A stretch of 64,000 nucleotides of DNA from Micromonospora profundi (lineage in GTDB: Bacteria; Actinomycetota; Actinomycetes; Mycobacteriales; Micromonosporaceae). Made by a program: the position numbers and the translations under genes. The notes below the pieces were generated by a model that was not told the origin of the DNA, searched no databases, and saw only the letters and a program-made list of their open reading frames with translations. Below are positions 1 through 64,000 of the stretch, piece by piece; the stretch's first letter is position 1, and each line of letters begins with the position of its first letter. The stretch spans positions 1,798,001 through 1,862,000 of the forward strand of contig NZ_JAATJK010000001.1 in assembly GCF_011927785.1 (NCBI RefSeq), given 5' to 3'.

Positions 1-267
1 CGGTCGCTGACCTCCACCGACGCGCTCCAGGCGTTCTACGCCAACGCCGGCGCGATCACCGCCGACACGACGATCGACGTGTCGCAGGGCGGTCCTGCCG
101 TGACCACGATCGTCTCGGAGATCAAGACCGGCAAGCCCGCGCCGCACGTGGCGCTCTCCTCCAAGTCGATCGACCTGATGGGCAGGCTCTCCCAGCAGTT
201 GCTGAGCGGTTCGGTCACCGTCGACGAGGTCGTGAAGCAGATGGCCGCTTCCGACGCGGCGGGCTGA
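1..267 (+). CDS. Sugar ABC transporter solute-binding protein, C-terminal end (partial)
   Basis: The window opens inside this gene: the first frame is open from base 1 for 88 codons to TGA at 265-267. The visible tail has the pattern of the last helices of CUT1 extracellular sugar-binding proteins (ending SGSVTVDEVVKQMAASDAAG), and two MalF/MalG-type permeases follow at once. The permease start GTG lies 4 bp after the stop, so the gene is the proximal member of the transporter operon. The signal peptide and ligand-binding part lie outside the window, so the substrate cannot be read here. An internal GTG at 79 is not a real start. Confidence 0.75.
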   Translation, partial: RSLTSTDALQAFYANAGAITADTTIDVSQGGPAVTTIVSEIKTGKPAPHVALSSKSIDLMGRLSQQLLSGSVTVDEVVKQMAASDAAG

Positions 268-271
268 TCTC

Positions 272-1255
272 GTGCCGATCGGAAAGTCGCTCCCGTCGGT
301 CCGTCCGGTCTCGACCGGGCGGGCCGGCGGGGTGCAGCCCACACCGCCCCCGGAGCCCCGCGTTCGCGGCGCCGCCCGGCGTGCCGCCGGTGGCCGCCGC
401 GCCGAACTCCTCGCGCCGTTCGTGCTCGTCGCCCCGGCCGTCCTGATCCTCGTGCTGCTGCGGCTGTGGCCGCTGCTGCTCGGTGTCAACTTCTCCTTCA
501 CCGGCGACGGCGAGCGCGACGGCGCGGCCGTCGGCTTCGACAACTACGTCGACCTGTTCCACGACCCACTGTTCCGGGGCGCGCTGCGCAACGTCGGGTT
601 GCTGGTGCTGCTCCTGCCGGTGGCGGTGGCGATCCCGGGCATCATCGCCACGTTCATCTACCTGCGCGTGCCGGGTCACCGGTTCTACCGCAGCGTCTAC
701 TTCTTCCCCGCCGTGCTGTCCCCGGTCATCGTCGGCGCGATCTTCAACCTCCTGCTGTCCTTCGACGGCCCTGTCAACTCCGTGCTCGGCGCGGTCGGCA
801 TCGGCCCCGTGGACTGGCTCGGCGACCCGGACGTCGCCATGTTCGCAGTCGTCGGCGTCCACATCTGGGCGACCTTCGGGATGGCGCTCGTGGTGTTCCT
901 GGCCGGCTTCGCGACCCTGGACGGCACGCTGCTTGACGCCGCCCGGGTCGACGGCGCGTCACTGGGCCAGGTCATCCGACACGTCATCATCCCCAGCCTC
1001 ACCCGCACCATCCAGTTCGTCTTCGTGACCACGATGATCGGGATGCTGACCTCGATGTTCGGCCTGCTCTACGTCATGACCACCGGCGGTCCCGAGGGTT
1101 CGACGTACCTGCCGGAGTACTACATCTGGATCCAGCAGGGCCAGATGAACCGTCCGGCGCTCGCGTCGGCCGCGTCGACGGTCCTCTTCGTCATCATGCT
1201 CGTCGTCGGGCTGCTGCAACTCAAACTGCTCCGACGATCCGGGAAGGTGGACTGA
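272..1255 (+). CDS. CUT1 sugar ABC transporter permease, MalF type
   Basis: Integral membrane subunit of a carbohydrate importer (327 aa, GTG start). A roughly 45-residue arginine/proline-rich cytoplasmic N-terminus precedes six hydrophobic segments, the first near residues 48-68. The binding-protein-dependent permease loop is present as DAARVDGASLGQVIRHVIIPSL, the EAA motif that contacts the ATPase. It sits 4 bp after the binding-protein fragment and its TGA shares one base with the next ATG (TGATG), so the two permeases are translationally coupled. No ATPase is encoded in this operon, which is usual for actinobacterial CUT1 systems that share an MsiK-type ATPase. Substrate unknown; the downstream enzymes suggest a deoxy- or acid-forming sugar. 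Confidence 0.9.
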   Translation: MPIGKSLPSVRPVSTGRAGGVQPTPPPEPRVRGAARRAAGGRRAELLAPFVLVAPAVLILVLLRLWPLLLGVNFSFTGDGERDGAAVGFDNYVDLFHDPLFRGALRNVGLLVLLLPVAVAIPGIIATFIYLRVPGHRFYRSVYFFPAVLSPVIVGAIFNLLLSFDGPVNSVLGAVGIGPVDWLGDPDVAMFAVVGVHIWATFGMALVVFLAGFATLDGTLLDAARVDGASLGQVIRHVIIPSLTRTIQFVFVTTMIGMLTSMFGLLYVMTTGGPEGSTYLPEYYIWIQQGQMNRPALASAASTVLFVIMLVVGLLQLKLLRRSGKVD

Positions 1256-2082
1256 TGTCCCGCGTCCGACTGGGCCGCTGGCTGCTCGTCATCCCGATGG
1301 GGTTGCTCGCCCTCGCGACGATCTACCCGCTGTTGTTCACCGCCAACGTCGCGATGAAGACCCGGCGGGAGTACATCCTCGACCGTTTCTCCCTGGCCGA
1401 CTCCCTGCGCCTGGAGAACATCACCACGGCGTGGAGCAGCGTCGGGATGGCCCGGTACGCCGCGAACTCGGTGCTCGTGGTGGCCTGCTCGGTGTTCCTG
1501 CTGCTGCTGTTCGGCTCGATGGCCGGTTTCGCGTTGAGCCAACTGCGGTTCCGTGGCTCGTCGGCGTTGTTCATCGGCTGCCTCGCGGCGCTCTTCGTAC
1601 CCTTCCAAGTGATCATGGTGCCGCTGGCACGGATCATGGCGGACACCGGTCTCGTCGACACGTATCCGGGGCTGATCCTCGCCTACGTCGCGCAGTTCCT
1701 GCCGTTCACGATCTTCCTGATGGCCAGCTACTACAAGACCATCCCGGCGGAGATCGTCGACGCGGCGCGGATCGACGGCAACAGCGTGTACGGCGTCTAC
1801 GGCCGGATCATGCTGCCGCTGGGCGCTCCGGCGCTGCTGTCGGTAGGCATCCTCAACACCCTGTTCTGCTGGAACGACGTGCTCATCGCGCTGCTGATGA
1901 TGCCGTCGGCCGACCATCGCACCCTGATGGTCGGGGTGACCTCGCTACGCGGGCAGTACTCCGAGGACATCCCGACGTTCGCCTCCGGGGTGCTCATCGC
2001 CGCGATTCCCGTCCTGGCGATCTACCTGTTCCTTCAGCGCCAGATCGCCGACGGCGTCGCCGCTGGTTCCACGAAAGGCTGA
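1255..2082 (+). CDS. CUT1 sugar ABC transporter permease, MalG type
   Basis: Second membrane subunit (275 aa) of the importer, with six predicted membrane spans beginning with a hydrophobic stretch at residues 10-30. The EAA motif reads EIVDAARIDGNSVYGVYGRIMLPLG around residues 165-190, typical of MalG proteins. The start ATG overlaps the preceding stop by one base, and the next gene starts one base after the TGA, so transport and catabolic genes form one tightly packed transcript. Length and topology are ordinary for the family. Confidence 0.9.
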   Translation: MSRVRLGRWLLVIPMGLLALATIYPLLFTANVAMKTRREYILDRFSLADSLRLENITTAWSSVGMARYAANSVLVVACSVFLLLLFGSMAGFALSQLRFRGSSALFIGCLAALFVPFQVIMVPLARIMADTGLVDTYPGLILAYVAQFLPFTIFLMASYYKTIPAEIVDAARIDGNSVYGVYGRIMLPLGAPALLSVGILNTLFCWNDVLIALLMMPSADHRTLMVGVTSLRGQYSEDIPTFASGVLIAAIPVLAIYLFLQRQIADGVAAGSTKG

Positions 2083-2083
2083 T

Positions 2084-3319
2084 ATGCGCATCACCGGGTA
2101 TCGAACCCTGACGACCGTCCAGCAGTGGGGTCGGCCCGTCGGCGACGCCAACGGCATCCTTCCCCACGGCGTCACCACTGTGCCGATCGTCATCGTCGAG
2201 ACCGATGAGGGAATCAGCGGCGTCGGCCTGGGGCCGGCCGTGGAGATCGAGGCGATCTTCGCGGCCATCGAGGGGGAGGATCCCCGCGCGGTGACCACAC
2301 TGTACGACCGGATGCTCCGGCAGACCTTCAAGGCCGGCCACGGGGGCCCGGTGTTCGGGACCGTCGGCGCGCTCGACACCGCCCTGTGGGACATCAAGGC
2401 GCAGGTGGCCGGCGAGCCGCTCTGGCGGCTGCTCGGTGGCCGGGACCGACACGTTCCGGCGTACGCCTCCGGTCTGGACATCGGCCTGAGCGACGACGAA
2501 CTCGTCGCGGAGTACGAGGTCTACGCCGGGTACGGCCTGCGTGCCGCCAAGCTCAAGGGCGGCCTCGACATCGAACGGGACCGCCAGCGGCTCGCCCTGG
2601 TGCGCGACGTGCTCACCGAGGCGGGCCACGGCCGTCGACCCGGCCTGATGCTCGACGTCAACGAGGCGTGGTCGCGCAAGCAGGCCGTCCGGCACGTCTG
2701 CGAACTGGAGCGCACAGTCGATCTGGTGTGGATCGAGGAGCCGGTGCGGCGGTGGGACGCCGAGGGTCTGGCCGCCGTCGGCCGTGGTGTCCGCGCGGCG
2801 GTCGCCAGTGGCGAGAACCTCACCGGACTGGAGCAGTACCGGCCGCTGATCGGCGCGGGCGCCCTCGACATCGTCCAGTCGGCCGCCGTCTGGGGCGTCA
2901 CCCACTTCCTGCGGGTGGCAGCCCTGGCGCATGCCCACGACCTGCCGGTGAGCCCCATCGGCAACAGCCCGATCGGTCTGCTGCACGCCGCGACCTCGAT
3001 CCCCAACCACCTGGTGAGCGAGTTGCAGGACCTGCGGCCGCCGGTGGGCCTCGACGTCGACCTGCACATCGCCGACGGCGCCTTCGTCCTCGGCGACGCG
3101 CCCGGCCTCGGCATCCGGGTCGACGAGGCGACGATCCTGGCGGCCGGCCACCGGCCGGGCAACCCGAGCGCGGACAGCCCGAACGTCCGCCCGGAGCGGG
3201 CCGGCCTACGCCTGCTCGCGGAGGCCGACGATGCCGCTGCCACGCCGGCGCTGCGGGTCGAGTCCCTGCTCGCCGACGCCGTCGCGGCCCACCAGGACGC
3301 CGCACCCGTCCGGCGTTGA
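2084..3319 (+). CDS. Enolase-superfamily (MR/MLE) acid-sugar dehydratase-like protein
   Basis: A 411-residue protein of the mandelate racemase/muconate lactonising group. A capping domain (about 1-125) is followed by a TIM barrel with the KxK catalytic pair K156/K158 (AAKLKGG), metal ligands D191 (MLDVNEAW), E218 (WIEEPV) and E244 (SGENL). Family members usually abstract the proton alpha to a carboxylate of an aldonate. Odd points: where acid-sugar dehydratases such as the FucD at 37 kb have the catalytic histidine (CPHAGG), this protein reads SPIGNSP, and it carries a C-terminal tail of about 60 residues. Its reaction may therefore be epimerisation or an atypical dehydration. The neighbouring SDR, lactonase and aldo/keto reductase suggest a non-phosphorylative sugar pathway. 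Substrate not assigned. Confidence 0.82.
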   Translation: MRITGYRTLTTVQQWGRPVGDANGILPHGVTTVPIVIVETDEGISGVGLGPAVEIEAIFAAIEGEDPRAVTTLYDRMLRQTFKAGHGGPVFGTVGALDTALWDIKAQVAGEPLWRLLGGRDRHVPAYASGLDIGLSDDELVAEYEVYAGYGLRAAKLKGGLDIERDRQRLALVRDVLTEAGHGRRPGLMLDVNEAWSRKQAVRHVCELERTVDLVWIEEPVRRWDAEGLAAVGRGVRAAVASGENLTGLEQYRPLIGAGALDIVQSAAVWGVTHFLRVAALAHAHDLPVSPIGNSPIGLLHAATSIPNHLVSELQDLRPPVGLDVDLHIADGAFVLGDAPGLGIRVDEATILAAGHRPGNPSADSPNVRPERAGLRLLAEADDAAATPALRVESLLADAVAAHQDAAPVRR

Positions 3320-3594
3320 TCCCGCCGGGCCAGCCCGGCCCGGAACCCGCCATCACCGAAAGGACCCCGAGTGTCATCCTCGCTCGTAGCCTCCAGACGG
3401 ACATCGACGACGCTCGCCGCCAGGCCGACGGCTGGCGCCCGCACCGGGCCGCTGACCACGCCGGCAGGGACCACCCGGCCGAACCGACCCAGCCCGACCA
3501 GGGCCCGCATCCTCGGGTCGCGGATGCGCGGCAACACAGCAGACGTCCGACCGTACGCAGCGGCGGAACCCCACCACGTCGAGACGGAGCAGCG
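3320..3594 (+). other. Gap inside the catabolic operon with a doubtful small ORF
   Basis: This 275-bp stretch separates two genes of an otherwise overlapping operon. A GTG at 3371 preceded by GAAAGGA opens a 75-codon frame ending at 3598, overlapping the GTG start of the alcohol dehydrogenase, which would fit a coupled small gene. The product is rich in Thr, Arg and Pro, has no recognisable domain, and other frames are equally open, so coding is unproven. It may be a degraded gene. No clear terminator or palindrome was seen. Confidence 0.3.
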
Positions 3595-4623
3595 GTGAAG
3601 GCAGTTGTCTACCGGGGGGCACGGGACCTCGCCATCGAGGATCACGCCCCGCAGGCACCAGGTCCCGGGCAGGTACGGATCGAGGTGGCGTACACCGGGA
3701 TCTGCGGCACGGACCTGCACATCTTCCACGGCGACATGGACGCGCGGGTGGGCGCCTCGGCGGTCCTCGGGCACGAGATGTCCGGCCGGATCGCCGCCAT
3801 CGGTGAGGGTGTGACCGGTTGGTCGGTCGGGCAGGCGGTCACTGTGATGCCGACGCGCGCCTGCGGGCGCTGCCCGGCGTGCCGCCGGGGCGACTCGCAC
3901 ATCTGTCATTCAATGGATTTCCTTGGCATCGACTCGCCGGGTGCCATGCAGTCGTCGTGGACGGTCCCGGCGGATCTGGTGCTTGCGCTCCCCGACGACC
4001 TTCCACTTGACCACGCGGCACTCGTCGAGCCGGTGGCGGTGGCGGTGCACGACGTCGGCCGTGGGCGGATCGTGCCGGGCGAGCAGGTAGTGGTGGTGGG
4101 TGGCGGGCCGGTCGGAGTGCTCATCGCCGCAGTGGCCCGCGACCGTGGCGCGCAGGTACTGCTCGTCGAGCCGGACGGCTTCCGCCGGTCGGTGGCAGCC
4201 AGGATCGGGATCGAGGCCGTCGATCCGGGGCCGACCGACGTGGTGGCGCTTGTGAACGAGCGGACCGGCGGCGCGGGCGCGGACGTGGCGTTCGAGGTGT
4301 CCGGCTCGGCCGGCGGGGTCGGCACTGCCGTCGACGTGCTGACGACCCGTGGCCGGTTGGTGCTGGTGGCGATCCACCCGCAGCCACGTCCGGTGAATCT
4401 GCACCGGTTCTTCTGGCGTGAGTTGGAGTTGGTGGGTGCGCGGTTGTACCAGCGTGCGGATGTGGCCGAGGCGATCCGGCTCGTCGCGGCGGGGGTCGTG
4501 CCGGCCCGGGAGCTGATCTCCCGGGTGCTGCCGGTCGAGGATGTCACCGACGCGTTCGTGGCACTGGAGGGTGGCGGGGGCGTCCTCAAGGTGCTGCTGG
4601 ACTGGCGGGAGGAGGGCCGATGA
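3595..4623 (+). CDS. Zinc-dependent medium-chain alcohol (polyol) dehydrogenase
   Basis: A 342-residue MDR enzyme starting at GTG 3595 (KAVVYRGARDLAIED). It has the catalytic zinc cysteine in TGICGTDLH, GHEMSG, the structural zinc lobe C-x2-C-x2-C-x7-C (RACGRCPACRRGDSHIC) and the nucleotide-binding glycines GGGPVG. Such enzymes oxidise a secondary hydroxyl of polyols, sugar acids or threonine using NAD(P). Its stop overlaps the next ATG (ATGA). Position between the enolase-superfamily enzyme and the KduD-like SDR suggests it acts on an intermediate of the same sugar. A much longer open frame runs in from upstream but the conserved N-terminus begins here. Confidence 0.88.
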   Translation: MKAVVYRGARDLAIEDHAPQAPGPGQVRIEVAYTGICGTDLHIFHGDMDARVGASAVLGHEMSGRIAAIGEGVTGWSVGQAVTVMPTRACGRCPACRRGDSHICHSMDFLGIDSPGAMQSSWTVPADLVLALPDDLPLDHAALVEPVAVAVHDVGRGRIVPGEQVVVVGGGPVGVLIAAVARDRGAQVLLVEPDGFRRSVAARIGIEAVDPGPTDVVALVNERTGGAGADVAFEVSGSAGGVGTAVDVLTTRGRLVLVAIHPQPRPVNLHRFFWRELELVGARLYQRADVAEAIRLVAAGVVPARELISRVLPVEDVTDAFVALEGGGGVLKVLLDWREEGR

Positions 4624-5381
4624 GCGCGTTGTTCGACCTTTCCGGACGCACCGCGCTGGTGACCGGCGCCCGGCGGGGCATCGGCCTGGCGATGGCGGAG
4701 GCCCTGGCGCTCGCCGGTGCGGACGTCATCGGGGTGTCGGCGCAGTTGGAGTCCGAGGGCAGTGCGGTGGAGCAGCGGGTCCGGGCCGCTGGTCGCCGGT
4801 TCACCGGCTTCCGGACGGACCTGGGGGACCGCGCGGCGGTCTACCGGCTGGTCGAGGACGTCGCCGCGCTCGGCTCGGTGGACATCCTTGTCAACAACGG
4901 TGGGACGATCGCCCGCGCGCCGGCGGTGGATCACCCCGACGAGATGTGGGATCGGGTGGTGCAGGTGAACCTGTCCAGTCAGTTCGTGTTGAGCCGGGAG
5001 ATCGGTCGGCAGATGGTCGACAGGGGCCACGGCAAGGTCATTTTCACCGCCTCGCTGCTCAGCTTCCAGGGCGGCATCAACGTGGCGAGCTACACCGCGG
5101 CGAAGTCCGGCCTGGCCGGGCTGACCAGGGCACTTGCCAACGAGTGGGCGGGTCGTGGGGTGAACGTCAACGCCATCGCGCCCGGCTACATCGCCACCGA
5201 CAACACACAGGCGCTGCGCGACGACCCCGACCGCAACGAGGCCATCCTGGGCCGGATCCCGGCCGGCCGGTGGGGACGGGCCGACGACCTGGCCGGCGCC
5301 GTCGTCTTCCTGGCCTCCCCGGCCTCGGACTACGTGCACGGCACCGTCCTGCCCGTCGACGGCGGCTGGCTCGGCCGATGA
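4620..5381 (+). CDS. KduD-like short-chain dehydrogenase/reductase
   Basis: A 253-residue classical SDR. The cofactor motif is TGARRGIG (about residues 16-23), then NNGG, and the catalytic Ser, Tyr and Lys lie in ASLLSFQGGI...SYTAAKSG. The stretches SLLSFQGGI, LANEWAGRGVNVNAIAPGYIATDNT, RIPAGRWG and ASDYVHGTVLPVDGGW match the pattern of KduD, 2-dehydro-3-deoxy-D-gluconate 5-dehydrogenase / 2-deoxy-D-gluconate 3-dehydrogenase, from memory of that family. In the oxidative L-fucose route an SDR oxidises 2-keto-3-deoxy-L-fuconate, and this protein could do the equivalent step. Both ends overlap neighbours by 4 bp (ATGA), so expression is coupled. Confidence 0.88.
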   Translation: MSALFDLSGRTALVTGARRGIGLAMAEALALAGADVIGVSAQLESEGSAVEQRVRAAGRRFTGFRTDLGDRAAVYRLVEDVAALGSVDILVNNGGTIARAPAVDHPDEMWDRVVQVNLSSQFVLSREIGRQMVDRGHGKVIFTASLLSFQGGINVASYTAAKSGLAGLTRALANEWAGRGVNVNAIAPGYIATDNTQALRDDPDRNEAILGRIPAGRWGRADDLAGAVVFLASPASDYVHGTVLPVDGGWLGR

Positions 5382-6256
5382 TCGCGACGCAGCTGGCCGG
5401 ACGACCCGGCATCGTCGACGCACACCACCACCTCTGGATCCGCGCCCGGCACCCGCAACCGTGGATCGACCCGCACACGATGGCCGCTATCGACAACGAC
5501 TTCACCGCGGCTGACCTCGCCCCGGTGGCACGCGCCGCAGGAGTCACCGAAACGGTCGTCGTGCAGTCCATCGCGTCCGTGGCCGAGACCGAACACCTGC
5601 TGGGCGTCGCTGCCGACGACCCCCTGATCGGCGGTGTCGTCGGCTGGGTCGACCTCAGCGCCGACGACATCGACGAGCGCATCGACAGGCTCCGTGCCGC
5701 ACGCGGCGGGCAGCGGCTGGTCGGCATCCGTGATCTGGTCCAGTCCGAGCCCGACCCCGCGTACCTCGACAGGCGTGACGTCCGGCGGGGCATCGCGGCG
5801 GTCGGCGCCGCCGACCTCACCTTCGACCTGCTGGTCCGCGACCGCCAGCTGCCCGCGGCCATCCGGCTCGTCCGCGACCTGCCCGAGGTGCCGTTCGTCC
5901 TCGACCATCTCGGCAAACCCGCGCTCGGGCAGCGGAGCCTCGGCGACTGGCCCGACGACCTGCGGGCGCTGGCCGCCCAGCCGAACGTCACGGCGAAGCT
6001 CTCCGGGCTCGTGACCGAGGTGGACGGGCCGTCCTGGTCGGCCGCGGACCTGCGGCCCGCCGTCGAGCACGCCCTCGACCTGTTCGGCCCGGACCGCCTC
6101 ATGTTCGGCTCCGACTGGCCGGTGTGCCTGCTCGCCATCTCGTACACCAGGTGGGTCGAGGTGCTCGACGAGCTACTGGAACCACTCGGCGACGCCGAGC
6201 GCGCGGCGATCTGGCGGGACACCGCCCGCCGCTCCTACCGGCTGGGGGCGCCGTGA
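5378..6256 (+). CDS. Amidohydrolase-2 family lactonase, L-fuconolactonase-like
   Basis: A 292-residue TIM-barrel metal hydrolase. The N-terminal metal site is DAHHHLW (HxH), with FVLDHLGKP contributing a further His and MFGSDWPVC the late Asp. This pattern is that of L-fuconolactonase/L-rhamnono-lactonase proteins, which open the 1,4- or 1,5-lactone produced when a sugar is oxidised at C1. The aldo/keto reductase immediately downstream is the natural partner for making the lactone. Start ATG 5378 overlaps the SDR stop and its own stop overlaps the next GTG (GTGA). Confidence 0.86.
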   Translation: MIATQLAGRPGIVDAHHHLWIRARHPQPWIDPHTMAAIDNDFTAADLAPVARAAGVTETVVVQSIASVAETEHLLGVAADDPLIGGVVGWVDLSADDIDERIDRLRAARGGQRLVGIRDLVQSEPDPAYLDRRDVRRGIAAVGAADLTFDLLVRDRQLPAAIRLVRDLPEVPFVLDHLGKPALGQRSLGDWPDDLRALAAQPNVTAKLSGLVTEVDGPSWSAADLRPAVEHALDLFGPDRLMFGSDWPVCLLAISYTRWVEVLDELLEPLGDAERAAIWRDTARRSYRLGAP

Positions 6257-7239
6257 TCTCCCGGGCGCTGCCGCGCCGGCCGGCGGTCCACCTCACCGCC
6301 CTCGGCTTCGGCGCCGCCCAGGGCGGCAACCTGTACCGGGGGACCTCCGACGACGAGTTCGCCGCCGCCGTGGACGCTGCGTGGGCGGCGGGCATCCGAT
6401 ACTTCGACACCGCGCCGCACTACGGGCTCGGGCTGTCCGAGCGGCGCCTCGGCGCTGCCCTGCGGTCCCGCCCCCGCGACGAGTACGTGGTGTCGACGAA
6501 GGTGGGGCGGCTGCTCGTCCCGTCGCCGGAGACCGCACACCAGCGGGACGCCGACGGCTTCGACGTGCCGGCCGACCACCGACGGGTCTGGGACTTCAGC
6601 CGCGACGGCGTACTCCGGTCGTTGGAGGCCAGCCTGGAGCGCACCGGCCTGGACCGGGTCGACGTGGTCTACCTGCACGACCCCGACGAGCACTGGGAGC
6701 AGGCGGTCACCGAGGCCGTTCCGGCGCTGGTCCGGCTGCGCGACGAGGGCGTCATCGGCGCGATCGGCGCGGGCATGAACCAGTCGGCGATGCTTGCCCG
6801 GTTCGTCGAGGAGACCGATGTCGACGTCATGATGTGCGCCGGCCGGTACACACTGCTGGAGCAGGGCGCGCTTGCCGACCTCCTGCCCGCCGCGCAGGCC
6901 TGCGGGGTCGGCGTGGTGATCGCCGGGGTCTACAACTCGGGGCTGCTGGCCCGCGACCGGCCGCCGGCCGACGCTGTCTACAACTATGAGCAGGCCCCGC
7001 CGGAGCTGATCGAGCGTGCCCGGCAGATCGCCGACGTGTGCGAGGCCTACGGCGTGACCCTGCCGCAGGCGGCACTGGCGTACGTCCGCCAGCACCAGGC
7101 CGTCGTCTCGACCGTCGTCGGCCTGCGCGACGTGGCCCAGGTGACCGAGACCCTGCGCCGGTCCGAGGCCGACGTCCCGAACGAGCTCTGGCCGGCGTTG
7201 CGCGCGGCCGGGCTGCTCGGGACGTCGACACTTAGCTGA
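6253..7239 (+). CDS. Aldo/keto reductase, sugar 1-dehydrogenase (L-fucose dehydrogenase) type
   Basis: An AKR barrel protein of 328 residues with the Asp-Tyr-Lys-His tetrad: D and Y in RYFDTAPHYGLG, K in VVSTKVG and H in VVYLHDPD. The motif set and the DFSRDGVLRSLEASLERTGL segment are typical of D-threo-aldose/L-fucose dehydrogenases, which oxidise the sugar C1 to a lactone with NAD(P). The start is taken as GTG 6253, overlapping the lactonase stop by 4 bp; the frame is open upstream but a start there would overlap the lactonase by 130 bp. It is the last gene of the operon, followed by a strong terminator. Substrate inferred, not shown. Confidence 0.87.
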   Translation: MISRALPRRPAVHLTALGFGAAQGGNLYRGTSDDEFAAAVDAAWAAGIRYFDTAPHYGLGLSERRLGAALRSRPRDEYVVSTKVGRLLVPSPETAHQRDADGFDVPADHRRVWDFSRDGVLRSLEASLERTGLDRVDVVYLHDPDEHWEQAVTEAVPALVRLRDEGVIGAIGAGMNQSAMLARFVEETDVDVMMCAGRYTLLEQGALADLLPAAQACGVGVVIAGVYNSGLLARDRPPADAVYNYEQAPPELIERARQIADVCEAYGVTLPQAALAYVRQHQAVVSTVVGLRDVAQVTETLRRSEADVPNELWPALRAAGLLGTSTLS

Positions 7240-7246
7240 CGACGGT

Positions 7247-7279
7247 GCGCCGGCCACCCGAGGATCGGGTGGCCGGCGC
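7247..7279. terminator. Bidirectional terminator between convergent genes
   Basis: A perfect 15-bp stem (7247-7261 pairs with 7265-7279, loop GGA), almost all G and C, sits between the ends of the AKR gene (+) and the ThuA protein gene (-). No T-run follows on the plus strand, as is common in high-GC actinomycetes. Confidence 0.75.
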
Positions 7280-7285
7280 CGGCCG

Positions 7286-10200
7286 TTATACCGCTGTGAA
7301 CCGCCACTGCTGGTTGGCGGCGGTGTGGCAACCCCACTGGAGCAGCCGCGCCCCGTCGGCAGTGGAAGCGCCGTTCACGTCGACGCAGAGCCCGCTCGGC
7401 ACGCTCTTGACCGTGTAGACACCTGTGGTGGCCGTGGCCGTGACGAGGAACTTCTGCTGATTGGCGTTCGAGCACGTGCTCTGTTGCAGGAAAGCGCCCT
7501 GTGCGGTGGACCCGCCGACGATGTCGAGGCACTTACCGCTGTGCACCGCCTTCAGATAGACGGCGCCGCTCCCGGCGTCGACGGCCTGCCACTTCTGGTT
7601 GTTGCCACCGGTGGCCGCCCACTGGGTGATCTGAGCGCCGTCGGCGGTGGAGACGCCGCTGACGTCCATCAGCTTGCCGCTGTGCTGCGCGGTGAGCGTC
7701 CAGGTCTTTCCCGCCACGCCGGTGCCGCTGCCGGGAACGCCGACACCGGCACCTCCGAAGGTGTACGCGTCGAGATCGAACCAGTTGTTGCCGCTGCCCT
7801 TGAACACCATGTAGAGCGTCTGTGTGCCGCCGAGGGCGGCGACGCTCACCGGAGCCGTGGACTGGTAGTTGTCCCAGCCGCCGGTGCTGGGCACCGTCGT
7901 CGTGGCCAGCAGCGTGCCGGTGGGCGAGCCGGCGCGCAGCTCGATGGTGCCGCCACCGGACGGCGACGACAGCCGGTAGCTGACGTTCGTGATACCCGAC
8001 AGGCTCATCGGGTTGAACGCGATCCAGTCGTTGTTGGAGATGTCGCCGACACGCTTGCCGCTCTCCGCGGCGGACTGCTCGACGACCCGGACACCGGACT
8101 GGCTGCTGTAGTACTCGGCCTGCTTGTGCTTGGGTTGCAGGATCACCTGCGCGGTGCCGGTGAGCGGGGCCGCGCCTCCCGCGCCGCCGTTGTCGGTGTA
8201 CCTGGCGTTCAGCACGTAGAACAAGTTGGCGCCATCGGGGTGCCCACCGAGCAGGTCGGTGGAGATGGTGCCCGAACAACCCGGATACTCGGTGGTCTCG
8301 TGGGCGTGGTCGTCGTGACCGAGCGCCGGGTTGAGGACCACCTTCGAGCAGTCGACAGTTCCGCCGTCGGGATCGGTGACGGTGATCTGGTACGACACCT
8401 TGTCGCCGAAGGTGAGCATGCCTCCGTTGGGCGGGGTGGTGATGGTGACCACCGGAGCGCTGTTGCCGACGGTGATCTGGACGTTGGCGAAGCCCGTCTT
8501 ACCTGTGTTGTCGGTGACCTTCAACTGCGCCGTGTAGTTGCCGTTGGAGGTGTACACCTTCGACGGGTTCGCCGCCGTGGACGTGGTGCCGTCGCCGAAC
8601 GTCCACTGGTAGCTGAGCGTGTTGCCCGGGTCCGGGTCGGCCGTGCCGGCGCTGCTGAACTGGACGGTGAGCGGCGCGCTACCGCTTGTGGGCGTACCGG
8701 TGGCCTTGGCGATCGGCGACCGGCCGCCCTGGATGTAGTCGATCCGGTAGAGCCCGGAGTCGCTGTTGCCGCCGCCGAAGTTGGTGCCCCACTCCAGCAG
8801 GTAGAGCGACCCGTCCTTGCCGAACTCCATGTCCATCGGCTTGTTGAACCGGGCAGTCGGCAGGAACGGGTTGGTGCGCGTCACCGCCGTGGCGGAGTCG
8901 AAGTGCACCTCCTTGATGTAGCTGCGCGACCACTCGTAGAAGAAGTGCACGCCGTCGTAGTAGGGCGGGAACTTCGTGGCGGACGGGTTCGCCGCGTCGT
9001 AGCGGTAGACCGGGCCGCCCATCGGTGCGGAGCCGCCCGAGCCGAGCTCAGGGAAGGTCGGCGAGGTGCCGTAGCCGTACCAGAGGTTGGGGGCGACGAC
9101 GGGCCGTAGGCTGGTCAGGCCGGTGTTGTTCGGCGAGTTGTTCACAGGCGCGGAGCAGTTGAACTTCGCGCCGACCACGCCGGTGTCCGGGTTGAACGGC
9201 GCGTACGGCTGGTTGTCGCCGTGGCAGAACGGCCAGCCGTAGTTGCCGGGCGCCTTGATCACGTTGAGTTCGACCAGGCCCTCGGGGCCGCGGTTGGTGG
9301 TGGGCGGGTTGCGGTCCGGCCCGTAGTCGGCCAGGTAGACCCAGCCGGTGGCCGCGTCGATCGAGAAGCGGAACGGGTTGCGGAAGCCCATCGCGTAGAT
9401 TTCCGGCTTGGTCTGCGCGGTGCCCTGGGCGTAGAGGTTGCCAGTGGGGATCGTGTAACCGCCGCTGGCCTGCGGGCGGATACGCAGCAGCTTGCCGCGC
9501 AGGTCGTTGGTGTTGCCGGCGGTGCGGGCCGCGTCGAGGTTGGACTTGCCCGAGCGCCAGTCCAGCGGAGCGTAGCCCTGCCAGTTGGGGTCCAGGTTCG
9601 GCGGCGTGTCATCGCCGGTGCCGATGTAGAGGTTGCCGTCCGGACCGAACTCGATGTAGCCACCCGTGTGGCCGGGTTCGGGGAAGGTGCGGTCCCGGTA
9701 CGCGGGGATGTCGATGATCCGCGCCTCACTGGACAGGTTCAATGTGTCGCCGGTGAGCGTGTAGCGGGAGACGCGGTTGACGTCTGTGCTGCTGCTCGCC
9801 GGTGAGTGGTACAGGTACACGTACCCGTTGCTGGCGAAGTTGGGGTCCAACGCCATGCCGGTGAGCCCGTCCTCGCCTCCGGTGTAGACGCTCAGCGTCC
9901 CCGCGGTAACTGTGCTGTTCGTGGACGGCTTGAAGATCTTCACCTGACCGCCGCGCTGGACGTAGATGACGCGGCCGTCCGGTGCCACGGCCATGGCCAT
10001 GGGGTCGACGGTGTTGTCGTCGAGGGTGCGCTTCTCGAAGTTGCCCCAGACGGTTCCGCCGCAGTCGCCGGGCAGGTTGCCGGCGGCCCACTTCACGCCA
10101 CCGAGGACGTGGTTGCGGAAGTTCGTCTCGCTGTAGGACTCGCTGGCGTGGCCCATCGCGGTGGCCCACACACGCCCGCCGCCGGCGTTGCGGCACCAGG

Positions 10201-10834
10201 AGATCGGGTGGTCCGGGCCCATCGCGCGGGAACCCGGGTTGTACGTGCGCTCGTCGGCGGTCACCAGGACGTGCACGTTGCCGCGCGGGTTGGTGTCGAA
10301 GTTGTACCACTCCTCGCTGCGGTTCCAGCGATCCGGCAGGCCGACCGTCGACGGGTGCTGCTTGTCGGCGACGATGGCGGTGCCGGGCAGCACGCCGGGG
10401 GAGTGCTCAGGCATGTGGGCGCCGCCGTTGACGGTCTGGTCCCACCACGGGTACTCGGCCTCGATGCCCATGTCGGTGGCGTTGTGGACGCCGACGATGC
10501 CCTTGCCGCTGGCGAGGTAGCCCTCGATGGCCTGGCGTTGGGCGGCCGAGGTCCAGACCATCCCCGAGGTCTGGAACATGATGACGACGTCGAACGTGGC
10601 CAGGTTGGCGGGCGTGAAGACGCTCGCGTCCTCGGTCTGCACCAGTTCGAAGTTGTTGGCGGCCGCCTGCTGCTGGAACATGCTGATCCCGGCGGGGATC
10701 GAGTCGTGCCGGTAACCGGCGGTCTTTGTGAACAACAGGGCGCGGAAGGCCGGGGCCGCCGACGCTGGCGGGGCGAGGCCGAGCACCAGCATCAGGCTGG
10801 CGATCATGCCCATGATCAATGTCTTGCGACGCAT
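7286..10834 (-). CDS. Secreted multidomain ThuA / sugar dehydrogenase-like / PKD / CBM6 / ricin protein
   Basis: A 1182-residue exported protein. Start ATG 10834 is set by AGGAG 8 bp upstream; the frame is open 25 codons further but lacks a signal there. Order: signal peptide to about residue 27; ThuA-like domain about 30-245 (FTKTAGYRHDSIP, SGKGIVGVH); six-bladed glucose/sorbosone-dehydrogenase-like propeller about 255-690 (GHTGGYIEFGPDGNLYIGTGD, YAMGFRNPFRFS); PKD about 706-791 (YQWTFGDGTTS); Ig-like 792-901; CBM6 about 902-1030 (ISNNDWIAFNPM); ricin-type CBM13 1042-1182 with three QxW-type repeats. It probably binds plant polysaccharide and oxidises sugars outside the cell. Actual catalysis is uncertain, as ThuA and this propeller type are poorly characterised. 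Divergent from the CUT2 operon. Confidence 0.88.
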   Translation of the reverse strand: MRRKTLIMGMIASLMLVLGLAPPASAAPAFRALLFTKTAGYRHDSIPAGISMFQQQAAANNFELVQTEDASVFTPANLATFDVVIMFQTSGMVWTSAAQRQAIEGYLASGKGIVGVHNATDMGIEAEYPWWDQTVNGGAHMPEHSPGVLPGTAIVADKQHPSTVGLPDRWNRSEEWYNFDTNPRGNVHVLVTADERTYNPGSRAMGPDHPISWCRNAGGGRVWATAMGHASESYSETNFRNHVLGGVKWAAGNLPGDCGGTVWGNFEKRTLDDNTVDPMAMAVAPDGRVIYVQRGGQVKIFKPSTNSTVTAGTLSVYTGGEDGLTGMALDPNFASNGYVYLYHSPASSSTDVNRVSRYTLTGDTLNLSSEARIIDIPAYRDRTFPEPGHTGGYIEFGPDGNLYIGTGDDTPPNLDPNWQGYAPLDWRSGKSNLDAARTAGNTNDLRGKLLRIRPQASGGYTIPTGNLYAQGTAQTKPEIYAMGFRNPFRFSIDAATGWVYLADYGPDRNPPTTNRGPEGLVELNVIKAPGNYGWPFCHGDNQPYAPFNPDTGVVGAKFNCSAPVNNSPNNTGLTSLRPVVAPNLWYGYGTSPTFPELGSGGSAPMGGPVYRYDAANPSATKFPPYYDGVHFFYEWSRSYIKEVHFDSATAVTRTNPFLPTARFNKPMDMEFGKDGSLYLLEWGTNFGGGNSDSGLYRIDYIQGGRSPIAKATGTPTSGSAPLTVQFSSAGTADPDPGNTLSYQWTFGDGTTSTAANPSKVYTSNGNYTAQLKVTDNTGKTGFANVQITVGNSAPVVTITTPPNGGMLTFGDKVSYQITVTDPDGGTVDCSKVVLNPALGHDDHAHETTEYPGCSGTISTDLLGGHPDGANLFYVLNARYTDNGGAGGAAPLTGTAQVILQPKHKQAEYYSSQSGVRVVEQSAAESGKRVGDISNNDWIAFNPMSLSGITNVSYRLSSPSGGGTIELRAGSPTGTLLATTTVPSTGGWDNYQSTAPVSVAALGGTQTLYMVFKGSGNNWFDLDAYTFGGAGVGVPGSGTGVAGKTWTLTAQHSGKLMDVSGVSTADGAQITQWAATGGNNQKWQAVDAGSGAVYLKAVHSGKCLDIVGGSTAQGAFLQQSTCSNANQQKFLVTATATTGVYTVKSVPSGLCVDVNGASTADGARLLQWGCHTAANQQWRFTAV

Positions 10835-11343
10835 GCCGTCTCCTAGGTCGGGCGGGCAACGGGGTGTGCGACCACGTGCCGGACAGCGCGTCAGGTTGTG
10901 TCTGGACACGTGTGTGCACGAGTGCTGGTCGGTCTTCGTGCCGTCCGCCGAAACGGCAGTCAGGTCCGCGGAACGTCACACAGCGTGAGATGGGCGGTGT
11001 AGTCGTCCTGCGGGTGTCGACGTCAGGATGAGCTAAGCATCGACATATGTCAATAAATCGGGAACATCCGATCTTGTCGGACGGTGGGATGAGCGAGTCC
11101 GACGCCCACGTGTCGACGTCGCTGGCGATTCGGGGGGTGAGCGGTGGCTGCGGCTGTGGATCGAGGATTGCGCCGTCGCATCCAAACATCTATCTTCATA
11201 CGTGTGATGTTTCGTCGATGTCAAGGAAATGTTTGCACCATAAAAACGTAAGGGACCGCGGCGGGCTGTGAAAGTGCGTCGTGCTCGTGCGCCGAACGGC
11301 CTCCGATCCTGCCGATGACTACTATCTGTAAAGGGCTCCCGGG
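10835..11343. promoter_or_regulatory. Divergent regulatory region (509 bp) between ThuA protein and CUT2 operon
   Basis: No convincing gene is present although this stretch is markedly richer in A+T than its flanks. It contains: a 10-bp palindrome GACATATGTC at 11042-11051 overlapping a minus-strand TTGACA; the word CATCCGATCTT at 11065-11075, also found at the fucD promoter; and an inverted repeat AAACATC (11184-11190) / GATGTTT (11206-11212) with a 15-bp spacer. These look like repressor sites serving one or both genes. No start points can be fixed from sequence alone. Confidence 0.55.
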
Positions 11344-12855
11344 ATGTCAGACCCACGGCCGGCGCCGCTGCTCGCGCTGCGAGGCATCGGCAAATCGTTC
11401 CTCGGGGTCCGCGTCCTCGACGGTGTCGACCTCGATGTCGCGCCCGGCGAGGTGCACGCCGTCGTCGGCGAGAACGGCGCTGGCAAGTCGACCCTCATGA
11501 AGATCGTCTCTGGCGCGTACGCCCCGGACGAGGGCGCCGTCGAGTTCGACGGCCAGTCACGCGCCTTCCGTGGCCCGCGCGACGCGCAGCGGGCCGGCGT
11601 CGGCATCATCCACCAGGAGTTCAACCTGTTGCCGGAGCGGACGGTCGCCGAGAACGTCTACCTCGGGCACGAGCCGACCCGCCGTGGGCTTGTCGATCGC
11701 CGCGAGATGCTCGACCGCACCAGGCGACTGCTCGCCTCCATCGGGGAGACCACGTTGCCGGCCGACGCCCCTGTGGGGCGGCTCGGTGTCGCCCAACAGC
11801 AGGTCGTCGAGATCGCCAAGGCCCTCGCCCTGGACGCGCGGCTGCTCATCATGGACGAGCCGACGGCGGCCCTGGCCGACCACGAGGTCGAGTTGCTCTA
11901 CGGGCTGGTGCGCCGGCTCCAGGAGCGGGGCATCGGCCTGCTGTACGTCTCGCACCGGCTCACCGAGGTCTTCGACCTGTCCAGCCGGATCACGGTCCTC
12001 AAGGACGGCCGTCGCGTCACCACTGTGGACACCGCAGCCACCACCGCTGACGAGCTGGTGCGGCACATGGTCGGCCGGGAGCTGTCCAGCTACTACCCGG
12101 CCCGGGCCGACCCCGAGGACGTCGGCGAGGTCCGGCTGACCGTCCGCGACGCGGGAAACCGGAAGCTGCGGGGCGTGACCCTCGACCTGCGTGCCGGCGA
12201 GGTCCTCGGCGTCGGTGGATTGCAGGGCTCCGGGCGGTCGGCGCTGGCCCGCGCGCTGTTCGGGGTGGCCCCGTTCACCAGCGGCGAGGTCACGCTCGAC
12301 GGCCGACCGGTCCGGCTGCGCTCGGCGCGCGCCGCGATGCGGGCGGGCATCGCCTACGTCACCGAGGACCGCAAGGGGGAGGGGATCGTCGCCCGGCAGT
12401 CGGTGCTGGACAACGCGTTGCTGGCCAGCCGGGCCGTCTTCGCGACCCGATCCGGTCGTGCCGCACGGACGATCAAGGTCCGTGAGTTGCTCGCCGCCGT
12501 CCAGGTCCGCTCGGCCGGCGACGACCAGGAGATCAGGTTCCTCTCCGGCGGCAACCAGCAGAAGGTCGTCCTGGCCCGCTGGCTCGCGATCGACCCCCGG
12601 ATCCTGCTGTTCGACGAACCGACCCGGGGCATCGACGTCGGCGCGAAGTCGGCCATCCACGACCTCGTGCGCAGTCTCGCCCGCGACGGCGCCGCCGTCC
12701 TGATGATCTCGTCGGAGCTGCCCGAGCTGCTCGGCATGAGCGACCGGATCATCGTCCTGCGGGACGGCCGCGTAGCGGGCGAGTTGCCCGCCGGTGCGAC
12801 AGAGGAGGACGTCGTGGCCCTCGCGGTGGGCACCGTCGCCGAGGTGGTCCAGTGA
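11344..12855 (+). CDS. CUT2 sugar ABC transporter ATPase with two nucleotide-binding domains (RbsA/MglA type)
   Basis: A 503-residue tandem ABC protein that energises a ribose/galactose-type importer. Domain 1 has Walker A GENGAGKST (42-50), signature region LGVAQQQVVEIAKAL and Walker B LLIMDEPTAALAD. Domain 2 has the degenerate Walker A (GLQGSGRSALARALFG) usual in this family, signature LSGGNQQKVVLARWL and ILLFDEPTRGIDVGAKSAI. Length is normal. It is first in the operon ATPase-permease-permease-binding protein. The 3' end carries a 22-bp sequence repeated 59 bp downstream (see repeat entry), which pushed the next start away from the stop. Confidence 0.93.
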   Translation: MSDPRPAPLLALRGIGKSFLGVRVLDGVDLDVAPGEVHAVVGENGAGKSTLMKIVSGAYAPDEGAVEFDGQSRAFRGPRDAQRAGVGIIHQEFNLLPERTVAENVYLGHEPTRRGLVDRREMLDRTRRLLASIGETTLPADAPVGRLGVAQQQVVEIAKALALDARLLIMDEPTAALADHEVELLYGLVRRLQERGIGLLYVSHRLTEVFDLSSRITVLKDGRRVTTVDTAATTADELVRHMVGRELSSYYPARADPEDVGEVRLTVRDAGNRKLRGVTLDLRAGEVLGVGGLQGSGRSALARALFGVAPFTSGEVTLDGRPVRLRSARAAMRAGIAYVTEDRKGEGIVARQSVLDNALLASRAVFATRSGRAARTIKVRELLAAVQVRSAGDDQEIRFLSGGNQQKVVLARWLAIDPRILLFDEPTRGIDVGAKSAIHDLVRSLARDGAAVLMISSELPELLGMSDRIIVLRDGRVAGELPAGATEEDVVALAVGTVAEVVQ

Positions 12856-12918
12856 GCGCGAGGAGTGAGCCGGGTTTGCGAGCCCCGCAGTCGCGAGCCG
12901 AGGTGGTCCAGTGAGCGC
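12838..12918 (+). repeat. 22-bp direct repeat flanking a 37-bp REP-like insert at a gene junction
   Basis: Bases 12838-12859 are repeated exactly at 12897-12918. Both copies contain the junction word GGTGGTCCAGTGAGCGC, which carries the ATPase stop (TGA 12853-12855) in copy one and the permease start (GTG 12911) in copy two. In a single copy the stop and start would overlap as GTGA, as elsewhere in this window. The 37 bp between (12860-12896) contain GAGCCGGG...GCGAGCCCCGC, resembling short dispersed repeats I recall from Micromonosporaceae genomes. The arrangement looks like an insertion with target duplication. Confidence 0.75.
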
Positions 12919-13885
12919 CCTCTCGCTCCTGCCGGCTCGGCGTCCCGTTCCGGGTGTGTTCGTGGCGCTCGCCCTCACCCTCGTGATCGGCTGGTTGGTC
13001 GTCCTTGCCGACGGCGGTCAGCTCTTCAATCCGTCGACCACTGTGAGCCTGTTGCACGTCGCCGCCGGCCTGGGGCTTGTCGCCGTCGGCCAGACCCTTG
13101 TCATCCTCGGCGGTTCGCTCGACCTCTCGGTGGCGTACGTGATCAGCCTGAGCACCCTCGTCGGTGCGGAGGCGATGAGCGGCAGCGACGGCGCGGTGCT
13201 TCCGGCGATCGGGCTGGCGCTCGCTGTCAGCGCCGCTGTCGGGCTGCTCAACGGGCTGCTTGTCACGAAGCTGCGGATCAACGCGTTCATCGCGACCCTC
13301 GGCGTCGGGTTGCTGCTCAAGGGTTACCTCGACAACGGTTACGACGGGCCGGCGGGCGAGACCGCGCCGGCGCTCGTGCGAACGCTCGGTTACCAGCGCG
13401 TGGGGCCGGTGCCGGTGTCGTTCCTGCTCCTGCTCGTCGTGACCGGGGCGGTGTGGTTCGCGCTCACGCGTACCCGCTTCGGTCATCACCTGGTCGCCGT
13501 GGGCGGCGACCCGGAGGTGGCCCGGCTGTCCGGTGTCCGCAACGACCGTGTCCTCGTCACCGCCCATGTGCTGTGTTCGCTGTGCGCCGGCCTGGCAGGG
13601 ATCTACCTCGCGAGCCGGCTCGGCTCGGGCGCACCGAGGGTCGGCACCGAGGGCCTCTACGACCTGGAGTCGATCGCGGCCGTGGTGCTCGGCGGCACGG
13701 CTCTGGCCGGCGGGCGTGGCGGTGTCCTCGGCACTGTCGGCGGTGTGCTGCTGCTCGCCAGCATCGACGCCATTTTCAACCAACTTGAGGTCGACGCCTT
13801 CTTCAAGCAGGTGATCCGGGGCGTCATCATCATCGCGGCGGTCGCCGTCTACGCCCGACGTGCTCTCCGAAAGGCGGGGTCCTAG
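12911..13885 (+). CDS. CUT2 sugar ABC transporter permease, RbsC family (first)
   Basis: A 324-residue membrane protein of the BPD_transp_2 family with about nine hydrophobic spans. It contains the family patterns VAVGQTLVILGGSLDLSV, NGLLVTKLRINAFIATLG and GGTALAGGRGGVLGTVGGVLLL. It forms the membrane channel with the second permease. Start GTG 12911 lies in the second copy of the 22-bp repeat with GAGGTGG as ribosome-binding site. The gene ends two bases before the next GTG. Unusually for the type, the two permeases are distinct rather than a homodimer, as in YtfT/YjfF galactofuranose systems. Confidence 0.9.
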   Translation: MSALSLLPARRPVPGVFVALALTLVIGWLVVLADGGQLFNPSTTVSLLHVAAGLGLVAVGQTLVILGGSLDLSVAYVISLSTLVGAEAMSGSDGAVLPAIGLALAVSAAVGLLNGLLVTKLRINAFIATLGVGLLLKGYLDNGYDGPAGETAPALVRTLGYQRVGPVPVSFLLLLVVTGAVWFALTRTRFGHHLVAVGGDPEVARLSGVRNDRVLVTAHVLCSLCAGLAGIYLASRLGSGAPRVGTEGLYDLESIAAVVLGGTALAGGRGGVLGTVGGVLLLASIDAIFNQLEVDAFFKQVIRGVIIIAAVAVYARRALRKAGS

Positions 13886-13887
13886 CC

Positions 13888-14862
13888 GTGCGGATCGCCG
13901 AGCGCCGTGCACTGCCACTGCGGATCCGCACCGACGGGGTCGTGCCGATCTCCGCGATCCTCGCGGTGCTGCTGATCCTCGTCGCTGCGGTGCAGCCCGA
14001 CTTCCTCGCGCCGCCGTCACTGATGTCGTTCCTCGGCCGGTCGGCGCCGATCATCCTGCTGGCCGCCGGTCAGTACTTCGTGATCGTCTGCGGGGAGTTC
14101 GACCTGTCCGTCGGGTCCCTGGTCACGGCGCAGGTAGTCGTCGCCGCCCGGCTCATCGACAGCGAGCCGTCCCGTACCTGGCCGGTGGTCGTGCTGCTGC
14201 TCGTCGGCGGTGCGCTCGTCGGGCTGGTCAACGGCCTGGTCACCACCGTGCTGCGAGTGCCGTCGTTCATCACCACCCTCGGCATGTTCCTGATCCTCGT
14301 CGGCGCTGTGTACCTGTGGTCCGACGGCGCACCCAAGGGCGGTCTCTCCGAGGAGTTCCGCCGCTTCGGCCGGCGGGCCATCGAGGACGTGCCGCTGCTG
14401 GGCCGGATCCCGTACGCCCTGCTCGTCCTGGTGGCCGTGGCCGTGCTCGCCGTGCTGCTGATGCGCTCCGACTTCGGCCGCACGCTTGTCGCCGTCGGCG
14501 ACAACCCGCGCACCGCCGAGCTGAGCGGTGTACGGGTCGGGCGCACCAAGACGATCGCGTTCATGCTCAGTGGCCTCGTGGCGGCGGTCGCGGCGATCCT
14601 GCTCGGCGGCTACAGCGGCGTGTCGTTCCAGGCCGGCGTCGGCCTGGAGTTCGGGGCGATCACGGCCGTCGTGCTCGGCGGGGTCGTGCTCGGCGGCGGT
14701 CGCGGCTCGGTCGTCGGCGCCATGCTCGGCGCGTTGACCCTCGAGACGCTCTTCGCGCTCATGAACTTCACAGGCGTCTCCGGCGCCCTCAGATCAACCG
14801 TCCAGGGCGCGATCATCCTGCTTGCCGTGGCGGTCTCGGCCCTGCGTTCTTCCTCCAGATAA
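13888..14862 (+). CDS. CUT2 sugar ABC transporter permease, RbsC/YjfF family (second)
   Basis: Another 324-residue BPD_transp_2 permease: AAGQYFVIVCGEFDLSVGSLV, NGLVTTVLRVPSFITTLG and VVLGGVVLGGGRGSVVGAMLGALTL mark the conserved spans. The GTG start follows the previous stop by two bases. With the preceding permease it would form a heterodimeric channel for the RbsA-type ATPase. No unusual length or domain. Confidence 0.9.
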   Translation: MRIAERRALPLRIRTDGVVPISAILAVLLILVAAVQPDFLAPPSLMSFLGRSAPIILLAAGQYFVIVCGEFDLSVGSLVTAQVVVAARLIDSEPSRTWPVVVLLLVGGALVGLVNGLVTTVLRVPSFITTLGMFLILVGAVYLWSDGAPKGGLSEEFRRFGRRAIEDVPLLGRIPYALLVLVAVAVLAVLLMRSDFGRTLVAVGDNPRTAELSGVRVGRTKTIAFMLSGLVAAVAAILLGGYSGVSFQAGVGLEFGAITAVVLGGVVLGGGRGSVVGAMLGALTLETLFALMNFTGVSGALRSTVQGAIILLAVAVSALRSSSR

Positions 14863-14872
14863 AGGAGACTCG

Positions 14873-16057
14873 ATGAGACGTACCATGACCGCCCTTGCTG
14901 CGGTGAGCCTGCTGGTGCTTGCCGGCTGCGCCACCGACGAGCCGGCCGCGTCCCCGTCGGCCACCGCCTCTGCCGCCGAGGGGGCGGGCACGGGGGAGCA
15001 GTCGAAGTTCTTCGTGCAGGCCGACTACGACAACGAGTTGGCGTTGCTCGACGTCGCCCCGACCGGGCCGGCCGACAAGCCGTGGGAGCAGGTGCTCAAC
15101 CCGAAGATGGTGGACACCGCGAAGTTCAAGAAGAACGGCCCGCACAAGATCTGTTTCTCGAACGCGGCGCTGAACAACCCCTGGCGGCAGGTTGGTTTCA
15201 AGACCATGCTTGCCGAGGTCGACGCGCAGCGCAGCCGGATCAGCGAGTTCGTGCACGTGGACGCCGAAGGCAAGGACCAGAAGCAGATTGCGGACATCAA
15301 CGACCTGCTCGGCAAGAAGTGCGACGCGCTGATCGTCTCGCCGAACACCACCGCCACGCTCACGCCGGCCGTCGAGGCCGCCTGCAAGGCCGGCCTGCCG
15401 GTGATCGTCTTCGACCGCGGGGTCAACACCACCTGCCCGGTGACCTTCATCAACCCGGTGGGCGGCTACGGCTTCGGTCACGTCGGCGCCGAGTTCGTCA
15501 GTCAGAAGATGAAGCCCGGCGGCAAGCTGTTGGCCCTGCGCATCCTGCCCGGTGTCGACGTGCTGGAGACCCGCTGGTCCGCCGCGAAGATCGCCCTGGA
15601 CAAGGCGAAGGTCGACGTCGTGGGCGTCGAGTTCACCGACGGCGACCCCGCCAAGACCAAGAAGATCGTCAACGACTACATCCAGCGGTACGGCACGATC
15701 GACGGCGTCTGGATGGACGCCGGTGCGGTCGCCGTCGCGGCGGTCGAGGCGTTCCAGGACGCGGGCAAGCCCGTACCGCCGATGAACGGTGAGGACCAGC
15801 TCGACTTCCTGAAGCTGTGGAAGGACAAGAACCTCACGGCCATCGCGCCGACCTACCCGACGTACCAGTGGCGTACGCCGGTCATCGCCGCGCTGAACAT
15901 CCTCGACGGCAAGCAGGTGTCGAGCCCGTGGAAGCTGCCGCAGCCGACGATCACGCAGGACAACCTCGACCGGTACCTCGACACGAGCATGCCGCCGCTG
16001 CACTACGCCATGTGCGGCTGCACCGACCTGCCCGGCTATCCGCAGCGCTGGAAGTAG
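14873..16057 (+). CDS. CUT2 sugar-binding lipoprotein (periplasmic-binding protein type 1)
   Basis: A 394-residue exported lipoprotein. Start ATG 14873 is fixed by AAAGGAGA; the longer frame lacks a site. The signal ends in the lipobox LAGC with C19. A low-complexity Ala/Ser/Thr linker follows, then a substrate-binding domain with CFSNAALNNPWRQVGFKTML, DALIVSPNTTATLTPAVEAA and VIVFDRGVN, typical of ribose/galactose binding proteins. The C-terminus is extended (WKLPQPTITQDNLDRYLD...). It delivers sugar to the preceding permeases. Six bases separate its stop from the epimerase start. Substrate unknown. Confidence 0.9.
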   Translation: MRRTMTALAAVSLLVLAGCATDEPAASPSATASAAEGAGTGEQSKFFVQADYDNELALLDVAPTGPADKPWEQVLNPKMVDTAKFKKNGPHKICFSNAALNNPWRQVGFKTMLAEVDAQRSRISEFVHVDAEGKDQKQIADINDLLGKKCDALIVSPNTTATLTPAVEAACKAGLPVIVFDRGVNTTCPVTFINPVGGYGFGHVGAEFVSQKMKPGGKLLALRILPGVDVLETRWSAAKIALDKAKVDVVGVEFTDGDPAKTKKIVNDYIQRYGTIDGVWMDAGAVAVAAVEAFQDAGKPVPPMNGEDQLDFLKLWKDKNLTAIAPTYPTYQWRTPVIAALNILDGKQVSSPWKLPQPTITQDNLDRYLDTSMPPLHYAMCGCTDLPGYPQRWK

Positions 16058-16063
16058 CAGTCG

Positions 16064-19386
<3,323 letters not shown>

Positions 19387-19394
19387 TTCCGGCT

Positions 19395-19431
19395 CGCCCC
19401 GGCCGGCCGTCGCCGACGGTCGGCCGGGGCG
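19395..19431. terminator. Strong hairpin after the beta-helix gene
   Basis: Bases 19395-19411 pair with 19415-19431 (17 bp, one G-T wobble, loop GCC), starting 9 bp after the TGA of the beta-helix gene. It has terminator geometry without a T-tract. Confidence 0.7.
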
Positions 19432-19749
19432 CACCGCGCGACGGCGAGCGCCCTCGGTGCCGTCCCGTCCCGCTCGATCGACGGTCGCCATTGTGGGTAG
19501 TGGTGTTAGCGCTAATCCCCAGGGAGTGAGTCAGTCGGTGTGTCTCGCCGTGCCCAGGACCGCGTCCTGCGGTCGAGCCTGGTCGGCGGCCATCCACCGA
19601 GGGCGGGTTCGCAACATATGGAAGTAGTTGAATTCCTCGAAACGTCTCCGTAACATGGCCTGGACTTCTGTTAACGCTAACAGCACGGCCGTTCACCTCG
19701 CCCGGCATCCGTCCGTGGTGGACGACATCACCGAAAGGATGGCCTGCGT
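19432..19749 (+). promoter_or_regulatory. Promoter region of the GH27 gene with two LacI-type operators
   Basis: Upstream of the alpha-galactosidase gene lie two palindromes typical of LacI-family sites: GTTAGCGCTAAT at 19505-19516 and CTGTTAACGCTAACAG at 19668-19683, 153 bp apart (centre to centre about 165). The second is 12/14 identical in its core to CGTTACCGCTAACA at 32964-32977. Their form differs from the CTAAA-TTTAG sites of the repressor at 22.6 kb, so another LacI-family protein outside the window probably binds them. A looping repressor would suit two sites. No gene is seen here. Confidence 0.6.
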
Positions 19750-21411
19750 ATGAAGCGAATCAACACACCCCGCCGATGGGGGCGGGCAGCGGCGGCCGCG
19801 CTGCTGCTCGCCGCCGTCCTGGTCGGCATCCGCGTCCCGATGGCCCAGGCGCTGGAGAACGGCGTGGCCCGGACCCCACCGATGGGCTGGAACAGCTGGA
19901 ACTCGTTCGGCTGCAACATCAACGAGGCGCTGATCCGGCAGACGGCCGACGCCATCGTCAGCAGCGGGATGCGCGACCTCGGCTACGAGTACGTAGTGGT
20001 GGACGACTGCTGGTTCAACCCCAATCGCGACAGCTCCGGCAACATCCAGGGCGACCCGACGCGCTTCCCCAGCGGGATGAAGGCGCTCGGTGACTACCTG
20101 CATGCCCGTGGCCTGAAGTTCGGCCTCTACCAGGTGCCTGTCGACAAGACCTGCGCCCAGTACTTCGGCGCCTACCCGGGAGCGACGGGCAGCCGGGGCC
20201 ACGAGGTCCAGGACGCCCGGCAGTTCGCCGCCTGGGGCGTCGACTTCCTCAAGTACGACTGGTGCTCGCCGAACGGCAGCATCGACGAGCAGGTGGCCAC
20301 GTTCGCGAAGATGCGCGACGCGCTGGCCGCGACCGGCCGGCCGATCGTCTACAGCATCAACCCCAACAGCATCCACGCCAAGACCGGTCCGCTGCGCGAC
20401 TGGAGCGACGTGTCAAACATGTGGCGGACCACCGAGGACATCACCAACGCGTGGGACACCGGCCAGACCAACGGTTACCCGATGGGGATCCAGAACATCA
20501 TCAACGTGAACGTTCCCCTGGCCCGGTACGCCCGGCCCGGCGGGTTCACCGACCCGGACATGATGGAGGTCGGCCGGGGCGGCATGAACGACACCGAGAT
20601 GCGCAGCCACTTCGCGATGTGGGCGGTCATGGCGTCGCCGCTGATCGCCGGCAACGACGTCCGCTCCATGTCGTCGGCGACCCTGACCATCCTGACCAAC
20701 CGCAACCTGATCGCCATCAACCAGGACTCGCTCGCCCTGCAGGCCACGCAGGTCTCGTTCGACGGCACCCGTCGGGTGCTCGCCAAGCCGCTGGCAAACG
20801 GTGATGTGGCGGTCGCCCTCTTCAACCAGGGCGGCTCGACGACGACGATTTCCACGACGGCTGCCGCCATTGGCAAGTCCGGCAGCTCCTTCACGCTCGT
20901 GGACGCCTGGAGCAACTCGACAAGCAGCAGCACCGGCACCATCTCCGCGAGCGTCCCGGCCCACGGCACCGTTGTGTACCGGGTCAGTGGCGGTGGCACC
21001 ACAACTCCGCCGCCCACGACTCCGCCGCCGACGACGTCGAGCGCGTTCGCCAGCGCCGCCTCGGGTCGGTGCCTGGACGTCCCGAACAGCAACACCGCGA
21101 ACGGCACCCAGCCGGTGATCTGGGACTGCAACGGTGCGGCCAATCAACGCTGGACGGCGAACGGCCAGACCCTGCAGTCGCTCGGCAAGTGCCTGGACGC
21201 GCCGCTGAACGCCACGGCGGGCGCGAAGGTCCAGATCTGGGACTGCAACGGCGGCGCCAACCAGCGCTGGACCGTCAACGCCAACGGCACGATCAGCGGC
21301 GCTCAGTCGGGCCTGTGCCTCGACGTGAACAACAACGCAACCGCCAACGGCACCCCGGTGATCCTCTGGTCGTGCACGGGGGCGGCCAACCAGCGCTGGA
21401 CCCAGCGCTAG
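19750..21411 (+). CDS. Secreted alpha-galactosidase, GH27, with ricin-type CBM13
   Basis: A 553-residue exported glycosidase. Signal peptide 1-34 (cleavage near VPMAQA), then the GH27 barrel beginning ARTPPMGWNSWNSFGC. The nucleophile is D170 in FLKYDWCS and the acid/base D230 in MWRTTEDI; substrate-binding VVDDCWF is intact. A beta-sandwich follows (about 310-410), then a PPPTT linker near 415-432 and a ricin domain (433-553) with three QRW repeats. It releases terminal alpha-galactose (possibly beta-L-arabinopyranose, a known GH27 variant) from plant glycans. It has its own promoter region with LacI-type sites and a terminator. Confidence 0.92.
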   Translation: MKRINTPRRWGRAAAAALLLAAVLVGIRVPMAQALENGVARTPPMGWNSWNSFGCNINEALIRQTADAIVSSGMRDLGYEYVVVDDCWFNPNRDSSGNIQGDPTRFPSGMKALGDYLHARGLKFGLYQVPVDKTCAQYFGAYPGATGSRGHEVQDARQFAAWGVDFLKYDWCSPNGSIDEQVATFAKMRDALAATGRPIVYSINPNSIHAKTGPLRDWSDVSNMWRTTEDITNAWDTGQTNGYPMGIQNIINVNVPLARYARPGGFTDPDMMEVGRGGMNDTEMRSHFAMWAVMASPLIAGNDVRSMSSATLTILTNRNLIAINQDSLALQATQVSFDGTRRVLAKPLANGDVAVALFNQGGSTTTISTTAAAIGKSGSSFTLVDAWSNSTSSSTGTISASVPAHGTVVYRVSGGGTTTPPPTTPPPTTSSAFASAASGRCLDVPNSNTANGTQPVIWDCNGAANQRWTANGQTLQSLGKCLDAPLNATAGAKVQIWDCNGGANQRWTVNANGTISGAQSGLCLDVNNNATANGTPVILWSCTGAANQRWTQR

Positions 21412-21429
21412 ACGAGTGATCCGCCGATC

Positions 21430-21465
21430 CGAGCAGTGGCGCGGGCGTCCCCGCGCCACCGCTCG
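21430..21465. terminator. First hairpin after GH27 gene
   Basis: Bases 21430-21445 pair with 21450-21465 with one mismatch in 16 and a 4-base loop, 18 bp after the GH27 stop codon. It is a likely intrinsic terminator. Confidence 0.65.
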
Positions 21466-21500
21466 GGGGCCGCTGCGAAGGCGGCCGGGTACCTCCATGG

Positions 21501-21544
21501 GCGTGATTCCGCTCTGGCATCAGGACGCCAGAGCGGAATCACGC
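21501..21544. terminator. Perfect 18-bp hairpin between convergent genes
   Basis: Bases 21501-21518 are perfectly complementary to 21527-21544, loop ATCAGGAC. It lies between the GH27 gene (+) and the GH32/68-like gene (-) and follows a second hairpin at 21430, so the two together probably stop transcription from both sides. The stem includes GTGATTCCGCTCTGGC. Confidence 0.7.
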
Positions 21545-21620
21545 TCCGGTGCGGTGCGTGATCGGTCGCGCCGACCAGGAGCCGGCCTGCCGATCCGCCC
21601 GGCGACACAGGGCGCTGACG

Positions 21621-22574
21621 TCAGCCCGTCGCTGCCGCTCCCACCGGGTCCCCGATCAGTCCGGTCGACGCGCGGTAGCGCACCGGAACAGGGTCGGTGA
21701 TCTCACCGACGAACGTCCCGTCGACGTGGTCGAGGAACCCGATGAGCGACCACGTGCCAGCGGGTCCGGGCACCAGGCGGGGCGCGTACAGGTGTGGGTG
21801 CGCGAACGGCTGGGCGGACGCGACGTCCCACGGGCCGCTGACGCTCGCGCCGGGGACCACCCAGATCCGGTGGTCGTCGCTGCGGGCGCTGGAGGTGGCG
21901 TCGGTGGAGAAGAGCAGCAGGGGCTGCCCGTCCACGACCGCGACCTGGGGGACCTCCAGGTGGCCGAACCCGGCCGGAGCCGACAGTGGTGGCTGGACCG
22001 TCCAGGTGACCAGGTCGGGGGAGGTAGCGTGACCGACGACTCCCCGGGCGTCTGCCGCCCCGGTGTTGGCGCGTGCCGTGATGAGCATGTGCCAGCCCTC
22101 GCCGTCGGGATCGGGGAACACCCACGGGTCGCGCCACGCCTGCTCGTACCAGAGGTCCCGGTCGAGCAGTTCGTACCAGGTCGGATGGGCCTGCACGATC
22201 GGGTCGGTGCCGTGCCGGTGCCAGGTGGTCAGGTCGTCGGAGACGGCAAGGCCGATGCGCTGGACGAGGCCGTTCTCAGCACGACTCACGCCGGTGTAGT
22301 ACAGATACCACCGCCCGTCCGGGCCGCGGACCGTGCACCCGGTCCACGTCGCCAGGTCGTCCCACGCGGGGGCGTCGGCGGGCACCACGGCGTCGGCGAC
22401 GAGGCGCCAGGAGCGCAGGTCCGTCGAAACGGCGTGGCCGATCGTGGCGCGGTGGTGGCGGCGGTGCGGGTCGTGCAGGGCGCGGGACGCGCGCAGGAAG
22501 AACATGTGCCAGAGGCCGGTGTCGTCCTGCGCGTACCAGCTGTCCCACACCCAGTGGTCGGCTAGACGAAGCAT
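21621..22574 (-). CDS. Five-bladed beta-propeller glycosidase, GH32/GH68-like
   Basis: A 317-residue protein without signal peptide, so probably cytoplasmic. Blade 1 carries D11 in HWVWDSWY, the RDP motif is at 148-150 (QAWRDPWVFPD) and a candidate acid is E207 (GHLEVPQVA). Nucleophile Asp, RDP and Glu in that order are the hallmark of GH32/GH68 fructan-active enzymes; GH43 shares the fold but not RDP. It therefore may hydrolyse a fructoside or related oligosaccharide. A CTAAA-TTTAG operator lies 17 bp upstream of the ATG, matching the sites of the adjacent LacI repressor. The ribosome-binding site is weak. Confidence 0.75.
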   Translation of the reverse strand: MLRLADHWVWDSWYAQDDTGLWHMFFLRASRALHDPHRRHHRATIGHAVSTDLRSWRLVADAVVPADAPAWDDLATWTGCTVRGPDGRWYLYYTGVSRAENGLVQRIGLAVSDDLTTWHRHGTDPIVQAHPTWYELLDRDLWYEQAWRDPWVFPDPDGEGWHMLITARANTGAADARGVVGHATSPDLVTWTVQPPLSAPAGFGHLEVPQVAVVDGQPLLLFSTDATSSARSDDHRIWVVPGASVSGPWDVASAQPFAHPHLYAPRLVPGPAGTWSLIGFLDHVDGTFVGEITDPVPVRYRASTGLIGDPVGAAATG

Positions 22575-22590
22575 GGCCGGAAACCTAGCA

Positions 22591-22604
22591 CTAAACCGTT
22601 TTAG
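22591..22604. promoter_or_regulatory. LacI-type operator upstream of GH32/68-like gene
   Basis: CTAAACCGTTTTAG, a pseudo-palindrome with central CG, lies 17-30 bp upstream of the minus-strand start at 22574 and just beyond the 3' end of the repressor gene. It is one of three similar sites in the window (others at 23837 and 32721). Confidence 0.75.
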
Positions 22605-22645
22605 CTGGAACAGCCCGTAACCCGACGTGACGGCCGTGGCGGGAG

Positions 22646-23671
22646 CTACCCGGCGGGAGGCGCGAGCGACTTGCGGCGACGCAGGGGCATCGGGACCAGC
22701 GTCGGCTCGGCGGCCCCGCCGTCAAGCAGCAGCTCGACCGCGCGTCGCCCCATCTGCTCGTGGGGCAGTGCGGTGGTGGCGAGGCCGGGGCGCAGCCAGG
22801 CAGCGATCGGGTCGTCGTCGAACGAGATCACCGACATGTCGTCGGGAACGGTAAGCCCTGCCTCGCCGAGCGCCTGGTACGCGCCGAACGCCAGCCGGTC
22901 GTTCATGCAGATCACCGCGCTGGGTCGCTGCTGCCTGTTGAGGAGCCCGCGCATGGCGGCGTAGCCGTGCTCGGGCAGCCAGTCGGTGCAGAAGCACTCG
23001 GCCAGCAGCGTGACGCCAGCGTCGCCGAGCGCCTGGTGGATGCCGCGCAGACGCGCCCGGGCCGCGAGGGACACCTCGGGGTCGCCCTCCTTGAGCCGGT
23101 TGCGCCCGATGAGTGCGATCGCGTCGCGGTGCCCGTGCTCCAGCAGGGCGGTGGCCACGGCGTGGCCAGCCCGCTCGTCGTCGGGAAGCACGCTCGGCAG
23201 GGTGTCGGAGCTTGTGGCGTTGAGCAGCACCACCGGCCCGCCGAGGATGGCCTGCGGCACCGTGAGTCGTCGGGTCGCCATCGCTGCGTAGATCACCCCG
23301 TCGACCTGCCGGTCGAGCATGGCCTCGATGGCGTACTGCTCGAATGTGGCGTCGCCCTGCGTCTCGGTGATGAGCAGTACGTGGTCCCGCTCCCGGGCGG
23401 CGTCCAGGGCGCCGCGGATGAGGCCACCGGCGAAGCGGGTGGTGGCGACGATGTCGGAGACGAAGGCGATGGTGGCCGTCTTGCGGGTGCGCAGGCTGCG
23501 CGCGGCGAGGTTGGGCCGGTAGCCGAGTTCCTCGGCGGCGGCGAACACCCGCTGGTGTGCCTCGGCCGACAGCCGGGTGCCCTCCCGGCCGTTGAGCACC
23601 ATCGACGCGGCGGTCTTGGACAGCCCTGCTCGCCGCGCGACGTCGGCCAGGGTTGCTCTGTTGCGGCCCAT
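22646..23671 (-). CDS. LacI-family transcriptional repressor
   Basis: A 341-residue regulator: helix-turn-helix and hinge at residues 6-60 (TLADVARRAGLSKTAASMVLNG), then a periplasmic-binding-like effector domain (IAFVSDIVATTRFAGGLI, VICMNDRLAFGAYQALGEAG, SVISFDDDPIAAWLRPGLAT). Start ATG 23671 has GGAGGA. It presumably binds the CTAAA-TTTAG sites at 22591, 23837 and 32721 and releases them when its sugar appears, controlling the flanking GH32/68-like gene, the CUT1 operon and a distant secreted esterase. Site 23837 is 166 bp upstream of its own start, so autoregulation is possible. Confidence 0.92.
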   Translation of the reverse strand: MGRNRATLADVARRAGLSKTAASMVLNGREGTRLSAEAHQRVFAAAEELGYRPNLAARSLRTRKTATIAFVSDIVATTRFAGGLIRGALDAARERDHVLLITETQGDATFEQYAIEAMLDRQVDGVIYAAMATRRLTVPQAILGGPVVLLNATSSDTLPSVLPDDERAGHAVATALLEHGHRDAIALIGRNRLKEGDPEVSLAARARLRGIHQALGDAGVTLLAECFCTDWLPEHGYAAMRGLLNRQQRPSAVICMNDRLAFGAYQALGEAGLTVPDDMSVISFDDDPIAAWLRPGLATTALPHEQMGRRAVELLLDGGAAEPTLVPMPLRRRKSLAPPAG

Positions 23672-23804
23672 CAGTCCTCCGAATCAGGCGCGGCGCCACG
23701 GACACCGCTCCCGCCCATCATGATGCGTCGTCGTCCGAGGGCCAGCCCCGGTTCCGCCCGCAGTGGTGTGAACTCGACGTTTCCAGACCGTTGCAGGGTG
23801 GTCC

Positions 23805-23852
23805 TTGACAGCTTCTCGCCTCACGCGCATGCTCTGCTAAATCAGTTTAGCG
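23805..23852 (+). promoter_or_regulatory. Promoter and LacI operator of the CUT1/esterase operon
   Basis: TTGACA (23805-23810), 17 bp, then CATGCT (23828-23833) as a possible -10, followed at once by operator GCTAAATCAGTTTAGC (23836-23851). The 25 bp from 23828 to 23852 occur exactly, in reverse, at 32720-32744 upstream of the secreted esterase, with a similar -35 at matching distance. A repressor here would cover the transcription start. Confidence 0.8.
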
Positions 23853-24030
23853 ACCACCTTTTGCGTGCTCTGGTCGCCGCGCTGAGGGTCATTGGTGACG
23901 GTACGCGTGCTGCTGCGGTGCGACCGGTCGCGACGTGCGCGTCGTGTCGGTGCTCCGGCTGTGGCGGTCCCGGTGGAGCCGTCCCGCAGCCATGGTCGCG
24001 GGACGCGCGGAGGAATCAAGGAGTCATAAA

Positions 24031-25386
24031 ATGGCAGTATTGCTGACAAATTTGTCGCGACGTCGAGCGCTGCTCCTCGCGCCGCTGCTGGCCGTCGGGC
24101 TGGCCGCGACGGCCTGTAGCGCGCCGGGCACCGACCGGTCGTCGAACGCAGAGCCCGACGCCGCCGTCAAGACGGAACTGGGCGCCGACCCGATCACCCT
24201 GGAGATGTACGCGGAGACCGGCTTCCCGCTGGCCAAGGCACTCGCCGACGAGTTCTCCAAGCAGCACCCGAACGTCACGTTCAACATCCGCGAGGACCAG
24301 TTCACTGTGATCGTGGAGAACGCGCCGCGGGTGATGGCCTCGGACAACTCGCCCGACATCATCCGGCTGCCCACGATGGTCGACCTGGTGAAGGACAACC
24401 TGCTCAAGAACCTGGACCCCTACTTCACCGCGTACGGCTGGGACAAGTTCCCGGCATCGCAGCTGATGCAGTTGCGCGTCGGGGAGAACATCCGGGGCAA
24501 CGGGTCGCTGTACGGGATGGGGCTGGGTTACAGCGTCACCGGCGTGTTCTACAACAAGAAGCTGGCCCAGCAGGTCGGCATGACCCAACCGCCGGCCACC
24601 GTTGCCGAGTTCGAGGAGCTGCTGGCCAAGGCGAAGGCCGGCGGCGTTCAGCCGATCATGCAGTTCAACAAGAACACCGCGGGTATCAACTTCCCGCACC
24701 AGGCGCTGCAGAACCAGTTCGGCGACCCGACGCAGGTCGCTGACTGGATCTTCCAGAAGCCGGGGGCCACCTTCGACACCCCGGCCGCGCTGAAGGCCAC
24801 CCAGACCATCCAGAAGTGGGCCCAGGCCGGCTACTTCCCGAAGGACGCCAACGCCGTGGACTACGCGGCGATGGTGGGGGAGTTCCAGAAGGGCAACGGC
24901 CTGTTCATGTTCAACGGTGACTGGGAGTCGGCCAACCTGGACAAGGCGATGCCGGGCAACGTCGGCTTCTTCCTGTTCCCCGCCGAATCCGCAGGTGGCA
25001 AGCACGTGGCGATGTCCGCCCCGAACACCTTCGGCGTCTCCGCAAAGGCCAAGAACGCTGACGCCGCCGCGTACTTCCTGAACTGGGCCCACACCAACGC
25101 CAAGGCCCGCGAGATCGCGGTGACGGTCGGCGGTTCCAGCCCCGGCGGCCCGAGCGACCTGCCGGTGCCGGCCGCCGCCCCGAACACCGTCCTGGCCGAG
25201 ACGCTCAAGGCGTCCCAGCAGCTCGGTGCCGAGAACGGCGCTGTCGACTTCACCGCGAACGCGACGGGCGGCATCTTCGCCGCCGCGATCACCCCCGAGA
25301 TGCAGAAGCTGATCGCCGGCCAGCAGACGCCCGAGGGGTACGTGAAGGCGGTCCAGGCCGAGTACGAGAAGGAACTGTCCCGATGA
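24031..25386 (+). CDS. CUT1 sugar-binding lipoprotein
   Basis: A 451-residue extracytoplasmic binding protein. ATG 24031 follows AAGGAG; the upstream open frame is not used. The signal contains RRR and ends in a lipobox with C29 (LAATAC). The mature part has the CUT1 pattern: ITLEMYAETGFPLAKALADEFSKQHPNVTF, YGMGLGYSVTGVFYNKKLAQQVG, NGLFMFNGDWESANLDKA and a late helix block with MSAPNTFGVSAKAKNADAAAYFLNW. It heads an operon of binding protein, two permeases and an esterase, with a LacI operator upstream. No ATPase is included, implying a shared MsiK-type ATPase. Confidence 0.92.
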   Translation: MAVLLTNLSRRRALLLAPLLAVGLAATACSAPGTDRSSNAEPDAAVKTELGADPITLEMYAETGFPLAKALADEFSKQHPNVTFNIREDQFTVIVENAPRVMASDNSPDIIRLPTMVDLVKDNLLKNLDPYFTAYGWDKFPASQLMQLRVGENIRGNGSLYGMGLGYSVTGVFYNKKLAQQVGMTQPPATVAEFEELLAKAKAGGVQPIMQFNKNTAGINFPHQALQNQFGDPTQVADWIFQKPGATFDTPAALKATQTIQKWAQAGYFPKDANAVDYAAMVGEFQKGNGLFMFNGDWESANLDKAMPGNVGFFLFPAESAGGKHVAMSAPNTFGVSAKAKNADAAAYFLNWAHTNAKAREIAVTVGGSSPGGPSDLPVPAAAPNTVLAETLKASQQLGAENGAVDFTANATGGIFAAAITPEMQKLIAGQQTPEGYVKAVQAEYEKELSR

Positions 25387-26354
25387 CGTCTGCCCTCGGC
25401 AGCGCACCAACCGGGCGGGACGACACGGTGTCGTCGCCGGATCGTCCCGCCCACCCCTCGTCCACGCGGGCCCACCGACGTCGGTGGGCCCGCGCGGCCG
25501 GGACTGGCTGGTTGTACGTCCTGCCCGCCCTGGTGATGTACGCGATATTCGTCCTCCGCCCCCTCGCCCTGACCGTCCAGTACTCGCTGTACGAGTGGAA
25601 CGGGATCGGCGTGGCCCGCTGGGCGGGTCTGGACAACTACCTCACGGTGTTCACCGACAGCGACCTGCTGAAGATCATCGGTAACGCGATCATCCTGATC
25701 GTCTTCTTCAGTTTCATTCCGGTGGCGCTCGGGCTGCTGGTGGCGAGCGTGGTTCGCCGGATCACCACCGGAGCGTTCGGGACCGTGGTCCGGACGATCC
25801 TCTTCCTGCCACAGGTCATCCCACTCGTGGCGGCAGGCATCGCGTGGAGCTGGCTTCTGTCGTCGAACGGCCTGATCAACCAGGTGCTGCGCGCGGTCGG
25901 TCTGGGCGGCCTCGCCCGCGCCTGGCTCGGTGACTTCGACACGGCGCTGCCGGCCGTGGGCGTGATCGGCGCCTGGGTCCTGCTCGGTCTCTGCACCATC
26001 CTGCTTGTGACCGGCATGAGCAAGATCGATCCTGCGCTCTACGAGGCAGCCCGCCTCGACGGCGCCGGGCCGGTACGGGAGTTCCTCGCGGTGACCCTGC
26101 CCAGCCTGCGGCAGGAGATCGGCGTCTGCCTCACCGTGACGATCATCGCCGCGCTCGCCAGCTTCGACATCGTCTACATCTCCACAAGCGGTGGCCCCGG
26201 CCTGCAAACCACGGTTCCCGGTCTGGAGATCTACCGCCTCGCCTTCTCGCAGCGTCAGGTCGGGTTGGCCTCGGCGCTGGCGGTCGTGCTGATGGTGCTG
26301 GTGCTGGCCTTCGTGCTGCCGATCCAGCGACTGACCCGGGGGGAGAAGCCGTGA
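25383..26354 (+). CDS. CUT1 sugar ABC transporter permease, MalF type
   Basis: A 323-residue permease. A hydrophilic N-terminus of about 40 residues (Arg/Ser/His-rich) precedes six membrane spans from WLYVLPALVMYAIFVL. The EAA loop is YEAARLDGAGPVREFLAVTLPSL. The start ATG overlaps the binding-protein stop by 4 bp (ATGA) and the end overlaps the next GTG, so stoichiometric coupled translation is likely. Ordinary length. Confidence 0.91.
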   Translation: MTSALGSAPTGRDDTVSSPDRPAHPSSTRAHRRRWARAAGTGWLYVLPALVMYAIFVLRPLALTVQYSLYEWNGIGVARWAGLDNYLTVFTDSDLLKIIGNAIILIVFFSFIPVALGLLVASVVRRITTGAFGTVVRTILFLPQVIPLVAAGIAWSWLLSSNGLINQVLRAVGLGGLARAWLGDFDTALPAVGVIGAWVLLGLCTILLVTGMSKIDPALYEAARLDGAGPVREFLAVTLPSLRQEIGVCLTVTIIAALASFDIVYISTSGGPGLQTTVPGLEIYRLAFSQRQVGLASALAVVLMVLVLAFVLPIQRLTRGEKP

Positions 26355-27175
26355 ACCTGAGCCGACGTGAACAACTGACAGGCCGGCTGTTCCTGATCGC
26401 CCTTGTCCTGGTCACCCTGCTGCCGTTCGTGAGCATGCTGTCGGCGGCGTTGCAGCCGCGCGGCACCGTGCCCAGCGGCCTGGCATGGCCGTCGGACCCG
26501 CAGTGGGGCAACTTCGCCGACGCCTTCACCGCCGCCAACATGGGCGCTCTGCTGCGCTCCAGCCTGCTCATCGTGGCCGGTGTCGTGCCGGTGTCGGTGC
26601 TCATCGCCACCATGGCCGGGTTCGGGCTCGGCCAGCTGCGGGTGCCCGGCGGCCGGTTCGTCTTCGGGCTGTTCCTGCTCGGTCTGACACTGCCCTTCGA
26701 GGCCGTGGTCACCCCGCTCTACTACCAGATGCAGGACCTCGGTCTGCTCAACACCCGGTGGGCGATCATCCTGCCGCTGATCGGCCTGTACATGCCGTTC
26801 GCCGTGTTCTGGATGCGCGCGCACTTCACGAACGTGCCTGTCGAGTTGTCCGAGGCGGCGAAGGTGGACGGCGCCAGCACGTGGCAGCTGTTCTGGCGGG
26901 TCCAGGTGCCGCTCGCCCGGCCGGCAATCGCCTCGCTGACGATCCTGATGTTCCTCTGGACGTGGAACCAGTTCCTGCTCGCCATCGTCCTCGTCGACGA
27001 CGCCACGAAACGCACGATGGCCGGGGCTCTGGGTGCGTTCCAGGGCCAGTGGGGCACCGACCTGGTGCTGCTGTGCGCTGGCTCGCTGCTCATCCTCACC
27101 CCTACCCTCATCGTGTTCCTGATCTTCCAGCGACAGTTCATCAAGGCCCTGATCCAGGGCTCAGTGAAGGGATAG
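26351..27175 (+). CDS. CUT1 sugar ABC transporter permease, MalG type
   Basis: A 274-residue permease starting at GTG 26351 (GTGA overlap). It has six spans and the EAA loop ELSEAAKVDGASTWQLFWRVQVPLARPAI. It pairs with the preceding MalF-type protein. The following esterase gene begins 3 bp after its stop, with AAGGGA as ribosome-binding site inside this gene's end, placing the esterase in the same transcript. Confidence 0.91.
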   Translation: MNLSRREQLTGRLFLIALVLVTLLPFVSMLSAALQPRGTVPSGLAWPSDPQWGNFADAFTAANMGALLRSSLLIVAGVVPVSVLIATMAGFGLGQLRVPGGRFVFGLFLLGLTLPFEAVVTPLYYQMQDLGLLNTRWAIILPLIGLYMPFAVFWMRAHFTNVPVELSEAAKVDGASTWQLFWRVQVPLARPAIASLTILMFLWTWNQFLLAIVLVDDATKRTMAGALGAFQGQWGTDLVLLCAGSLLILTPTLIVFLIFQRQFIKALIQGSVKG

Positions 27176-27178
27176 GCA

Positions 27179-28333
27179 GTGGCCACGCAGCCGCAGATCC
27201 ACGGCGACGCCGACGACGGCTACGGGCGCGTCGCCGACGTCTTCCGCGACAACTTCGCCTCCCGGGGCGAGGTGGGCGCCGCGGTCACGCTCTACGTGCG
27301 GGGACGCAAGGTCGTCGACCTGTACGGCGGGCTGGCCGACACCCGCACCGGGCGGCAGTGGGAGGCGGACACACCCGTCGTCGTGTTCTCCTGCACCAAG
27401 GGGATCCTGGCGATCTGCGCCTACCTCCTGGCGCAGCAGGGGCGGCTGGACCTCGACGCGCCCGTGACGCGCTACTGGCCGGAGTTCGGCCAGCACGGCA
27501 AGGACCACGTTCCGGTGCGCTGGCTGCTCACCCACCAGGTCGGGCTGCCGGCCCTGGACCGTGCGCTGACCCTCGACGAGATCCTCGCGTGGGATCCGGT
27601 CATCAAGGCGATCGAGGCGCAGGCCCCGCTGTGGCAGCCCGGCACGGCACACAGCTACCACGCGATGACGTACGGCTGGCTCGTCGGCGAGGTGATCCAC
27701 CGCGTCACGGGGCAACTGCCCGGCGCGTTCTTCCGCGACGCCGTCGCCGAGCCGCTGGCGCTGCGTACCTGGCTGGGGCTTCCCGCGTCCGAACGCGACA
27801 CCGTCGCCCGGAACCTGGCCCCACCGCCGGAGGCCGATCCGTTCGTCGACCCCGTGGCCGAGCGCGGCATCACAATGGGCGGTGCCTTCGCCTTTCCCGC
27901 CGACGCCGACGGCCTGGTCAGCTTCAACGACCCCGCCATCCAGGCCGCCGGAATTCCGGGGGCGGGCGCGGTGAGCACCGCCGAGGGCCTCGCTCGCCTC
28001 TACGCGGCCTGCGTGTCCGACATCAGGGGCGGGCCGCTGCTGAGTGCCGCGTCCGTGGACGACGCGGTCGTCGTCCGCTCTCGCGGCCAGCAGCGGCACG
28101 GCCCACCGGACACCGGTCAGCGGTGGGGGACCGGCTTCCTGCTGGACTCGCCGCCGGCCCGGCCGCTGCTCGGCGCGAGCAGCTTCGGTCACGACGGCGC
28201 CGGTGGGAACCTCGCCTTCGGCGACGCGCGGCACGCTGTGGGTTTTGGCTACGTGGTCAACCAGATGTACGGGGCGGGCGACGAGCGCGCCAACCGGCTG
28301 ACCGCCGCCGTCCGCTCCTGCCTTCCGGCCTGA
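27179..28333 (+). CDS. Serine hydrolase of the beta-lactamase class C / family VIII esterase type
   Basis: A 384-residue cytoplasmic protein with no signal peptide. The nucleophile motif SxxK is SCTKG near residue 72, and the second motif is the Tyr in SYHAMTYGWLVGEV, the form seen in family VIII carboxylesterases (EstB-like) rather than the YxN of beta-lactamases. FGHDGAGGNLAFGD occupies the third-motif region. As last gene of a sugar-import operon it probably removes acyl groups from the imported oligosaccharide. GTG start at 27179. A role in peptide or beta-lactam hydrolysis is less likely from context. Confidence 0.85.
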   Translation: MATQPQIHGDADDGYGRVADVFRDNFASRGEVGAAVTLYVRGRKVVDLYGGLADTRTGRQWEADTPVVVFSCTKGILAICAYLLAQQGRLDLDAPVTRYWPEFGQHGKDHVPVRWLLTHQVGLPALDRALTLDEILAWDPVIKAIEAQAPLWQPGTAHSYHAMTYGWLVGEVIHRVTGQLPGAFFRDAVAEPLALRTWLGLPASERDTVARNLAPPPEADPFVDPVAERGITMGGAFAFPADADGLVSFNDPAIQAAGIPGAGAVSTAEGLARLYAACVSDIRGGPLLSAASVDDAVVVRSRGQQRHGPPDTGQRWGTGFLLDSPPARPLLGASSFGHDGAGGNLAFGDARHAVGFGYVVNQMYGAGDERANRLTAAVRSCLPA

Positions 28334-28356
28334 CCCGATCCGCGCGTCGACACGAC

Positions 28357-28394
28357 GCCACCGGCCCCGCCCTGGGGTGGGCGGGGCCGGTGGC
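28357..28394. terminator. Bidirectional terminator, 16-bp perfect stem
   Basis: Bases 28357-28372 pair perfectly with 28379-28394 around the loop TGGGGT. It sits between the convergent esterase operon and the SGNH gene. Confidence 0.8.
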
Positions 28395-28408
28395 GGACGT
28401 GCGTGCGG

Positions 28409-29293
28409 TCAGCTGTTCAGCGTGGCCAGCAGCGCGGTGGCCATGCCCTGCTCGCCTCGGGCGTTCGGATGGAACGGGGCGGCCGCGTTCTGCGGCACGA
28501 GACCTTCGACCCAGCGGGTGCCGCTGCCCTTGCACGCGTCCCGGCCGATCGACGGGGTGTAGACGTCGGAGTAGGTGGCGCCGTTCGCGGCGGCCGTGCG
28601 GGCCAGCATGGAGTTGAGTGACTTCTCGATGGTCCGCAGGTACGGCACGTCCTGGTAGGCGACCGGTACGACGGGCCAGCAGCCGTAGCCGCTGTCCGGC
28701 ACGATCGCCGGGTAGCCGAGCACCACGACCCGCGCGCCGGGAGCGGCCCGGCGGGCCGCCTGGAGCACAGCCGTCACCTTCGGCGCCGTGGCGGCGATCC
28801 TGGCCTGGAGCTGGTCGGTGCCCCCGGCCGTGTAGCGGTCCCGGCACGGCGAACCGAGTGGACTGCTGAGGCTCGCCTGCGCGCAGTCGCCGATGATGCC
28901 GGCGAAGCCGATGTCGTTGCCGCCGATCTGCACTGTCACCAGGGCGGTGTTCGAGGTGACAGCGTTGATCTGCGGTGGGGTCGCGATGCCCAGTTGGCCG
29001 CTGCCGCCGTAGAGGATGTCGTCGGTGGTGGCGCCGGAGCAGCTCACGTCCACGAACGACGACGAGCCCGCGGAGGCGGCGACAAGCGACGGATAGTTGC
29101 GGCTGGACCGCAGGCAGTTCAGGTCGACCTGGGTGGGGACCAGCGGGCCGGAGGTGTACGAGTCGCCGAGCGCGACGTAGCGGCCGGTGGGTACGGCGGC
29201 GGCGGCGGGTGCGGCGGCGGCGAGCAGCACGCCGGCGGTCGCTGCGGCGAGTGCGGTCAGCCGGAGGGCTGCCCGCAGGAGGGGACGGTTCAT
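28409..29293 (-). CDS. Secreted SGNH-hydrolase esterase/lipase
   Basis: A 294-residue exported protein. ATG 29293 preceded by GGGAGG is chosen over a frame 50 codons longer, because a clean signal peptide (LTALAAATAGVLLAAAAPAAAA) begins there. Block I GDSYTSG holds the nucleophile S45, GGNDIG is block III and the catalytic Asp/His equivalent is in PFHPNARGEQGM near the C-terminus. Six cysteines suggest three disulfides, as in Streptomyces lipase/esterase of this fold. It probably de-esterifies lipids or acylated glycans outside the cell. Divergent from the GH43 gene. Confidence 0.9.
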   Translation of the reverse strand: MNRPLLRAALRLTALAAATAGVLLAAAAPAAAAVPTGRYVALGDSYTSGPLVPTQVDLNCLRSSRNYPSLVAASAGSSSFVDVSCSGATTDDILYGGSGQLGIATPPQINAVTSNTALVTVQIGGNDIGFAGIIGDCAQASLSSPLGSPCRDRYTAGGTDQLQARIAATAPKVTAVLQAARRAAPGARVVVLGYPAIVPDSGYGCWPVVPVAYQDVPYLRTIEKSLNSMLARTAAANGATYSDVYTPSIGRDACKGSGTRWVEGLVPQNAAAPFHPNARGEQGMATALLATLNS

Positions 29294-29584
29294 GGCGCCT
29301 CCCAGAGGCATCGCGGTGGTGGTGCCAAGATCCTCACCCGGTGACGCCGTCACCAATATAGACATTCGTCCATAAAGATTGGCAGCTATGGCTCTGGCGC
29401 GATGGCGCGCGGGTGTTGCGGGGACACTTCGGGCATGTGTCATCGGTCCCCTTGACAGCCGATGTGAGCGATAACACGATGGCCTTCACGTTCGCGATCC
29501 CGGCTGGGCAGAACGCGCCCACGGCGCGGCTGTTCGGCGAGACCCCGTTGACGAACATCCCTCGACCGACCCGGAGCCGCACCT
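29294..29584. promoter_or_regulatory. Divergent promoter region SGNH esterase / GH43
   Basis: Contains the palindrome GGTGACGCCGTCACC at 29340-29354, then an A+T-rich stretch bounded by CCAAT (29353) and ATTGG, suitable for promoters. TTGACA at 29452-29457 on the plus strand is a candidate -35 for the GH43 gene. None of the CTAAA-TTTAG sites is present, so these two genes are not obviously in the LacI regulon. Confidence 0.45.
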
Positions 29585-31171
29585 ATGGACTTCACACTGG
29601 ATGACGTGGCGGTGGCGGGTGCCGCGCTTCCACCACCCCGATCGAAGACGATCGAGGTCGTCGGCAAACTGCCGGGCGAGCACAACCCGTTGATCGGGCA
29701 CAAGTTCGGCGCCGACGGCTTCGGCTTCGTGCACGACGGCCGGGTGTACCTGTACCTGACCAACGACACCCAGGGCTACGCCCCGGATCCAGTCACCGGT
29801 GTCTCGCCGGCAATCAACTACGGCGACATCAACCAGATCACGGTGATCTCCTCGGAGGATCTCGTGAACTGGACGGACCACGGCGAGATCCAGGTCGCGG
29901 GCCCGGACGGGGTGGCACGCTTCACCGCCAACTCGTGGGCGCCCGGCATCGCCAGGAAGGTGGTCGACGGCGAGGAGAGGTTCTTCCTCTACTACGCCAA
30001 CAGTGGCGACTCCACCAACGTGATCACGGGTAGCACCCCGCTCGGCCCGTGGACCAGCGAGCGCACGAGCACGTTGATCAACGACAGCACACCCGGTGCC
30101 GAGGACGTCGCGTGGAAGTTCGACCCGACGCCCTTCGTGGACGACGACGCCCGGCCCTACCTCTACTTCGGCGGCGGTCCCGCTTCGACGGGCATGCCGC
30201 CGGCCGAACGCTTCAACAACCCGAAGAACCTCCGGGTCATCGCACTCGGCGACGACATGGTCTCCACCGAAGGGGCGGCCACGGTGGTCGACGCCCCCGT
30301 CGCCTTCGAGGCGGGCCACGTGTTCACGCGCGGGGGCAGGTACTACTTCACGTACTCGTCGCACTTCGGCGGGAGCGACTTCGGTGGCAGCCAGCAGCCG
30401 ATTCCCGGCTACCCCGATGCCGGCCAGATCGGCTACCTGATCTCCGACGACCCGATGTCGTGGCCGAAGGAGACCTACGCCGGCGTCCTCTTCCCCAACC
30501 AGTCCCAGTTCTTCGGCGCCGGCACCGGTGGCAACAACCACCAGTCGGTGTTCGAGTTCGAGGGGCGGTACTACTTCACCTACCACGCCCCGACGCTGAA
30601 CAAGCGCATCAACGGCGACACCACCCAGGGCTACCGCAGCCCGCACATCCAGGAGTTGACCTTCCGCCCGGACGGCACCATCGAGCAGGTCGTCGGCACG
30701 TACGCCGGGGTGGAGCAGGTTCGCCACTTCGACCCGTACCGCGTCTTCGAGGCCGAGACCTTCGGTTGGAGCAAGGGTGTCGCGACCTCGAAGGCCGACC
30801 GCCCCTCCGCGCAGTTCGACGCCGCGGCACCGAACCTGGTGGTCAGTGACATCCACGACGGCGACTGGACGGCGCTGTCGTCAGTGGACTTCGGCGACGA
30901 CGGTGCACGCGGCGTCACGGCCACGGTGCGGGCCCTCGCCACGGGCGCCCGGATCCAGGTCAGGCTGGATGGTGTCGACGGTCCGGTGGTCGGTACGATC
31001 GCGGTCGACAGCCCGGCCGGTCAGTGGGCCGAGGTACGCGCGGAGTTGACGGGCGTCAGCGGCGTGCACCACGTCTACTTCACCTTCAGCGGTCCGGCCG
31101 GCGTCGAACTCTTCGAGATCGACTCCTGGGCTTTCGAGGCGGCCACCGCGCCGAGCCCGAGCTGCCGGTGA
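29585..31171 (+). CDS. GH43 glycosidase with C-terminal CBM6
   Basis: A 528-residue protein without signal peptide. The first 380 residues form a GH43 propeller: PGEHNPLIGHKFGADGFGFVHDGRVYLYLTND, NWTDHGEI, NSWAPGIARKVVDGEERFFLYYAN and FEAGHVFTRGGRYYFTYS give the blade pattern with catalytic acidic residues. The remainder is a CBM6 (YRVFEAETFGWSKGV, DGDWTALSSVDFGDDGARGVTATV). Such proteins are arabinofuranosidases or xylosidases acting on arabinoxylan. A CBM on an apparently unsecreted enzyme is odd; it may be exported by another route or act on long oligosaccharides. GGAG lies about 12 bp before the ATG. Confidence 0.88.
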   Translation: MDFTLDDVAVAGAALPPPRSKTIEVVGKLPGEHNPLIGHKFGADGFGFVHDGRVYLYLTNDTQGYAPDPVTGVSPAINYGDINQITVISSEDLVNWTDHGEIQVAGPDGVARFTANSWAPGIARKVVDGEERFFLYYANSGDSTNVITGSTPLGPWTSERTSTLINDSTPGAEDVAWKFDPTPFVDDDARPYLYFGGGPASTGMPPAERFNNPKNLRVIALGDDMVSTEGAATVVDAPVAFEAGHVFTRGGRYYFTYSSHFGGSDFGGSQQPIPGYPDAGQIGYLISDDPMSWPKETYAGVLFPNQSQFFGAGTGGNNHQSVFEFEGRYYFTYHAPTLNKRINGDTTQGYRSPHIQELTFRPDGTIEQVVGTYAGVEQVRHFDPYRVFEAETFGWSKGVATSKADRPSAQFDAAAPNLVVSDIHDGDWTALSSVDFGDDGARGVTATVRALATGARIQVRLDGVDGPVVGTIAVDSPAGQWAEVRAELTGVSGVHHVYFTFSGPAGVELFEIDSWAFEAATAPSPSCR

Positions 31172-31261
31172 CGATCAGCGCGCAGGCGCCGTGACTCGCG
31201 CCCGAGCCCATCCGAGCCACCGACCGTTGTACGCACGACGCAAGCCGATCGCGACGACAGG

Positions 31262-31291
31262 GGCTCCCCGGACGACGTCGCCCGGGGAGCC
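31262..31291. terminator. Terminator between GH43 and secreted esterase genes
   Basis: GGCTCCCCGG (31262-31271) pairs with CCGGGGAGCC (31282-31291) around a 10-base loop, between convergent genes. Confidence 0.65.
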
Positions 31292-31311
31292 GCACATCGC
31301 CTGTCGGGGTG

Positions 31312-32652
31312 TCAGCCGCCAGCCCCGGCCGGCTTGGTCTGGCCGAGCAGCCAGCGCAGGATGCTGCTGTCCTCGTAGGTCGGCCCGAACGCCGCGTGGT
31401 AGTCCGGCAACGAGAACGCCGAGTCGGCGTACTCGGTGTAGCGGACAAGGTTCGCGGCCTGCTCCGGGCTCTTGCCCCGGGCCTGGTACGCCTGCCGCAG
31501 CAGCGTGGAGGAGTTCCGCGCGCCCGTGACGTTGAGCAGGTGGTCGTGCTCACCGTGGGTGATCCAGACCGGCACCTCGCCCGCCGCGATCGCGTTTGCC
31601 TGCGTGGCGTTGACGGGGAACCCGCCGGTCACCAACCCGCCCGCGAACAGGCCCGGACGCTTGGCGAACGCCTCCCACAGCAGTTGGGAGCCGTACGAGA
31701 CGGTGGTCGCGTACACCCGGCGGGTGTCCACGGGGAACTGACGGACGAACTGGTCGAGCAGCTTCACCAGCAGGTCGGCCTCGGCGGCCCCGCCGACCCG
31801 CTGATGCTGCGGCGCCAGGACGATCACGTCCTCGGAACTGCCGGTCCAGCTGGACTGCAACCACGCCGTCGCCGGGATGTCGGCGGCGAGCTGGACGCCG
31901 AGGTTGTCGCCGTCCCAGCCCATGCCGTGCCCGGGCAGGACGACCATCAGCGGGTACGTGCGGCCGGGCTGGTAGTTCTTCGGCAGGTGGTAGTGGTACG
32001 GCAGCACCATTCCACCGCTGAGGAACGAGCCGTAGGTGAACTCGTCGACAAGCTTGTTGACCGGCTTCTCGGTGACCGGGCGGGACTCGCGCGGTGTGGC
32101 CCTGGCGAGCACCGGCCCCTTGCCGGCGCCCTTACCGGGCTGCGCGTGCACGTCCTTGCGCTGCACGACGCGGGTGGGCAGCTCGGGATTGACCTTCACT
32201 GTGCACAGGAAGGTGGGGCACTTGGAGACGATGACCGTCCAGCCGCCGGTGTCGGCGGGGTCCAGCTCCACGATGACGTACCGGCCGGGTGCCGACTGCT
32301 GGTCCGTCCGGGTGTTCGGCGCGTCGTTCGTGTAGGTGTGGGTGATGGTCCGGTCGGCGAGCTTCGGCAGGTCCTCGATCGGGTTGAAGCGGAAGTTGTA
32401 GGTGGTGTCGGCGACCGTGAAGGTGGCGTTGTCGAGGGTGCGGGGGTTGACCGTCGCGCCGTACTCGATGGCCACGGCGGAGACCTTCTGGCCGTACGTG
32501 TAGACCGTGGTGATGGGGGTGATGCTGCGGATCCCGTCTCCGCTGCCGTGGGCCGGGCCGGTGCCACCGCCGGTGGCGGCGTAGGCGGTGCCGGAGGCGA
32601 CGGTCAGGACGAGGGCGGCGAGAAGTGGGACCAGTCCTCTTCGCAGTCTCAT
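31312..32652 (-). CDS. Secreted alpha/beta-hydrolase esterase with N-terminal Ig-like domain
   Basis: A 446-residue exported protein. ATG 32652 has AAAGGA 7 bp upstream. Signal peptide to about 32 (VASGTAYA); an Ig-like domain about 40-165 (SITPITTVYTYGQKVSAVAIEYG); hydrolase domain about 205-440 with PLMVVLPGHGMGWDG (oxyanion region), nucleophile Ser in YATTVSYGSQLLWEAF and a candidate His in LPDYHAAFGP. The arrangement resembles Ig-like/CE1-type esterases such as Thermotoga EstA. Its promoter carries a LacI operator identical to that of the CUT1 operon at 24 kb, so it probably strips acyl groups from a polymer whose fragments that transporter imports. Exact substrate unknown. Confidence 0.82.
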   Translation of the reverse strand: MRLRRGLVPLLAALVLTVASGTAYAATGGGTGPAHGSGDGIRSITPITTVYTYGQKVSAVAIEYGATVNPRTLDNATFTVADTTYNFRFNPIEDLPKLADRTITHTYTNDAPNTRTDQQSAPGRYVIVELDPADTGGWTVIVSKCPTFLCTVKVNPELPTRVVQRKDVHAQPGKGAGKGPVLARATPRESRPVTEKPVNKLVDEFTYGSFLSGGMVLPYHYHLPKNYQPGRTYPLMVVLPGHGMGWDGDNLGVQLAADIPATAWLQSSWTGSSEDVIVLAPQHQRVGGAAEADLLVKLLDQFVRQFPVDTRRVYATTVSYGSQLLWEAFAKRPGLFAGGLVTGGFPVNATQANAIAAGEVPVWITHGEHDHLLNVTGARNSSTLLRQAYQARGKSPEQAANLVRYTEYADSAFSLPDYHAAFGPTYEDSSILRWLLGQTKPAGAGG

Positions 32653-32719
32653 GCGAGTCCTTTCTCGAGCGGGCACCCGTCTCTGGCGTTCGACGCCGGG
32701 AGGGGGACGGGCGAGTGGC

Positions 32720-32768
32720 CGCTAAACTGATTTAGCAGAGCATGGTTGCCGCCCCGGTTAGTAGTCAA
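32720..32768 (-). promoter_or_regulatory. Promoter and LacI operator of the secreted esterase
   Basis: On the minus strand: TTGACT (32768-32763), 18 bp, CATGCT (32744-32739), then operator GCTAAATCAGTTTAGC (32736-32721). Bases 32720-32744 are the exact reverse complement of 23828-23852, so this looks like a copied or strongly conserved promoter-operator module. Confidence 0.8.
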
Positions 32769-33232
32769 TACCGAGCCGCAAATCGGCGCTGTCAGCCCTC
32801 GACTGCCGCCGTCTCCGGGAGTGCGACGGCCGCGACGCGCCGGAATGTCGGGCATCGAGCGGGGGCGCGGACGACATGCTGTGGCGGAACATCGCCTGTT
32901 ATCGATAACATGCGCACTGGGAGTCGCCGGGCCGGCTGCCTTGCGACGGCTTGGGGCAAGCGGCGTTACCGCTAACAGGGCTGCCGGAGTTGCTGCACCG
33001 GTGCGTCCGGCGTGGACCTACCGGCGCGTCCGGCCGTCCCGTGCTGCCCGCCGACAGGGCTGAGCGATTTTGATCAGACGTATGCGCTCCGAAACGCGAG
33101 CGGCGACGGCAAAACATGGCGTAGCACCTTGGCAACGTCGATGAATCCGTGGCATGGTAACGCCTGATCAACAGAAACATCTGATCTATCGCGTAGGTGT
33201 GGGGCCGTGCGTGACTTCCTGAGGAGGTCCGG
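32769..33232. promoter_or_regulatory. Intergenic regulatory region upstream of second CUT2 operon
   Basis: No gene recognised. Sites seen: perfect palindrome TGTTATCGATAACA at 32897-32910; CGTTACCGCTAACA at 32964-32977, like the GH27 operator; TTGATCAGACG at 33070-33080; a possible promoter TTGGCA (33129-33134), 18 bp, CATGGT (33153-33158); and directly downstream TGATCAACAG (33165-33174) plus AACATCTGATCT (33176-33187), words shared with the fucD promoter. The layout suggests control by a LacI-type protein and by the GntR regulator at 36.3 kb. Confidence 0.6.
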
Positions 33233-33313
33233 TTGCTGACAGGTACTCGGTTCACCAGCGACGCCGTGCCCGTCGTCGGCGAGTCGGTCGGGAAAGGACG
33301 GTCCCGGCGATGA
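33233..33313 (+). CDS. Possible 26-residue leader peptide upstream of CUT2 permease
   Basis: A TTG codon at 33233 stands 5 bp after a perfect AGGAGG (33222-33227), far stronger than the site of the following gene, and opens a 26-codon frame whose TGA (33311-33313) overlaps the permease ATG as ATGA. The product begins LLTGTRFTSDAVPVVGE and has no known domain. It could couple translation into the operon or be chance. Confidence 0.3.
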   Translation: MLTGTRFTSDAVPVVGESVGKGRSRR

Positions 33314-34317
33314 GCGCCGTCGAGGCGACCCCGGCAGCGCGGGACGGCGTGTTCACCGACCGGCTCCGTGAGTGGGTCTCGCACGCCGTCGCCGAGTTCA
33401 CCGCCGCCACCGCGCTCGTCGTCCTGTTCATCGCGCTGAGCATCGCGAGCCCGTACTTCCTGACGGCGGACAACCTGTTCAACATCGGCGCGCAGACGGC
33501 GGTGATCGCCATCATCGCCGCCGCGCAGACGATGGTCATCATCACCGGGGGCATCGACCTGTCGGTCGGATCGGTCGCCGCCCTCGCCGGTGTGACAGGG
33601 GCGATTGTCGTCCGTGACCTGGGTTTCCCGCTCCTCGCGGCGACAGCCGTCGCGATCGGCGTCGGCGCGCTGGCCGGGCTCGTCAACGGGCTGCTGGTGA
33701 CAGTGGCCCGGATTCCCCCGTTCATCGCGACTCTGGGGACGATGTCCGCCGGTCGCGGCCTGGTCTTCATCATCACCGGAGCCGTCGGAGTGTACGGACT
33801 GCCCCGGTCCTTCCAACTGCTCGGCAACGGTGAGATCGTCGGCATCCCGTTCGCCGTGGTGATCACCGCCGTGGTCGCCGTGGGGGTCGCGTTCCTGCTG
33901 TCACAGACCCGCTTCGGCCAGTACACGTACGCGATGGGCTCCAACCTGGAGGCGGCCCGCCGCTCGGGCATCCGCGTGGGTCGCCACCTGACCGGCGTCT
34001 ACGTCCTGGCGGGCGTCCTGGTCGGGCTGGGCGGCATGATCGCCGCCTCCCGGGTCAACTCCGGCCAGCCGAACTACGGCATCTCGCTGGAACTCGACGT
34101 CATCGCCGCCGCTGTCATCGGCGGCGCCAGCCTCTTCGGTGGCCAGGGCCGGATCGTCGGGACCATCATCGGCGCCTTCCTCATCGCGCTGGTCCGCAAC
34201 GGCGCCGTCCTGCTCGACATCAGCATTCACTACCAGCAGGTGATCGTCGGCGTGATCATCTGGGCCGCCGTCTACTTCGACCAGTACCGCCGCCGGCGGC
34301 TGGAGTCCCGGGGCTGA
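33310..34317 (+). CDS. CUT2 sugar ABC transporter permease, RbsC family
   Basis: A 335-residue BPD_transp_2 permease with a 30-residue cytoplasmic N-terminus and about nine spans. Family patterns: AAAQTMVIITGGIDLSVGSVAALAG, NGLLVTVARIPPFIATLGTM, GSNLEAARRSGIRVG and GGASLFGGQGRIVGTIIGAFL. A single permease is encoded, so the channel is probably a homodimer, in contrast to the 12.9-14.9 kb system. Gene order permease, binding protein, ATPase resembles fructose/arabinose (Frc-like) operons. AAAGGA lies 11 bp before the ATG. Confidence 0.92.
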   Translation: MSAVEATPAARDGVFTDRLREWVSHAVAEFTAATALVVLFIALSIASPYFLTADNLFNIGAQTAVIAIIAAAQTMVIITGGIDLSVGSVAALAGVTGAIVVRDLGFPLLAATAVAIGVGALAGLVNGLLVTVARIPPFIATLGTMSAGRGLVFIITGAVGVYGLPRSFQLLGNGEIVGIPFAVVITAVVAVGVAFLLSQTRFGQYTYAMGSNLEAARRSGIRVGRHLTGVYVLAGVLVGLGGMIAASRVNSGQPNYGISLELDVIAAAVIGGASLFGGQGRIVGTIIGAFLIALVRNGAVLLDISIHYQQVIVGVIIWAAVYFDQYRRRRLESRG

Positions 34318-34357
34318 CCCGCCGTTCCCGCAGTCCGACAGAGGAAGGACGCACACC

Positions 34358-35410
34358 ATGGCACACACCACCACCAGCCGGCGGACCCGAGGACGGCGCC
34401 TGCGCGCGCCGGGCCTGCTCGCCGCCGCCGCTGTCGTCGCCCTGCTCGGCGCCTGCGGCGGGGTCGAGGTCCGCGACGGCGGCGACGGCGGGTCGACCGA
34501 CGCCAGCGGTCCGTTGAAGCTCGCCGTCGTGCCCAAGGCCGTCGGCGCCGACTACTGGAACACTGTGAAGGCCGGCGCCGAGTGTGCCGCCCAGCGCGCC
34601 GGTGACGTCACAGTGCAGTGGGACGGCGTGACGACCGAGACGGACGTCGAGGGCCAGGTCAACCTGATCCAGAACTTCGTCACCAGGAAGGTCGACGGCA
34701 TCGTCTACGCGGCCACCGACTCGCGGGCGCTGGCACCGGCCACCGAGCAGGCGCTGGGCGCCGACATCCCGGTCGCGATGATCGACTCCGGCACCAGCCC
34801 ACAACCCTCGACGGTGCCGCTGTTCGCCACTGACAACCGCGCCGCGGCCGGCGAGGCGGCGAAGTTGCTCGCGACCGAGCTGGGCCCCGGCAACCACGAG
34901 GTGGCACTCGTCGAGTTCCAGCCGGGCTCGCAGACGAACACCGAGCGGGTCGAGGGCTTCAAGAGCGGCCTGGCCGCATATCCCAACCTGAAGCTCGTCG
35001 GGCAGCAGCCCAGCCGCAGCGACGTCAACGAGGCACGTCGGGTGACCGAGAACATCCTGACCGCCAACCCGAACCTCGCCGGGGTCTTCGCGGCCAACGA
35101 GCAGAGCGTGCTCGGCGCCGCCCAGGCCATCCAGGCGGCGAACAAGTCCGGCAAGGTCGTCATCATCGGCTGGGACGCCGCGCCCGACGAGATCGCCGGG
35201 CTGCGCAGCGGTCAGATCTCCGCGCTCGTCGTGCAGAACCCGTTCAAGATGGGCTACTTCGGCGTCGACAAGATGGTCAAGCACCTGCGCGACAAGACGC
35301 CGTTGGCGTCGGCGGACACCGGCGTCACGTTCGTCACCAAGGCCAACATCGACTCGGCCGAGATCAAGGCAGTGCTCGAACCAAGCTGCGCCAACCCGCC
35401 GGTGCAGTGA
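34358..35410 (+). CDS. CUT2 sugar-binding lipoprotein
   Basis: A 350-residue lipoprotein with an Arg-rich n-region, lipobox LGAC (C33) and a type-1 periplasmic binding domain: LKLAVVPKAVGADYWNTVKAGAECAA, DGIVYAATDSRALAPATEQAL, VAMIDSGTSPQPSTVPLFATDN and VVIIGWDAAPDEIAGLRSGQ. This is the ribose/fructose/allose-binding class. GGAAGGA precedes the ATG. The TGA overlaps the ATPase start. Proximity to fucD and shared promoter words suggest L-fucose or a similar sugar as ligand (inference). Confidence 0.92.
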   Translation: MAHTTTSRRTRGRRLRAPGLLAAAAVVALLGACGGVEVRDGGDGGSTDASGPLKLAVVPKAVGADYWNTVKAGAECAAQRAGDVTVQWDGVTTETDVEGQVNLIQNFVTRKVDGIVYAATDSRALAPATEQALGADIPVAMIDSGTSPQPSTVPLFATDNRAAAGEAAKLLATELGPGNHEVALVEFQPGSQTNTERVEGFKSGLAAYPNLKLVGQQPSRSDVNEARRVTENILTANPNLAGVFAANEQSVLGAAQAIQAANKSGKVVIIGWDAAPDEIAGLRSGQISALVVQNPFKMGYFGVDKMVKHLRDKTPLASADTGVTFVTKANIDSAEIKAVLEPSCANPPVQ

Positions 35411-36228
35411 TGGCGACCAGTCCCTCGGCGGTCAGCGACGGCGACCAGCGCCACGTCCCCGACGAGCCGCCGGTGCTCGAAGCCCGTGGCATCGTCAAGC
35501 GGTTCGGCCACGTCGAGGCGCTGCGCGGCGCTGACTTCACCGTCGGCAGGGGCGAGGTCGTGGCGCTCATCGGCGACAACGGCGCCGGCAAGAGCACGCT
35601 GATCAAGACGTTGTCCGGAGTGCACACGCCCGACGAGGGCGAGATCCGGGTGGGTGGCGTTGCGGTCCGGTTCGCCACACCCGTCGACGCCCGCCGCGCC
35701 GGCGTGGAAACCGTCTACCAGGACCTCGCGGTCGCCGACGATCTCAGCGTCGCCGCCAACCTCTACCTCGGCCGGGAGATCCTGCGCTCCGGGCCGCTGG
35801 GCCGGCTCGGGCTGCTCGACAAACGCGCCATGCGGCAGGGGGCCGCCGAGGCCCTCGACCAACTCGGCGTACGGATCCCGCGGGTCACCACACCCATCGC
35901 GATGCTGTCCGGCGGGCAACGGCAGTGTGTCGCAGTCGCCCGGGCGATCATCTGGGCGACGAACGTCGTCATCCTCGACGAGCCCACAGCGGCGCTCGGC
36001 GTCGTCCAGACCGCCCGGGTGCTCGACGTCGTCCGGCGTGCCCGCGACGCCGGCATGTCCGTGGTGCTTGTCAGCCACAACATGCCGCAGGTCCTGGAGA
36101 TCGCCGACCGGGTGGAGGTGCTGCGTCTGGGCCGGCGGGCGGCCCGGCTACGCGCCGACGAGGTCACCACCGACGACCTGGTCGCGGCGATGACCGGGAG
36201 CGGGAGCGTCGAGCGGGGCGAACAGTGA
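35410..36228 (+). CDS. CUT2 sugar ABC transporter ATPase with a single nucleotide-binding domain
   Basis: A 272-residue single ABC domain: Walker A IGDNGAGKST, Q-loop VYQDLAVADDLSVAANLYLG, signature LSGGQRQCVAVARAI, Walker B VVILDEPTAALGV and H-loop VVLVSHNMPQV. CUT2 ATPases usually carry two domains; one-domain forms (FrcA-like) exist and work as dimers. Start may be ATG 35410 (TGATG with the previous stop) or GTG 35407 one codon earlier. The gene ends 32 bp from the convergent GntR gene with no clear hairpin. Confidence 0.91.
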   Translation: MATSPSAVSDGDQRHVPDEPPVLEARGIVKRFGHVEALRGADFTVGRGEVVALIGDNGAGKSTLIKTLSGVHTPDEGEIRVGGVAVRFATPVDARRAGVETVYQDLAVADDLSVAANLYLGREILRSGPLGRLGLLDKRAMRQGAAEALDQLGVRIPRVTTPIAMLSGGQRQCVAVARAIIWATNVVILDEPTAALGVVQTARVLDVVRRARDAGMSVVLVSHNMPQVLEIADRVEVLRLGRRAARLRADEVTTDDLVAAMTGSGSVERGEQ

Positions 36229-36260
36229 GGACCGCAGTGGGGAGGGGGCGGGCGACCGCC

Positions 36261-36953
36261 TCACTCCTCGGGCAGCCACTGCAACGACTCCTCCACCCCG
36301 ATGAGATGGTTGGCCATCCGAATGCGGGCCCGCTCCGGGTCGCGTGCCACGAGCGCCTTCAAGATCGCCACGTGCTCGTCGTGGGTGCGGCGGTCGGCGC
36401 CCTCCTCGTGCAGGCTCCGCCAGAGCCGTCCCCGCACGGTACGCCCGGCGAACGCCTCGATCAGGCCGGTGAGCACCGGATTGTCGGCGTGCACGGCGAT
36501 GATCCGGTGGAACGCGATGTCGATCTCGATGATCCGCTCGTGGTCCTGCGGCGACTGACCGACGATCCGTGCCGCCTCGTCGAGCAGTTCCTCGGCCTGG
36601 GCCAGGGCCTCGTCGGTCATCCTGGTCGCCGCCAGGCGGGCCGCCTCGCACTCCAGCAGGCGGCGGACGGTGTGGATGTGCCGAGGGTCGCCCTGGCCCT
36701 GGAAGTCGACGACGAAACCCATCGGGGCCAGCAGTTGCGGCGCGTCGAGGTTCGTCACGTACGTGCCGTCGCCCTGGCGGATGTTGACGATGCCGAGGAT
36801 CGACAGCGCCGACATGCCCTCACGCAACGATCCGCGCGAGACACCGAGCGACTCGGCGAGGTCCTTCTCGATGGGCAGCCGGTCCCCAGGCTTGAACGAC
36901 CCTTCGAGGATCATCCGCTTGATGCCGTTCACGACCTCGTCGGTGCGAGACAT
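36261..36953 (-). CDS. FadR-type GntR transcriptional regulator, probable controller of fucD
   Basis: A 230-residue regulator with winged helix at 1-70 (RLPIEKDLAESLGVSRGSLREGMSALSILGIV) and an FCD effector domain at 90-215 with the metal-binding type D/H set (EIDIAFHRIIAVHADNPVL, RTHDEHVAILKAL). The start ATG 36953 has AGGAGGTG, which overlaps the fucD stop (TAGGAGG), so fucD and this gene are cotranscribed and coupled. FCD proteins often sense sugar acids. It is the obvious candidate to bind the repeated words at the fucD promoter (38380-38398) and at 33165-33187. Confidence 0.9.
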   Translation of the reverse strand: MSRTDEVVNGIKRMILEGSFKPGDRLPIEKDLAESLGVSRGSLREGMSALSILGIVNIRQGDGTYVTNLDAPQLLAPMGFVVDFQGQGDPRHIHTVRRLLECEAARLAATRMTDEALAQAEELLDEAARIVGQSPQDHERIIEIDIAFHRIIAVHADNPVLTGLIEAFAGRTVRGRLWRSLHEEGADRRTHDEHVAILKALVARDPERARIRMANHLIGVEESLQWLPEE

Positions 36954-36961
36954 GACACCTC

Positions 36962-38356
36962 CTAGCGGGCGGCCGGGGTGGCCGTCCCACCCGCGACGAC
37001 GTACGGCTCCGGAGATGACACGGTAGCCGGATCCGCCGCCGCCCAGTAGTGCCCGTCCGGGAACCGGTAGAGGGCTGTCGATTCCGGGCGCATCCGCGTG
37101 GAGTAGCCGGGCATGACGGGCAGGACGTACCCGCTGCCCGAGCCGGTGTCCCGCACGACGCACGGGTCGGTGAAGTGCTCGTGCAGGTGGTCGACGAACT
37201 CGGTGACCCGGCCGGTGAGATCACCGGAGATCGCGACGTAGTCGAGGACCGAGATGTGCTGGACCATCTCGCACAGCCCGACGCCGCCGGCGTGCGGACA
37301 CACGGGGACGTCGAACTTCGCGGCGAGCAGCAGCACGGCGACGATCTCGTTGATGCTGGCCAGCCGGCCGGTGTCCAACTGGCAGAAGTCGATCGCCCCG
37401 GCCTGGAACAACTGCTTGAACATCACCCTGTTGTGGCAGTGCTCCCCGGTGGCGACGCCGATGGGTGCCACGGCACGGCGGACTGCCGCGTGCCCCAGGA
37501 TGTCGTCGGGGCTTGTCGGCTCCTCGATCCACAGTGGTTCGAAGCGGGCGAGTGCCGTGACCCACTCGATGGCCTGTCCGACGTCCCACACCTGGTTGGC
37601 GTCGATCATCAGGTGGCGGTGCGGGCCGAGGATGTCCCGGGCGATCCCGCAGCGGCGGATGTCGTCGTCGAGGTCGGCGCCCACCTTGAGCTTGACGTAG
37701 CCGTAGCCCGAGTCGACAGCCTCCTGGCAGAGCCGGCGCAGCTTGTCGTCGCCGTAGCCGAGCCAACCTGCCGACGTCGTGTACGCGGGGTATCCGGTGC
37801 GGGCGAGCTCGGCGAGCCGATCGGCCTTCGTGCTCTCCTTGGCGCGGAGGATGGACAGGGCCTCGTCCCGGGTCAGCGCGTCGGAGAGATAGCGCAGGTC
37901 GGCGATGTCGACGAGCTGCTCGGGGGACATGTCGACGAGCAGCCTCCACAGTGGCTTGTCGGCGAGCCGGGCGACCAGGTCCCACGCCGCGTTCAACACG
38001 GCCGCCAACGAGAGGTGGATGACGCCCTTTTCCGGGCCGAGCCAGCGCAACTGGGAGTCGGAGGTGAGGTGACGGTAGACCGCACCCATGTCGGCGGCCA
38101 TCGTTGCCACGTCCATGCCGACCAGCCTGTTGGCCTGGTGCACCGCCGCCGCGGCGACGATGTCGTTGCCCCGGCCGATGGTGAAGGTCAGCCCGTGGCC
38201 AGCCAGTGGCACGCCTGCGCTGTCGATGCCGTCGGTGTGCAGTGTGACGTAGGCCGCCGAGTAGTCGCCGTCCTTGTTCATGGCGTCGGACCCGTCGGCT
38301 GTCAGCGAGGTGGGGAAGCGGACGTCCTCGACGGTGACGGCGGTGATCTGCGGCAT
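36962..38356 (-). CDS. fucD: L-fuconate dehydratase
   Basis: A 464-residue enolase-superfamily enzyme. ATG 38356 is chosen for its GAGGAG 5 bp upstream. The N-terminus VRFPTSLTADGSDAMNKDGDYS, TFTIGRGNDIV, DSQLRWLGPEKGVIH and FRYLSDAL-type segment (DLRYLSDALTRDEALSILR) match Xanthomonas FucD as I recall it. Catalytic features: KLK pair in YGYVKLKVGAD, ligands in MIDANQVWDVGQ, WIEEPTSPDD and ATGEHCHNR, and the His of CPHAGGVGLCE. It converts L-fuconate to 2-keto-3-deoxy-L-fuconate. First gene of a two-gene operon with the GntR regulator. Other pathway steps may be supplied by the 2.1-7.2 kb operon. Confidence 0.95.
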   Translation of the reverse strand: MPQITAVTVEDVRFPTSLTADGSDAMNKDGDYSAAYVTLHTDGIDSAGVPLAGHGLTFTIGRGNDIVAAAAVHQANRLVGMDVATMAADMGAVYRHLTSDSQLRWLGPEKGVIHLSLAAVLNAAWDLVARLADKPLWRLLVDMSPEQLVDIADLRYLSDALTRDEALSILRAKESTKADRLAELARTGYPAYTTSAGWLGYGDDKLRRLCQEAVDSGYGYVKLKVGADLDDDIRRCGIARDILGPHRHLMIDANQVWDVGQAIEWVTALARFEPLWIEEPTSPDDILGHAAVRRAVAPIGVATGEHCHNRVMFKQLFQAGAIDFCQLDTGRLASINEIVAVLLLAAKFDVPVCPHAGGVGLCEMVQHISVLDYVAISGDLTGRVTEFVDHLHEHFTDPCVVRDTGSGSGYVLPVMPGYSTRMRPESTALYRFPDGHYWAAADPATVSSPEPYVVAGGTATPAAR

Positions 38357-38379
38357 GCGCTCCTCGCCCGATTCGGCAA

Positions 38380-38429
38380 AAGATCGGATGATCAACAGGA
38401 GTATACGGACGCGCCGATCCGGACGTCAA
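38380..38429 (-). promoter_or_regulatory. fucD promoter with overlapping candidate GntR operator
   Basis: On the minus strand: TTGACG (38429-38424), 18-bp spacer, TATACT (38405-38400), then CTGTTGATCATCCGATCTT (38398-38380) immediately downstream, 24 bp before the fucD ATG. The last element contains both words shared with other sites (TGATCAACAG as its complement, and CATCCGATCTT). A protein bound there would block the start of transcription. Confidence 0.75.
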
Positions 38430-38557
38430 CGGCGCTGAATGGCTGTTGACCCCGTATGAATTGCGGATTATGAGAGCCATTCGTTACGATCATTGACTCC
38501 ATACATCAAATCTTTGTAGATTCCTCGGCGTTCCGGCTAGGTGCCGACTCCGAGCGC

Positions 38558-38965
38558 TCAGGCAGTCGAGGGCAGGTCGGCGATGAGCCGCTGAACCCGG
38601 TCGCGGATCTCGTCGCGGATCGGGCGGACGGCGTCGACGCCCCTGCCCGCCGGGTCGTCGAGTTTCCAGTCCTCGTACCGCTTGCCGGGGAAGACCGGGC
38701 AGGCGTCGCCGCAGCCCATTGTCACGATGATGTCGGACGACTCGGCGGTGGCGTACTCGAGGATCCTGGGGGTCTGGTCGGCGATGTCGATGCCGACCTC
38801 CCGCATGGCCTGCACGACCGCCGGGTTGACCGACTCGGCCGGGGCCGATCCGGCGGAGCGCACCTCGACGGCGTCGCCGGCAAGGTGGCGCAGCCAACCG
38901 GCGGCCATCTGCGAACGGCCGGCGTTGTGCACGCAGACGAACAGGACGCTGGGCTTGTCGCTCAC
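38558..38965 (-). CDS. arsC: Arsenate reductase, thioredoxin-coupled low-molecular-weight phosphatase type
   Basis: A 135-residue protein with the P-loop CX5R in FVCVHNAGRSQMAAGW (nucleophile C11), the later redox cysteines in TMGCGDACPVFPGKRYEDW and the Asp of WKLDDP. It reduces arsenate to arsenite for export. GTG 38965 overlaps the acr3 stop by 4 bp (GTGA), with GGAAGGA upstream, so it is the last gene of arsR-acr3-arsC. The longer frame upstream lies within acr3 and is not used. Confidence 0.93.
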   Translation of the reverse strand: MSDKPSVLFVCVHNAGRSQMAAGWLRHLAGDAVEVRSAGSAPAESVNPAVVQAMREVGIDIADQTPRILEYATAESSDIIVTMGCGDACPVFPGKRYEDWKLDDPAGRGVDAVRPIRDEIRDRVQRLIADLPSTA

Positions 38966-40068
38966 GGGGTTGTCCTTCCGGCCGGTGGCGCCTCGGCGCT
39001 TGTGGTGAAGAATCGGCGCGCCCACAGGGCGACGTAGACGAGCCCGACCAGGACGGGCACCTCGATCAGCGGACCGACGACCCCGGCGAGCGCCTCGCCG
39101 GAGGTGACGCCGAAGGTGCCGATCGCGACGGCGATGGCGAGTTCGAAGTTGTTGCCCGCGGCGGTGAACGCGAGCGTCGTGGTCCGCTCGTAGCCGAGAC
39201 CGATGGCGCGGCCGAGAGCGAAGGAGCCGGCCCACATGACTGCGAAGTACGCCAGCAGGGGGAGGGCGATGCGGGCGACGTCAACAGGCCTGCTGGTGAT
39301 GGCGTCACCCTGGAGGGCGAACAGGATCACGATCGTGAACAGCAGCCCGTAGAGGGCGGCGGGGCCGATCCTCGGCAGGAGACGTGTCTCGTACCACTCG
39401 CGGCCCCTGGCGCGTTCGCCCAGGCGGCGGGTGAGGTAGCCGGCGAGCAGTGGGATGCCGAGGAAGACCAGGACGTTGCCGGCGAGGTCCCAGCCCGACA
39501 TGCTCAGTTCGGCGCCGGGCAACCCCAGCCAGCCGGGAAGCACGGACAGGTAGAACCAGCCGAGCAGGCCGAAGGCGAGGACCTGGAACACCGAGTTGAG
39601 CGCCACCAGGACGGCGGCGGCCTCCCGGTCGCCGCAGGCCAGGTCGTTCCAGATGATCACCATGGCGATGCAGCGCGCCAGACCGACGATGATCAAACCG
39701 TTCCGGTACGCCGGCTGGTCAGCAAGGAAGACCCAGGCCAGGACGAACATCACAGCGGGGCCGACGAGCCAGTTGAGGGCCAGCGAGGAGATCAACAGGT
39801 GGCGGTCGCCGGTGACGGTGTCGAGCCGGTCGTAGCGAACCTTGGCCAGCACCGGGTACATCATGATCAGCAGTCCGGCCGCGATCGGCAGCGAGATTCC
39901 GCCGATCGTCACCGCGTTCAGGGCGGTGTCCAGGCCGGGAATCAAGCGGCCGAGGAGCAGCCCGGCGAGCATGGCCAGCCCGATCCAGACCGGCAGGAAC
40001 CGGTCGAGCCGGGAGAGCCTGCCGGCCACGTTGCTCCCGGGCGGGCGCGACAGCAGGTCGGTGCTCAT
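38962..40068 (-). CDS. acr3: Arsenite efflux transporter, ACR3 family
   Basis: A 368-residue membrane protein with ten spans starting from LSRLDRFLPVWIGLAMLAGLLLGRLIPGL. ARCIAMVIIWNDLACGDREAAAVLVALNSVFQ contains the conserved cysteine needed for arsenite transport, and AFTAAGNNFELAIAVAIGTFG is the other family hallmark. It exports arsenite using the proton gradient. ATG 40068 is preferred because the family N-terminus begins just after it; the ribosome-binding site is weak. It lies 58 bp after arsR and overlaps arsC. Confidence 0.94.
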   Translation of the reverse strand: MSTDLLSRPPGSNVAGRLSRLDRFLPVWIGLAMLAGLLLGRLIPGLDTALNAVTIGGISLPIAAGLLIMMYPVLAKVRYDRLDTVTGDRHLLISSLALNWLVGPAVMFVLAWVFLADQPAYRNGLIIVGLARCIAMVIIWNDLACGDREAAAVLVALNSVFQVLAFGLLGWFYLSVLPGWLGLPGAELSMSGWDLAGNVLVFLGIPLLAGYLTRRLGERARGREWYETRLLPRIGPAALYGLLFTIVILFALQGDAITSRPVDVARIALPLLAYFAVMWAGSFALGRAIGLGYERTTTLAFTAAGNNFELAIAVAIGTFGVTSGEALAGVVGPLIEVPVLVGLVYVALWARRFFTTSAEAPPAGRTTP

Positions 40069-40126
40069 GACCGCACCCGGTGGTCGGCGGAGGCGCGGAG
40101 GTCGTCGGGTAGGTGGCGGTCGTCGG

Positions 40127-40501
40127 TCACGACTGCGCCGGTTCGGTGGCGAGCAGGGCGGCGAGCTGCCGCAGGACGGCCGGCCGGGCCCGGTAGTAGA
40201 CCCAGGTGCCACGACGCTCGGCGTCGACGAGCCCCGCCTGGCGCAGCGTTCGGAGGTGGTGCGAGATGGTCGGGCCGGTCAGGTCGAACGCGGGAGTGAG
40301 ATCGCAGACGCAGATCTCGCCACCTTCGGCGGAGGCGATCATCGACAGGAGTTGCAGCCGTACCGGATCGCCCAGGGCCTTGAACGCGGGGGCGAGTGCC
40401 ACAGCGGTCTCGGCCGGCACGCGGTGCTGAGTCAGGGAGGGGCAGCACGGCGCGTCCATGGCTGGGTCGACGGGTGCGGGGGGAGCCGCCTGTTGTGACA
40501 T
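40127..40501 (-). CDS. arsR: ArsR-family arsenite-responsive repressor
   Basis: A 124-residue winged-helix repressor (FKALGDPVRLQLLSMI, TISHHLRTLRQAGLVDAERRGTWVYYRA). The alpha-3 metal site EICVCDL gives C64 and C66, and an N-terminal CC pair (C19, C20) could provide the third thiol for As(III). It leads the minus-strand ars operon and faces the acetyltransferase gene across a 100-bp region with a symmetric dyad, so it probably represses both directions. Start ATG 40501; an internal ATG (residue 15) is possible. Confidence 0.93.
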   Translation of the reverse strand: MSQQAAPPAPVDPAMDAPCCPSLTQHRVPAETAVALAPAFKALGDPVRLQLLSMIASAEGGEICVCDLTPAFDLTGPTISHHLRTLRQAGLVDAERRGTWVYYRARPAVLRQLAALLATEPAQS

Positions 40502-40510
40502 CGCTCTAGG

Positions 40511-40559
40511 TTGACAGGCATCTAATCAGCGTGCAAGTGTCTGATTCGACAGGCGTCAA
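40511..40559. promoter_or_regulatory. ars operator dyad between divergent ars genes
   Basis: A two-tier inverted repeat centred on 40535: AATCAG (40524-40529) / CTGATT (40541-40546) and, outside it, TTGAC (40511-40515) / GTCAA (40555-40559). Both pairs share the same centre, so it is a single extended dyad suited to an ArsR dimer controlling both transcripts. Confidence 0.7.
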
Positions 40560-40601
40560 GACAGGCGTTCCGATCCCCGTCGACCCGAACGGAGGCCGCC
40601 G

Positions 40602-41099
40602 ATGGCCGATATCAGCGTGCGACCCATGGCCGCCGCCGACGCGGGCCCCGTCCTGGCGATCTACCAGGCCGGGCTCGACGCGGGCAACGCCAGCTTCGAG
40701 GTCACCGCGCCGACCTGGGCGGCGTTCGACACCACCCGACTGGCCGCGCACCGCTTCGTGGCGGTCGATCGCGCCGGCACCGTGCTCGGCTGGATCGCGG
40801 TCTCGCCGACGTCGACGCGCGCCGTCTACGCGGGCGTGGTCGAGCACTCGGTCTACGTCGACCCGACCGCCCAGGGGCAGGGGATCGCCCGACTGCTGCT
40901 CGACACGCTCGTCGCCTCGACCGAGGCCGCCGGCATCTGGACGATCCAGTCCGGGATCTTTCCGGAGAACGTCGCCAGCCTGCGCCTGCACGAGCGGGCC
41001 GGGTTCCGCGTCGTCGGCGTCCGCGAACGAGTCGGCCGCCACCACGACCGCTGGCGGGACGTCGTCCTGCTCGAACGCCGCAGCCCCACCGTCACCTGA
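40602..41099 (+). CDS. GNAT N-acetyltransferase, ArsN/phosphinothricin acetyltransferase type
   Basis: A 165-residue GNAT protein (ISVRPMAAADAGPVLAIYQAGLDAGNASFE, SVYVDPTAQGQGIARLLL with the acetyl-CoA loop, SGIFPENVASLRLHERAGFRVVGVRERVG). These motifs are those of the Pat/Bar and ArsN1 group, which acetylate the glutamine-synthetase inhibitors phosphinothricin and arsinothricin. Because it lies in an ars cluster opposite arsR, the ArsN role (resistance to the organoarsenical antibiotic) is favoured. Start ATG 40602. It is followed by the flavoprotein 53 bp on. Confidence 0.88.
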   Translation: MADISVRPMAAADAGPVLAIYQAGLDAGNASFEVTAPTWAAFDTTRLAAHRFVAVDRAGTVLGWIAVSPTSTRAVYAGVVEHSVYVDPTAQGQGIARLLLDTLVASTEAAGIWTIQSGIFPENVASLRLHERAGFRVVGVRERVGRHHDRWRDVVLLERRSPTVT

Positions 41100-41152
41100 C
41101 GCGCCAGCATCCACCCGCCCGGCCGACAGTTTCCCGCGAAGGAGTTCCTGAC

Positions 41153-42571
41153 ATGAGCGCCCTGGACAACCTGCCCGTCGCCGTCATCGGCGCCGGCCCC
41201 GTCGGCTTGGCCGCCGCCGCGCGCCTGCACGAGCGCGGCCTCCCGTTCGTCGTCCTGGAAGCGGGGCACGCCGCCGGTGCGGCAGTACGCGAGTGGGGGC
41301 ACGTACGGCTGTTCTCCCCGTGGCGCTACAACATCGACCCGGCCGCCCGCCTGATCCTGGACGAGGCCGGATGGATCGCCCCCGACCCGCAGGCCCTGCC
41401 CACCGGGGCCGAACTGGTCGACGACTACCTCCAGCCGCTCGCGCAGTCGCCGCAGCTCAAGCCGCACCTGCGCTACGGCGCCCGGGTCGAGGCCATCAGC
41501 CGTCTCGGCCTGGACCGGCTACGCAGCGCCGGACGCGACACCACCCCGTTCCTCATCCGCCTCGCCACCGGCGACGAACTGCTCGCCCGTGCCGTCATCG
41601 ACGCCTCCGGCACCTGGCGTACCCCCAACGTGCTCGGCGCGTCCGGCCTGCCGGCCCGGGGCGAGGCCGACGTGGCCGCGTACCTGGAGCACGCGTTGCC
41701 GGACGTGCTCGGCACCGACCGGGAGCGGTTCGCCGGACGGCACACACTTGTGGTGGGCGCCGGCCACTCGGCGGCCAACACTCTGCTGGTCCTCGCGGAC
41801 CTGGCCACCCAGCAGCCGGGCACGCAGGTGAGCTGGGCAATCCGTGCCGACGCGCCGACGCGGACGTACGGCGGGGGGAGCGCCGACGCCCTCCCGGCGC
41901 GCGGCGCCCTCGGATCGCGGCTGCGTGAGCACGTCGACGCCGGCCGGATCCGGCTGCTCACCGGCGTCAGCGTGCACACGCTCACCCCGGCCGACGGACG
42001 TGTCGCAGTGGTCGTCAGGCGTGCCGACGGCACCGAGGAGACGGTCCTGGCCGATCGCGTCGTCGCGGCCACCGGCTTCCGTCCCGACCACTCGATCACC
42101 GCGGAGCTGCGCCTCGACCTGGACCCCATCATGGGCGCCACCCGGACGCTGGCCCCACTGATCGACCCGAACGAGCATTCCTGCGGCACCGTCCCGCCGC
42201 ACGGCGTCGACGAGCTGACCCACCCGGAACCCGGCTACCACGCTGTCGGCGCGAAGTCCTACGGCCGGGCGCCGACGTTCCTCATGGCCACCGGCTACGA
42301 GCAGGTCCGCAGCGTCGTGGCCGCCCTCGCCGGTGACTGGGCCGCGGCCCGGGACGTCCAGCTCGACCTCCCCGAGACCGGCGTCTGCAACAGCAATCCC
42401 GTGGACCCGGCCGCAGGCGACGGCTGCTGCGGGTCGACGCCGTCGGTCGAGCCGCCCGCTCGCGGGCTGGCCACCGGGATCTCCGGCGGACTGCTGGGCA
42501 CCCCGCTCAACCTGGTCGCGCTCGACGCCGTACCCGCCGACGCCCAGGCTGGCGGCTGCTGCGCGAGTTGA
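41153..42571 (+). CDS. FAD/NAD(P)-binding monooxygenase-like protein, ArsO type
   Basis: A 472-residue flavoprotein: FAD GxGxxG at VAVIGAGPVGLAAAARL, a second dinucleotide site at LVVGAGHSAANTLLVL and the late ATGFRPD motif. Proteins of this kind in ars operons are called ArsO; their substrate is not settled. Odd: the last 80 residues carry cysteine pairs GDGCCGS and AGGCCAS (at the very C-terminus) plus GVCNSN, absent from ordinary flavin monooxygenases and plausible arsenite ligands. AAGGAG precedes the ATG. It probably shares the arsN transcript. Confidence 0.85.
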   Translation: MSALDNLPVAVIGAGPVGLAAAARLHERGLPFVVLEAGHAAGAAVREWGHVRLFSPWRYNIDPAARLILDEAGWIAPDPQALPTGAELVDDYLQPLAQSPQLKPHLRYGARVEAISRLGLDRLRSAGRDTTPFLIRLATGDELLARAVIDASGTWRTPNVLGASGLPARGEADVAAYLEHALPDVLGTDRERFAGRHTLVVGAGHSAANTLLVLADLATQQPGTQVSWAIRADAPTRTYGGGSADALPARGALGSRLREHVDAGRIRLLTGVSVHTLTPADGRVAVVVRRADGTEETVLADRVVAATGFRPDHSITAELRLDLDPIMGATRTLAPLIDPNEHSCGTVPPHGVDELTHPEPGYHAVGAKSYGRAPTFLMATGYEQVRSVVAALAGDWAAARDVQLDLPETGVCNSNPVDPAAGDGCCGSTPSVEPPARGLATGISGGLLGTPLNLVALDAVPADAQAGGCCAS

Positions 42572-42579
42572 CGCCCCGC

Positions 42580-42604
42580 GGTGCCCGCCGACCCGGCGGG
42601 CACC
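42580..42604. terminator. Terminator after the ArsO-like gene
   Basis: GGTGCCCGCCG (42580-42590) pairs perfectly with CGGCGGGCACC (42594-42604), loop ACC, 8 bp after the stop and ahead of the convergent zinc-finger gene. Confidence 0.75.
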
Positions 42605-42648
42605 GAGGGTCTCGCCAGCCGCGCGTGGCCGACGCCGGCCGCGCGCCG

Positions 42649-43020
42649 TCACCGGCGGCTGGCGCAGGCCACGCAGGTACGCGCCGAAGGGCGCGCGGCG
42701 AGGCGCTCGTCAGGAATCGGGAGGGAACACCGCTCGCACACGCCATAGGTGCCGGCGTCGAGGCGTTGCACAGCGACGTCCAGCTCGGTCAGCCGTCGGC
42801 GGGCCGCTGTCAGGACCGCTGTGAGTTGTGCCCGTTCGAAGGCGATGGTGCTGCCCTCCGGGTCGTGCTCGTCGTCGGCGTTCGACGAGCGGGACGCCTC
42901 GAAGAGGGCACGTAGGTCGTCGTCGAGCGCATGCACCTGAGCCTCAGTCGCGTCGCGCGAGGCCAGCAGCTCCGCGCGGACCGCCGAGAATCCCTGTCCA
43001 TCCGGCCACGCTACTGCCAA
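42649..43020 (-). CDS. DksA/TraR-type C4 zinc-finger protein
   Basis: A 123-residue protein of the TraR/DksA group: an N-terminal helical coiled-coil (about 12-90, SAVRAELLASRDATEAQVHALDDDLRALFEA) and a C-terminal zinc finger CERC...CVAC. In actinomycetes such proteins are common, act on RNA polymerase or are of unknown role. The first codon consistent with full length is TTG 43020 with a weak ribosome-binding site, so the exact start is uncertain. It is followed downstream by the ars terminator and preceded by the ion-channel gene 40 bp away. Confidence 0.85.
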   Translation of the reverse strand: MAVAWPDGQGFSAVRAELLASRDATEAQVHALDDDLRALFEASRSSNADDEHDPEGSTIAFERAQLTAVLTAARRRLTELDVAVQRLDAGTYGVCERCSLPIPDERLAARPSARTCVACASRR

Positions 43021-43060
43021 CCGCCCACGGAAAGCCCTGCCGGCGGGCGACAGCGCGCGT

Positions 43061-44056
43061 TCACCGTCTGGTGTGGGCGCCGTCGCGGTGCGGGCGACCG
43101 TGCCCGTCCTCCCTGTCGATGCGTAGCTCCCGCTCCAACTCGGCGATGACCGCCCGCAGATCGTCCAGCCGCTGGGTGAGCGCGATGCGGTCGACCTCGT
43201 CCGGCACGCCGTCGCCGTCCTCGTCGTAGTCGGGGGCCAACCGCTCGGTCATCTCCAACCGGCGCGCCTCCTCCATGGAGTTGACGATGACGGCGATGAG
43301 GATGTTGAGCAGCAGGTTGACGGTGATGAGCACGTAGCTGACGTAGTAGACGAGCGTCCACGGCGAGAGGGCCATGCCCTGCGCGATCAGGTCCGGCAGG
43401 GTCTCCAGTGACAGCAGCACGAACAGCGTGAGCAGCGACCGCCCGATGTCGCCGTACTCCTCGGGATAGGTGCTGCCGAAGATCAGCCAGCCGGCCATGC
43501 CGTACACGTAGAGCGTCACAACGGCGAGGGCGAGGAACCCGGCGACGCCGGGGATGCTGCGCCACAGGGCGGAGACGATGGTACGAAGGCCCGGCGAGAA
43601 CCGCACCAGCCGCAGCATCCGGGCGACCCGCACCACGCGCAGCAGCGCCGAGTCGCCGTGCAGGCCCGGAATGAAGATCGCCGCGATCACCACGAAGTCG
43701 AAGACGTTCCAGCCGTGCCGGAAGAAGTCCTGCGGTCGGCGGCCGTAGGCGGCCAGCCGGATGCCGATCTCGATGACGAAGACCGCGCGGAAGGCCAGTT
43801 CCAGCGAGTGCAGCAGGGTGTCCGCCGAGGTCAGGTCGTCGTAGGTCTCCAACCCGAGGACGATCCCGTTGGCGAGGATGACGATGACGATGACGATCTC
43901 GAAGGGGCGCGACCGGGCGAGTCGGTCGCAGCGGTCGGCCCATCGGGGTCGGCGGTGCGGGGACGAGGCCGGCGTGCCCCGCTGCGCGGGCGCGGGTGCT
44001 CCACTCACCAGCCAACCGACCCGGTGGCGTGGTCGGAGGCCGTGGGGCGGGTGCAC
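43061..44056 (-). CDS. Voltage-gated cation channel (bacterial sodium-channel type) with EF-hand-like loop
   Basis: A 331-residue six-span channel. S1 about 52-70, S2 84-103, S3 115-131, voltage sensor S4 137-160 with arginines R140, R143, R146, R149 and R152, S5 169-195, pore loop 206-226 with filter region SLETLPD, S6 236-262. After S6 the neck holds DEDGDGVPDEVD (278-289), which has acidic residues at EF-hand loop positions 1, 3, 5, 9 and 12 and Gly at 6, followed by a heptad coiled coil (293-315). This suggests tetramers whose gating might sense calcium (inference). The filter differs from TLESW of NaChBac. GTG 44056 is the longest start; a GTG at residue 18 is an alternative. Confidence 0.88.
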   Translation of the reverse strand: MHPPHGLRPRHRVGWLVSGAPAPAQRGTPASSPHRRPRWADRCDRLARSRPFEIVIVIVILANGIVLGLETYDDLTSADTLLHSLELAFRAVFVIEIGIRLAAYGRRPQDFFRHGWNVFDFVVIAAIFIPGLHGDSALLRVVRVARMLRLVRFSPGLRTIVSALWRSIPGVAGFLALAVVTLYVYGMAGWLIFGSTYPEEYGDIGRSLLTLFVLLSLETLPDLIAQGMALSPWTLVYYVSYVLITVNLLLNILIAVIVNSMEEARRLEMTERLAPDYDEDGDGVPDEVDRIALTQRLDDLRAVIAELERELRIDREDGHGRPHRDGAHTRR

Positions 44057-44281
44057 CCGTGACCGTTGTGAAGGCGGTGCGAGGGGCGTCCGGGCATGTC
44101 CACAAGCCTAAGCCAAGATCAATAGTCGTGGGCCGGCCTGCCCCGTGCGATGGCACCACATCCACAGGGGGCAGCGGGGCCGCGCCAGCGCCCTCGTAGT
44201 GAGCACTTCTCAGGCGGTGTCGTGGCCGGTAGCATGCGAGTCGCTTCCCTTGCAGCCATCGGGCGAGCCGATCTGGCGAGC

Positions 44282-44318
44282 TGACCTGGGGAATGTGGAT
44301 CTCATCCGTCCCAGGTCA
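44282..44318. promoter_or_regulatory. Inverted repeat upstream of epoxide hydrolase
   Basis: TGACCTGGG (44282-44290) and CCCAGGTCA (44310-44318), a perfect 9-bp inverted repeat with 19-bp spacer, end 11 bp before the ATG. It could be an operator or a translation-inhibiting hairpin just ahead of the ribosome-binding site CGGAGG. Confidence 0.5.
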
Positions 44319-44329
44319 CGGAGGCCCTC

Positions 44330-45496
44330 ATGTCGTCCCTGCCACAAGCGGTGCCATTCACCATCGACGTCCCCGACGACCTGCTCGCCGATCTGGCCGA
44401 GCGGTTGGCGCGCACTCGCTTCCCCCGTCCCACCGCGAGCGGGTGGCGTGCCGGCACGGACCCGGACTACCTTCGCGAGTTGGTGACCTACTGGCGCAGC
44501 GGCTTCGACTGGCGTGCGCGGGAACGCGACCTCAACGCGGTGCCGCACTACGTCGCCACCCTGGACGGCCGGAGGGTGCACTTCGTGCACCTGCGCGCCG
44601 CGGCCTCCGGCGCCACCCGCTCCCCGCTGCCGCTGGTGCTCACCCACGGCTGGCCCAGCAGCTTCGTGGAAATGTTGCCGCTCGCGGCTCGGCTGGCCGA
44701 TCCCGTTGCCTACGGCGGCGAGCAGGACGACGCCTTCGACGTCGTCGTGCCGTCCCTACCGGGCTTCGTGTTCTCGGATCTGCCGACTGCCGGCCCGGTG
44801 ACCCCGCCGGTGGTTGCTGACCTGTGGGCACGGCTGATGACGGATGTCCTTGGCTACTCGACGTTCGGCGCGTACGGCGGTGACATCGGCTCCCATGTCA
44901 CAGGCTTTCTCGGGGCCCGGCACCGGCAACAGGTTGTCGGGATTCACACCCACCATCCGAACCTGCACCCTGTTCTCGACGACGCCCAGCCGTTGTCCGC
45001 GGCCGAGCACGCCTACCTGAAGGCGCGATCGACCGAGCACGATGGCGGCGACGACGGCTACGCCGCCATCCAGAGCACCCGCCCGGACACCCTCGCGGCG
45101 GCCCTGCTCGACTCTCCCGCAGGCCTGGCCGCCTGGATCGTGGAAAAGTATCGGGCCTGGGGCGACTGCCGCGGCGACCTCGAATCCCGTTTCAGCAAAG
45201 ACCTTCTGCTCACCGTCACCACTCTCTACTGGGCGACCGGGACGATCGGCTCGTCCTTCAGGCCCTACTACGACGACTCCCGGACCCCGCCGCTTGGGGC
45301 TGTCCACGTGCCAGCAGGAGTCCGGCTCACCCCGGAGGACCGGGACTACCCCCGCGAGTACGCCGAGCGCGTCTACCGTGACCTGCGCCAATGGCGCGGC
45401 GCGACCCGGGGAGGCCACTTCCTGCCCCTGGAGGAACCCGACCTCCTCGCCGACGACCTGCGAGACTTCTTCCGACCGCTGCGTCGCGGGGCGTAG
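44330..45496 (+). CDS. Epoxide hydrolase with EHN domain
   Basis: A 388-residue alpha/beta hydrolase. The N-terminal EHN domain (FTIDVPDDLLADLAERLARTRFPRP, FDWRARERDLNAVPHYVATLDGRRVHFVH) is followed by the core with HGWPSSFVEMLPL (oxyanion), nucleophile D in YGGDIGSHVTGFLG, a lid tyrosine region and the His in TRGGHFLPLEEPDLLADDLR. It hydrates epoxides to diols, like microsomal-type hydrolases. CGGAGG stands 5 bp before ATG 44330. It is monocistronic and convergent with the quinone-oxidoreductase gene. Confidence 0.92.
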   Translation: MSSLPQAVPFTIDVPDDLLADLAERLARTRFPRPTASGWRAGTDPDYLRELVTYWRSGFDWRARERDLNAVPHYVATLDGRRVHFVHLRAAASGATRSPLPLVLTHGWPSSFVEMLPLAARLADPVAYGGEQDDAFDVVVPSLPGFVFSDLPTAGPVTPPVVADLWARLMTDVLGYSTFGAYGGDIGSHVTGFLGARHRQQVVGIHTHHPNLHPVLDDAQPLSAAEHAYLKARSTEHDGGDDGYAAIQSTRPDTLAAALLDSPAGLAAWIVEKYRAWGDCRGDLESRFSKDLLLTVTTLYWATGTIGSSFRPYYDDSRTPPLGAVHVPAGVRLTPEDRDYPREYAERVYRDLRQWRGATRGGHFLPLEEPDLLADDLRDFFRPLRRGA

Positions 45497-45555
45497 ACGC
45501 CCGCCAGCCCGGATTTCCGGAAGGCGCGTCGCGCCGACGTGACCGCGGTCGCCGG

Positions 45556-46413
45556 TTACGCGTGCGCGGCCCGGATGGCGTCGCGCAGCGGGGTGCTCGG
45601 CCGGCCGATCAAGCGGCTGAGGTCGTCGCTGTCGGTCGTCAATTCGCCGATGGCGATGGAGTGGTCGAGGGCGGCGACGAACCCGGCGGTGCCGGCGTCG
45701 AGGCCGACGGTCTCCAGCGTCGAGGCCAGGTCGGCGGGGGAGAGGTCCCGGTGGACGACAGTCGTGCCGGTGACCTCGCTGACGGCAGCAGCGAGTTCGT
45801 CGAAGGTGAACGCGGTGCCGCCCAACTCGTAGACGGTGTTGCCGTGCTCGTCGCGGGTGAGCGCCGCCGCCGCGGCGGCCGCGTAGTCGGCGCGGGTCGC
45901 GGCCGAGACGGTGCTGCCGCCGGTGGCGCCGAGGATCGTGCCGGTCTGCAGGTACTGCGGCAGTTGGTCGGTGTAGTTCTCCGTGTACCAACTGTTGCGC
46001 AGCACGGTGTGGGACAGACCCGAGGCGGCGAGAACCTCCTCGGTGGCCCGGTGCTCGGGCGCCAGCGGGTTCGTCGTGGTGTCGGCCTTCAGGATGCTTG
46101 TGTAGATCAGGCGCTCGACGCCGGCGAGCTTGGCCGCGTCGACGACCGCTGTGTGTTGGGCGACGCGTCGGCCGGGAGTGTCGCCGGAGATCAGCAGGAG
46201 GCGGCGTACGCCGGCCACGGCACCGGGCAGCGTGGCCGGATCGTCGTAGTTGGCCTGGCGGATCTCCACACCGCGTGCTGCCAGGTCGGCGGCCTTTTCC
46301 GGGGTGCGGACGACGGCGGCGATCTCGGCAGCGGGTACGCCGGTGTCGAGCAGACGATCGATCACCAGGCGGCCCAGTCGGCCGGTGGCGCCGGTGACGG
46401 CATAGGTGGGCAC
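45556..46413 (-). CDS. NAD(P)H-dependent quinone oxidoreductase-2-like / NmrA-type SDR
   Basis: A 285-residue atypical SDR with the cofactor motif TYAVTGATGRLGRLV at the N-terminus and the segments VVRTPEKAADLAARGVEIRQANYDD, LIYTSIL and LRNSWYTENY typical of QOR2/YtfG and NmrA-like proteins. These reduce quinones or sense redox state. GTG 46413 is chosen because GGAGG sits 5 bp upstream; ATG 46425 is an alternative. It is divergent from an HxlR regulator, a frequent pairing in which the regulator senses quinones or electrophiles. Confidence 0.88.
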   Translation of the reverse strand: MPTYAVTGATGRLGRLVIDRLLDTGVPAAEIAAVVRTPEKAADLAARGVEIRQANYDDPATLPGAVAGVRRLLLISGDTPGRRVAQHTAVVDAAKLAGVERLIYTSILKADTTTNPLAPEHRATEEVLAASGLSHTVLRNSWYTENYTDQLPQYLQTGTILGATGGSTVSAATRADYAAAAAAALTRDEHGNTVYELGGTAFTFDELAAAVSEVTGTTVVHRDLSPADLASTLETVGLDAGTAGFVAALDHSIAIGELTTDSDDLSRLIGRPSTPLRDAIRAAHA

Positions 46414-46448
46414 AGCATCCTCCATGGGGCGGTGACGATCCGGAAGCA

Positions 46449-46481
46449 CTTACTAATCTATAGCACTAGTCCGCGAGTAAG
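46449..46481. promoter_or_regulatory. Operator dyad between quinone reductase and HxlR genes
   Basis: CTTACT (46449-46454) and AGTAAG (46476-46481) form an inverted repeat centred at 46465, enclosing the A+T-rich TAATCTATAGCACTAGT. It lies between two divergent starts 88 bp apart and resembles QorR/HxlR-type sites. Confidence 0.6.
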
Positions 46482-46500
46482 CACGGGGTAGGCTGGTGGA

Positions 46501-46905
46501 GTGACCGACAGGCCGTCCCCTGACCCCGCAGGGCCTACCCGGGAACTCGTCAGCGATGTCTTCGCGCGCGGCTGCACCTCCCGCGCCGCCTTCGAGGACG
46601 TCACCTCGAAGTGGGCGTCGTTGGTCCTGCTGGCGCTGGGCGAGGGCCGGTACCGGTTCAACGCGCTGCGCCGCCGTGTCGACGGGGTCAGCGAGCGGAT
46701 GCTCTCCCAGACCCTCCAGATTCTCGAACGCGACGGCATGCTGACGCGGGAGGTCCTCACCACGATTCCGCCGCGCGTCGAGTATTCGCTCACCCCGCTC
46801 GGCGCCCGCGTCGCCAAGCGACTACGGGGTCTCGCCGACCTTCTGGAGAGCGCGGTGCCCGAGTTGCAGTCCGCACGCGACGCTCACGAGCGCACCCGGG
46901 GTTGA
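46501..46905 (+). CDS. HxlR-family transcriptional regulator
   Basis: A 134-residue winged-helix protein: DVTSKWASLVLLALGEGRYRFNALRRRVDGVSERMLSQTLQILERDGMLTREV is the HxlR signature. A single cysteine C25 (ARGCTSRAAF) lies ahead of the helix-turn-helix, the position used for redox sensing in QorR/HypR-like members. GTG start at 46501. It probably represses the divergent quinone reductase and itself through the dyad in between. Confidence 0.91.
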   Translation: MTDRPSPDPAGPTRELVSDVFARGCTSRAAFEDVTSKWASLVLLALGEGRYRFNALRRRVDGVSERMLSQTLQILERDGMLTREVLTTIPPRVEYSLTPLGARVAKRLRGLADLLESAVPELQSARDAHERTRG

Positions 46906-46939
46906 ATCGCCCACCGTGCCGTCAAGGGCAGCACCGGCG

Positions 46940-46979
46940 GACGGCCGGGATGGGCGACCGGGGTGCCGGCCCGGCCGTC
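46940..46979. terminator. Hairpin between HxlR and AraC genes
   Basis: GACGGCCGGG (46940-46949) pairs with CCCGGCCGTC (46970-46979) around a 20-base loop, between convergent genes. The long loop makes it weaker than the other terminators. Confidence 0.45.
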
Positions 46980-47045
46980 ACCGGTAGCTGATCAGCTCCA
47001 CCCTCGGGCATGGCATCGACAGTAACCCTCGGCGGCGCGGCGGGT

Positions 47046-48008
47046 TCAGGCGTTCAGCGTCTCGCGCGGCGGTACGCCGTAGCTGGCGTGGTACCGGGCC
47101 GTGAACCTGCTGTGGCTGGCGAATCCCCACCGGCTGGCGATCGCTGACACGGTGTCCCGGCTCGGGTCGGCCCGCAGCAGGTCGCGGTGGGCCCGATCGA
47201 GGCGGATCCGGCGCAGGTACGCCATCGGGGTGGTGCCGAGGTGACGGCGGAAGGCGAGTTGCACCGCCCGTACGGAGACGGCGGCGGCGTCGGCGATGTT
47301 CAGCACGCTGATGTCCCGGTCGGCGTTTTCCTCCATGAAGGTGATGGCGCGGCGCATGGTTGCCGTGCTGGCGTCGCGGCGGTCCTCGATGGTCTCGTCG
47401 GTGAATGCGGTGTTGGGAAAGATGGAGAGCGCCGCCGCGGCGAGCATCCGCGCGGCGTTGCCGATCACCAGTGACTGCGTGCTGGCGTCCGGATTGGTCA
47501 GCACCACGTCACTGACGTAGCTGATGATCTTTCGCCACTGCCGGGCGCGGAGGGCGTTGGCGGCGCTGAAGTCGGTGAAGCGGATCTGGCCTGGTCGCCG
47601 TGCCGGTGCGGCAGCGGCCACCTGAGCCAGGACCGCGCGGTCCAGGACGCAGAGTTCCACAGCGCCGGGCTGCCAGCGCAGGTTGAACGGTCGGTCGGGT
47701 CGGGCAGTGAGGAAGACGTCACCGGTGCCGAACCGGTGGGTGGCCCCGTCGCAGGTGCGATCGACACGGGCGCTGTGGGCGCGGCAGATGATCAGGGCGT
47801 TCAGGCCGTCCACCTCGATGTCGAGACGCGACGTCTGATTGAGGGCGGAGACGGCGAGCGTACCGGCGTCGAACCGCTGATGGGCGAGGTGGTACGGGCC
47901 GTTCCCGTCATGGATGCGCAGGTCGGTGTCGTACGTGGTGGCCAGAAAGCGGTGGATGGCCGCCGGGTCGCTGCTCTCGAATCGTTGAAACCGCATAGTT
48001 GAGGTCAT
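47046..48008 (-). CDS. AraC-family transcriptional regulator
   Basis: A 320-residue regulator. The N-terminal two-thirds is an AraC_binding_2-like sensor (FESSDPAAIHRFLATTYDTDLRIH, RFGTGDVFLTARPDRPF), and the C-terminal 100 residues contain two helix-turn-helix motifs (ISVLNIADAAAVSVRAVQLAFRRHLGTTPMAYLRRIRLDRAHRDLL, VSAIASRWGFASHSRFTARYHASYGVPPRE). Start ATG 48008 with GGAG 9 bp upstream. Its target is not evident; the divergent 48.4 kb gene and the dyad between them are candidates. Confidence 0.9.
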   Translation of the reverse strand: MTSTMRFQRFESSDPAAIHRFLATTYDTDLRIHDGNGPYHLAHQRFDAGTLAVSALNQTSRLDIEVDGLNALIICRAHSARVDRTCDGATHRFGTGDVFLTARPDRPFNLRWQPGAVELCVLDRAVLAQVAAAAPARRPGQIRFTDFSAANALRARQWRKIISYVSDVVLTNPDASTQSLVIGNAARMLAAAALSIFPNTAFTDETIEDRRDASTATMRRAITFMEENADRDISVLNIADAAAVSVRAVQLAFRRHLGTTPMAYLRRIRLDRAHRDLLRADPSRDTVSAIASRWGFASHSRFTARYHASYGVPPRETLNA

Positions 48009-48434
48009 TCGCTGGCTCCGTCCGGGAGGTGCCGCCGGGTGGACCAGCGCCGGCGGCGTGTTCGGGACGTGTCTGGGCGCGAGAGGGCAGGGTGTTCGCG
48101 GCGTGTTGCAGCCCGGCGGTACGGCGGTGGCACCAAGTCCCGCCGGTTACTTCGGCGGGGGAGCGGCCAGGGGAGTGGCCGTGGATCTTCAGGTAATCCC
48201 ACCAATGTGGACTGGCATTGATGGGATTTCCACCATACGGCAGCTCACCGTCGTCCGGATGGATTTCCGTGATTCAGTGAGTCGACTTCGCTTTCCGGCT
48301 ATCGCGCCGCTCGATGCTGCGCCTGCGGTGCTAGCCGTCCCGGAGGCGGCGGCGAAACCTTGTTTCTGATCTCCCCGGATGCCCGTGGGCGTCCGGATAC
48401 CTGCCGGGGTCCGGCCATCAGGCGGAGGTGAACG
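48009..48434. promoter_or_regulatory. Intergenic region (426 bp) with a 34-bp dyad
   Basis: No convincing gene; a 103-codon open frame (48058-48369) lacks a ribosome-binding site. The notable element is at 48195-48228: AATCCCA / TGGGATT and, inside, CAATG / CATTG share the centre 48211.5, giving a 13-bp inverted repeat with one mismatch and an 8-bp centre. It may be the operator of the AraC protein or of a regulator for the downstream gene. Confidence 0.5.
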
Positions 48435-49097
48435 TTGGACAGTAACGATCCTGACCGCGTCGTTCGACTGGCGGTCGCCGAGGCGTTGGCGCGGGTGGCC
48501 GACGAGGACACCCTCGGGCTGGGCGAGGGCGACGCGCTGGAGAGCCTCGGCGGTGCGCTGCGCGAGGTGCTGCGCCGCGCTCTCGACGACCGCGTGCCGC
48601 TGGCCACCCCCGAGTTCGTCGACCTGTGCCGCGACCTGCGCCTGAACCGTGACTCCCTCGACCTGCTGGGGCACCACCTGCTCACCGCGTTGCTGGCGCA
48701 CCACGTCGGGCCGGACGCCCTGATCCGCGTCGGGGCGCTCCTCGGCACGGTCAGGCGCTACCTGCCCGAACCCCGTCAGCCCGCGCGCCGCAACGCCGGC
48801 CCGGAGACCCGGCGGCGGGACGTACGCCGGGACAACAGCGTCGTGGGTCGCTACCAGCGGCCGAAACTGCCCGAGCACCTGCCCAGCCCGCCAAGCTGGA
48901 CCTGCACCGGATGCGGCAGGGAGTGGCCCTGCGCCACCAAGCAGAGCCAACTGCTCGCCGAGTTCGGCGGGGCGCGCGCCGCACTCGCCGTCTACCTCGG
49001 CTCCTGCCTGGTCGCCGCCGCCCAGGATCTGCCGACCCTGCCCCTGCCCCGTGCCCGGCTGCGGTTCCTGGGCTGGCTGCCCCGCGCCCGGATGTGA
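48435..49097 (+). CDS. Unknown protein with C-terminal CxxC-WPC motif
   Basis: A 220-residue protein from TTG 48435, supported by GGAGG 6 bp upstream. Residues 1-115 are helical and acidic; 116-150 are Arg/Pro-rich and look disordered; the end holds SWTCTGCGREWPCATKQSQLLAEFGG, a three-cysteine cluster that recurs in many actinobacterial hypothetical proteins, followed by a short hydrophobic helix (AALAVYLGSCLVAAAQDL). I cannot assign a function. Metal or cofactor binding by the cysteines is plausible. The reading frame stays open past the stop for 35 codons (see next entry). Confidence 0.75.
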   Translation: MDSNDPDRVVRLAVAEALARVADEDTLGLGEGDALESLGGALREVLRRALDDRVPLATPEFVDLCRDLRLNRDSLDLLGHHLLTALLAHHVGPDALIRVGALLGTVRRYLPEPRQPARRNAGPETRRRDVRRDNSVVGRYQRPKLPEHLPSPPSWTCTGCGREWPCATKQSQLLAEFGGARAALAVYLGSCLVAAAQDLPTLPLPRARLRFLGWLPRARM

Positions 49098-49205
49098 CAA
49101 CACGCGGTAGCGGAAAGCCCTTGGCCGCGCCCTTCAACGGGGCTGGAGAGCCCGTGGGACGACCTCTGGTTCTACTCCAACCCGATGTTCGTGCACGTGC
49201 GCTGA
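49098..49205 (+). pseudogene. Possible relic of a gene's 3' end
   Basis: In frame with the preceding gene but after its TGA, 35 sense codons end in DDLWFYSNPMFVHVR and a stop (49203-49205). The aromatic, beta-rich ending looks like a genuine protein C-terminus rather than random high-GC sequence, and recalls the tails of PHP/CehA-type phosphoesterases. No start or remainder is nearby, so it may be a remnant left by deletion. Tentative. Confidence 0.3.
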
Positions 49206-49311
49206 CCCAGCGCCGCAGCGGTGCGGCCCGTCGGCACACCTCGACTCAGGACGGTCGGGGTGCCGGCGGGCCGTACCGCGTCGTCGGTCGTCCGGGCGCG
49301 GCGGCGGCCGG

Positions 49312-49893
49312 TCAGCCGTCGCCGCGGCGGCGAGACCGGGCGGGACGGATGCGGATGTCCCGTTCGGACCGGTCGCCCACCGGGGTCGGCTCGGGCCGTA
49401 CCTGCGCCACCACCTCACACATGTCCCGCAGCGGGTCGACGGCCTGGGTCGAGCAGGCGACCCGCTGGAGCAGCGCCCGCAGGGTCGACGACTCCTCGGG
49501 CGTGAGGGCCCCCAGCAGGTGGGATTCGACGCGGCGCAGCGCGCCCCGCCGTTGCTCCCAGGCCGCGCGGCCGGCGTCGGTGACGTCCACCAACCGGCTG
49601 CGCCGGTCCGCCGGGTCCGCCCGGCGGGCAACGTAGCCGGGCTCTTCCAGGTCGTCGATCAGGTACGTGAGCACGGTGCGGTCGATGCCGAGCTCCTCGG
49701 CTATCGCACCCTGGTTGCGGCCGGGCCTGTTGATCGCGGCGGTGAGCACCTGATAGCCACGTGGGCCGCCGGGAAAGTCGGCGAGCGCGTGCTCGGCTGC
49801 CCGCACGTAACCCCGGAAAGCGATGCCCAGCATCCAGCCCAGGTCGTCGTCGAGCGGATCGGGCCGGTCGCGTACGTCACTGGCTCCCGTCAT
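49312..49893 (-). CDS. MarR-family transcriptional regulator
   Basis: A 193-residue winged-helix protein: PGGPRGYQVLTAAINRPGRNQGAIAEELGIDRTVLTYLIDDLEEPGYVARRADPADRRSRLVDVTDAGR is the complete MarR DNA-binding unit. An unusual C-terminal tail of about 50 residues ends in a run of arginines (RIRPARSRRR). Start ATG 49893. It is divergent from the luciferase-hemerythrin gene and probably represses it through the palindrome at 49904-49922. Confidence 0.9.
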   Translation of the reverse strand: MTGASDVRDRPDPLDDDLGWMLGIAFRGYVRAAEHALADFPGGPRGYQVLTAAINRPGRNQGAIAEELGIDRTVLTYLIDDLEEPGYVARRADPADRRSRLVDVTDAGRAAWEQRRGALRRVESHLLGALTPEESSTLRALLQRVACSTQAVDPLRDMCEVVAQVRPEPTPVGDRSERDIRIRPARSRRRGDG

Positions 49894-49903
49894 GCCCCTG
49901 ACA

Positions 49904-49922
49904 ATAGCGCGGCTCGCGCTAT
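49904..49922. promoter_or_regulatory. MarR-type operator
   Basis: ATAGCGCG (49904-49911) and CGCGCTAT (49915-49922) form a perfect 8-bp inverted repeat, 11 bp upstream of the MarR start and facing the divergent gene. Size and place are typical of MarR sites. Confidence 0.65.
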
Positions 49923-50009
49923 CTTGTTGGCAGGAGATGTTCTATCTGACATAAGGTCTACGTTGCGACGCATCGACCCCGCAGCGTCGCGGAAACGGGA
50001 GGCTCACCG

Positions 50010-51578
50010 ATGAGCGACTACGGTCACGACCTGATCTTCGGAACGTTCACCACGCCCGGCAGCGACGACCCGGAGCGCACTGTCGGCCTCGCCGTCCTGG
50101 CCGAGCAGGTCGGGCTGGACCTTGTCACCTTCCAGGACCACCCCTACCAGCCGAAGTTCCTGGACACCTGGACGCTGCTGAGCTACGTCGCCGCGCGGAC
50201 CAGCCGGGTGCACCTGTCGGCGAACGTCACGAACCTGCCGTTGCGCCCGCCCGCGGTGCTCGCCCGCAGCGTGGCAAGCCTCGACCTGCTCAGCGGCGGC
50301 CGGGTCGACCTCGGCCTCGGTGCGGGCGCGTTCTGGGAGGCCATCGAGGCGATGGGCGGTCGACGGCTGACCCCCGGGCAGGGCGTACGCGCGCTGGAGG
50401 AGGCCATCGACGTCATCCGCCAGGTCTGGGACGCCGACGCGCGTGGGGGAGTGCGCGTCGACGGCGAGTTCCATCGCGTGCTCGGCGCCAAGCGCGGGCC
50501 GGCTCCCGCCCACGCCGTGCCCATCTGGCTCGGCGCGTACAAGCCGAGGATGTTGGAGCTGACCGGCCGCCGGGCCGACGGCTGGCTGCCCTCGCTCGCC
50601 TATCTCCAGCCCGGTGACCTGGCCAAGGGCAACGAGCTGATCGACGCCGCCGCACAGCAGGCAGGTCGGTCGCCCCAGGCCGTCCGCCGACTGCTCAACA
50701 TCTCCGGCCAGTTCGCGACCGCCGAGCGCGGTCCGCTGCACGGGCCGGTCGAGCAGTGGGTACGCGAGCTGACCGGGTACGCGCTGAACGACGGCATCAG
50801 CGCGTTCATCCTCGCCAGTGACGACCCGGACGACATGCGCCGCTTCGCCGGTGAGGTGGTGCCAGCCGTACGGGAACGGGTCGCGGCTGAGCGGGACGCC
50901 GCGTCGGCGCGTACCCCGGTCACGAAGCCCGTGGCGGTCGCGCCGTCGGCGCGGCCGGCCCGTGCGCGGGTGACCGGCGGCGCGTTCGCTGTGGTGCCGA
51001 CGCCCGACGACGGCCGGCGGCTCAGCGACCGGCAGGTCTGGGACGAGTCGGCCCGCCCGACCGGCCCGACGCCGGATCCGACGCGCACCTACACCCCGCA
51101 CGAGCAGGCCAACGGCCAGCACCTCGTGCAGGTCCACGACGGACTGCGAGCGGAGCTGGCCCAGATCCACGACCTCATCGAGCAGGTCGCGGCCGGCGAG
51201 ATCGACGCCGGCGCCGCCCGCTCGCAGATCAACACGATGACGATGCGGCAGAACCGGTGGACGCTTGGCGCCTACTGCGAGTCCTACTGCCGGATCGTCA
51301 CCACCCACCACACCATCGAGGACCAGGCCCTCTTTCCGCGGCTGCGGCACGCCGACCCCCGGCTGGCGCCTGTCGTCGACCGGCTGGAGCAGGAGCACCA
51401 CGTCATCCACGAGGTGCTGGAGGGCGTCGACAAGGCGCTCGTCGCGTACGTCGGCTCGCCGGACGGGTTGGCCGATCTGCGCGCCGCGGTGAACCTGCTG
51501 ACCGACGCCCTGCTGTCGCACCTCAGTTACGAGGAGCGGGAGCTGGTCGAGCCGCTGGCCCGGCTGGGGGTGAGCTGA
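50010..51578 (+). CDS. LLM-class (F420/FMN-dependent) oxidoreductase fused to a hemerythrin domain
   Basis: A 522-residue two-domain protein. Residues 1-300 are a luciferase-like barrel (HDLIFGTFTTPGSDDPERTVGLAVLAEQVGLDLVTFQDHPY, TSRVHLSANVTNLPLRPPAVLARSVASLDLLSGGRVDLGLGAG, VPIWLGAYKPRMLELTGRRADGWLP). A Pro/Ala-rich linker (300-365) leads to a hemerythrin-like four-helix bundle (371-522) with His/Glu ligands in QVHDGLRAEL, VTTHHTIEDQALFPRL, EQEHHVIHEVLEG and SHLSYEERELVEPL. The pairing suggests a flavin or F420 enzyme combined with a di-iron oxygen, NO or peroxide sensor. Alone and divergent from MarR. Confidence 0.9.
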   Translation: MSDYGHDLIFGTFTTPGSDDPERTVGLAVLAEQVGLDLVTFQDHPYQPKFLDTWTLLSYVAARTSRVHLSANVTNLPLRPPAVLARSVASLDLLSGGRVDLGLGAGAFWEAIEAMGGRRLTPGQGVRALEEAIDVIRQVWDADARGGVRVDGEFHRVLGAKRGPAPAHAVPIWLGAYKPRMLELTGRRADGWLPSLAYLQPGDLAKGNELIDAAAQQAGRSPQAVRRLLNISGQFATAERGPLHGPVEQWVRELTGYALNDGISAFILASDDPDDMRRFAGEVVPAVRERVAAERDAASARTPVTKPVAVAPSARPARARVTGGAFAVVPTPDDGRRLSDRQVWDESARPTGPTPDPTRTYTPHEQANGQHLVQVHDGLRAELAQIHDLIEQVAAGEIDAGAARSQINTMTMRQNRWTLGAYCESYCRIVTTHHTIEDQALFPRLRHADPRLAPVVDRLEQEHHVIHEVLEGVDKALVAYVGSPDGLADLRAAVNLLTDALLSHLSYEERELVEPLARLGVS

Positions 51579-51632
51579 CCGGTGTCGGGTCGGGGCTTGC
51601 CCTGACCTAATCTGAGAGACTACTTTCGAAAC

Positions 51633-52319
51633 ATGTCTCTCAAGAACCCGTACGGGGATTTCGAGATCACCGAGCCGCAGGCGCTGCGGGCGTTGGCGCA
51701 TCCCGTCCGGCTCGCCATCCTCGACCGGCTCCAGCGGCACGGCCCGGCAACCGCCACCGGGCTGTCGCCGCACGTCGGCGCGACTCCGTCGGTGGTCAGT
51801 TGGCATCTGCGGCACCTCGCGACGTTCGGCCTCGTCACCGACGCGCAGGCGGTTCCGGGGGCCGCCAGCAAGCGGGAACGCTGGTGGCAGGCCGCCGCCC
51901 GGGGCTTCCGCTTCGCCCTGCCCGACGACGCCGAAGGCCAGGCCGCCGGCCGGCAACTGCGCGGCGAGATGTTCGCCCGCGCCGCCGAGGCGCCACAACA
52001 GTGGCTGCTGCACGACGAGCCCCGCCTGGACGACGCGTGGCGCGGGGTGGCAGGCCTCGCCGACACTCAGTTCGTCGCCACAGTCGAGGAGCTGCGGCAC
52101 CTGGAAGAGGCGATCGAGGAGCTGCTCGCGCCGTACGTGCGACGCAAGGACGACGACACACAGCCCGCCGGAGCGCAGCTCGTCCGGATGCTGCGCTACC
52201 TGCTGCCCGAGCCCGGGCCGTTGCCGTCCGAGCCGGAGACGCTGCCGTCCGAGCCGGAGGTGGCGCAGGGCGAGCCGGCAGCGGTGCAGGGCGAGCCCGG
52301 CGGGCCTGCGGCGTCATGA
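51633..52319 (+). CDS. ArsR/HTH_20-type winged-helix regulator with repeat tail
   Basis: A 228-residue regulator: residues 12-75 form the winged helix (ITEPQALRALAHPVRLAILDRLQRHGPATATGLSPHVGATPSVVSWHLRHLATFGLVTDA), followed by an effector region with WWQAAARGFRF. The C-terminus carries four seven-residue units, LPSEPET, LPSEPEV, AQGEPAA and VQGEPGG, encoded by 21-bp repeats at 52221-52304. The stop overlaps the MFS start (ATGA), so it probably regulates that transporter from the same transcript. No metal-binding cysteines. Confidence 0.88.
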   Translation: MSLKNPYGDFEITEPQALRALAHPVRLAILDRLQRHGPATATGLSPHVGATPSVVSWHLRHLATFGLVTDAQAVPGAASKRERWWQAAARGFRFALPDDAEGQAAGRQLRGEMFARAAEAPQQWLLHDEPRLDDAWRGVAGLADTQFVATVEELRHLEEAIEELLAPYVRRKDDDTQPAGAQLVRMLRYLLPEPGPLPSEPETLPSEPEVAQGEPAAVQGEPGGPAAS

Positions 52320-53572
52320 CCGCCGTCGAGGCCACACCCGCGCCGGCCCTGCACCGCGACCGGCGGTTCCGCACTTTCTGGATCGGCGAGACGGTCTCCC
52401 AGTTCGGTGACCGGATCAGCGAGCTGGCGCTGCCGCTGATCGCCGTCTCCCTCCTCGCGGTCACGCCCGCGCAGGTAAGCGTCCTCACCGCACTGATCTG
52501 GCTGCCCAACCTGCTGGGCCTGTTCCTCGGCGCGTGGGTGGACCAGCGCACCCACAAGCGGCGACTCCTGATCGCCGCCGACCTGATCCGCGCGGCGGTG
52601 CTGCTCAGCCTGCCGGTGGCGTACCTGTTCGACGCGGTGACCCTCACCCAGCTCTACCTGGTCGCGCTGCTCACCGGCGCCGGGGCGGTGTTGTTCGCGA
52701 TGGCGCGCCAGGCATTCTTCGTGGCGCTGGTGCCGCGATCCGCCTATGTGGACGCGACAAGCAAGCTGAGTATGAGCCGCTCTCTGTCGTTCATCGCCGG
52801 GCCGGCCGTCGGCGGGGGACTGGTCCAGGCTCTCACCGCGCCGATCGCGATCGTCGTCGACGCGGTGTCCTTCCTCGGCTCCGCCCTGCTGCTCGGCCGC
52901 ATCCCGGTCACCGAGGCGCCCCCACCGCCGCGCCGATCCTCCACCCTCGCCCTCGTCCGCGAAGGGCTCGTGCTGGTCTTTCGCCACCCGGTGCTGCGCG
53001 CCGCGCTCGGCTGCACCAGCACCGTCAACTTCTTCACCTTCATCGCCGCCGCGCTGCTCGTGCTGTATGCCAGCCGTGACCTCGGCCTGTCAGCTGGCGC
53101 CATCGGCATCGCGTTCGGCGGCGGCGCGCTCGGTGGGCTGGCCGGAGCGGCGCTGGCACCCCGGGTCTCGCGCGCCATCGGCCTCGGCCGCACCGCGATG
53201 ATCGGCGTGGTGCTGTTTCCCGCGCCGCTGGCCCTGACCGCGCTGATCAGCGGCCCGACCTGGGCGAAGGTGGCCATGCTGGCGGCCATCGAGCTGGTCT
53301 CCAGCGTCGGTGTGATGCTTATGGACGTCAACCTCAACGCCCTGCTCACCGCCGTCACTCCCGACGACGCGCGGGGCCGCCGGGCCGGTGCGTACAGCGC
53401 CGTCAACTACGGCATCCGGCCGCTCGGCGCGCTTGTCGGCGGCGCGCTGGGCACCACCATCGGGCTACGGCCGACACTTGTCGTCGCCGGCCTGGGCGGG
53501 ACACTCGCGGTGTTCTGGCTGCTCGCGTCGCCGGTACGCCACATCGCCACCATCGACGACCCGGTGGCCTGA
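52316..53572 (+). CDS. MFS transporter (MFS_3/enterobactin-exporter-like)
   Basis: A 418-residue membrane protein with about twelve spans; RTFWIGETVSQFGDRISELALPLIAVSLL and the A-motif-like GAWVDQRTHKRRLLIAADLIRA are typical of the MFS_3 drug/siderophore exporters. ATG 52316 overlaps the regulator stop; the longer upstream frame lies within the regulator and is not coding. Substrate unknown; pairing with a winged-helix regulator suggests inducible efflux. Confidence 0.9.
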   Translation: MTAVEATPAPALHRDRRFRTFWIGETVSQFGDRISELALPLIAVSLLAVTPAQVSVLTALIWLPNLLGLFLGAWVDQRTHKRRLLIAADLIRAAVLLSLPVAYLFDAVTLTQLYLVALLTGAGAVLFAMARQAFFVALVPRSAYVDATSKLSMSRSLSFIAGPAVGGGLVQALTAPIAIVVDAVSFLGSALLLGRIPVTEAPPPPRRSSTLALVREGLVLVFRHPVLRAALGCTSTVNFFTFIAAALLVLYASRDLGLSAGAIGIAFGGGALGGLAGAALAPRVSRAIGLGRTAMIGVVLFPAPLALTALISGPTWAKVAMLAAIELVSSVGVMLMDVNLNALLTAVTPDDARGRRAGAYSAVNYGIRPLGALVGGALGTTIGLRPTLVVAGLGGTLAVFWLLASPVRHIATIDDPVA

Positions 53573-53609
53573 CCGGCCGAGGCCCGGCTGGTGGCTGTGT
53601 GGACCGGGG

Positions 53610-54305
53610 TCAGCTGGTCTGCTCCAGCAGCAGCCGGGCCAGCTCGGCGGGTTGCGAGAACATCGGCCAATGGCCCGTGTCCATCGTGACCAGTCGCCAG
53701 TGGCCGCCGGCCACCAGCTCAGTCACGGTGGCGTTGGGCTCGGGCCCGTCGAGCAGGCACTTGACGTACGTCGCCGGCAGCTCGCTCAGCGGTCGGGTCA
53801 GCTCGGCCGGCTCGGCCAGCGTCGCGCCCGGGTGCGGGGTGGAACCCTCGACCAGACGCGCGATCTGCGTGTCGGTCAGCCCCTGACCGTCGAAGTCGGC
53901 CGCGCCCAGCGGCGGCCAGTAGCCGTCGTTGTCGGCGAGCTGCGAGGCCAACGCCGCAGGCCCCTGCCACCAAGTGGACACGAACGACTCACCGTCGACA
54001 GGCACCTCCGAGTCGACGAAGACCACCCGGGTCAACCGGTCGCCGATCCGCTCGGCGGCCTGACCCACCGGGATCCCCGAGTAGCTGTGCCCGACCAGCA
54101 CCACGTCATGCAGGTCGCGTCGCTCGACCTCGCCGACGATGTCCTGGACGTGAGTCTGCTGCCCGGCGGGCAGACCCCGCTTCTCGGCGAGACCGGAGAG
54201 GGTAAGCGCATGGGCCCCGTGGCCGGCCGCGCGCAGCGGCGCCACCACCTCGTCCCACGCCCATGACCCCAGCCACGCACCCGCCACCAGCACGAAATCA
54301 GCCAT
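53610..54305 (-). CDS. Alpha/beta-hydrolase (EstC/hydroxynitrile-lyase-like)
   Basis: A 231-residue compact hydrolase: FVLVAGAWLGSWAWDEVVAPLRAAGH at the start, nucleophile Ser in VVLVGHSYSGIPVGQAAERI, Asp in FVDSEVP, and His in MDTGHWPMFSQPAELARLL. The family includes esterases and hydroxynitrile lyases (salicylic-acid-binding-protein-2 type). Cytoplasmic, monocistronic, convergent with the MFS gene. Specific substrate unknown. Confidence 0.88.
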   Translation of the reverse strand: MADFVLVAGAWLGSWAWDEVVAPLRAAGHGAHALTLSGLAEKRGLPAGQQTHVQDIVGEVERRDLHDVVLVGHSYSGIPVGQAAERIGDRLTRVVFVDSEVPVDGESFVSTWWQGPAALASQLADNDGYWPPLGAADFDGQGLTDTQIARLVEGSTPHPGATLAEPAELTRPLSELPATYVKCLLDGPEPNATVTELVAGGHWRLVTMDTGHWPMFSQPAELARLLLEQTS

Positions 54306-54445
54306 GGCCGAGACCCTAACGCCGACCTGCGGCAGCCGCCGTCCCGTGGCTGTAGCCCTGGCGGGCCCGGGCCGCGGTCGGCGCCCGAACCCGCGTGGTC
54401 GTCGCGGACCTCCGCAGCCTGGGCCTGCGGCGTCGCCTCAGCCCG

Positions 54446-54826
54446 TCACGGCCAGGTACGGGCCTCGGCCGCGAAGACCTCCGCCGGACTCTCCACCGGC
54501 AGTACGCAGAGCAGGTGCCCGCCGGGCGCCCGCAGGATGCGGCACTCCTGCCACTGGGTCACCTCGGTGGCCCCCAGGCCGATGAGCCGGGAGGTCTCGG
54601 CCGGTACGTCGTCGGTTTCGATGTCGATATGGAAGCGCGGCGTGTCGTCCACCGACTGGACGGCGGTGACCAGCCCTGGCACGGCGCCGTGCAGGTCGAC
54701 GAACTGCGGCTCGGCGGGATGCGTACGGGTGGGCGCGCCCAGCGCGGCCGACCAGAACTGCGCGGCCTGCTCGGCCTCCGCCCGTGGTGTGTCGATCAAC
54801 AATGCGTACATGCGACTTCGGTGCAC
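54446..54826 (-). CDS. VOC (glyoxalase/bleomycin-resistance) superfamily protein
   Basis: A 126-residue protein with the beta-alpha-beta-beta-beta pattern of VOC members: YALLIDTPRAEAEQAAQFWSAALG, FHIDIETDDVPAETSRLIGLGATEV and CRILRAPGGHLLCVLPV. Family members bind a metal and act on small molecules or sequester antibiotics; many actinobacterial copies are uncharacterised. GTG 54826 is the longest start; ATG at residue 6 is equally good. Confidence 0.82.
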   Translation of the reverse strand: MHRSRMYALLIDTPRAEAEQAAQFWSAALGAPTRTHPAEPQFVDLHGAVPGLVTAVQSVDDTPRFHIDIETDDVPAETSRLIGLGATEVTQWQECRILRAPGGHLLCVLPVESPAEVFAAEARTWP

Positions 54827-55001
54827 TGAGGCAACCTATCGCCGTCGCCGCCGCGCTGCTCGCCCTCGACAACCGGCCCCCGCCCCACAGACGCCGCCCG
54901 GCTCCCCGACAGGCCCGCTGGCTCCGCTTGAAACACCCACTGTCGGAGCCCCGATGGCGCAGACACCCCGACCTCGTGTTGATCATGTCCGTTGTCGGGG
55001 A

Positions 55002-55424
55002 TCAACCGGGCGGCGGACCGGGACCGTCGACCAGCGCCGCGAGCCGCTTCGGCGCCAGGAGGCAGTAGCTCTCGGTGAGCAACTCGGTCACCTCGTCCCA
55101 GGCCGTGTCGTCGTCCACGACCATGCCCAGCACCGTCGGGCCCCAATCGGGTTTGTAGAACGGGTGCCCACTCGCCACGAGCCCGGCGATCTCGTCAGGT
55201 GGCGAGCGGAAGATCAGCAGGCAAGCCGGCGTATCCACAGCGGCGGCGCGCGCGTGGGCCGGCTGGCGGGCCGGGTCGACGGTGAGCACATGGGCGAAGG
55301 TCCGTTTGCGGATCCGCCAACGGGTGCCCACCCAGGCCGGCTCCTCGTAGCTCTCCGGCAGCCCGAGGCAGATCGGCCGCAGCCGGTCGAGGACGTCGGG
55401 AGGGACATCTCCGGGTTCGGTCAC
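55002..55424 (-). CDS. MmcQ/YjbR-like protein
   Basis: A 140-residue protein of the MmcQ/YjbR DNA-binding-like superfamily (LGLPESYEEPAWVGTRWRIRKRTFAHVLTVD, ILVASGHPFYKPDWGPTVLGMVVDDDTAWDEVTELLTESYCLLAPKRL-type pattern). Function unknown in general. Start taken as GTG 55424 where conservation begins; the frame is open 39 codons further but that region faces the divergent promoter of the acyl-CoA dehydrogenase. There is no clear ribosome-binding site, so a leaderless mRNA is possible. Confidence 0.78.
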   Translation of the reverse strand: MTEPGDVPPDVLDRLRPICLGLPESYEEPAWVGTRWRIRKRTFAHVLTVDPARQPAHARAAAVDTPACLLIFRSPPDEIAGLVASGHPFYKPDWGPTVLGMVVDDDTAWDEVTELLTESYCLLAPKRLAALVDGPGPPPG

Positions 55425-55577
55425 GGTCGGTGACGCTAGCCGGCAGGTGTGACAATTCCCGCTCGTCGATGTGCGCCGGCCGGCTCCGGCGGTGTGGTGC
55501 ACGCCCGCCGGATCCGCCAGGATGGGGCCGGAGCCGCCCACCGACCGGCCTGCCGTCCGCGCCCACCGAGGAGTGCC

Positions 55578-57380
55578 GTGCCGTCCACCCTGCTCTCACG
55601 CCGTGACCTGGATTTCCTGCTGCACGACTGGTTGCGGGTGTCCCACCTCATCGAGCGTCCCCGCTACGCCGAGCACTCCCGGGAGACGTTCGACGACGCG
55701 CTGGACCTCGCCGAGCGGGTCGCCACCGAGCAGTTCGCCACGCACAACAGGGCCGCCGACCTGGCCGAGCCGACGTTCGACGGACAGGGGGTACGGCTCA
55801 TCCCGCAGGTCCGCGCCGCGTTGGACAGCTTCGCCGAGACCGGCCTGCTCAGCGCCGGACTGGACGCCTCGGTCGGTGGCCTCCAACTGCCGCACGCCGT
55901 CGCCGCCGCCTGCTTCGCCTGGTTCCAGGCGGCGAACGTGGCCACCTCGGCGTACCCGATGCTGACCCTGGGCAACGCGAACCTGTTGCTGGCCCACGGC
56001 AGCGCGGAGCAGGTCGACACCTACGTGCGGCCCATGTTGGACGGTCGGTTCTTCGGCACCATGTGCCTGTCCGAGCCGCACGCGGGCAGCTCACTCGCCG
56101 ACATCACCACCCGCGCGGAGCCGCAGCCGGACGGCACGTACCGGCTGTTCGGCACCAAGATGTGGATCTCCGGCGGTGATCACGAGCTGGCCGAGAACAT
56201 CGTCCACCTGGTGTTGGCGCGGATCCCCGGCGGACCGCCCGGGGTGAAGGGCATCTCGCTGTTCGTCGTGCCCAAGGTGCTCGTCGGGCCTGACGGCTCG
56301 CTCGGTGACCGCAACGACGTGGTGCTTGTGGGTCTCAACCACAAGATGGGATTCCGGGGAACCACGAACACGCTGCTCAGCTTCGGCGACGGCGGGCACA
56401 CCCCGGGCGGTCGTCCCGGCGCTGTCGGCCACCTGGTCGGCACGCCACACGAGGGGCTCGCCCAGATGTTCCACATGATGAACGAGGCCCGGATCGGCGT
56501 GGGGGCCGGCGCCACCGCGCTGGGCTACACCGGCTATCTCAAGAGCCTCCAGTACGCCCGGGAGCGGCCGCAGGGCCGGCCCGTCGGCGCGAAGGATCCC
56601 ACCGCGCCGCAGGTGCCGATCATCGATCACCCGGACGTACGGCGGATGCTGCTGGCACAGAAGAGCTACGTGGAGGGCGCGATGGCCCTGGTGCTCTACT
56701 GCGCCCGGCTGCTCGACGAGCAGCAGACCGCGCCGGAGCAGGTCGACCGCGAGCGCGCGCACCTGCTCCTGGACGTGCTCACCCCGATCACCAAGAGCTG
56801 GCCGTCGCAGTGGTGCCTGGCCGCCAACGACCTGGCGATCCAGGTGCTCGGCGGCGCCGGCTACACCCGCGATCACGACGTGGAGCAGCACTACCGGGAC
56901 AACAGGCTCAACCCGATCCACGAGGGCACCCACGGCATCCAGGCGTTGGACCTGCTGGGACGCAAGATGACCATGCACGACGGCGCGGGTCTGCTCCTGC
57001 TGACCGAGACGATGGGGGACACCGTCACCCGGGGCCGCAAGGCCGGCGGGGAAACCGCCGAGCTGGCCGACCGGCTGGCCGGCGCGGTGGACCGGATCGT
57101 TGCGGTCACCCGTCGACTGTGGGCCGACGGGGACCCGGTGCTCGCCCTGGCCAACGCCAGCGCCTACCTGGAGGCGGTCGGGCACGTGGTGATCGCGTGG
57201 ATGTGGCTGGAGCAGTGGCTGGCGCTGCCGCCCGAGGAGGCCGGGGACGCGTTCCACGCCGGCAAGCGGCAGGCCGCCCGCTACTTCTTCAGCGTCGAGC
57301 TGCCCCGCACCGGCCCCCAGTTCGACCTGCTGGACAGCCGGGACCGGACGGCACTCGACATGCGCGCGGACTGGTTCTGA
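55578..57380 (+). CDS. Acyl-CoA dehydrogenase family protein with extended C-terminus (DmdC-like)
   Basis: A 600-residue flavoprotein starting at GTG 55578 (GAGGAG upstream). It has the N-terminal helical domain, FAD/substrate motifs MCLSEPHAGSSLADITTRAEPQPDGTYRLFGTKMWISGGDHEL, and the catalytic-base region QVLGGAGYTRDHDVEQHYRDNRLNPIHEGTHGIQALDLLGRK with the Glu of HEGT. A further 120-residue domain at the end makes it longer than beta-oxidation enzymes and similar to 3-methylmercaptopropionyl-CoA dehydrogenase (DmdC)/FadE5-like proteins. It oxidises an acyl-CoA to the enoyl-CoA. Monocistronic. Confidence 0.9.
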   Translation: MPSTLLSRRDLDFLLHDWLRVSHLIERPRYAEHSRETFDDALDLAERVATEQFATHNRAADLAEPTFDGQGVRLIPQVRAALDSFAETGLLSAGLDASVGGLQLPHAVAAACFAWFQAANVATSAYPMLTLGNANLLLAHGSAEQVDTYVRPMLDGRFFGTMCLSEPHAGSSLADITTRAEPQPDGTYRLFGTKMWISGGDHELAENIVHLVLARIPGGPPGVKGISLFVVPKVLVGPDGSLGDRNDVVLVGLNHKMGFRGTTNTLLSFGDGGHTPGGRPGAVGHLVGTPHEGLAQMFHMMNEARIGVGAGATALGYTGYLKSLQYARERPQGRPVGAKDPTAPQVPIIDHPDVRRMLLAQKSYVEGAMALVLYCARLLDEQQTAPEQVDRERAHLLLDVLTPITKSWPSQWCLAANDLAIQVLGGAGYTRDHDVEQHYRDNRLNPIHEGTHGIQALDLLGRKMTMHDGAGLLLLTETMGDTVTRGRKAGGETAELADRLAGAVDRIVAVTRRLWADGDPVLALANASAYLEAVGHVVIAWMWLEQWLALPPEEAGDAFHAGKRQAARYFFSVELPRTGPQFDLLDSRDRTALDMRADWF

Positions 57381-57392
57381 ACGGCAGCCGCC

Positions 57393-57569
57393 TCAACGCC
57401 GACGGCTCTCGTGGTGCATCGCCTGCCGTCCCTTGACAACGCCCCACACGACCACCACGACGAGCGCGATCAGCCCGATGATGACCAGCCAGCGGACAGC
57501 TTCGAGGAGCAGCCCGAGCAGGATGAGCACGCCGGCCACCACGGCGACAACCCAGAGCATGGCACGCAT
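57393..57569 (-). CDS. Small membrane protein, 58 residues
   Basis: A short gene with a good ribosome-binding site (GGGAGG, 5 bp before ATG 57569). The product MRAMLWVVAVVAGVLILLGL continues as two hydrophobic stretches separated by EAVRW (spans about 5-22 and 28-45) and ends with a basic tail KGRQAMHHESRRR. The hydrophobic-with-basic-tail pattern and site make it a credible protein; function unknown. Similar short membrane proteins are common in actinomycetes. Confidence 0.7.
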   Translation of the reverse strand: MRAMLWVVAVVAGVLILLGLLLEAVRWLVIIGLIALVVVVVWGVVKGRQAMHHESRRR

Positions 57570-57663
57570 CTCGACCTCCCGTGACCGGCCCGCCTACGGC
57601 GGCGACTCCTGATCTTCTTCCCAGGCCGGGCGGCAATATGCCAAACGGGGAGCAGAAGTCGGC

Positions 57664-58380
57664 TCAGGCCGCCATGCGGGCGACGTAGACGGTGTTGGCG
57701 GACTGGCCGCCGGTCAGCGGGTTGGCGAACGGCACCACGTGCGCCTGCGCGCTGGCGAACACCTCGGTGAGCGCGGCCGTGAACTCGGCGTCCGGAGGGT
57801 CGTCCGACCAGAGGGCGAAGACGCCCTCCGGGCGCAGCAGTGCGGCGAGCCGCCGCAGCCCGTCCGGTGCGTAGAACGGGGCGTGGCTGGGGTGCAGGAC
57901 GTTGCGTGGTGAGTGGTCGACGTCGAGCAGTACGGCGTCGAACCGCTGATCCGCTGCCGTGTCGAATCCGGTGCCGCCGGCCACCGAGGCGAAGAAGTCG
58001 GCGCGTACGAAACGGGTCCGCGGGTCCTCGGCGAGTCCCGCCGCGAACGGCAGCAACCCGCGACGGTGCCAGTCGATCACGTCTTCGATGGCCTCCACCA
58101 CCAGCAGTGACCGCACCCTCGGGTCGTCCAGCGCGGCGCACGCCGTGTAGCCCAGACCGAGGCCGCCGACCACCACGTCGAGCGTGTCACCGGTCAGCTC
58201 GGCCAGCCCCAGCCGGGCCAGCTCGATCTCCGCGACCGGGAACAGGCTGGACATCAGGTACTCGTCGTCGAGCTTGACCTCGTACACCTCGACCTGAAGT
58301 GCCGGGTCCCGGCGGCGACGCAGGCTGATCGCTCCGATCGGGGTCTCCCGCCAGGCCAGCTCCTCGAAACGCGCGCCCAT
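57664..58380 (-). CDS. Spermidine-synthase-like methyltransferase-fold protein
   Basis: A 238-residue Rossmann protein: LDVVVGGLGLGYTACAALDDPRVRSLLVVEAIEDVIDWHR is the nucleotide-binding block and RFDAVLLDVDHSPRNVLHPSHAPFYAPDGLRRLAALLRPEGVFALWSDDPPDAEF the catalytic-face block of the polyamine synthase superfamily. The dedicated polyamine-binding N-terminal domain is short, so true aminopropyl transfer is uncertain. ATG 58380 has GGAAGG upstream; a longer frame (start 58509) overlaps the divergent eccB start. It is divergent from eccB. Confidence 0.83.
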   Translation of the reverse strand: MGARFEELAWRETPIGAISLRRRRDPALQVEVYEVKLDDEYLMSSLFPVAEIELARLGLAELTGDTLDVVVGGLGLGYTACAALDDPRVRSLLVVEAIEDVIDWHRRGLLPFAAGLAEDPRTRFVRADFFASVAGGTGFDTAADQRFDAVLLDVDHSPRNVLHPSHAPFYAPDGLRRLAALLRPEGVFALWSDDPPDAEFTAALTEVFASAQAHVVPFANPLTGGQSANTVYVARMAA

Positions 58381-58507
58381 GGATGCCTTCCCGCCGCCGG
58401 ATTCGTCCCCGGATGCTACCGCTCGGGCGATCCTCGGCCACGCAGGGTCCACGGGACATCGACGCAACGCATATCCTGTGGCCGGCCGATCCAGCGGAGG
58501 GACCTTC

Positions 58508-59884
58508 ATGCCGTCGCGGCAGGACCAGCTGCACTCCTACCAGTTCAGCGTCCAGCGGGCGGTCGCCGCCCTTGTCATGCGGGAGACCGACCCGGCGCAG
58601 TCACCGTTTCGGCGGCTCGCGGGGGCGGCTCTGGCAAGCGTCCTGGTCGCGGCGATCGGGCTTGGTGGCTTCGCGTTGTACGGCCTGTTCGCCGGCGGTG
58701 GCAAGGGCTGGCGCGATCCGGGCGCGGTGATCGTGGAGAAGGAGTCCGGCGCCCGCTTCGTCTACCGCGACCAGCGGCTGCACCCGGTCCTCAACTACGC
58801 CTCGGCGCTGCTGATCGTCGGCGCGGACCAGTCCAGGACGGTGCTGGTGTCCCGCCGCTCGATCGACGGCGTGCCGCGCGGACTGCCGTTGGGCATCGCC
58901 GACGCACCGGATTCACTGCCGGCGCCGGGCCGGCTCGCGACCTCGCCCTGGACGGTCTGCTCGTCGATTCCGGACGGCGACGAGCCCCGCTCCGCGCTGC
59001 TGATCGGCACCGAACCCGTTGGCGGCCGACCGCTGGGCGACGACGCGTTGCTGCTGCGCCACCCGGACGGCGGCCTGCACCTGGTGTGGCATCAGCGCCG
59101 CTACCTGGTCCGCGATCCCAGCCGGGTCCTGGCGGCGCTGGCCACCACCAGCGCCCGGGCGGTGCCGGTGGCGCCAGCCCTGCTCAACTCGCTGCCCGCC
59201 GGCGTCGACCTGGCCCCGCTCGCGCTGCCCGGCGTGGGCCGCCCGGCCACGGGAGTGCCCGGCGCGAGGGTCGGCCACGTCTTCCTGGTGCGCAACTCCG
59301 GAGGCGGCCGGCAGTACGCGGTGGCCCTCGACGGCGGTCTGGCCGGCATCACCGAGTTGCAGGCCGGGCTACTGCTGGCCCGCACCGGCCAGGGCGAGCC
59401 GGAGCCGATGACACTCGGCCGGTTCGCCGCGCTGCCCACGATGCCGGACCTCGCACCCAGCGGCCCGACCGCCCCACCGCCCGCGCCACCTCGCCTCGCC
59501 GCCGCCGATGATCCGGCGGTCTGCACCCGCGTCGGTGACGACGGCGGCGCAGGCGAGGTGCGCTGGGGCGTACACCTGCCGGACCTGGCCGCCGTGCCGC
59601 GTACCGCGCCGGCCGGCGGTGCCGTGCTGGCCGACCACGTGGTGGTGGAGCCGGGTCGCGGCGCGGTCGTCGAGGCCGCTGCGGCGCCCGGCGCGTCCGG
59701 CGGCGCGGTGTCAGTGGTCACCGACCTGGGCCGGCGGTACGTCCTGGCCGACCGGGAGGTGTTGGCGATGCTCGGCTACCGGGACGTGCGTCCGGCGCGA
59801 CTGCCCGCCGGCCTTGTCAGCCTCGTGCCCGCCGGCGCGACCCTGGACCCGGCCGCAGCACGGGCGGTGGCAGCTCCGGCCTGA
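58508..59884 (+). CDS. eccB: Type VII secretion system core protein EccB
   Basis: A 458-residue membrane protein. The start SRQDQLHSYQFSVQRAVAALVMRETDP (GGAGGGACC ahead of ATG 58508) is the hallmark of EccB. One membrane span lies at about 38-62, after which the extracytoplasmic part contains repeats and two cysteines (WTVCSSIPD, PAVCTRVGD) that form the conserved disulfide. EccB belongs to the inner-membrane complex with EccC, D and E. No other ESX gene is in the window: neighbours are a spermidine-synthase-like gene and a methyltransferase, so this copy is an orphan here. Confidence 0.93.
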   Translation: MPSRQDQLHSYQFSVQRAVAALVMRETDPAQSPFRRLAGAALASVLVAAIGLGGFALYGLFAGGGKGWRDPGAVIVEKESGARFVYRDQRLHPVLNYASALLIVGADQSRTVLVSRRSIDGVPRGLPLGIADAPDSLPAPGRLATSPWTVCSSIPDGDEPRSALLIGTEPVGGRPLGDDALLLRHPDGGLHLVWHQRRYLVRDPSRVLAALATTSARAVPVAPALLNSLPAGVDLAPLALPGVGRPATGVPGARVGHVFLVRNSGGGRQYAVALDGGLAGITELQAGLLLARTGQGEPEPMTLGRFAALPTMPDLAPSGPTAPPPAPPRLAAADDPAVCTRVGDDGGAGEVRWGVHLPDLAAVPRTAPAGGAVLADHVVVEPGRGAVVEAAAAPGASGGAVSVVTDLGRRYVLADREVLAMLGYRDVRPARLPAGLVSLVPAGATLDPAAARAVAAPA

Positions 59885-59941
59885 GCGCGTGGTCGCACCG
59901 GTCCGGCACCGCGCCGTCGCCGTCGGGGCCGGGCCGAGGCG

Positions 59942-60547
59942 TCAGCTGGCCGGGCGGCGTAGCACGCTGACGGCGAAGTCCGCGTCGTCGTGCCACGGGC
60001 GCAGGTCCCAGGTGGCGAAGCGGTGCTCCAGGCGCAGCCCGGCGGCGACCGCGTCGGCGTCGAACGCTGTCAACGGGTAGCCGCGCTCGGTGCCGAAGCC
60101 CACCGCCAGCACGCCGTCCGGGCGCAGGTGCCCCGCGATCCGGCGCAGCACCTCCGGCTCGGTGCCGACGGCGACGAACGCGAGGACGTTGCCGGCGAGC
60201 ACGGCGGCGTCGAACGGCTCGACCTCGCCGAGCGCCGGCAGGTCCAGCTCGGCAAGGTCGGCGACGAGCCACCGCGGGCCGGGGTAGTCGGCCTGGGCGG
60301 CCTCCACCAGCGCCGGGTCGGCGTCCACGCCGACCACCGTGTGCCCCCGCTCGGCGAGCGCGGCGCCCACGCGGCCGGAGCCGCTGCCGGCGTCGAGGAT
60401 CCGCGATCCGGGCGCGACAAGCGTGTCGACCAGACGGGCCTCGCCGGCCAGATCGGCCCCCTCGGCGGCGAGTTTGCGGAACCGGTCGATGTACCACTGC
60501 GAGTGCTCCGGACCGGTTTCGGTCGCCCAGCGGGTCGGGTTGGCCAT
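59942..60547 (-). CDS. Class I SAM-dependent methyltransferase
   Basis: A 201-residue methyltransferase: motif I ILDAGSGSGRVGAALAERGHTVVGVDAD, motif II region EPFDAAVLAGNVLAFV and motif III LRPDGVLAVGFGTERGY. ATG 60547 is taken because the conserved N-terminus (ANPTRWATETGPEHSQWYIDRFRKL) begins there. Small-molecule substrate unknown. Convergent with eccB. Confidence 0.88.
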   Translation of the reverse strand: MANPTRWATETGPEHSQWYIDRFRKLAAEGADLAGEARLVDTLVAPGSRILDAGSGSGRVGAALAERGHTVVGVDADPALVEAAQADYPGPRWLVADLAELDLPALGEVEPFDAAVLAGNVLAFVAVGTEPEVLRRIAGHLRPDGVLAVGFGTERGYPLTAFDADAVAAGLRLEHRFATWDLRPWHDDADFAVSVLRRPAS

Positions 60548-60619
60548 ACGGTCACGGTAGCCGGGCCGGCCGGGTCGCCACCGGCGACCCGGAGCAGTCG
60601 GCCCGGCCACCGTGGCCGC

Positions 60620-61486
60620 TCAGCCCTTCTCCGCGCCGCTGGTCAGCCCTTCGGTGAGCAGCCGCTCGCTGGCGAAGAACAGGATCACGATGGGCAGGGT
60701 GAGCACCACCGACCCGGCCATCAGCACCGTCTTGGGAACCTCCACGCCGTCGGCGAGCAGGGACAGCCCGAGCGACACCGTCCACCGGTTGGGCTTGTCG
60801 ACGAGGAACAGCAGGGCGAAGAGGAACTCGTTCCAGGCGATCATGAAGTCGTAGAGCGCGACCGCCATGATCGACGGCGCGGCGAGCGGCAGGCTTACCC
60901 GGCGGATGATGCCGAGCCGACCGGCGCCGTCGATGGCGGCGGACTCCTCCAGACTGACCGGGATCGTCTCGAAGTAGTTCTTCAACATGTAGACCGAGAC
61001 CGGCAGCGTCTGCGAGATGTAGACAAGCACCAGCCCGAACAGCGAACCGCGCAGCCCGGCCCTGGTGAAGACCACGAACAACGGGATCGCGATGACGATC
61101 GACGGAAACAGGTAGACCGCGAGGAACAGGAAGTCGACCTGCCGTCGGCCGAAGAACCGCAACCGCGCCACCGCGTACGCGCCGGGGATCGCGACCAGGA
61201 GGGTGAGCAGTGTCGCCGCGACAGCCACCAGGCCGCTGTTGCGCATGAAGGTGAGGAAACCCTGGCCGCCGTCGTCGGTGGCCTTGAGCACCTCCGCGTA
61301 CGTGGCGACGGTCAGCTCACCGAAGCCGACCACGAGCGCGCCGGGGTCGAGCAGCAGACGCTCGATGGGGCGTACCGACAGCACCAGCATGTAGTAGAAG
61401 GGGAAGACGGTGACCACCAGGAACGCGGCGATCACCAGGCGGCGCAGCCAGCGCAGGCTCACCGTCTCGACGACGTCCCGGTCCAT
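60620..61486 (-). CDS. CUT1 sugar ABC transporter permease, MalG type
   Basis: A 288-residue permease with six spans (first LRRLVIAAFLVVTVFPFYYMLVLSV) and the EAA loop VSLEESAAIDGAGRLGIIRRVSLPLAAPS. Start ATG 61486 shares one base with the stop of the upstream permease (TGATG). It is the last gene of a binding-protein/permease/permease operon on the minus strand. No ATPase is encoded, as in the other CUT1 operons here. Confidence 0.91.
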   Translation of the reverse strand: MDRDVVETVSLRWLRRLVIAAFLVVTVFPFYYMLVLSVRPIERLLLDPGALVVGFGELTVATYAEVLKATDDGGQGFLTFMRNSGLVAVAATLLTLLVAIPGAYAVARLRFFGRRQVDFLFLAVYLFPSIVIAIPLFVVFTRAGLRGSLFGLVLVYISQTLPVSVYMLKNYFETIPVSLEESAAIDGAGRLGIIRRVSLPLAAPSIMAVALYDFMIAWNEFLFALLFLVDKPNRWTVSLGLSLLADGVEVPKTVLMAGSVVLTLPIVILFFASERLLTEGLTSGAEKG

Positions 61487-62442
61487 CAGCTGACCCTCCG
61501 TCCGAAGAAGCGCAGGTAGATCAGGACGAACACGATGAGCACCACGGCCAGCACTACCGCCTGCGCGGCGGCGGCGCCGATGTCGGTACGCGCGGTGAGG
61601 AACTCGTACACCCGCACACTGACCACCTCGGTGCCGGCGGCCCCGCCGGTGAGCAGGTAGACGTCGTCGAACTTGTTGAACGTCATGATGAAGCGCAGCA
61701 CCCCCAGCAGGGCGATCACCGGGAGCAACTGCGGCAGCAGGATGTGCCGGAACCGTTGGGTGGGCGTGGCCCCGTCGACCCGGGAGGCCTCCTCCAACTC
61801 GCCGGGCACGGCCTGGAGGCGGGCCAGCAGGAACAGGAACGCGAACGGGAAGTACCGCCACGCCTCGAACACGATCACCGTGGCCAGTGCTGTCGATTCC
61901 TGGCTGAGGAACGGCACCGGGGCGTCCCAGCCCAGCAGGCGCTGACCCCAGTCGTTGACGATGCCGAGCTGCGGGTCGAGCATCACCTGCCAGACGAATG
62001 TCACGGCGACCACCGGCGCCACGTACGGCAGCAGCATGGACGCCCGGACCAGCGTGCGACCCCGGAACGGCCGGCGGACCACGAGCGCGGCGACCAGGCC
62101 GAGCGCTATCGACCCGACGGTGCCGCCGATGCTGTAGAGAAGCGTCACCCACAGCGTCTCGGCAAAGCCGGGGGTGTGCAGCACCCGGTCGATGTTGTCC
62201 ATTGTGAACTCGCCGAACAGCCCGGTCTTGCGCAGCGTGGCGAGCCGGACCCGCTGGAAGGCGAGCACCACGGTCCAGACGATGGGGATGCCGATGACAG
62301 CGATCGTGACGAGCAGCGTCGGCGCGACAAGCGCCAGCCCGGCCCGGGATTCGCGGCGGCGCAGTGTCAGCGGCCGGCGCTTCGGCGGTGCCGGCCGCTC
62401 CCCGGTGGGGGAGCGGCCGGTGTCGGGCGCGGTGGTGGTCAA
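61486..62442 (-). CDS. CUT1 sugar ABC transporter permease, MalF type, TTG start
   Basis: A 318-residue permease; a Pro/Arg-rich N-terminus of about 35 residues precedes six spans (LALVAPTLLVTIAVIGIPIVWTVVL). The EAA loop is ELEEASRVDGATPTQRFRHILLPQL. The start is inferred to be TTG 62442, because it overlaps the binding-protein stop as TTGA and no ATG or GTG lies between that point and the conserved N-terminus; the longer frame would run through the binding-protein gene. Coupled translation is therefore likely. Confidence 0.88.
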   Translation of the reverse strand: MTTTAPDTGRSPTGERPAPPKRRPLTLRRRESRAGLALVAPTLLVTIAVIGIPIVWTVVLAFQRVRLATLRKTGLFGEFTMDNIDRVLHTPGFAETLWVTLLYSIGGTVGSIALGLVAALVVRRPFRGRTLVRASMLLPYVAPVVAVTFVWQVMLDPQLGIVNDWGQRLLGWDAPVPFLSQESTALATVIVFEAWRYFPFAFLFLLARLQAVPGELEEASRVDGATPTQRFRHILLPQLLPVIALLGVLRFIMTFNKFDDVYLLTGGAAGTEVVSVRVYEFLTARTDIGAAAAQAVVLAVVLIVFVLIYLRFFGRRVS

Positions 62443-63833
62443 TTGACGCCCGCCTTGATCGCCTCGACGTCCTTCTTGGCCCGGCCGGCGGTTGCCGCCG
62501 CGTCGGACTTGCCGCCGATGAGGTCGCCCAGCACCTTGGGCACCGGCAGCTCGCCGAGCATCGCGCCGACCAGCTTGCCCTGCCCCTGGCTGAGCCCCCA
62601 CCGCCCGAAGGTGTCCGGGCTGCGGCGCAGCGTGGCGAGCACCTCGTCGCCGTACACGTCGGCGAGGGGCTTCTTGGCGTCCACGCCGGCCTGGCTGGTG
62701 TTCCAGGCGTTCAGGTACGCCTCAGGCTCGGCCGGGGTGCCCTTGCGGACCGGGAAGCGGCCCTCGGGGGACATGCCGAACCAGCGTGGGTAGCCGTCGC
62801 CGAGCATGTACTCCACGAAGGACTTCGCCGGATCGGCAGCCGCGCCGTCCAGCACGGCCCAGGAGCTGATTTCGCCGTACTGGGCCGGTTCGGTGCCGTT
62901 CGGGCCCTTGATCGCGGTGACGAACCCGCTGTTCTTCGCGAGGAACGCCGGATCGGCCTGGCACTGCGGGCAGGTCGGCTTGGCGTCGCTGCGCAGCCCG
63001 GCCAGCTCGTCGAGGATGAACGGCGACCAGATCACCATCGCCGCCTTGCCCGCGAAGTAGGTGGCCCGCGTGGTGTCGACGTCCTGCGCGCCCTTCACCG
63101 AGCTGGTGCGGATCAGGTCGCCGTAGAAGCGGAACGCCTCGACGCACTGCGGCGAGTCGAGGGTGATCCCGCCGGAGTCGTCGGTGAGCTGGCAGCCGTT
63201 TGCCAGCGCCAGGTGCTCGAACGTCTGCTGGGTGAACACGTCGCTGGGCGCTGTCGCCGCGGTGATCCCGGCGACGCCCCCGGTGTTCAGTTTCGCCGCG
63301 GCGTCGGTGATCCGCTCGTACGTGTCGGGGGCGGGCAGGCCGGCGGCGGCGAACAGGTCCTTGCGGTAGACGAGCAACTGCCCCCAGCCGTCGCTCGGCA
63401 CGGAGAGCTGTTTGCCGTCGTCGGCGGTCAGCTCCAGCGCCCGGGGGGAGAACGTCTGCCTGCCCAGCTTGTCGACGACCTCCGCGTTCGCCGAGGCGTG
63501 CAGCAGCTCGTTGCCCGCGAGCGTACGGATGCCGGCCAGGGATACCGAACCGACGACGTCGGGCAGGTCGCCCGCGGCGGCGTTGGCGGCGATCAGGGAC
63601 GGGAACTGGTCCTCGTTGACGGTGACCAGGTCGACCTGGATCCCCGTCTTGGCGGTGAAGTCCGCGATGATCGCCTTGGTGGCGGTGACCCGGTCGGCGA
63701 CGTCTTCCAGACTCCAAACGGTGATCTTTTTGCTGTTGCTGTCGGATCCGTCGTCTCCGCAAGCCAGCAGGGTGGGCGCGGCCAGTGCCAGGATCAGGGT
63801 GGTGGCGAGTATCCGCCTCGGAGGTGCTGACAT
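62439..63833 (-). CDS. CUT1 sugar-binding lipoprotein
   Basis: A 464-residue lipoprotein with lipobox LLAC (C25). ATG 63833 has GAGGAG upstream. The mature protein has the CUT1 pattern (KITVWSLEDVADRVTATKAIIADFTAKTGIQVDLVTV, DGWGQLLVYRKDLFAAAGLPAPDTYE, FAGKAAMVIWSPFILDELAG). Two cysteine pairs (NGCQLTDD...SPQCVEAF, CPQCQADP) are unusual for this class and may form disulfides. Upstream palindromes suggest local control. Substrate unknown. Confidence 0.91.
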   Translation of the reverse strand: MSAPPRRILATTLILALAAPTLLACGDDGSDSNSKKITVWSLEDVADRVTATKAIIADFTAKTGIQVDLVTVNEDQFPSLIAANAAAGDLPDVVGSVSLAGIRTLAGNELLHASANAEVVDKLGRQTFSPRALELTADDGKQLSVPSDGWGQLLVYRKDLFAAAGLPAPDTYERITDAAAKLNTGGVAGITAATAPSDVFTQQTFEHLALANGCQLTDDSGGITLDSPQCVEAFRFYGDLIRTSSVKGAQDVDTTRATYFAGKAAMVIWSPFILDELAGLRSDAKPTCPQCQADPAFLAKNSGFVTAIKGPNGTEPAQYGEISSWAVLDGAAADPAKSFVEYMLGDGYPRWFGMSPEGRFPVRKGTPAEPEAYLNAWNTSQAGVDAKKPLADVYGDEVLATLRRSPDTFGRWGLSQGQGKLVGAMLGELPVPKVLGDLIGGKSDAAATAGRAKKDVEAIKAGVN

Positions 63834-63948
63834 CGGTGGCACTCCTCTCGAAGGGTACATGCCGGATTCAACCCCTTCGATTGATCAATGACAAGACATA
63901 TAGCGATTTTTTGCTATCCTGGAGCCCAGTGCTACCGGGATGTGACAC
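63834..63948. promoter_or_regulatory. Promoter region of the third CUT1 operon with two palindromes
   Basis: ATTGATCAAT at 63880-63889 is a perfect palindrome, and ATAGC (63900-63904) / GCTAT (63913-63917) flank an A+T-rich core GATTTTTT. Both lie 47-84 bp upstream of the binding-protein start, as expected for operators. The plus-strand gene that may begin at 63949 would share this region. Confidence 0.5.
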
Positions 63949-64000
63949 ATGGGCAACTGGGTCGTCTCCCTCGCCGGGCCTCGGCAGATCAGCCTCGAGC
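63949..64000 (+). CDS. Possible start of a plus-strand gene (5' fragment)
   Basis: From ATG 63949 to the window end 17 codons are open (MGNWVVSLAGPRQISLE). The beta-strand-like beginning resembles the N-terminus of medium-chain dehydrogenases, which would suit a gene divergent from a sugar transporter, but the fragment is too short to identify and the ribosome-binding site is weak. A GTG at 63942 opens another frame. Confidence 0.25.
   Translation, partial: MGNWVVSLAGPRQISLE

Follow-up and report, generated by a model that had tools for sequence, protein, structure and literature searches.

The window analysed here is a 64,000-nucleotide stretch of the Micromonospora profundi genome (contig NZ_JAATJK010000001.1, positions 1,798,001 to 1,862,000). 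It encodes a LacI-family repressor of 341 amino acids (22646–23671, minus strand) that matches the Pfam LacI HTH (45.8 bits, cut-off 27) and Peripla_BP_3 (101 bits, cut-off 26.5) models. The repressor gene sits between a minus-strand gene for an intracellular GH32/GH68-like, β-fructosidase-like enzyme of 317 amino acids with a clan GH-J fold (21621–22574; Pfam GH32N, 55 bits) and a plus-strand operon for a CUT1 transporter. The operon encodes a solute-binding lipoprotein (24031–25386; Pfam SBP_bac_1, lipobox-like LAATAC), permease A (25383–26354) and permease B (26351–27175; both Pfam BPD_transp_1), and ends with a cytoplasmic family VIII-type esterase of the β-lactamase fold (27179–28333; Pfam Beta-lactamase). 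Further along, on the minus strand, lies the gene for a secreted esterase in which an N-terminal Ig-like domain (EstA_Ig_like, Pfam PF18435) is joined to a PHB-depolymerase-like hydrolase (31312–32676).

A search of the window for CTAAA-N4-TTTAG with up to two mismatches allowed gives three matches (22591–22604, 23837–23850 and 32722–32735), all of them exact. Shuffled versions of the window averaged 0.76 matches at this tolerance and reached three in 4 of 100 shuffles. Predicted operator 1 (ACTAAACCGTTTTAGC, 22590–22605) lies 16 bp before the ATG of the GH32/68-like gene, predicted operator 2 (GCTAAATCAGTTTAGC, 23836–23851) covers the position where transcription of the transporter operon is expected to begin, and predicted operator 3 (32721–32736) is again GCTAAATCAGTTTAGC when read toward the secreted esterase. 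The transporter promoter (23805–23833, plus strand) has TTGACA (23805–23810) 17 bp from CATGCT (23828–23833), and the promoter of the secreted esterase (32739–32768, minus strand) has TTGACT (32768–32763) 18 bp from CATGCT (32744–32739). These operators and spacings, together with a 25-bp identity between 23828–23852 and the reverse complement of 32720–32744, had been noted in a preliminary description of the DNA and all lie where it placed them.

Apart from this pair, no two separate places in the window share an inverted match of 20 nucleotides or more, and the one further hit is a hairpin (25465–25494); with hairpins included, an inverted 20-mer is present in 11 of 40 Markov-1 random windows. 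The preliminary description took the two promoters for copies of one module, which their flanks do not support. The core from the −10 element to the operator is identical (24/24), whereas outside it the spacer (3/16), upstream (11/28) and downstream (12/40) positions agree at about the level of chance, and in ten relatives the likeness of the pair outside this core is also no better than chance. At four relatives' loci (L051, L052, L072 and L111) the core itself is alike at only 16–18 of 24 positions, in a fixed register. The block is a conserved functional core of −10 element and operator, not a demonstrable copy. Nor is it a genome-wide repeat, because the exact 16-mer GCTAAANNNNTTTAGC is found only at 23836 and 32721 in the whole 6.93-Mb genome. 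Allowing one mismatch brings in the 22590 site and another place 90 kb ahead of the window, and two mismatches add eight more, making 12 in all. These eight are at chance level, since a reversed-pattern control gives 28.

Operators and LacI across relatives

A LacI copy of at least 80% identity is present in 31 of the 121 genomes searched, this genome included. The exact operator pattern occurs in 29 of these 31 Micromonospora genomes and in none of 20 same-genus genomes without a LacI match (20 of 78 such genomes were taken, and 12 with more distant LacI matches were left out). A reversed-pattern control, whose dinucleotides differ from those of the true pattern, gave 2 matches in the 31 genomes and 4 in the 20. 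Across these genomes the exact pattern tracks the orthologous LacI. Two LacI-positive genomes without a site (G041 and G055) count against this, and in both the transporter and GH genes are also lost or truncated. Within the 29 genomes, 79 of 80 exact places lie no more than 400 bp from lacI, the Ig-like esterase gene, a gene for a CE1-like esterase or one for a 542-amino-acid secreted hydrolase, and with up to one mismatch allowed in 12 genomes all 38 places are at these same genes (reversed-pattern control at one mismatch, 19 forward matches in 12 genomes). The 542-amino-acid hydrolase, whose Pfam match is under the cut-off, carries a site in G001 and G003 and is found in only 2 of the 121 genomes (E 1e-100), this genome not being one of them. 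One site in G001 (L115) is without explanation.

Across relatives the promoter footprint is conserved while the spacers diverge. Before the transporter, TTGACA and CATGCT are retained in all 42 loci with the gene, as is the operator GCTAAA-N4-TTTAGC (41 identical, L058 one centre base off). Among the 41 relatives' loci that have the GH gene, 40 place operator 1 at 15–17 bp from the ATG; its 14-mer is exact in 24 of the 41, with one mismatch in 7 and two in 10, so real sites escape a one-mismatch scan and further targets could escape it too. The palindrome GCTAAA-N4-TTTAGC also precedes all 24 full-length copies of the Ig-like esterase gene (71–100% identity) in LacI-positive genomes, at 4.8–33 kb from lacI in 20 genomes and on another contig in four. 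The −35 element of these copies is TTGACA in 23, the TTGACT of the window being the exception. Two further Ig-like esterases in LacI-positive genomes, a 59% paralogue (G018) and a split gene (G054), have no site and were counted against the regulon.

The CE1-like enzyme is encoded in this genome outside the window, about 111 kb from lacI, as a secreted feruloyl-esterase-like (CE1-type) protein of 627 amino acids (genome positions 1,707,837–1,709,717) with a predicted operator at 1,707,551. Its site is present in all 20 LacI-positive genomes with the gene and in neither of the two without LacI, one of which has a fragment; that it is one base off the pattern in 18 of the 20 weighs against it. 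The Ig-like esterase is present in 26 of 31 LacI-positive genomes, the paralogue and the split gene included, against 1 of 90 others, and the CE1-like esterase in 20 of 31 against 2 of 90; Fisher values on these counts ignore phylogeny and are not taken as probabilities. The preliminary description had proposed one LacI regulon over the GH32/68-like gene, the transporter–esterase operon and the Ig-like esterase. This is supported for all three, and the set was incomplete, a fourth promoter lying before the second secreted esterase. The four promoters almost certainly form one dispersed LacI regulon, which extends across about 123 kb in M. profundi.

At least three actinobacterial families retain the operator and most of the genes, in part rearranged. 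In Virgisporangium ochraceum (L072) the CE1-like gene ends the transporter operon, replacing the cytoplasmic esterase, and the Ig-like esterase adjoins the GH gene. In a genome of another family (G352) a single stretch encodes LacI, the transporter, the GH32-like enzyme, a PfkB kinase and both secreted esterases. It carries three operator-like sites, and one of these precedes the gene for an HSL-type esterase of an unrelated family. The congener G433 combines LacI, transporter and GH32-like enzyme with a β-lactamase-type esterase and has an operator-like site. In a third family (G227, G191 and G258) a site precedes both the transporter and the Ig-like esterase, and in G227 and G258 the operon closes with a gene for a true GH68 enzyme, a point that the contig of G191 does not reach; G258 has GH32 and PfkB genes in addition. 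The GH68 counterparts in L270 and L272 pass the PF02435 cut-off at 180 bits.

The enzymes and the transporter

The intracellular enzyme has the five-bladed propeller of the GH32 N-terminal domain and ends after it: the C-terminal β-sandwich (PF08244) gives no match at E 0.001, and model residues 1–317 (AlphaFold, pLDDT 87) align to roughly the first 315–360 residues of GH32 chains of 430–540 residues. It falls below the GH68 cut-off (PF02435, 19.4 bits against 27) and has a weak Pfam GH43 match above the cut-off (44 bits against 32). Each of the 50 structural matches listed is a sucrose or fructan enzyme, and GH43 families are not among them. D11, R148-D149-P150 and E207 are invariant in 18 sequences and align to WD, RDPW and ERP of the Halalkalicoccus jeotgali GH68 inulosucrase (7bj4); we take D11, D149 and E207 to be the nucleophile Asp, the RDP transition-state Asp and the acid/base Glu of clan GH-J. 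The enzyme differs from that inulosucrase, and from the BT1760 GH32 endo-levanase (6r3u), in being a 317-residue intracellular protein of about 20% identity, in scoring under the GH68 cut-off in the first comparison and in lacking the C-terminal β-sandwich in the second.

Family and modelled fold make a β-fructoside the likely substrate. The preliminary description had left the sugar unnamed; it can be narrowed to a β-fructoside, probably sucrose-based, by the fold and the GH68 and PfkB partners. A PfkB kinase follows the GH gene immediately in only 6 of 41 Micromonosporaceae-type loci with that gene, which counts against this assignment. Among 20 class-wide GH32-like loci a binding-protein homologue is recognisable in only two, indicating that the enzyme family is also used elsewhere.

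The cytoplasmic esterase has, by sequence, the family VIII signature (S71xxK74 and Y160, invariant in seven sequences), and its five best PDB matches are all esterases by name. The AlphaFold model of the binding protein is poor (mean pLDDT 55), and sequence searches return mixed oligosaccharide binders that do not decide the sugar. The ligands of its named solved relatives are chitin, mannan or malto-oligosaccharides rather than sucrose, a point against a sucrose-based substrate.

Residues 49–447 of the Ig-like esterase match TmEstA (PDB 3doh, E 3e-26; also 3doi), presumably from Thermotoga maritima, with which it has in common a two-domain layout, here PF18435 followed by an α/β hydrolase with Ser-Asp-His. 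S327, D378 and H427 are invariant in 10 sequences and are predicted to be catalytic. In contrast to TmEstA the enzyme here is secreted, belongs to a LacI regulon and has T-V-S-Y-G in place of GxSxG; the change of the first Gly to Thr counts against the assignment. The nearest solved relative of the CE1-like catalytic domain is a domain listed as endo-1,4-beta-xylanase Z (1jjf, E 3.5e-20), which we take to be its feruloyl esterase domain. Here the domain belongs to a 627-residue secreted enzyme rather than to a xylanase, and the C terminus has an Ig-like Big_3_5 match just below the cut-off. Enzymes placed in an esterase family by their domains can catalyse other reactions, which also counts against the assignments.

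The regulon has features in common with the ScrR, CscR, SuxR and BfrR groups as described in PMC4052901: a local LacI repressor with palindromic operators, and a transporter together with a β-fructosidase-type hydrolase, a fructokinase-like gene being found here only in some relatives. It differs from the regulons in that text in including two secreted esterases and a cytoplasmic esterase, in its dispersal, and in a LacI that scores far under the cut-off of TIGR02417 (fruct_sucro_rep, known sucrose/fructose LacI repressors; 123.1 bits against 389.55).

A proposed route for acylated fructosides

From the computed sites, promoter geometry, conservation, co-occurrence, folds and neighbouring partners we infer a degradation pathway. 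LacI bound to GCTAAAtcagTTTAGC over the transcription start would block initiation, and imported sugar would lift the repression. The secreted esterases would strip some acyl groups outside, the CUT1 importer would bring in the sugar, perhaps partly acylated, and inside the cytoplasmic esterase would take off the remaining acyl groups and the GH32/68-like enzyme would free fructose. Several relatives have a gene for a fructokinase-like enzyme next to the system, and this enzyme would phosphorylate the fructose. The preliminary description had already suggested this order of ester cleavage outside, import, and ester and glycoside cleavage inside, and the genes and the versions in two other families are consistent with it. 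Ester cleavage looks essential, because the operator is kept before every full-length Ig-like copy, the operon includes a cytoplasmic esterase, and in G352 an enzyme from an unrelated esterase family stands in for the latter. We put the probability of a LacI-controlled degradation pathway for an acylated β-fructoside, as a whole explanation, at roughly 0.65. An ester-decorated fructoside is probably the substrate, and a sucrose ester in particular is a candidate at somewhat under even odds. The most specific form, a bacterial regulon devoted to the catabolism of plant sucrose esters with feruloyl-esterase-like and Ig-like enzymes outside, import, and cytoplasmic esterase plus GH32/68-type sucrase inside, is tentative.

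It is unlikely that the substrate is instead an esterified plant polysaccharide (feruloylated or acetylated arabinoxylan or fructan) whose imported oligosaccharides the GH32/68-like enzyme trims. The xylanase Z relationship of the CE1-like esterase, the resemblance of the binding protein to oligosaccharide binders and the GH43-CBM6 (29585–31168) and GH27-lectin genes flanking the locus would all fit, but the last two genes have no site in the window and are absent from many relatives' loci (10-kb flanks), glycanase genes with an operator were not found in 12 genomes at up to one mismatch, and the intracellular enzyme and its GH68 replacement belong to fructoside families. A polysaccharide locus with the GH27, GH43-CBM6 and GDSL genes as members was rejected, as none has an operator in the window; the GDSL gene is found in none of 44 relatives' loci (E 1e-20).

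A plain sucrose or short fructo-oligosaccharide regulon, with the esterases as co-controlled accessory scavengers, is likewise doubtful. The GH32/68 fold and the GH68 and PfkB partners fit such sugars, CUT1 transport suits sucrose, and PMC4052901 describes sucrose regulons under LacI proteins in at least 11 groups; against this stand the unfailing operator before full-length Ig-like copies, the operon place of the cytoplasmic esterase with its substitution in G352, and the absence of the word 'esterase' from the main text of PMC4052901. That the hydrolases detoxify or recycle something else (a lactone, a polyhydroxyalkanoate-like polymer or an antibiotic), the transporter being a bystander, is improbable: there are weak matches to PHB-depolymerase models, and HSL and β-lactamase-fold enzymes are promiscuous, but the genes are repeatedly linked to a sugar importer and an enzyme of fructosidase fold, in some genomes also to a PfkB kinase, and neither of the two esterases tested has a defence-family match. 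It is very improbable that the sites resemble one another as a common promoter motif or a repeat without being operators of this LacI, for although the 25-bp block includes the −10 element, the pattern is missing from all 20 genomes without LacI and from two with a decayed locus, both sites in G006 are altered in the identical manner (GCTAAATCATTTTAGC) and this genome has only two exact 16-mer copies.

The acylated-fructoside pathway has a parallel in plant acylsucrose metabolism, which uses acylsugar esterases and an acyl-invertase and has in common with it the logic of ester and fructosidase cleavage of acylated sucrose; those enzymes are from plants, whereas here a bacterial regulon would serve uptake and degradation. 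Many plants carry sucrose esters as defence and surface compounds, and M. profundi is of a soil and plant type of bacterium. Mixed hydroxycinnamoyl and acetyl sucroses of plants, which would be examples of such substrates, are listed in PMC6273327, and Micromonospora is reported in PMC4182475 as a normal occupant of nitrogen-fixing nodules. Among the open-access PMC papers listed, we found no description of this regulon or of a bacterial sucrose-ester pathway. If sucrose ester degradation is indeed its role, this would be, to our knowledge, the first regulated bacterial route; it would give Micromonospora a concrete plant-derived diet and would offer a short GH32/68-type enzyme and a number of unstudied esterases that have a clear assay. 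Whatever the sugar, it is a compact, testable LacI regulon found in several families, and in this genome a site is predicted at every one of its four promoters.

Organization of the locus and its operators

The gene for a GH32/68-like enzyme of 317 amino acids (21621-22574, minus strand) lies next to lacI (22646-23671, minus strand), and divergent from lacI are genes for a CUT1 binding lipoprotein, two permeases and a beta-lactamase-fold esterase (24031-28333), which overlap or almost touch in an operon-like manner. Within the first codons of permease A, some 30 bases (25465-25494) form a perfect inverted repeat, possibly an mRNA hairpin. Reading back towards this group is the gene for a secreted esterase that carries an Ig-like domain of the EstA type (31312-32676, minus strand). 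By eye, signal peptides are present in the Ig-like esterase and in a CE1-like esterase encoded elsewhere in the genome, and none is seen in the GH protein or the cytoplasmic esterase.

The three palindromes of the preliminary description (22591-22604, 23837-23850 and 32722-32735) and the 25-bp block containing the latter two (23828-23852 and, reversed, 32720-32744) hold within one base. Operator 1 is 16 bp upstream of the GH start codon. Operators 2 and 3 are preceded by TTGACA/T, 17-18 bp, CATGCT and CT, and the usual distance from the -10 element would place the start site inside the operator. Searching the complete 6.93-Mb genome for the 16-mer GCTAAANNNNTTTAGC gave exact matches only at window positions 23836 and 32721. 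The block is therefore not a dispersed repeat, a possibility the preliminary description had raised. Allowing one mismatch brings in the 22590 site and a fourth, which lies 90 kb ahead of the window (1,798,001-1,862,000) at genome position 1,707,551; two mismatches add eight further places, which is chance level.

Several neighbouring genes lack an operator. A secreted GDSL/SGNH hydrolase (28409-29443), between the operon and a GH43-CBM6 gene, has none and was not found in the 44 loci of relatives (E 1e-20), and is therefore perhaps a local insertion. A secreted GH27 alpha-galactosidase with a ricin-type lectin (19750-21411), also without an operator, adjoins the GH32/68-like gene and is kept at 86-88% in five relatives' loci (L036, L046, L049, L075 and L077). 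The genes at 33310-36228 encode a ribose-type ABC transporter, in the order permease, binding protein and ATPase, and beside them are genes for a GntR-like regulator and an enolase-superfamily-like protein (36.3-38.4 kb). Named by eye throughout, this group looks like a separate locus for a sugar or sugar acid.

Conservation of the operators in relatives

Relatives of lacI occupy 44 loci in the named genome collection, in Micromonospora (with Verrucosispora), Plantactinospora, Virgisporangium, a Micromonosporaceae MAG and one Streptomyces; one is distant (L078, 27% identity), leaving 43 for the counts of promoter and GH sites. All 42 loci having a binding-protein gene, which the Streptomyces locus L076 lacks, keep the transporter promoter with its TTGACA, CATGCT and GCTAAA-N4-TTTAGC. 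Of the 41 loci having the GH gene, 40 place the GH operator 15-17 bp from the ATG; across the 41, its 14-mer is exact in 24, one mismatch off in 7 and two off in 10.

A LacI match at E 1e-50 was found in 43 of the 121 genomes searched, with at least 80% identity in 31. GCTAAANNNNTTTAG is present in 29 of these 31 and in none of 20 same-genus genomes scanned among the 78 without a LacI match. In the two LacI-positive exceptions, G041 and G055, the transporter and GH genes are likewise missing or truncated, an apparent decay of the locus: their loci (L136 and L135) retain LacI and cytoplasmic esterase genes without operators, and that of G041 keeps one permease fragment as a remnant of the transporter.

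Secreted esterases as targets

The preliminary description assigned the secreted Ig-like esterase, 9 kb away, to the same LacI regulon, and the relatives bear this out. Of the 80 exact sites in 29 genomes, 51 are at lacI, 24 at the Ig-like esterase and two each at the CE1-like esterase and a 542-aa secreted hydrolase. The last, a lone GCTAAAATGGTTTAGT site (L115:3002, G001:C410), is assigned to none of these; it adjoins a different CUT1 binding-protein gene, at which two palindromes of the TGGGAGCGTTCCCA type are also found. In 20 of the 24 cases the Ig-like esterase and lacI are 4.8 to 33 kb apart, and in four they are on separate contigs, with the operator present each time; TTGACA and an ATGCTC element are each kept in 23 of 24, and the spacer varies. 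The exceptions are a 59% paralog (G018), a split gene (G054) and the gene of G020, a genome without a LacI match.

The fourth site, at 1,707,551, is upstream of the gene for a secreted protein of 627 amino acids that contains an Esterase domain (PF00756). Among solved structures, its nearest relative is the xylanase Z domain known as a feruloyl esterase. This CE1-like gene was found in 22 of 121 relatives. Its site is present in all 20 LacI-positive genomes having the gene (18 with one mismatch, two exact) and in neither of the two LacI-negative ones, where one copy is a fragment. The promoter consists of TTGACA, 17-18 bp, a CACACT-like element and 6-8 bp before the operator. In Virgisporangium ochraceum the CE1-like gene ends the transporter operon, where the cytoplasmic esterase otherwise stands. 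Elsewhere, CE1-like and 57% Ig-like esterase genes are adjacent without an operator in a genome with no LacI match (L206:6049-9466, G020:C30), and an MPAB/Lcp rubber-oxygenase-like gene (PF09995; L134:5544-6767) lies upstream of the present genome's CE1-like esterase.

When 12 genomes were scanned with one mismatch allowed, each of the 38 places fell at a regulon gene or, in G003, at the 542-aa hydrolase. At this stringency the regulon looks closed; some real GH sites are two mismatches off, so weaker targets could be missed. The 542-aa alpha/beta-hydrolase-like protein, which has CG-centred operators in two species only (L116:3054, L128:3058) and a weak Pfam match, is perhaps a third secreted esterase.

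Versions in other families and a proposed pathway

A class-wide search (394 genomes, this one included) gave 23 for the GH32-like family, five for the Ig-like esterase and two for the CE1-like esterase. Binding-protein homologs occur in two of the 20 GH32-like loci read from other genomes, G352 and G433, of one genus of another family. In G352 the two secreted esterase genes point away from each other on either side of GCTAAGTCGATTTAGC, and GCTAACCCGATTTAGC precedes a gene for a cytoplasmic esterase of the HSL type. This genome also has LacI, transporter, GH32-like and PfkB genes, with a further site of this kind at the transporter. The G433 locus, with GCTAAAACCTTTCAGC, comprises LacI, transporter and GH32-like genes and one for a beta-lactamase-type esterase. 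In a third family (G227, G191 and G258), GCTAATCCGATTTAGC is upstream of the transporter operon and of the Ig-like esterase. A true GH68 gene is last in the operon of G227 and G258, a comparison outside which G191 falls as its contig ends just past the binding-protein gene; G258 has GH32 and PfkB genes in addition. Across the six loci outside the home family (101 kb), all ten one-mismatch sites are at such promoters. Unrelated enzymes fill the same two jobs, the strongest sign that fructosidase and cytoplasmic esterase activities are both needed.

LacI sucrose regulons are surveyed in PMC4052901, the main text of which lacks the word 'esterase', and our search of the open-access literature found no equivalent of this regulon. 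Passages of PMC6273327 describe cinnamoyl and acetyl groups together on plant sucrose esters. Such joint decoration would explain two different secreted esterases, and these would, at a guess, be the acyl groups cut. In the pathway we propose, LacI would keep four promoters from initiating and be released by an imported sugar derivative; acyl groups would be stripped from a beta-fructoside both outside and inside the cell, and fructose would be released from the deacylated product.
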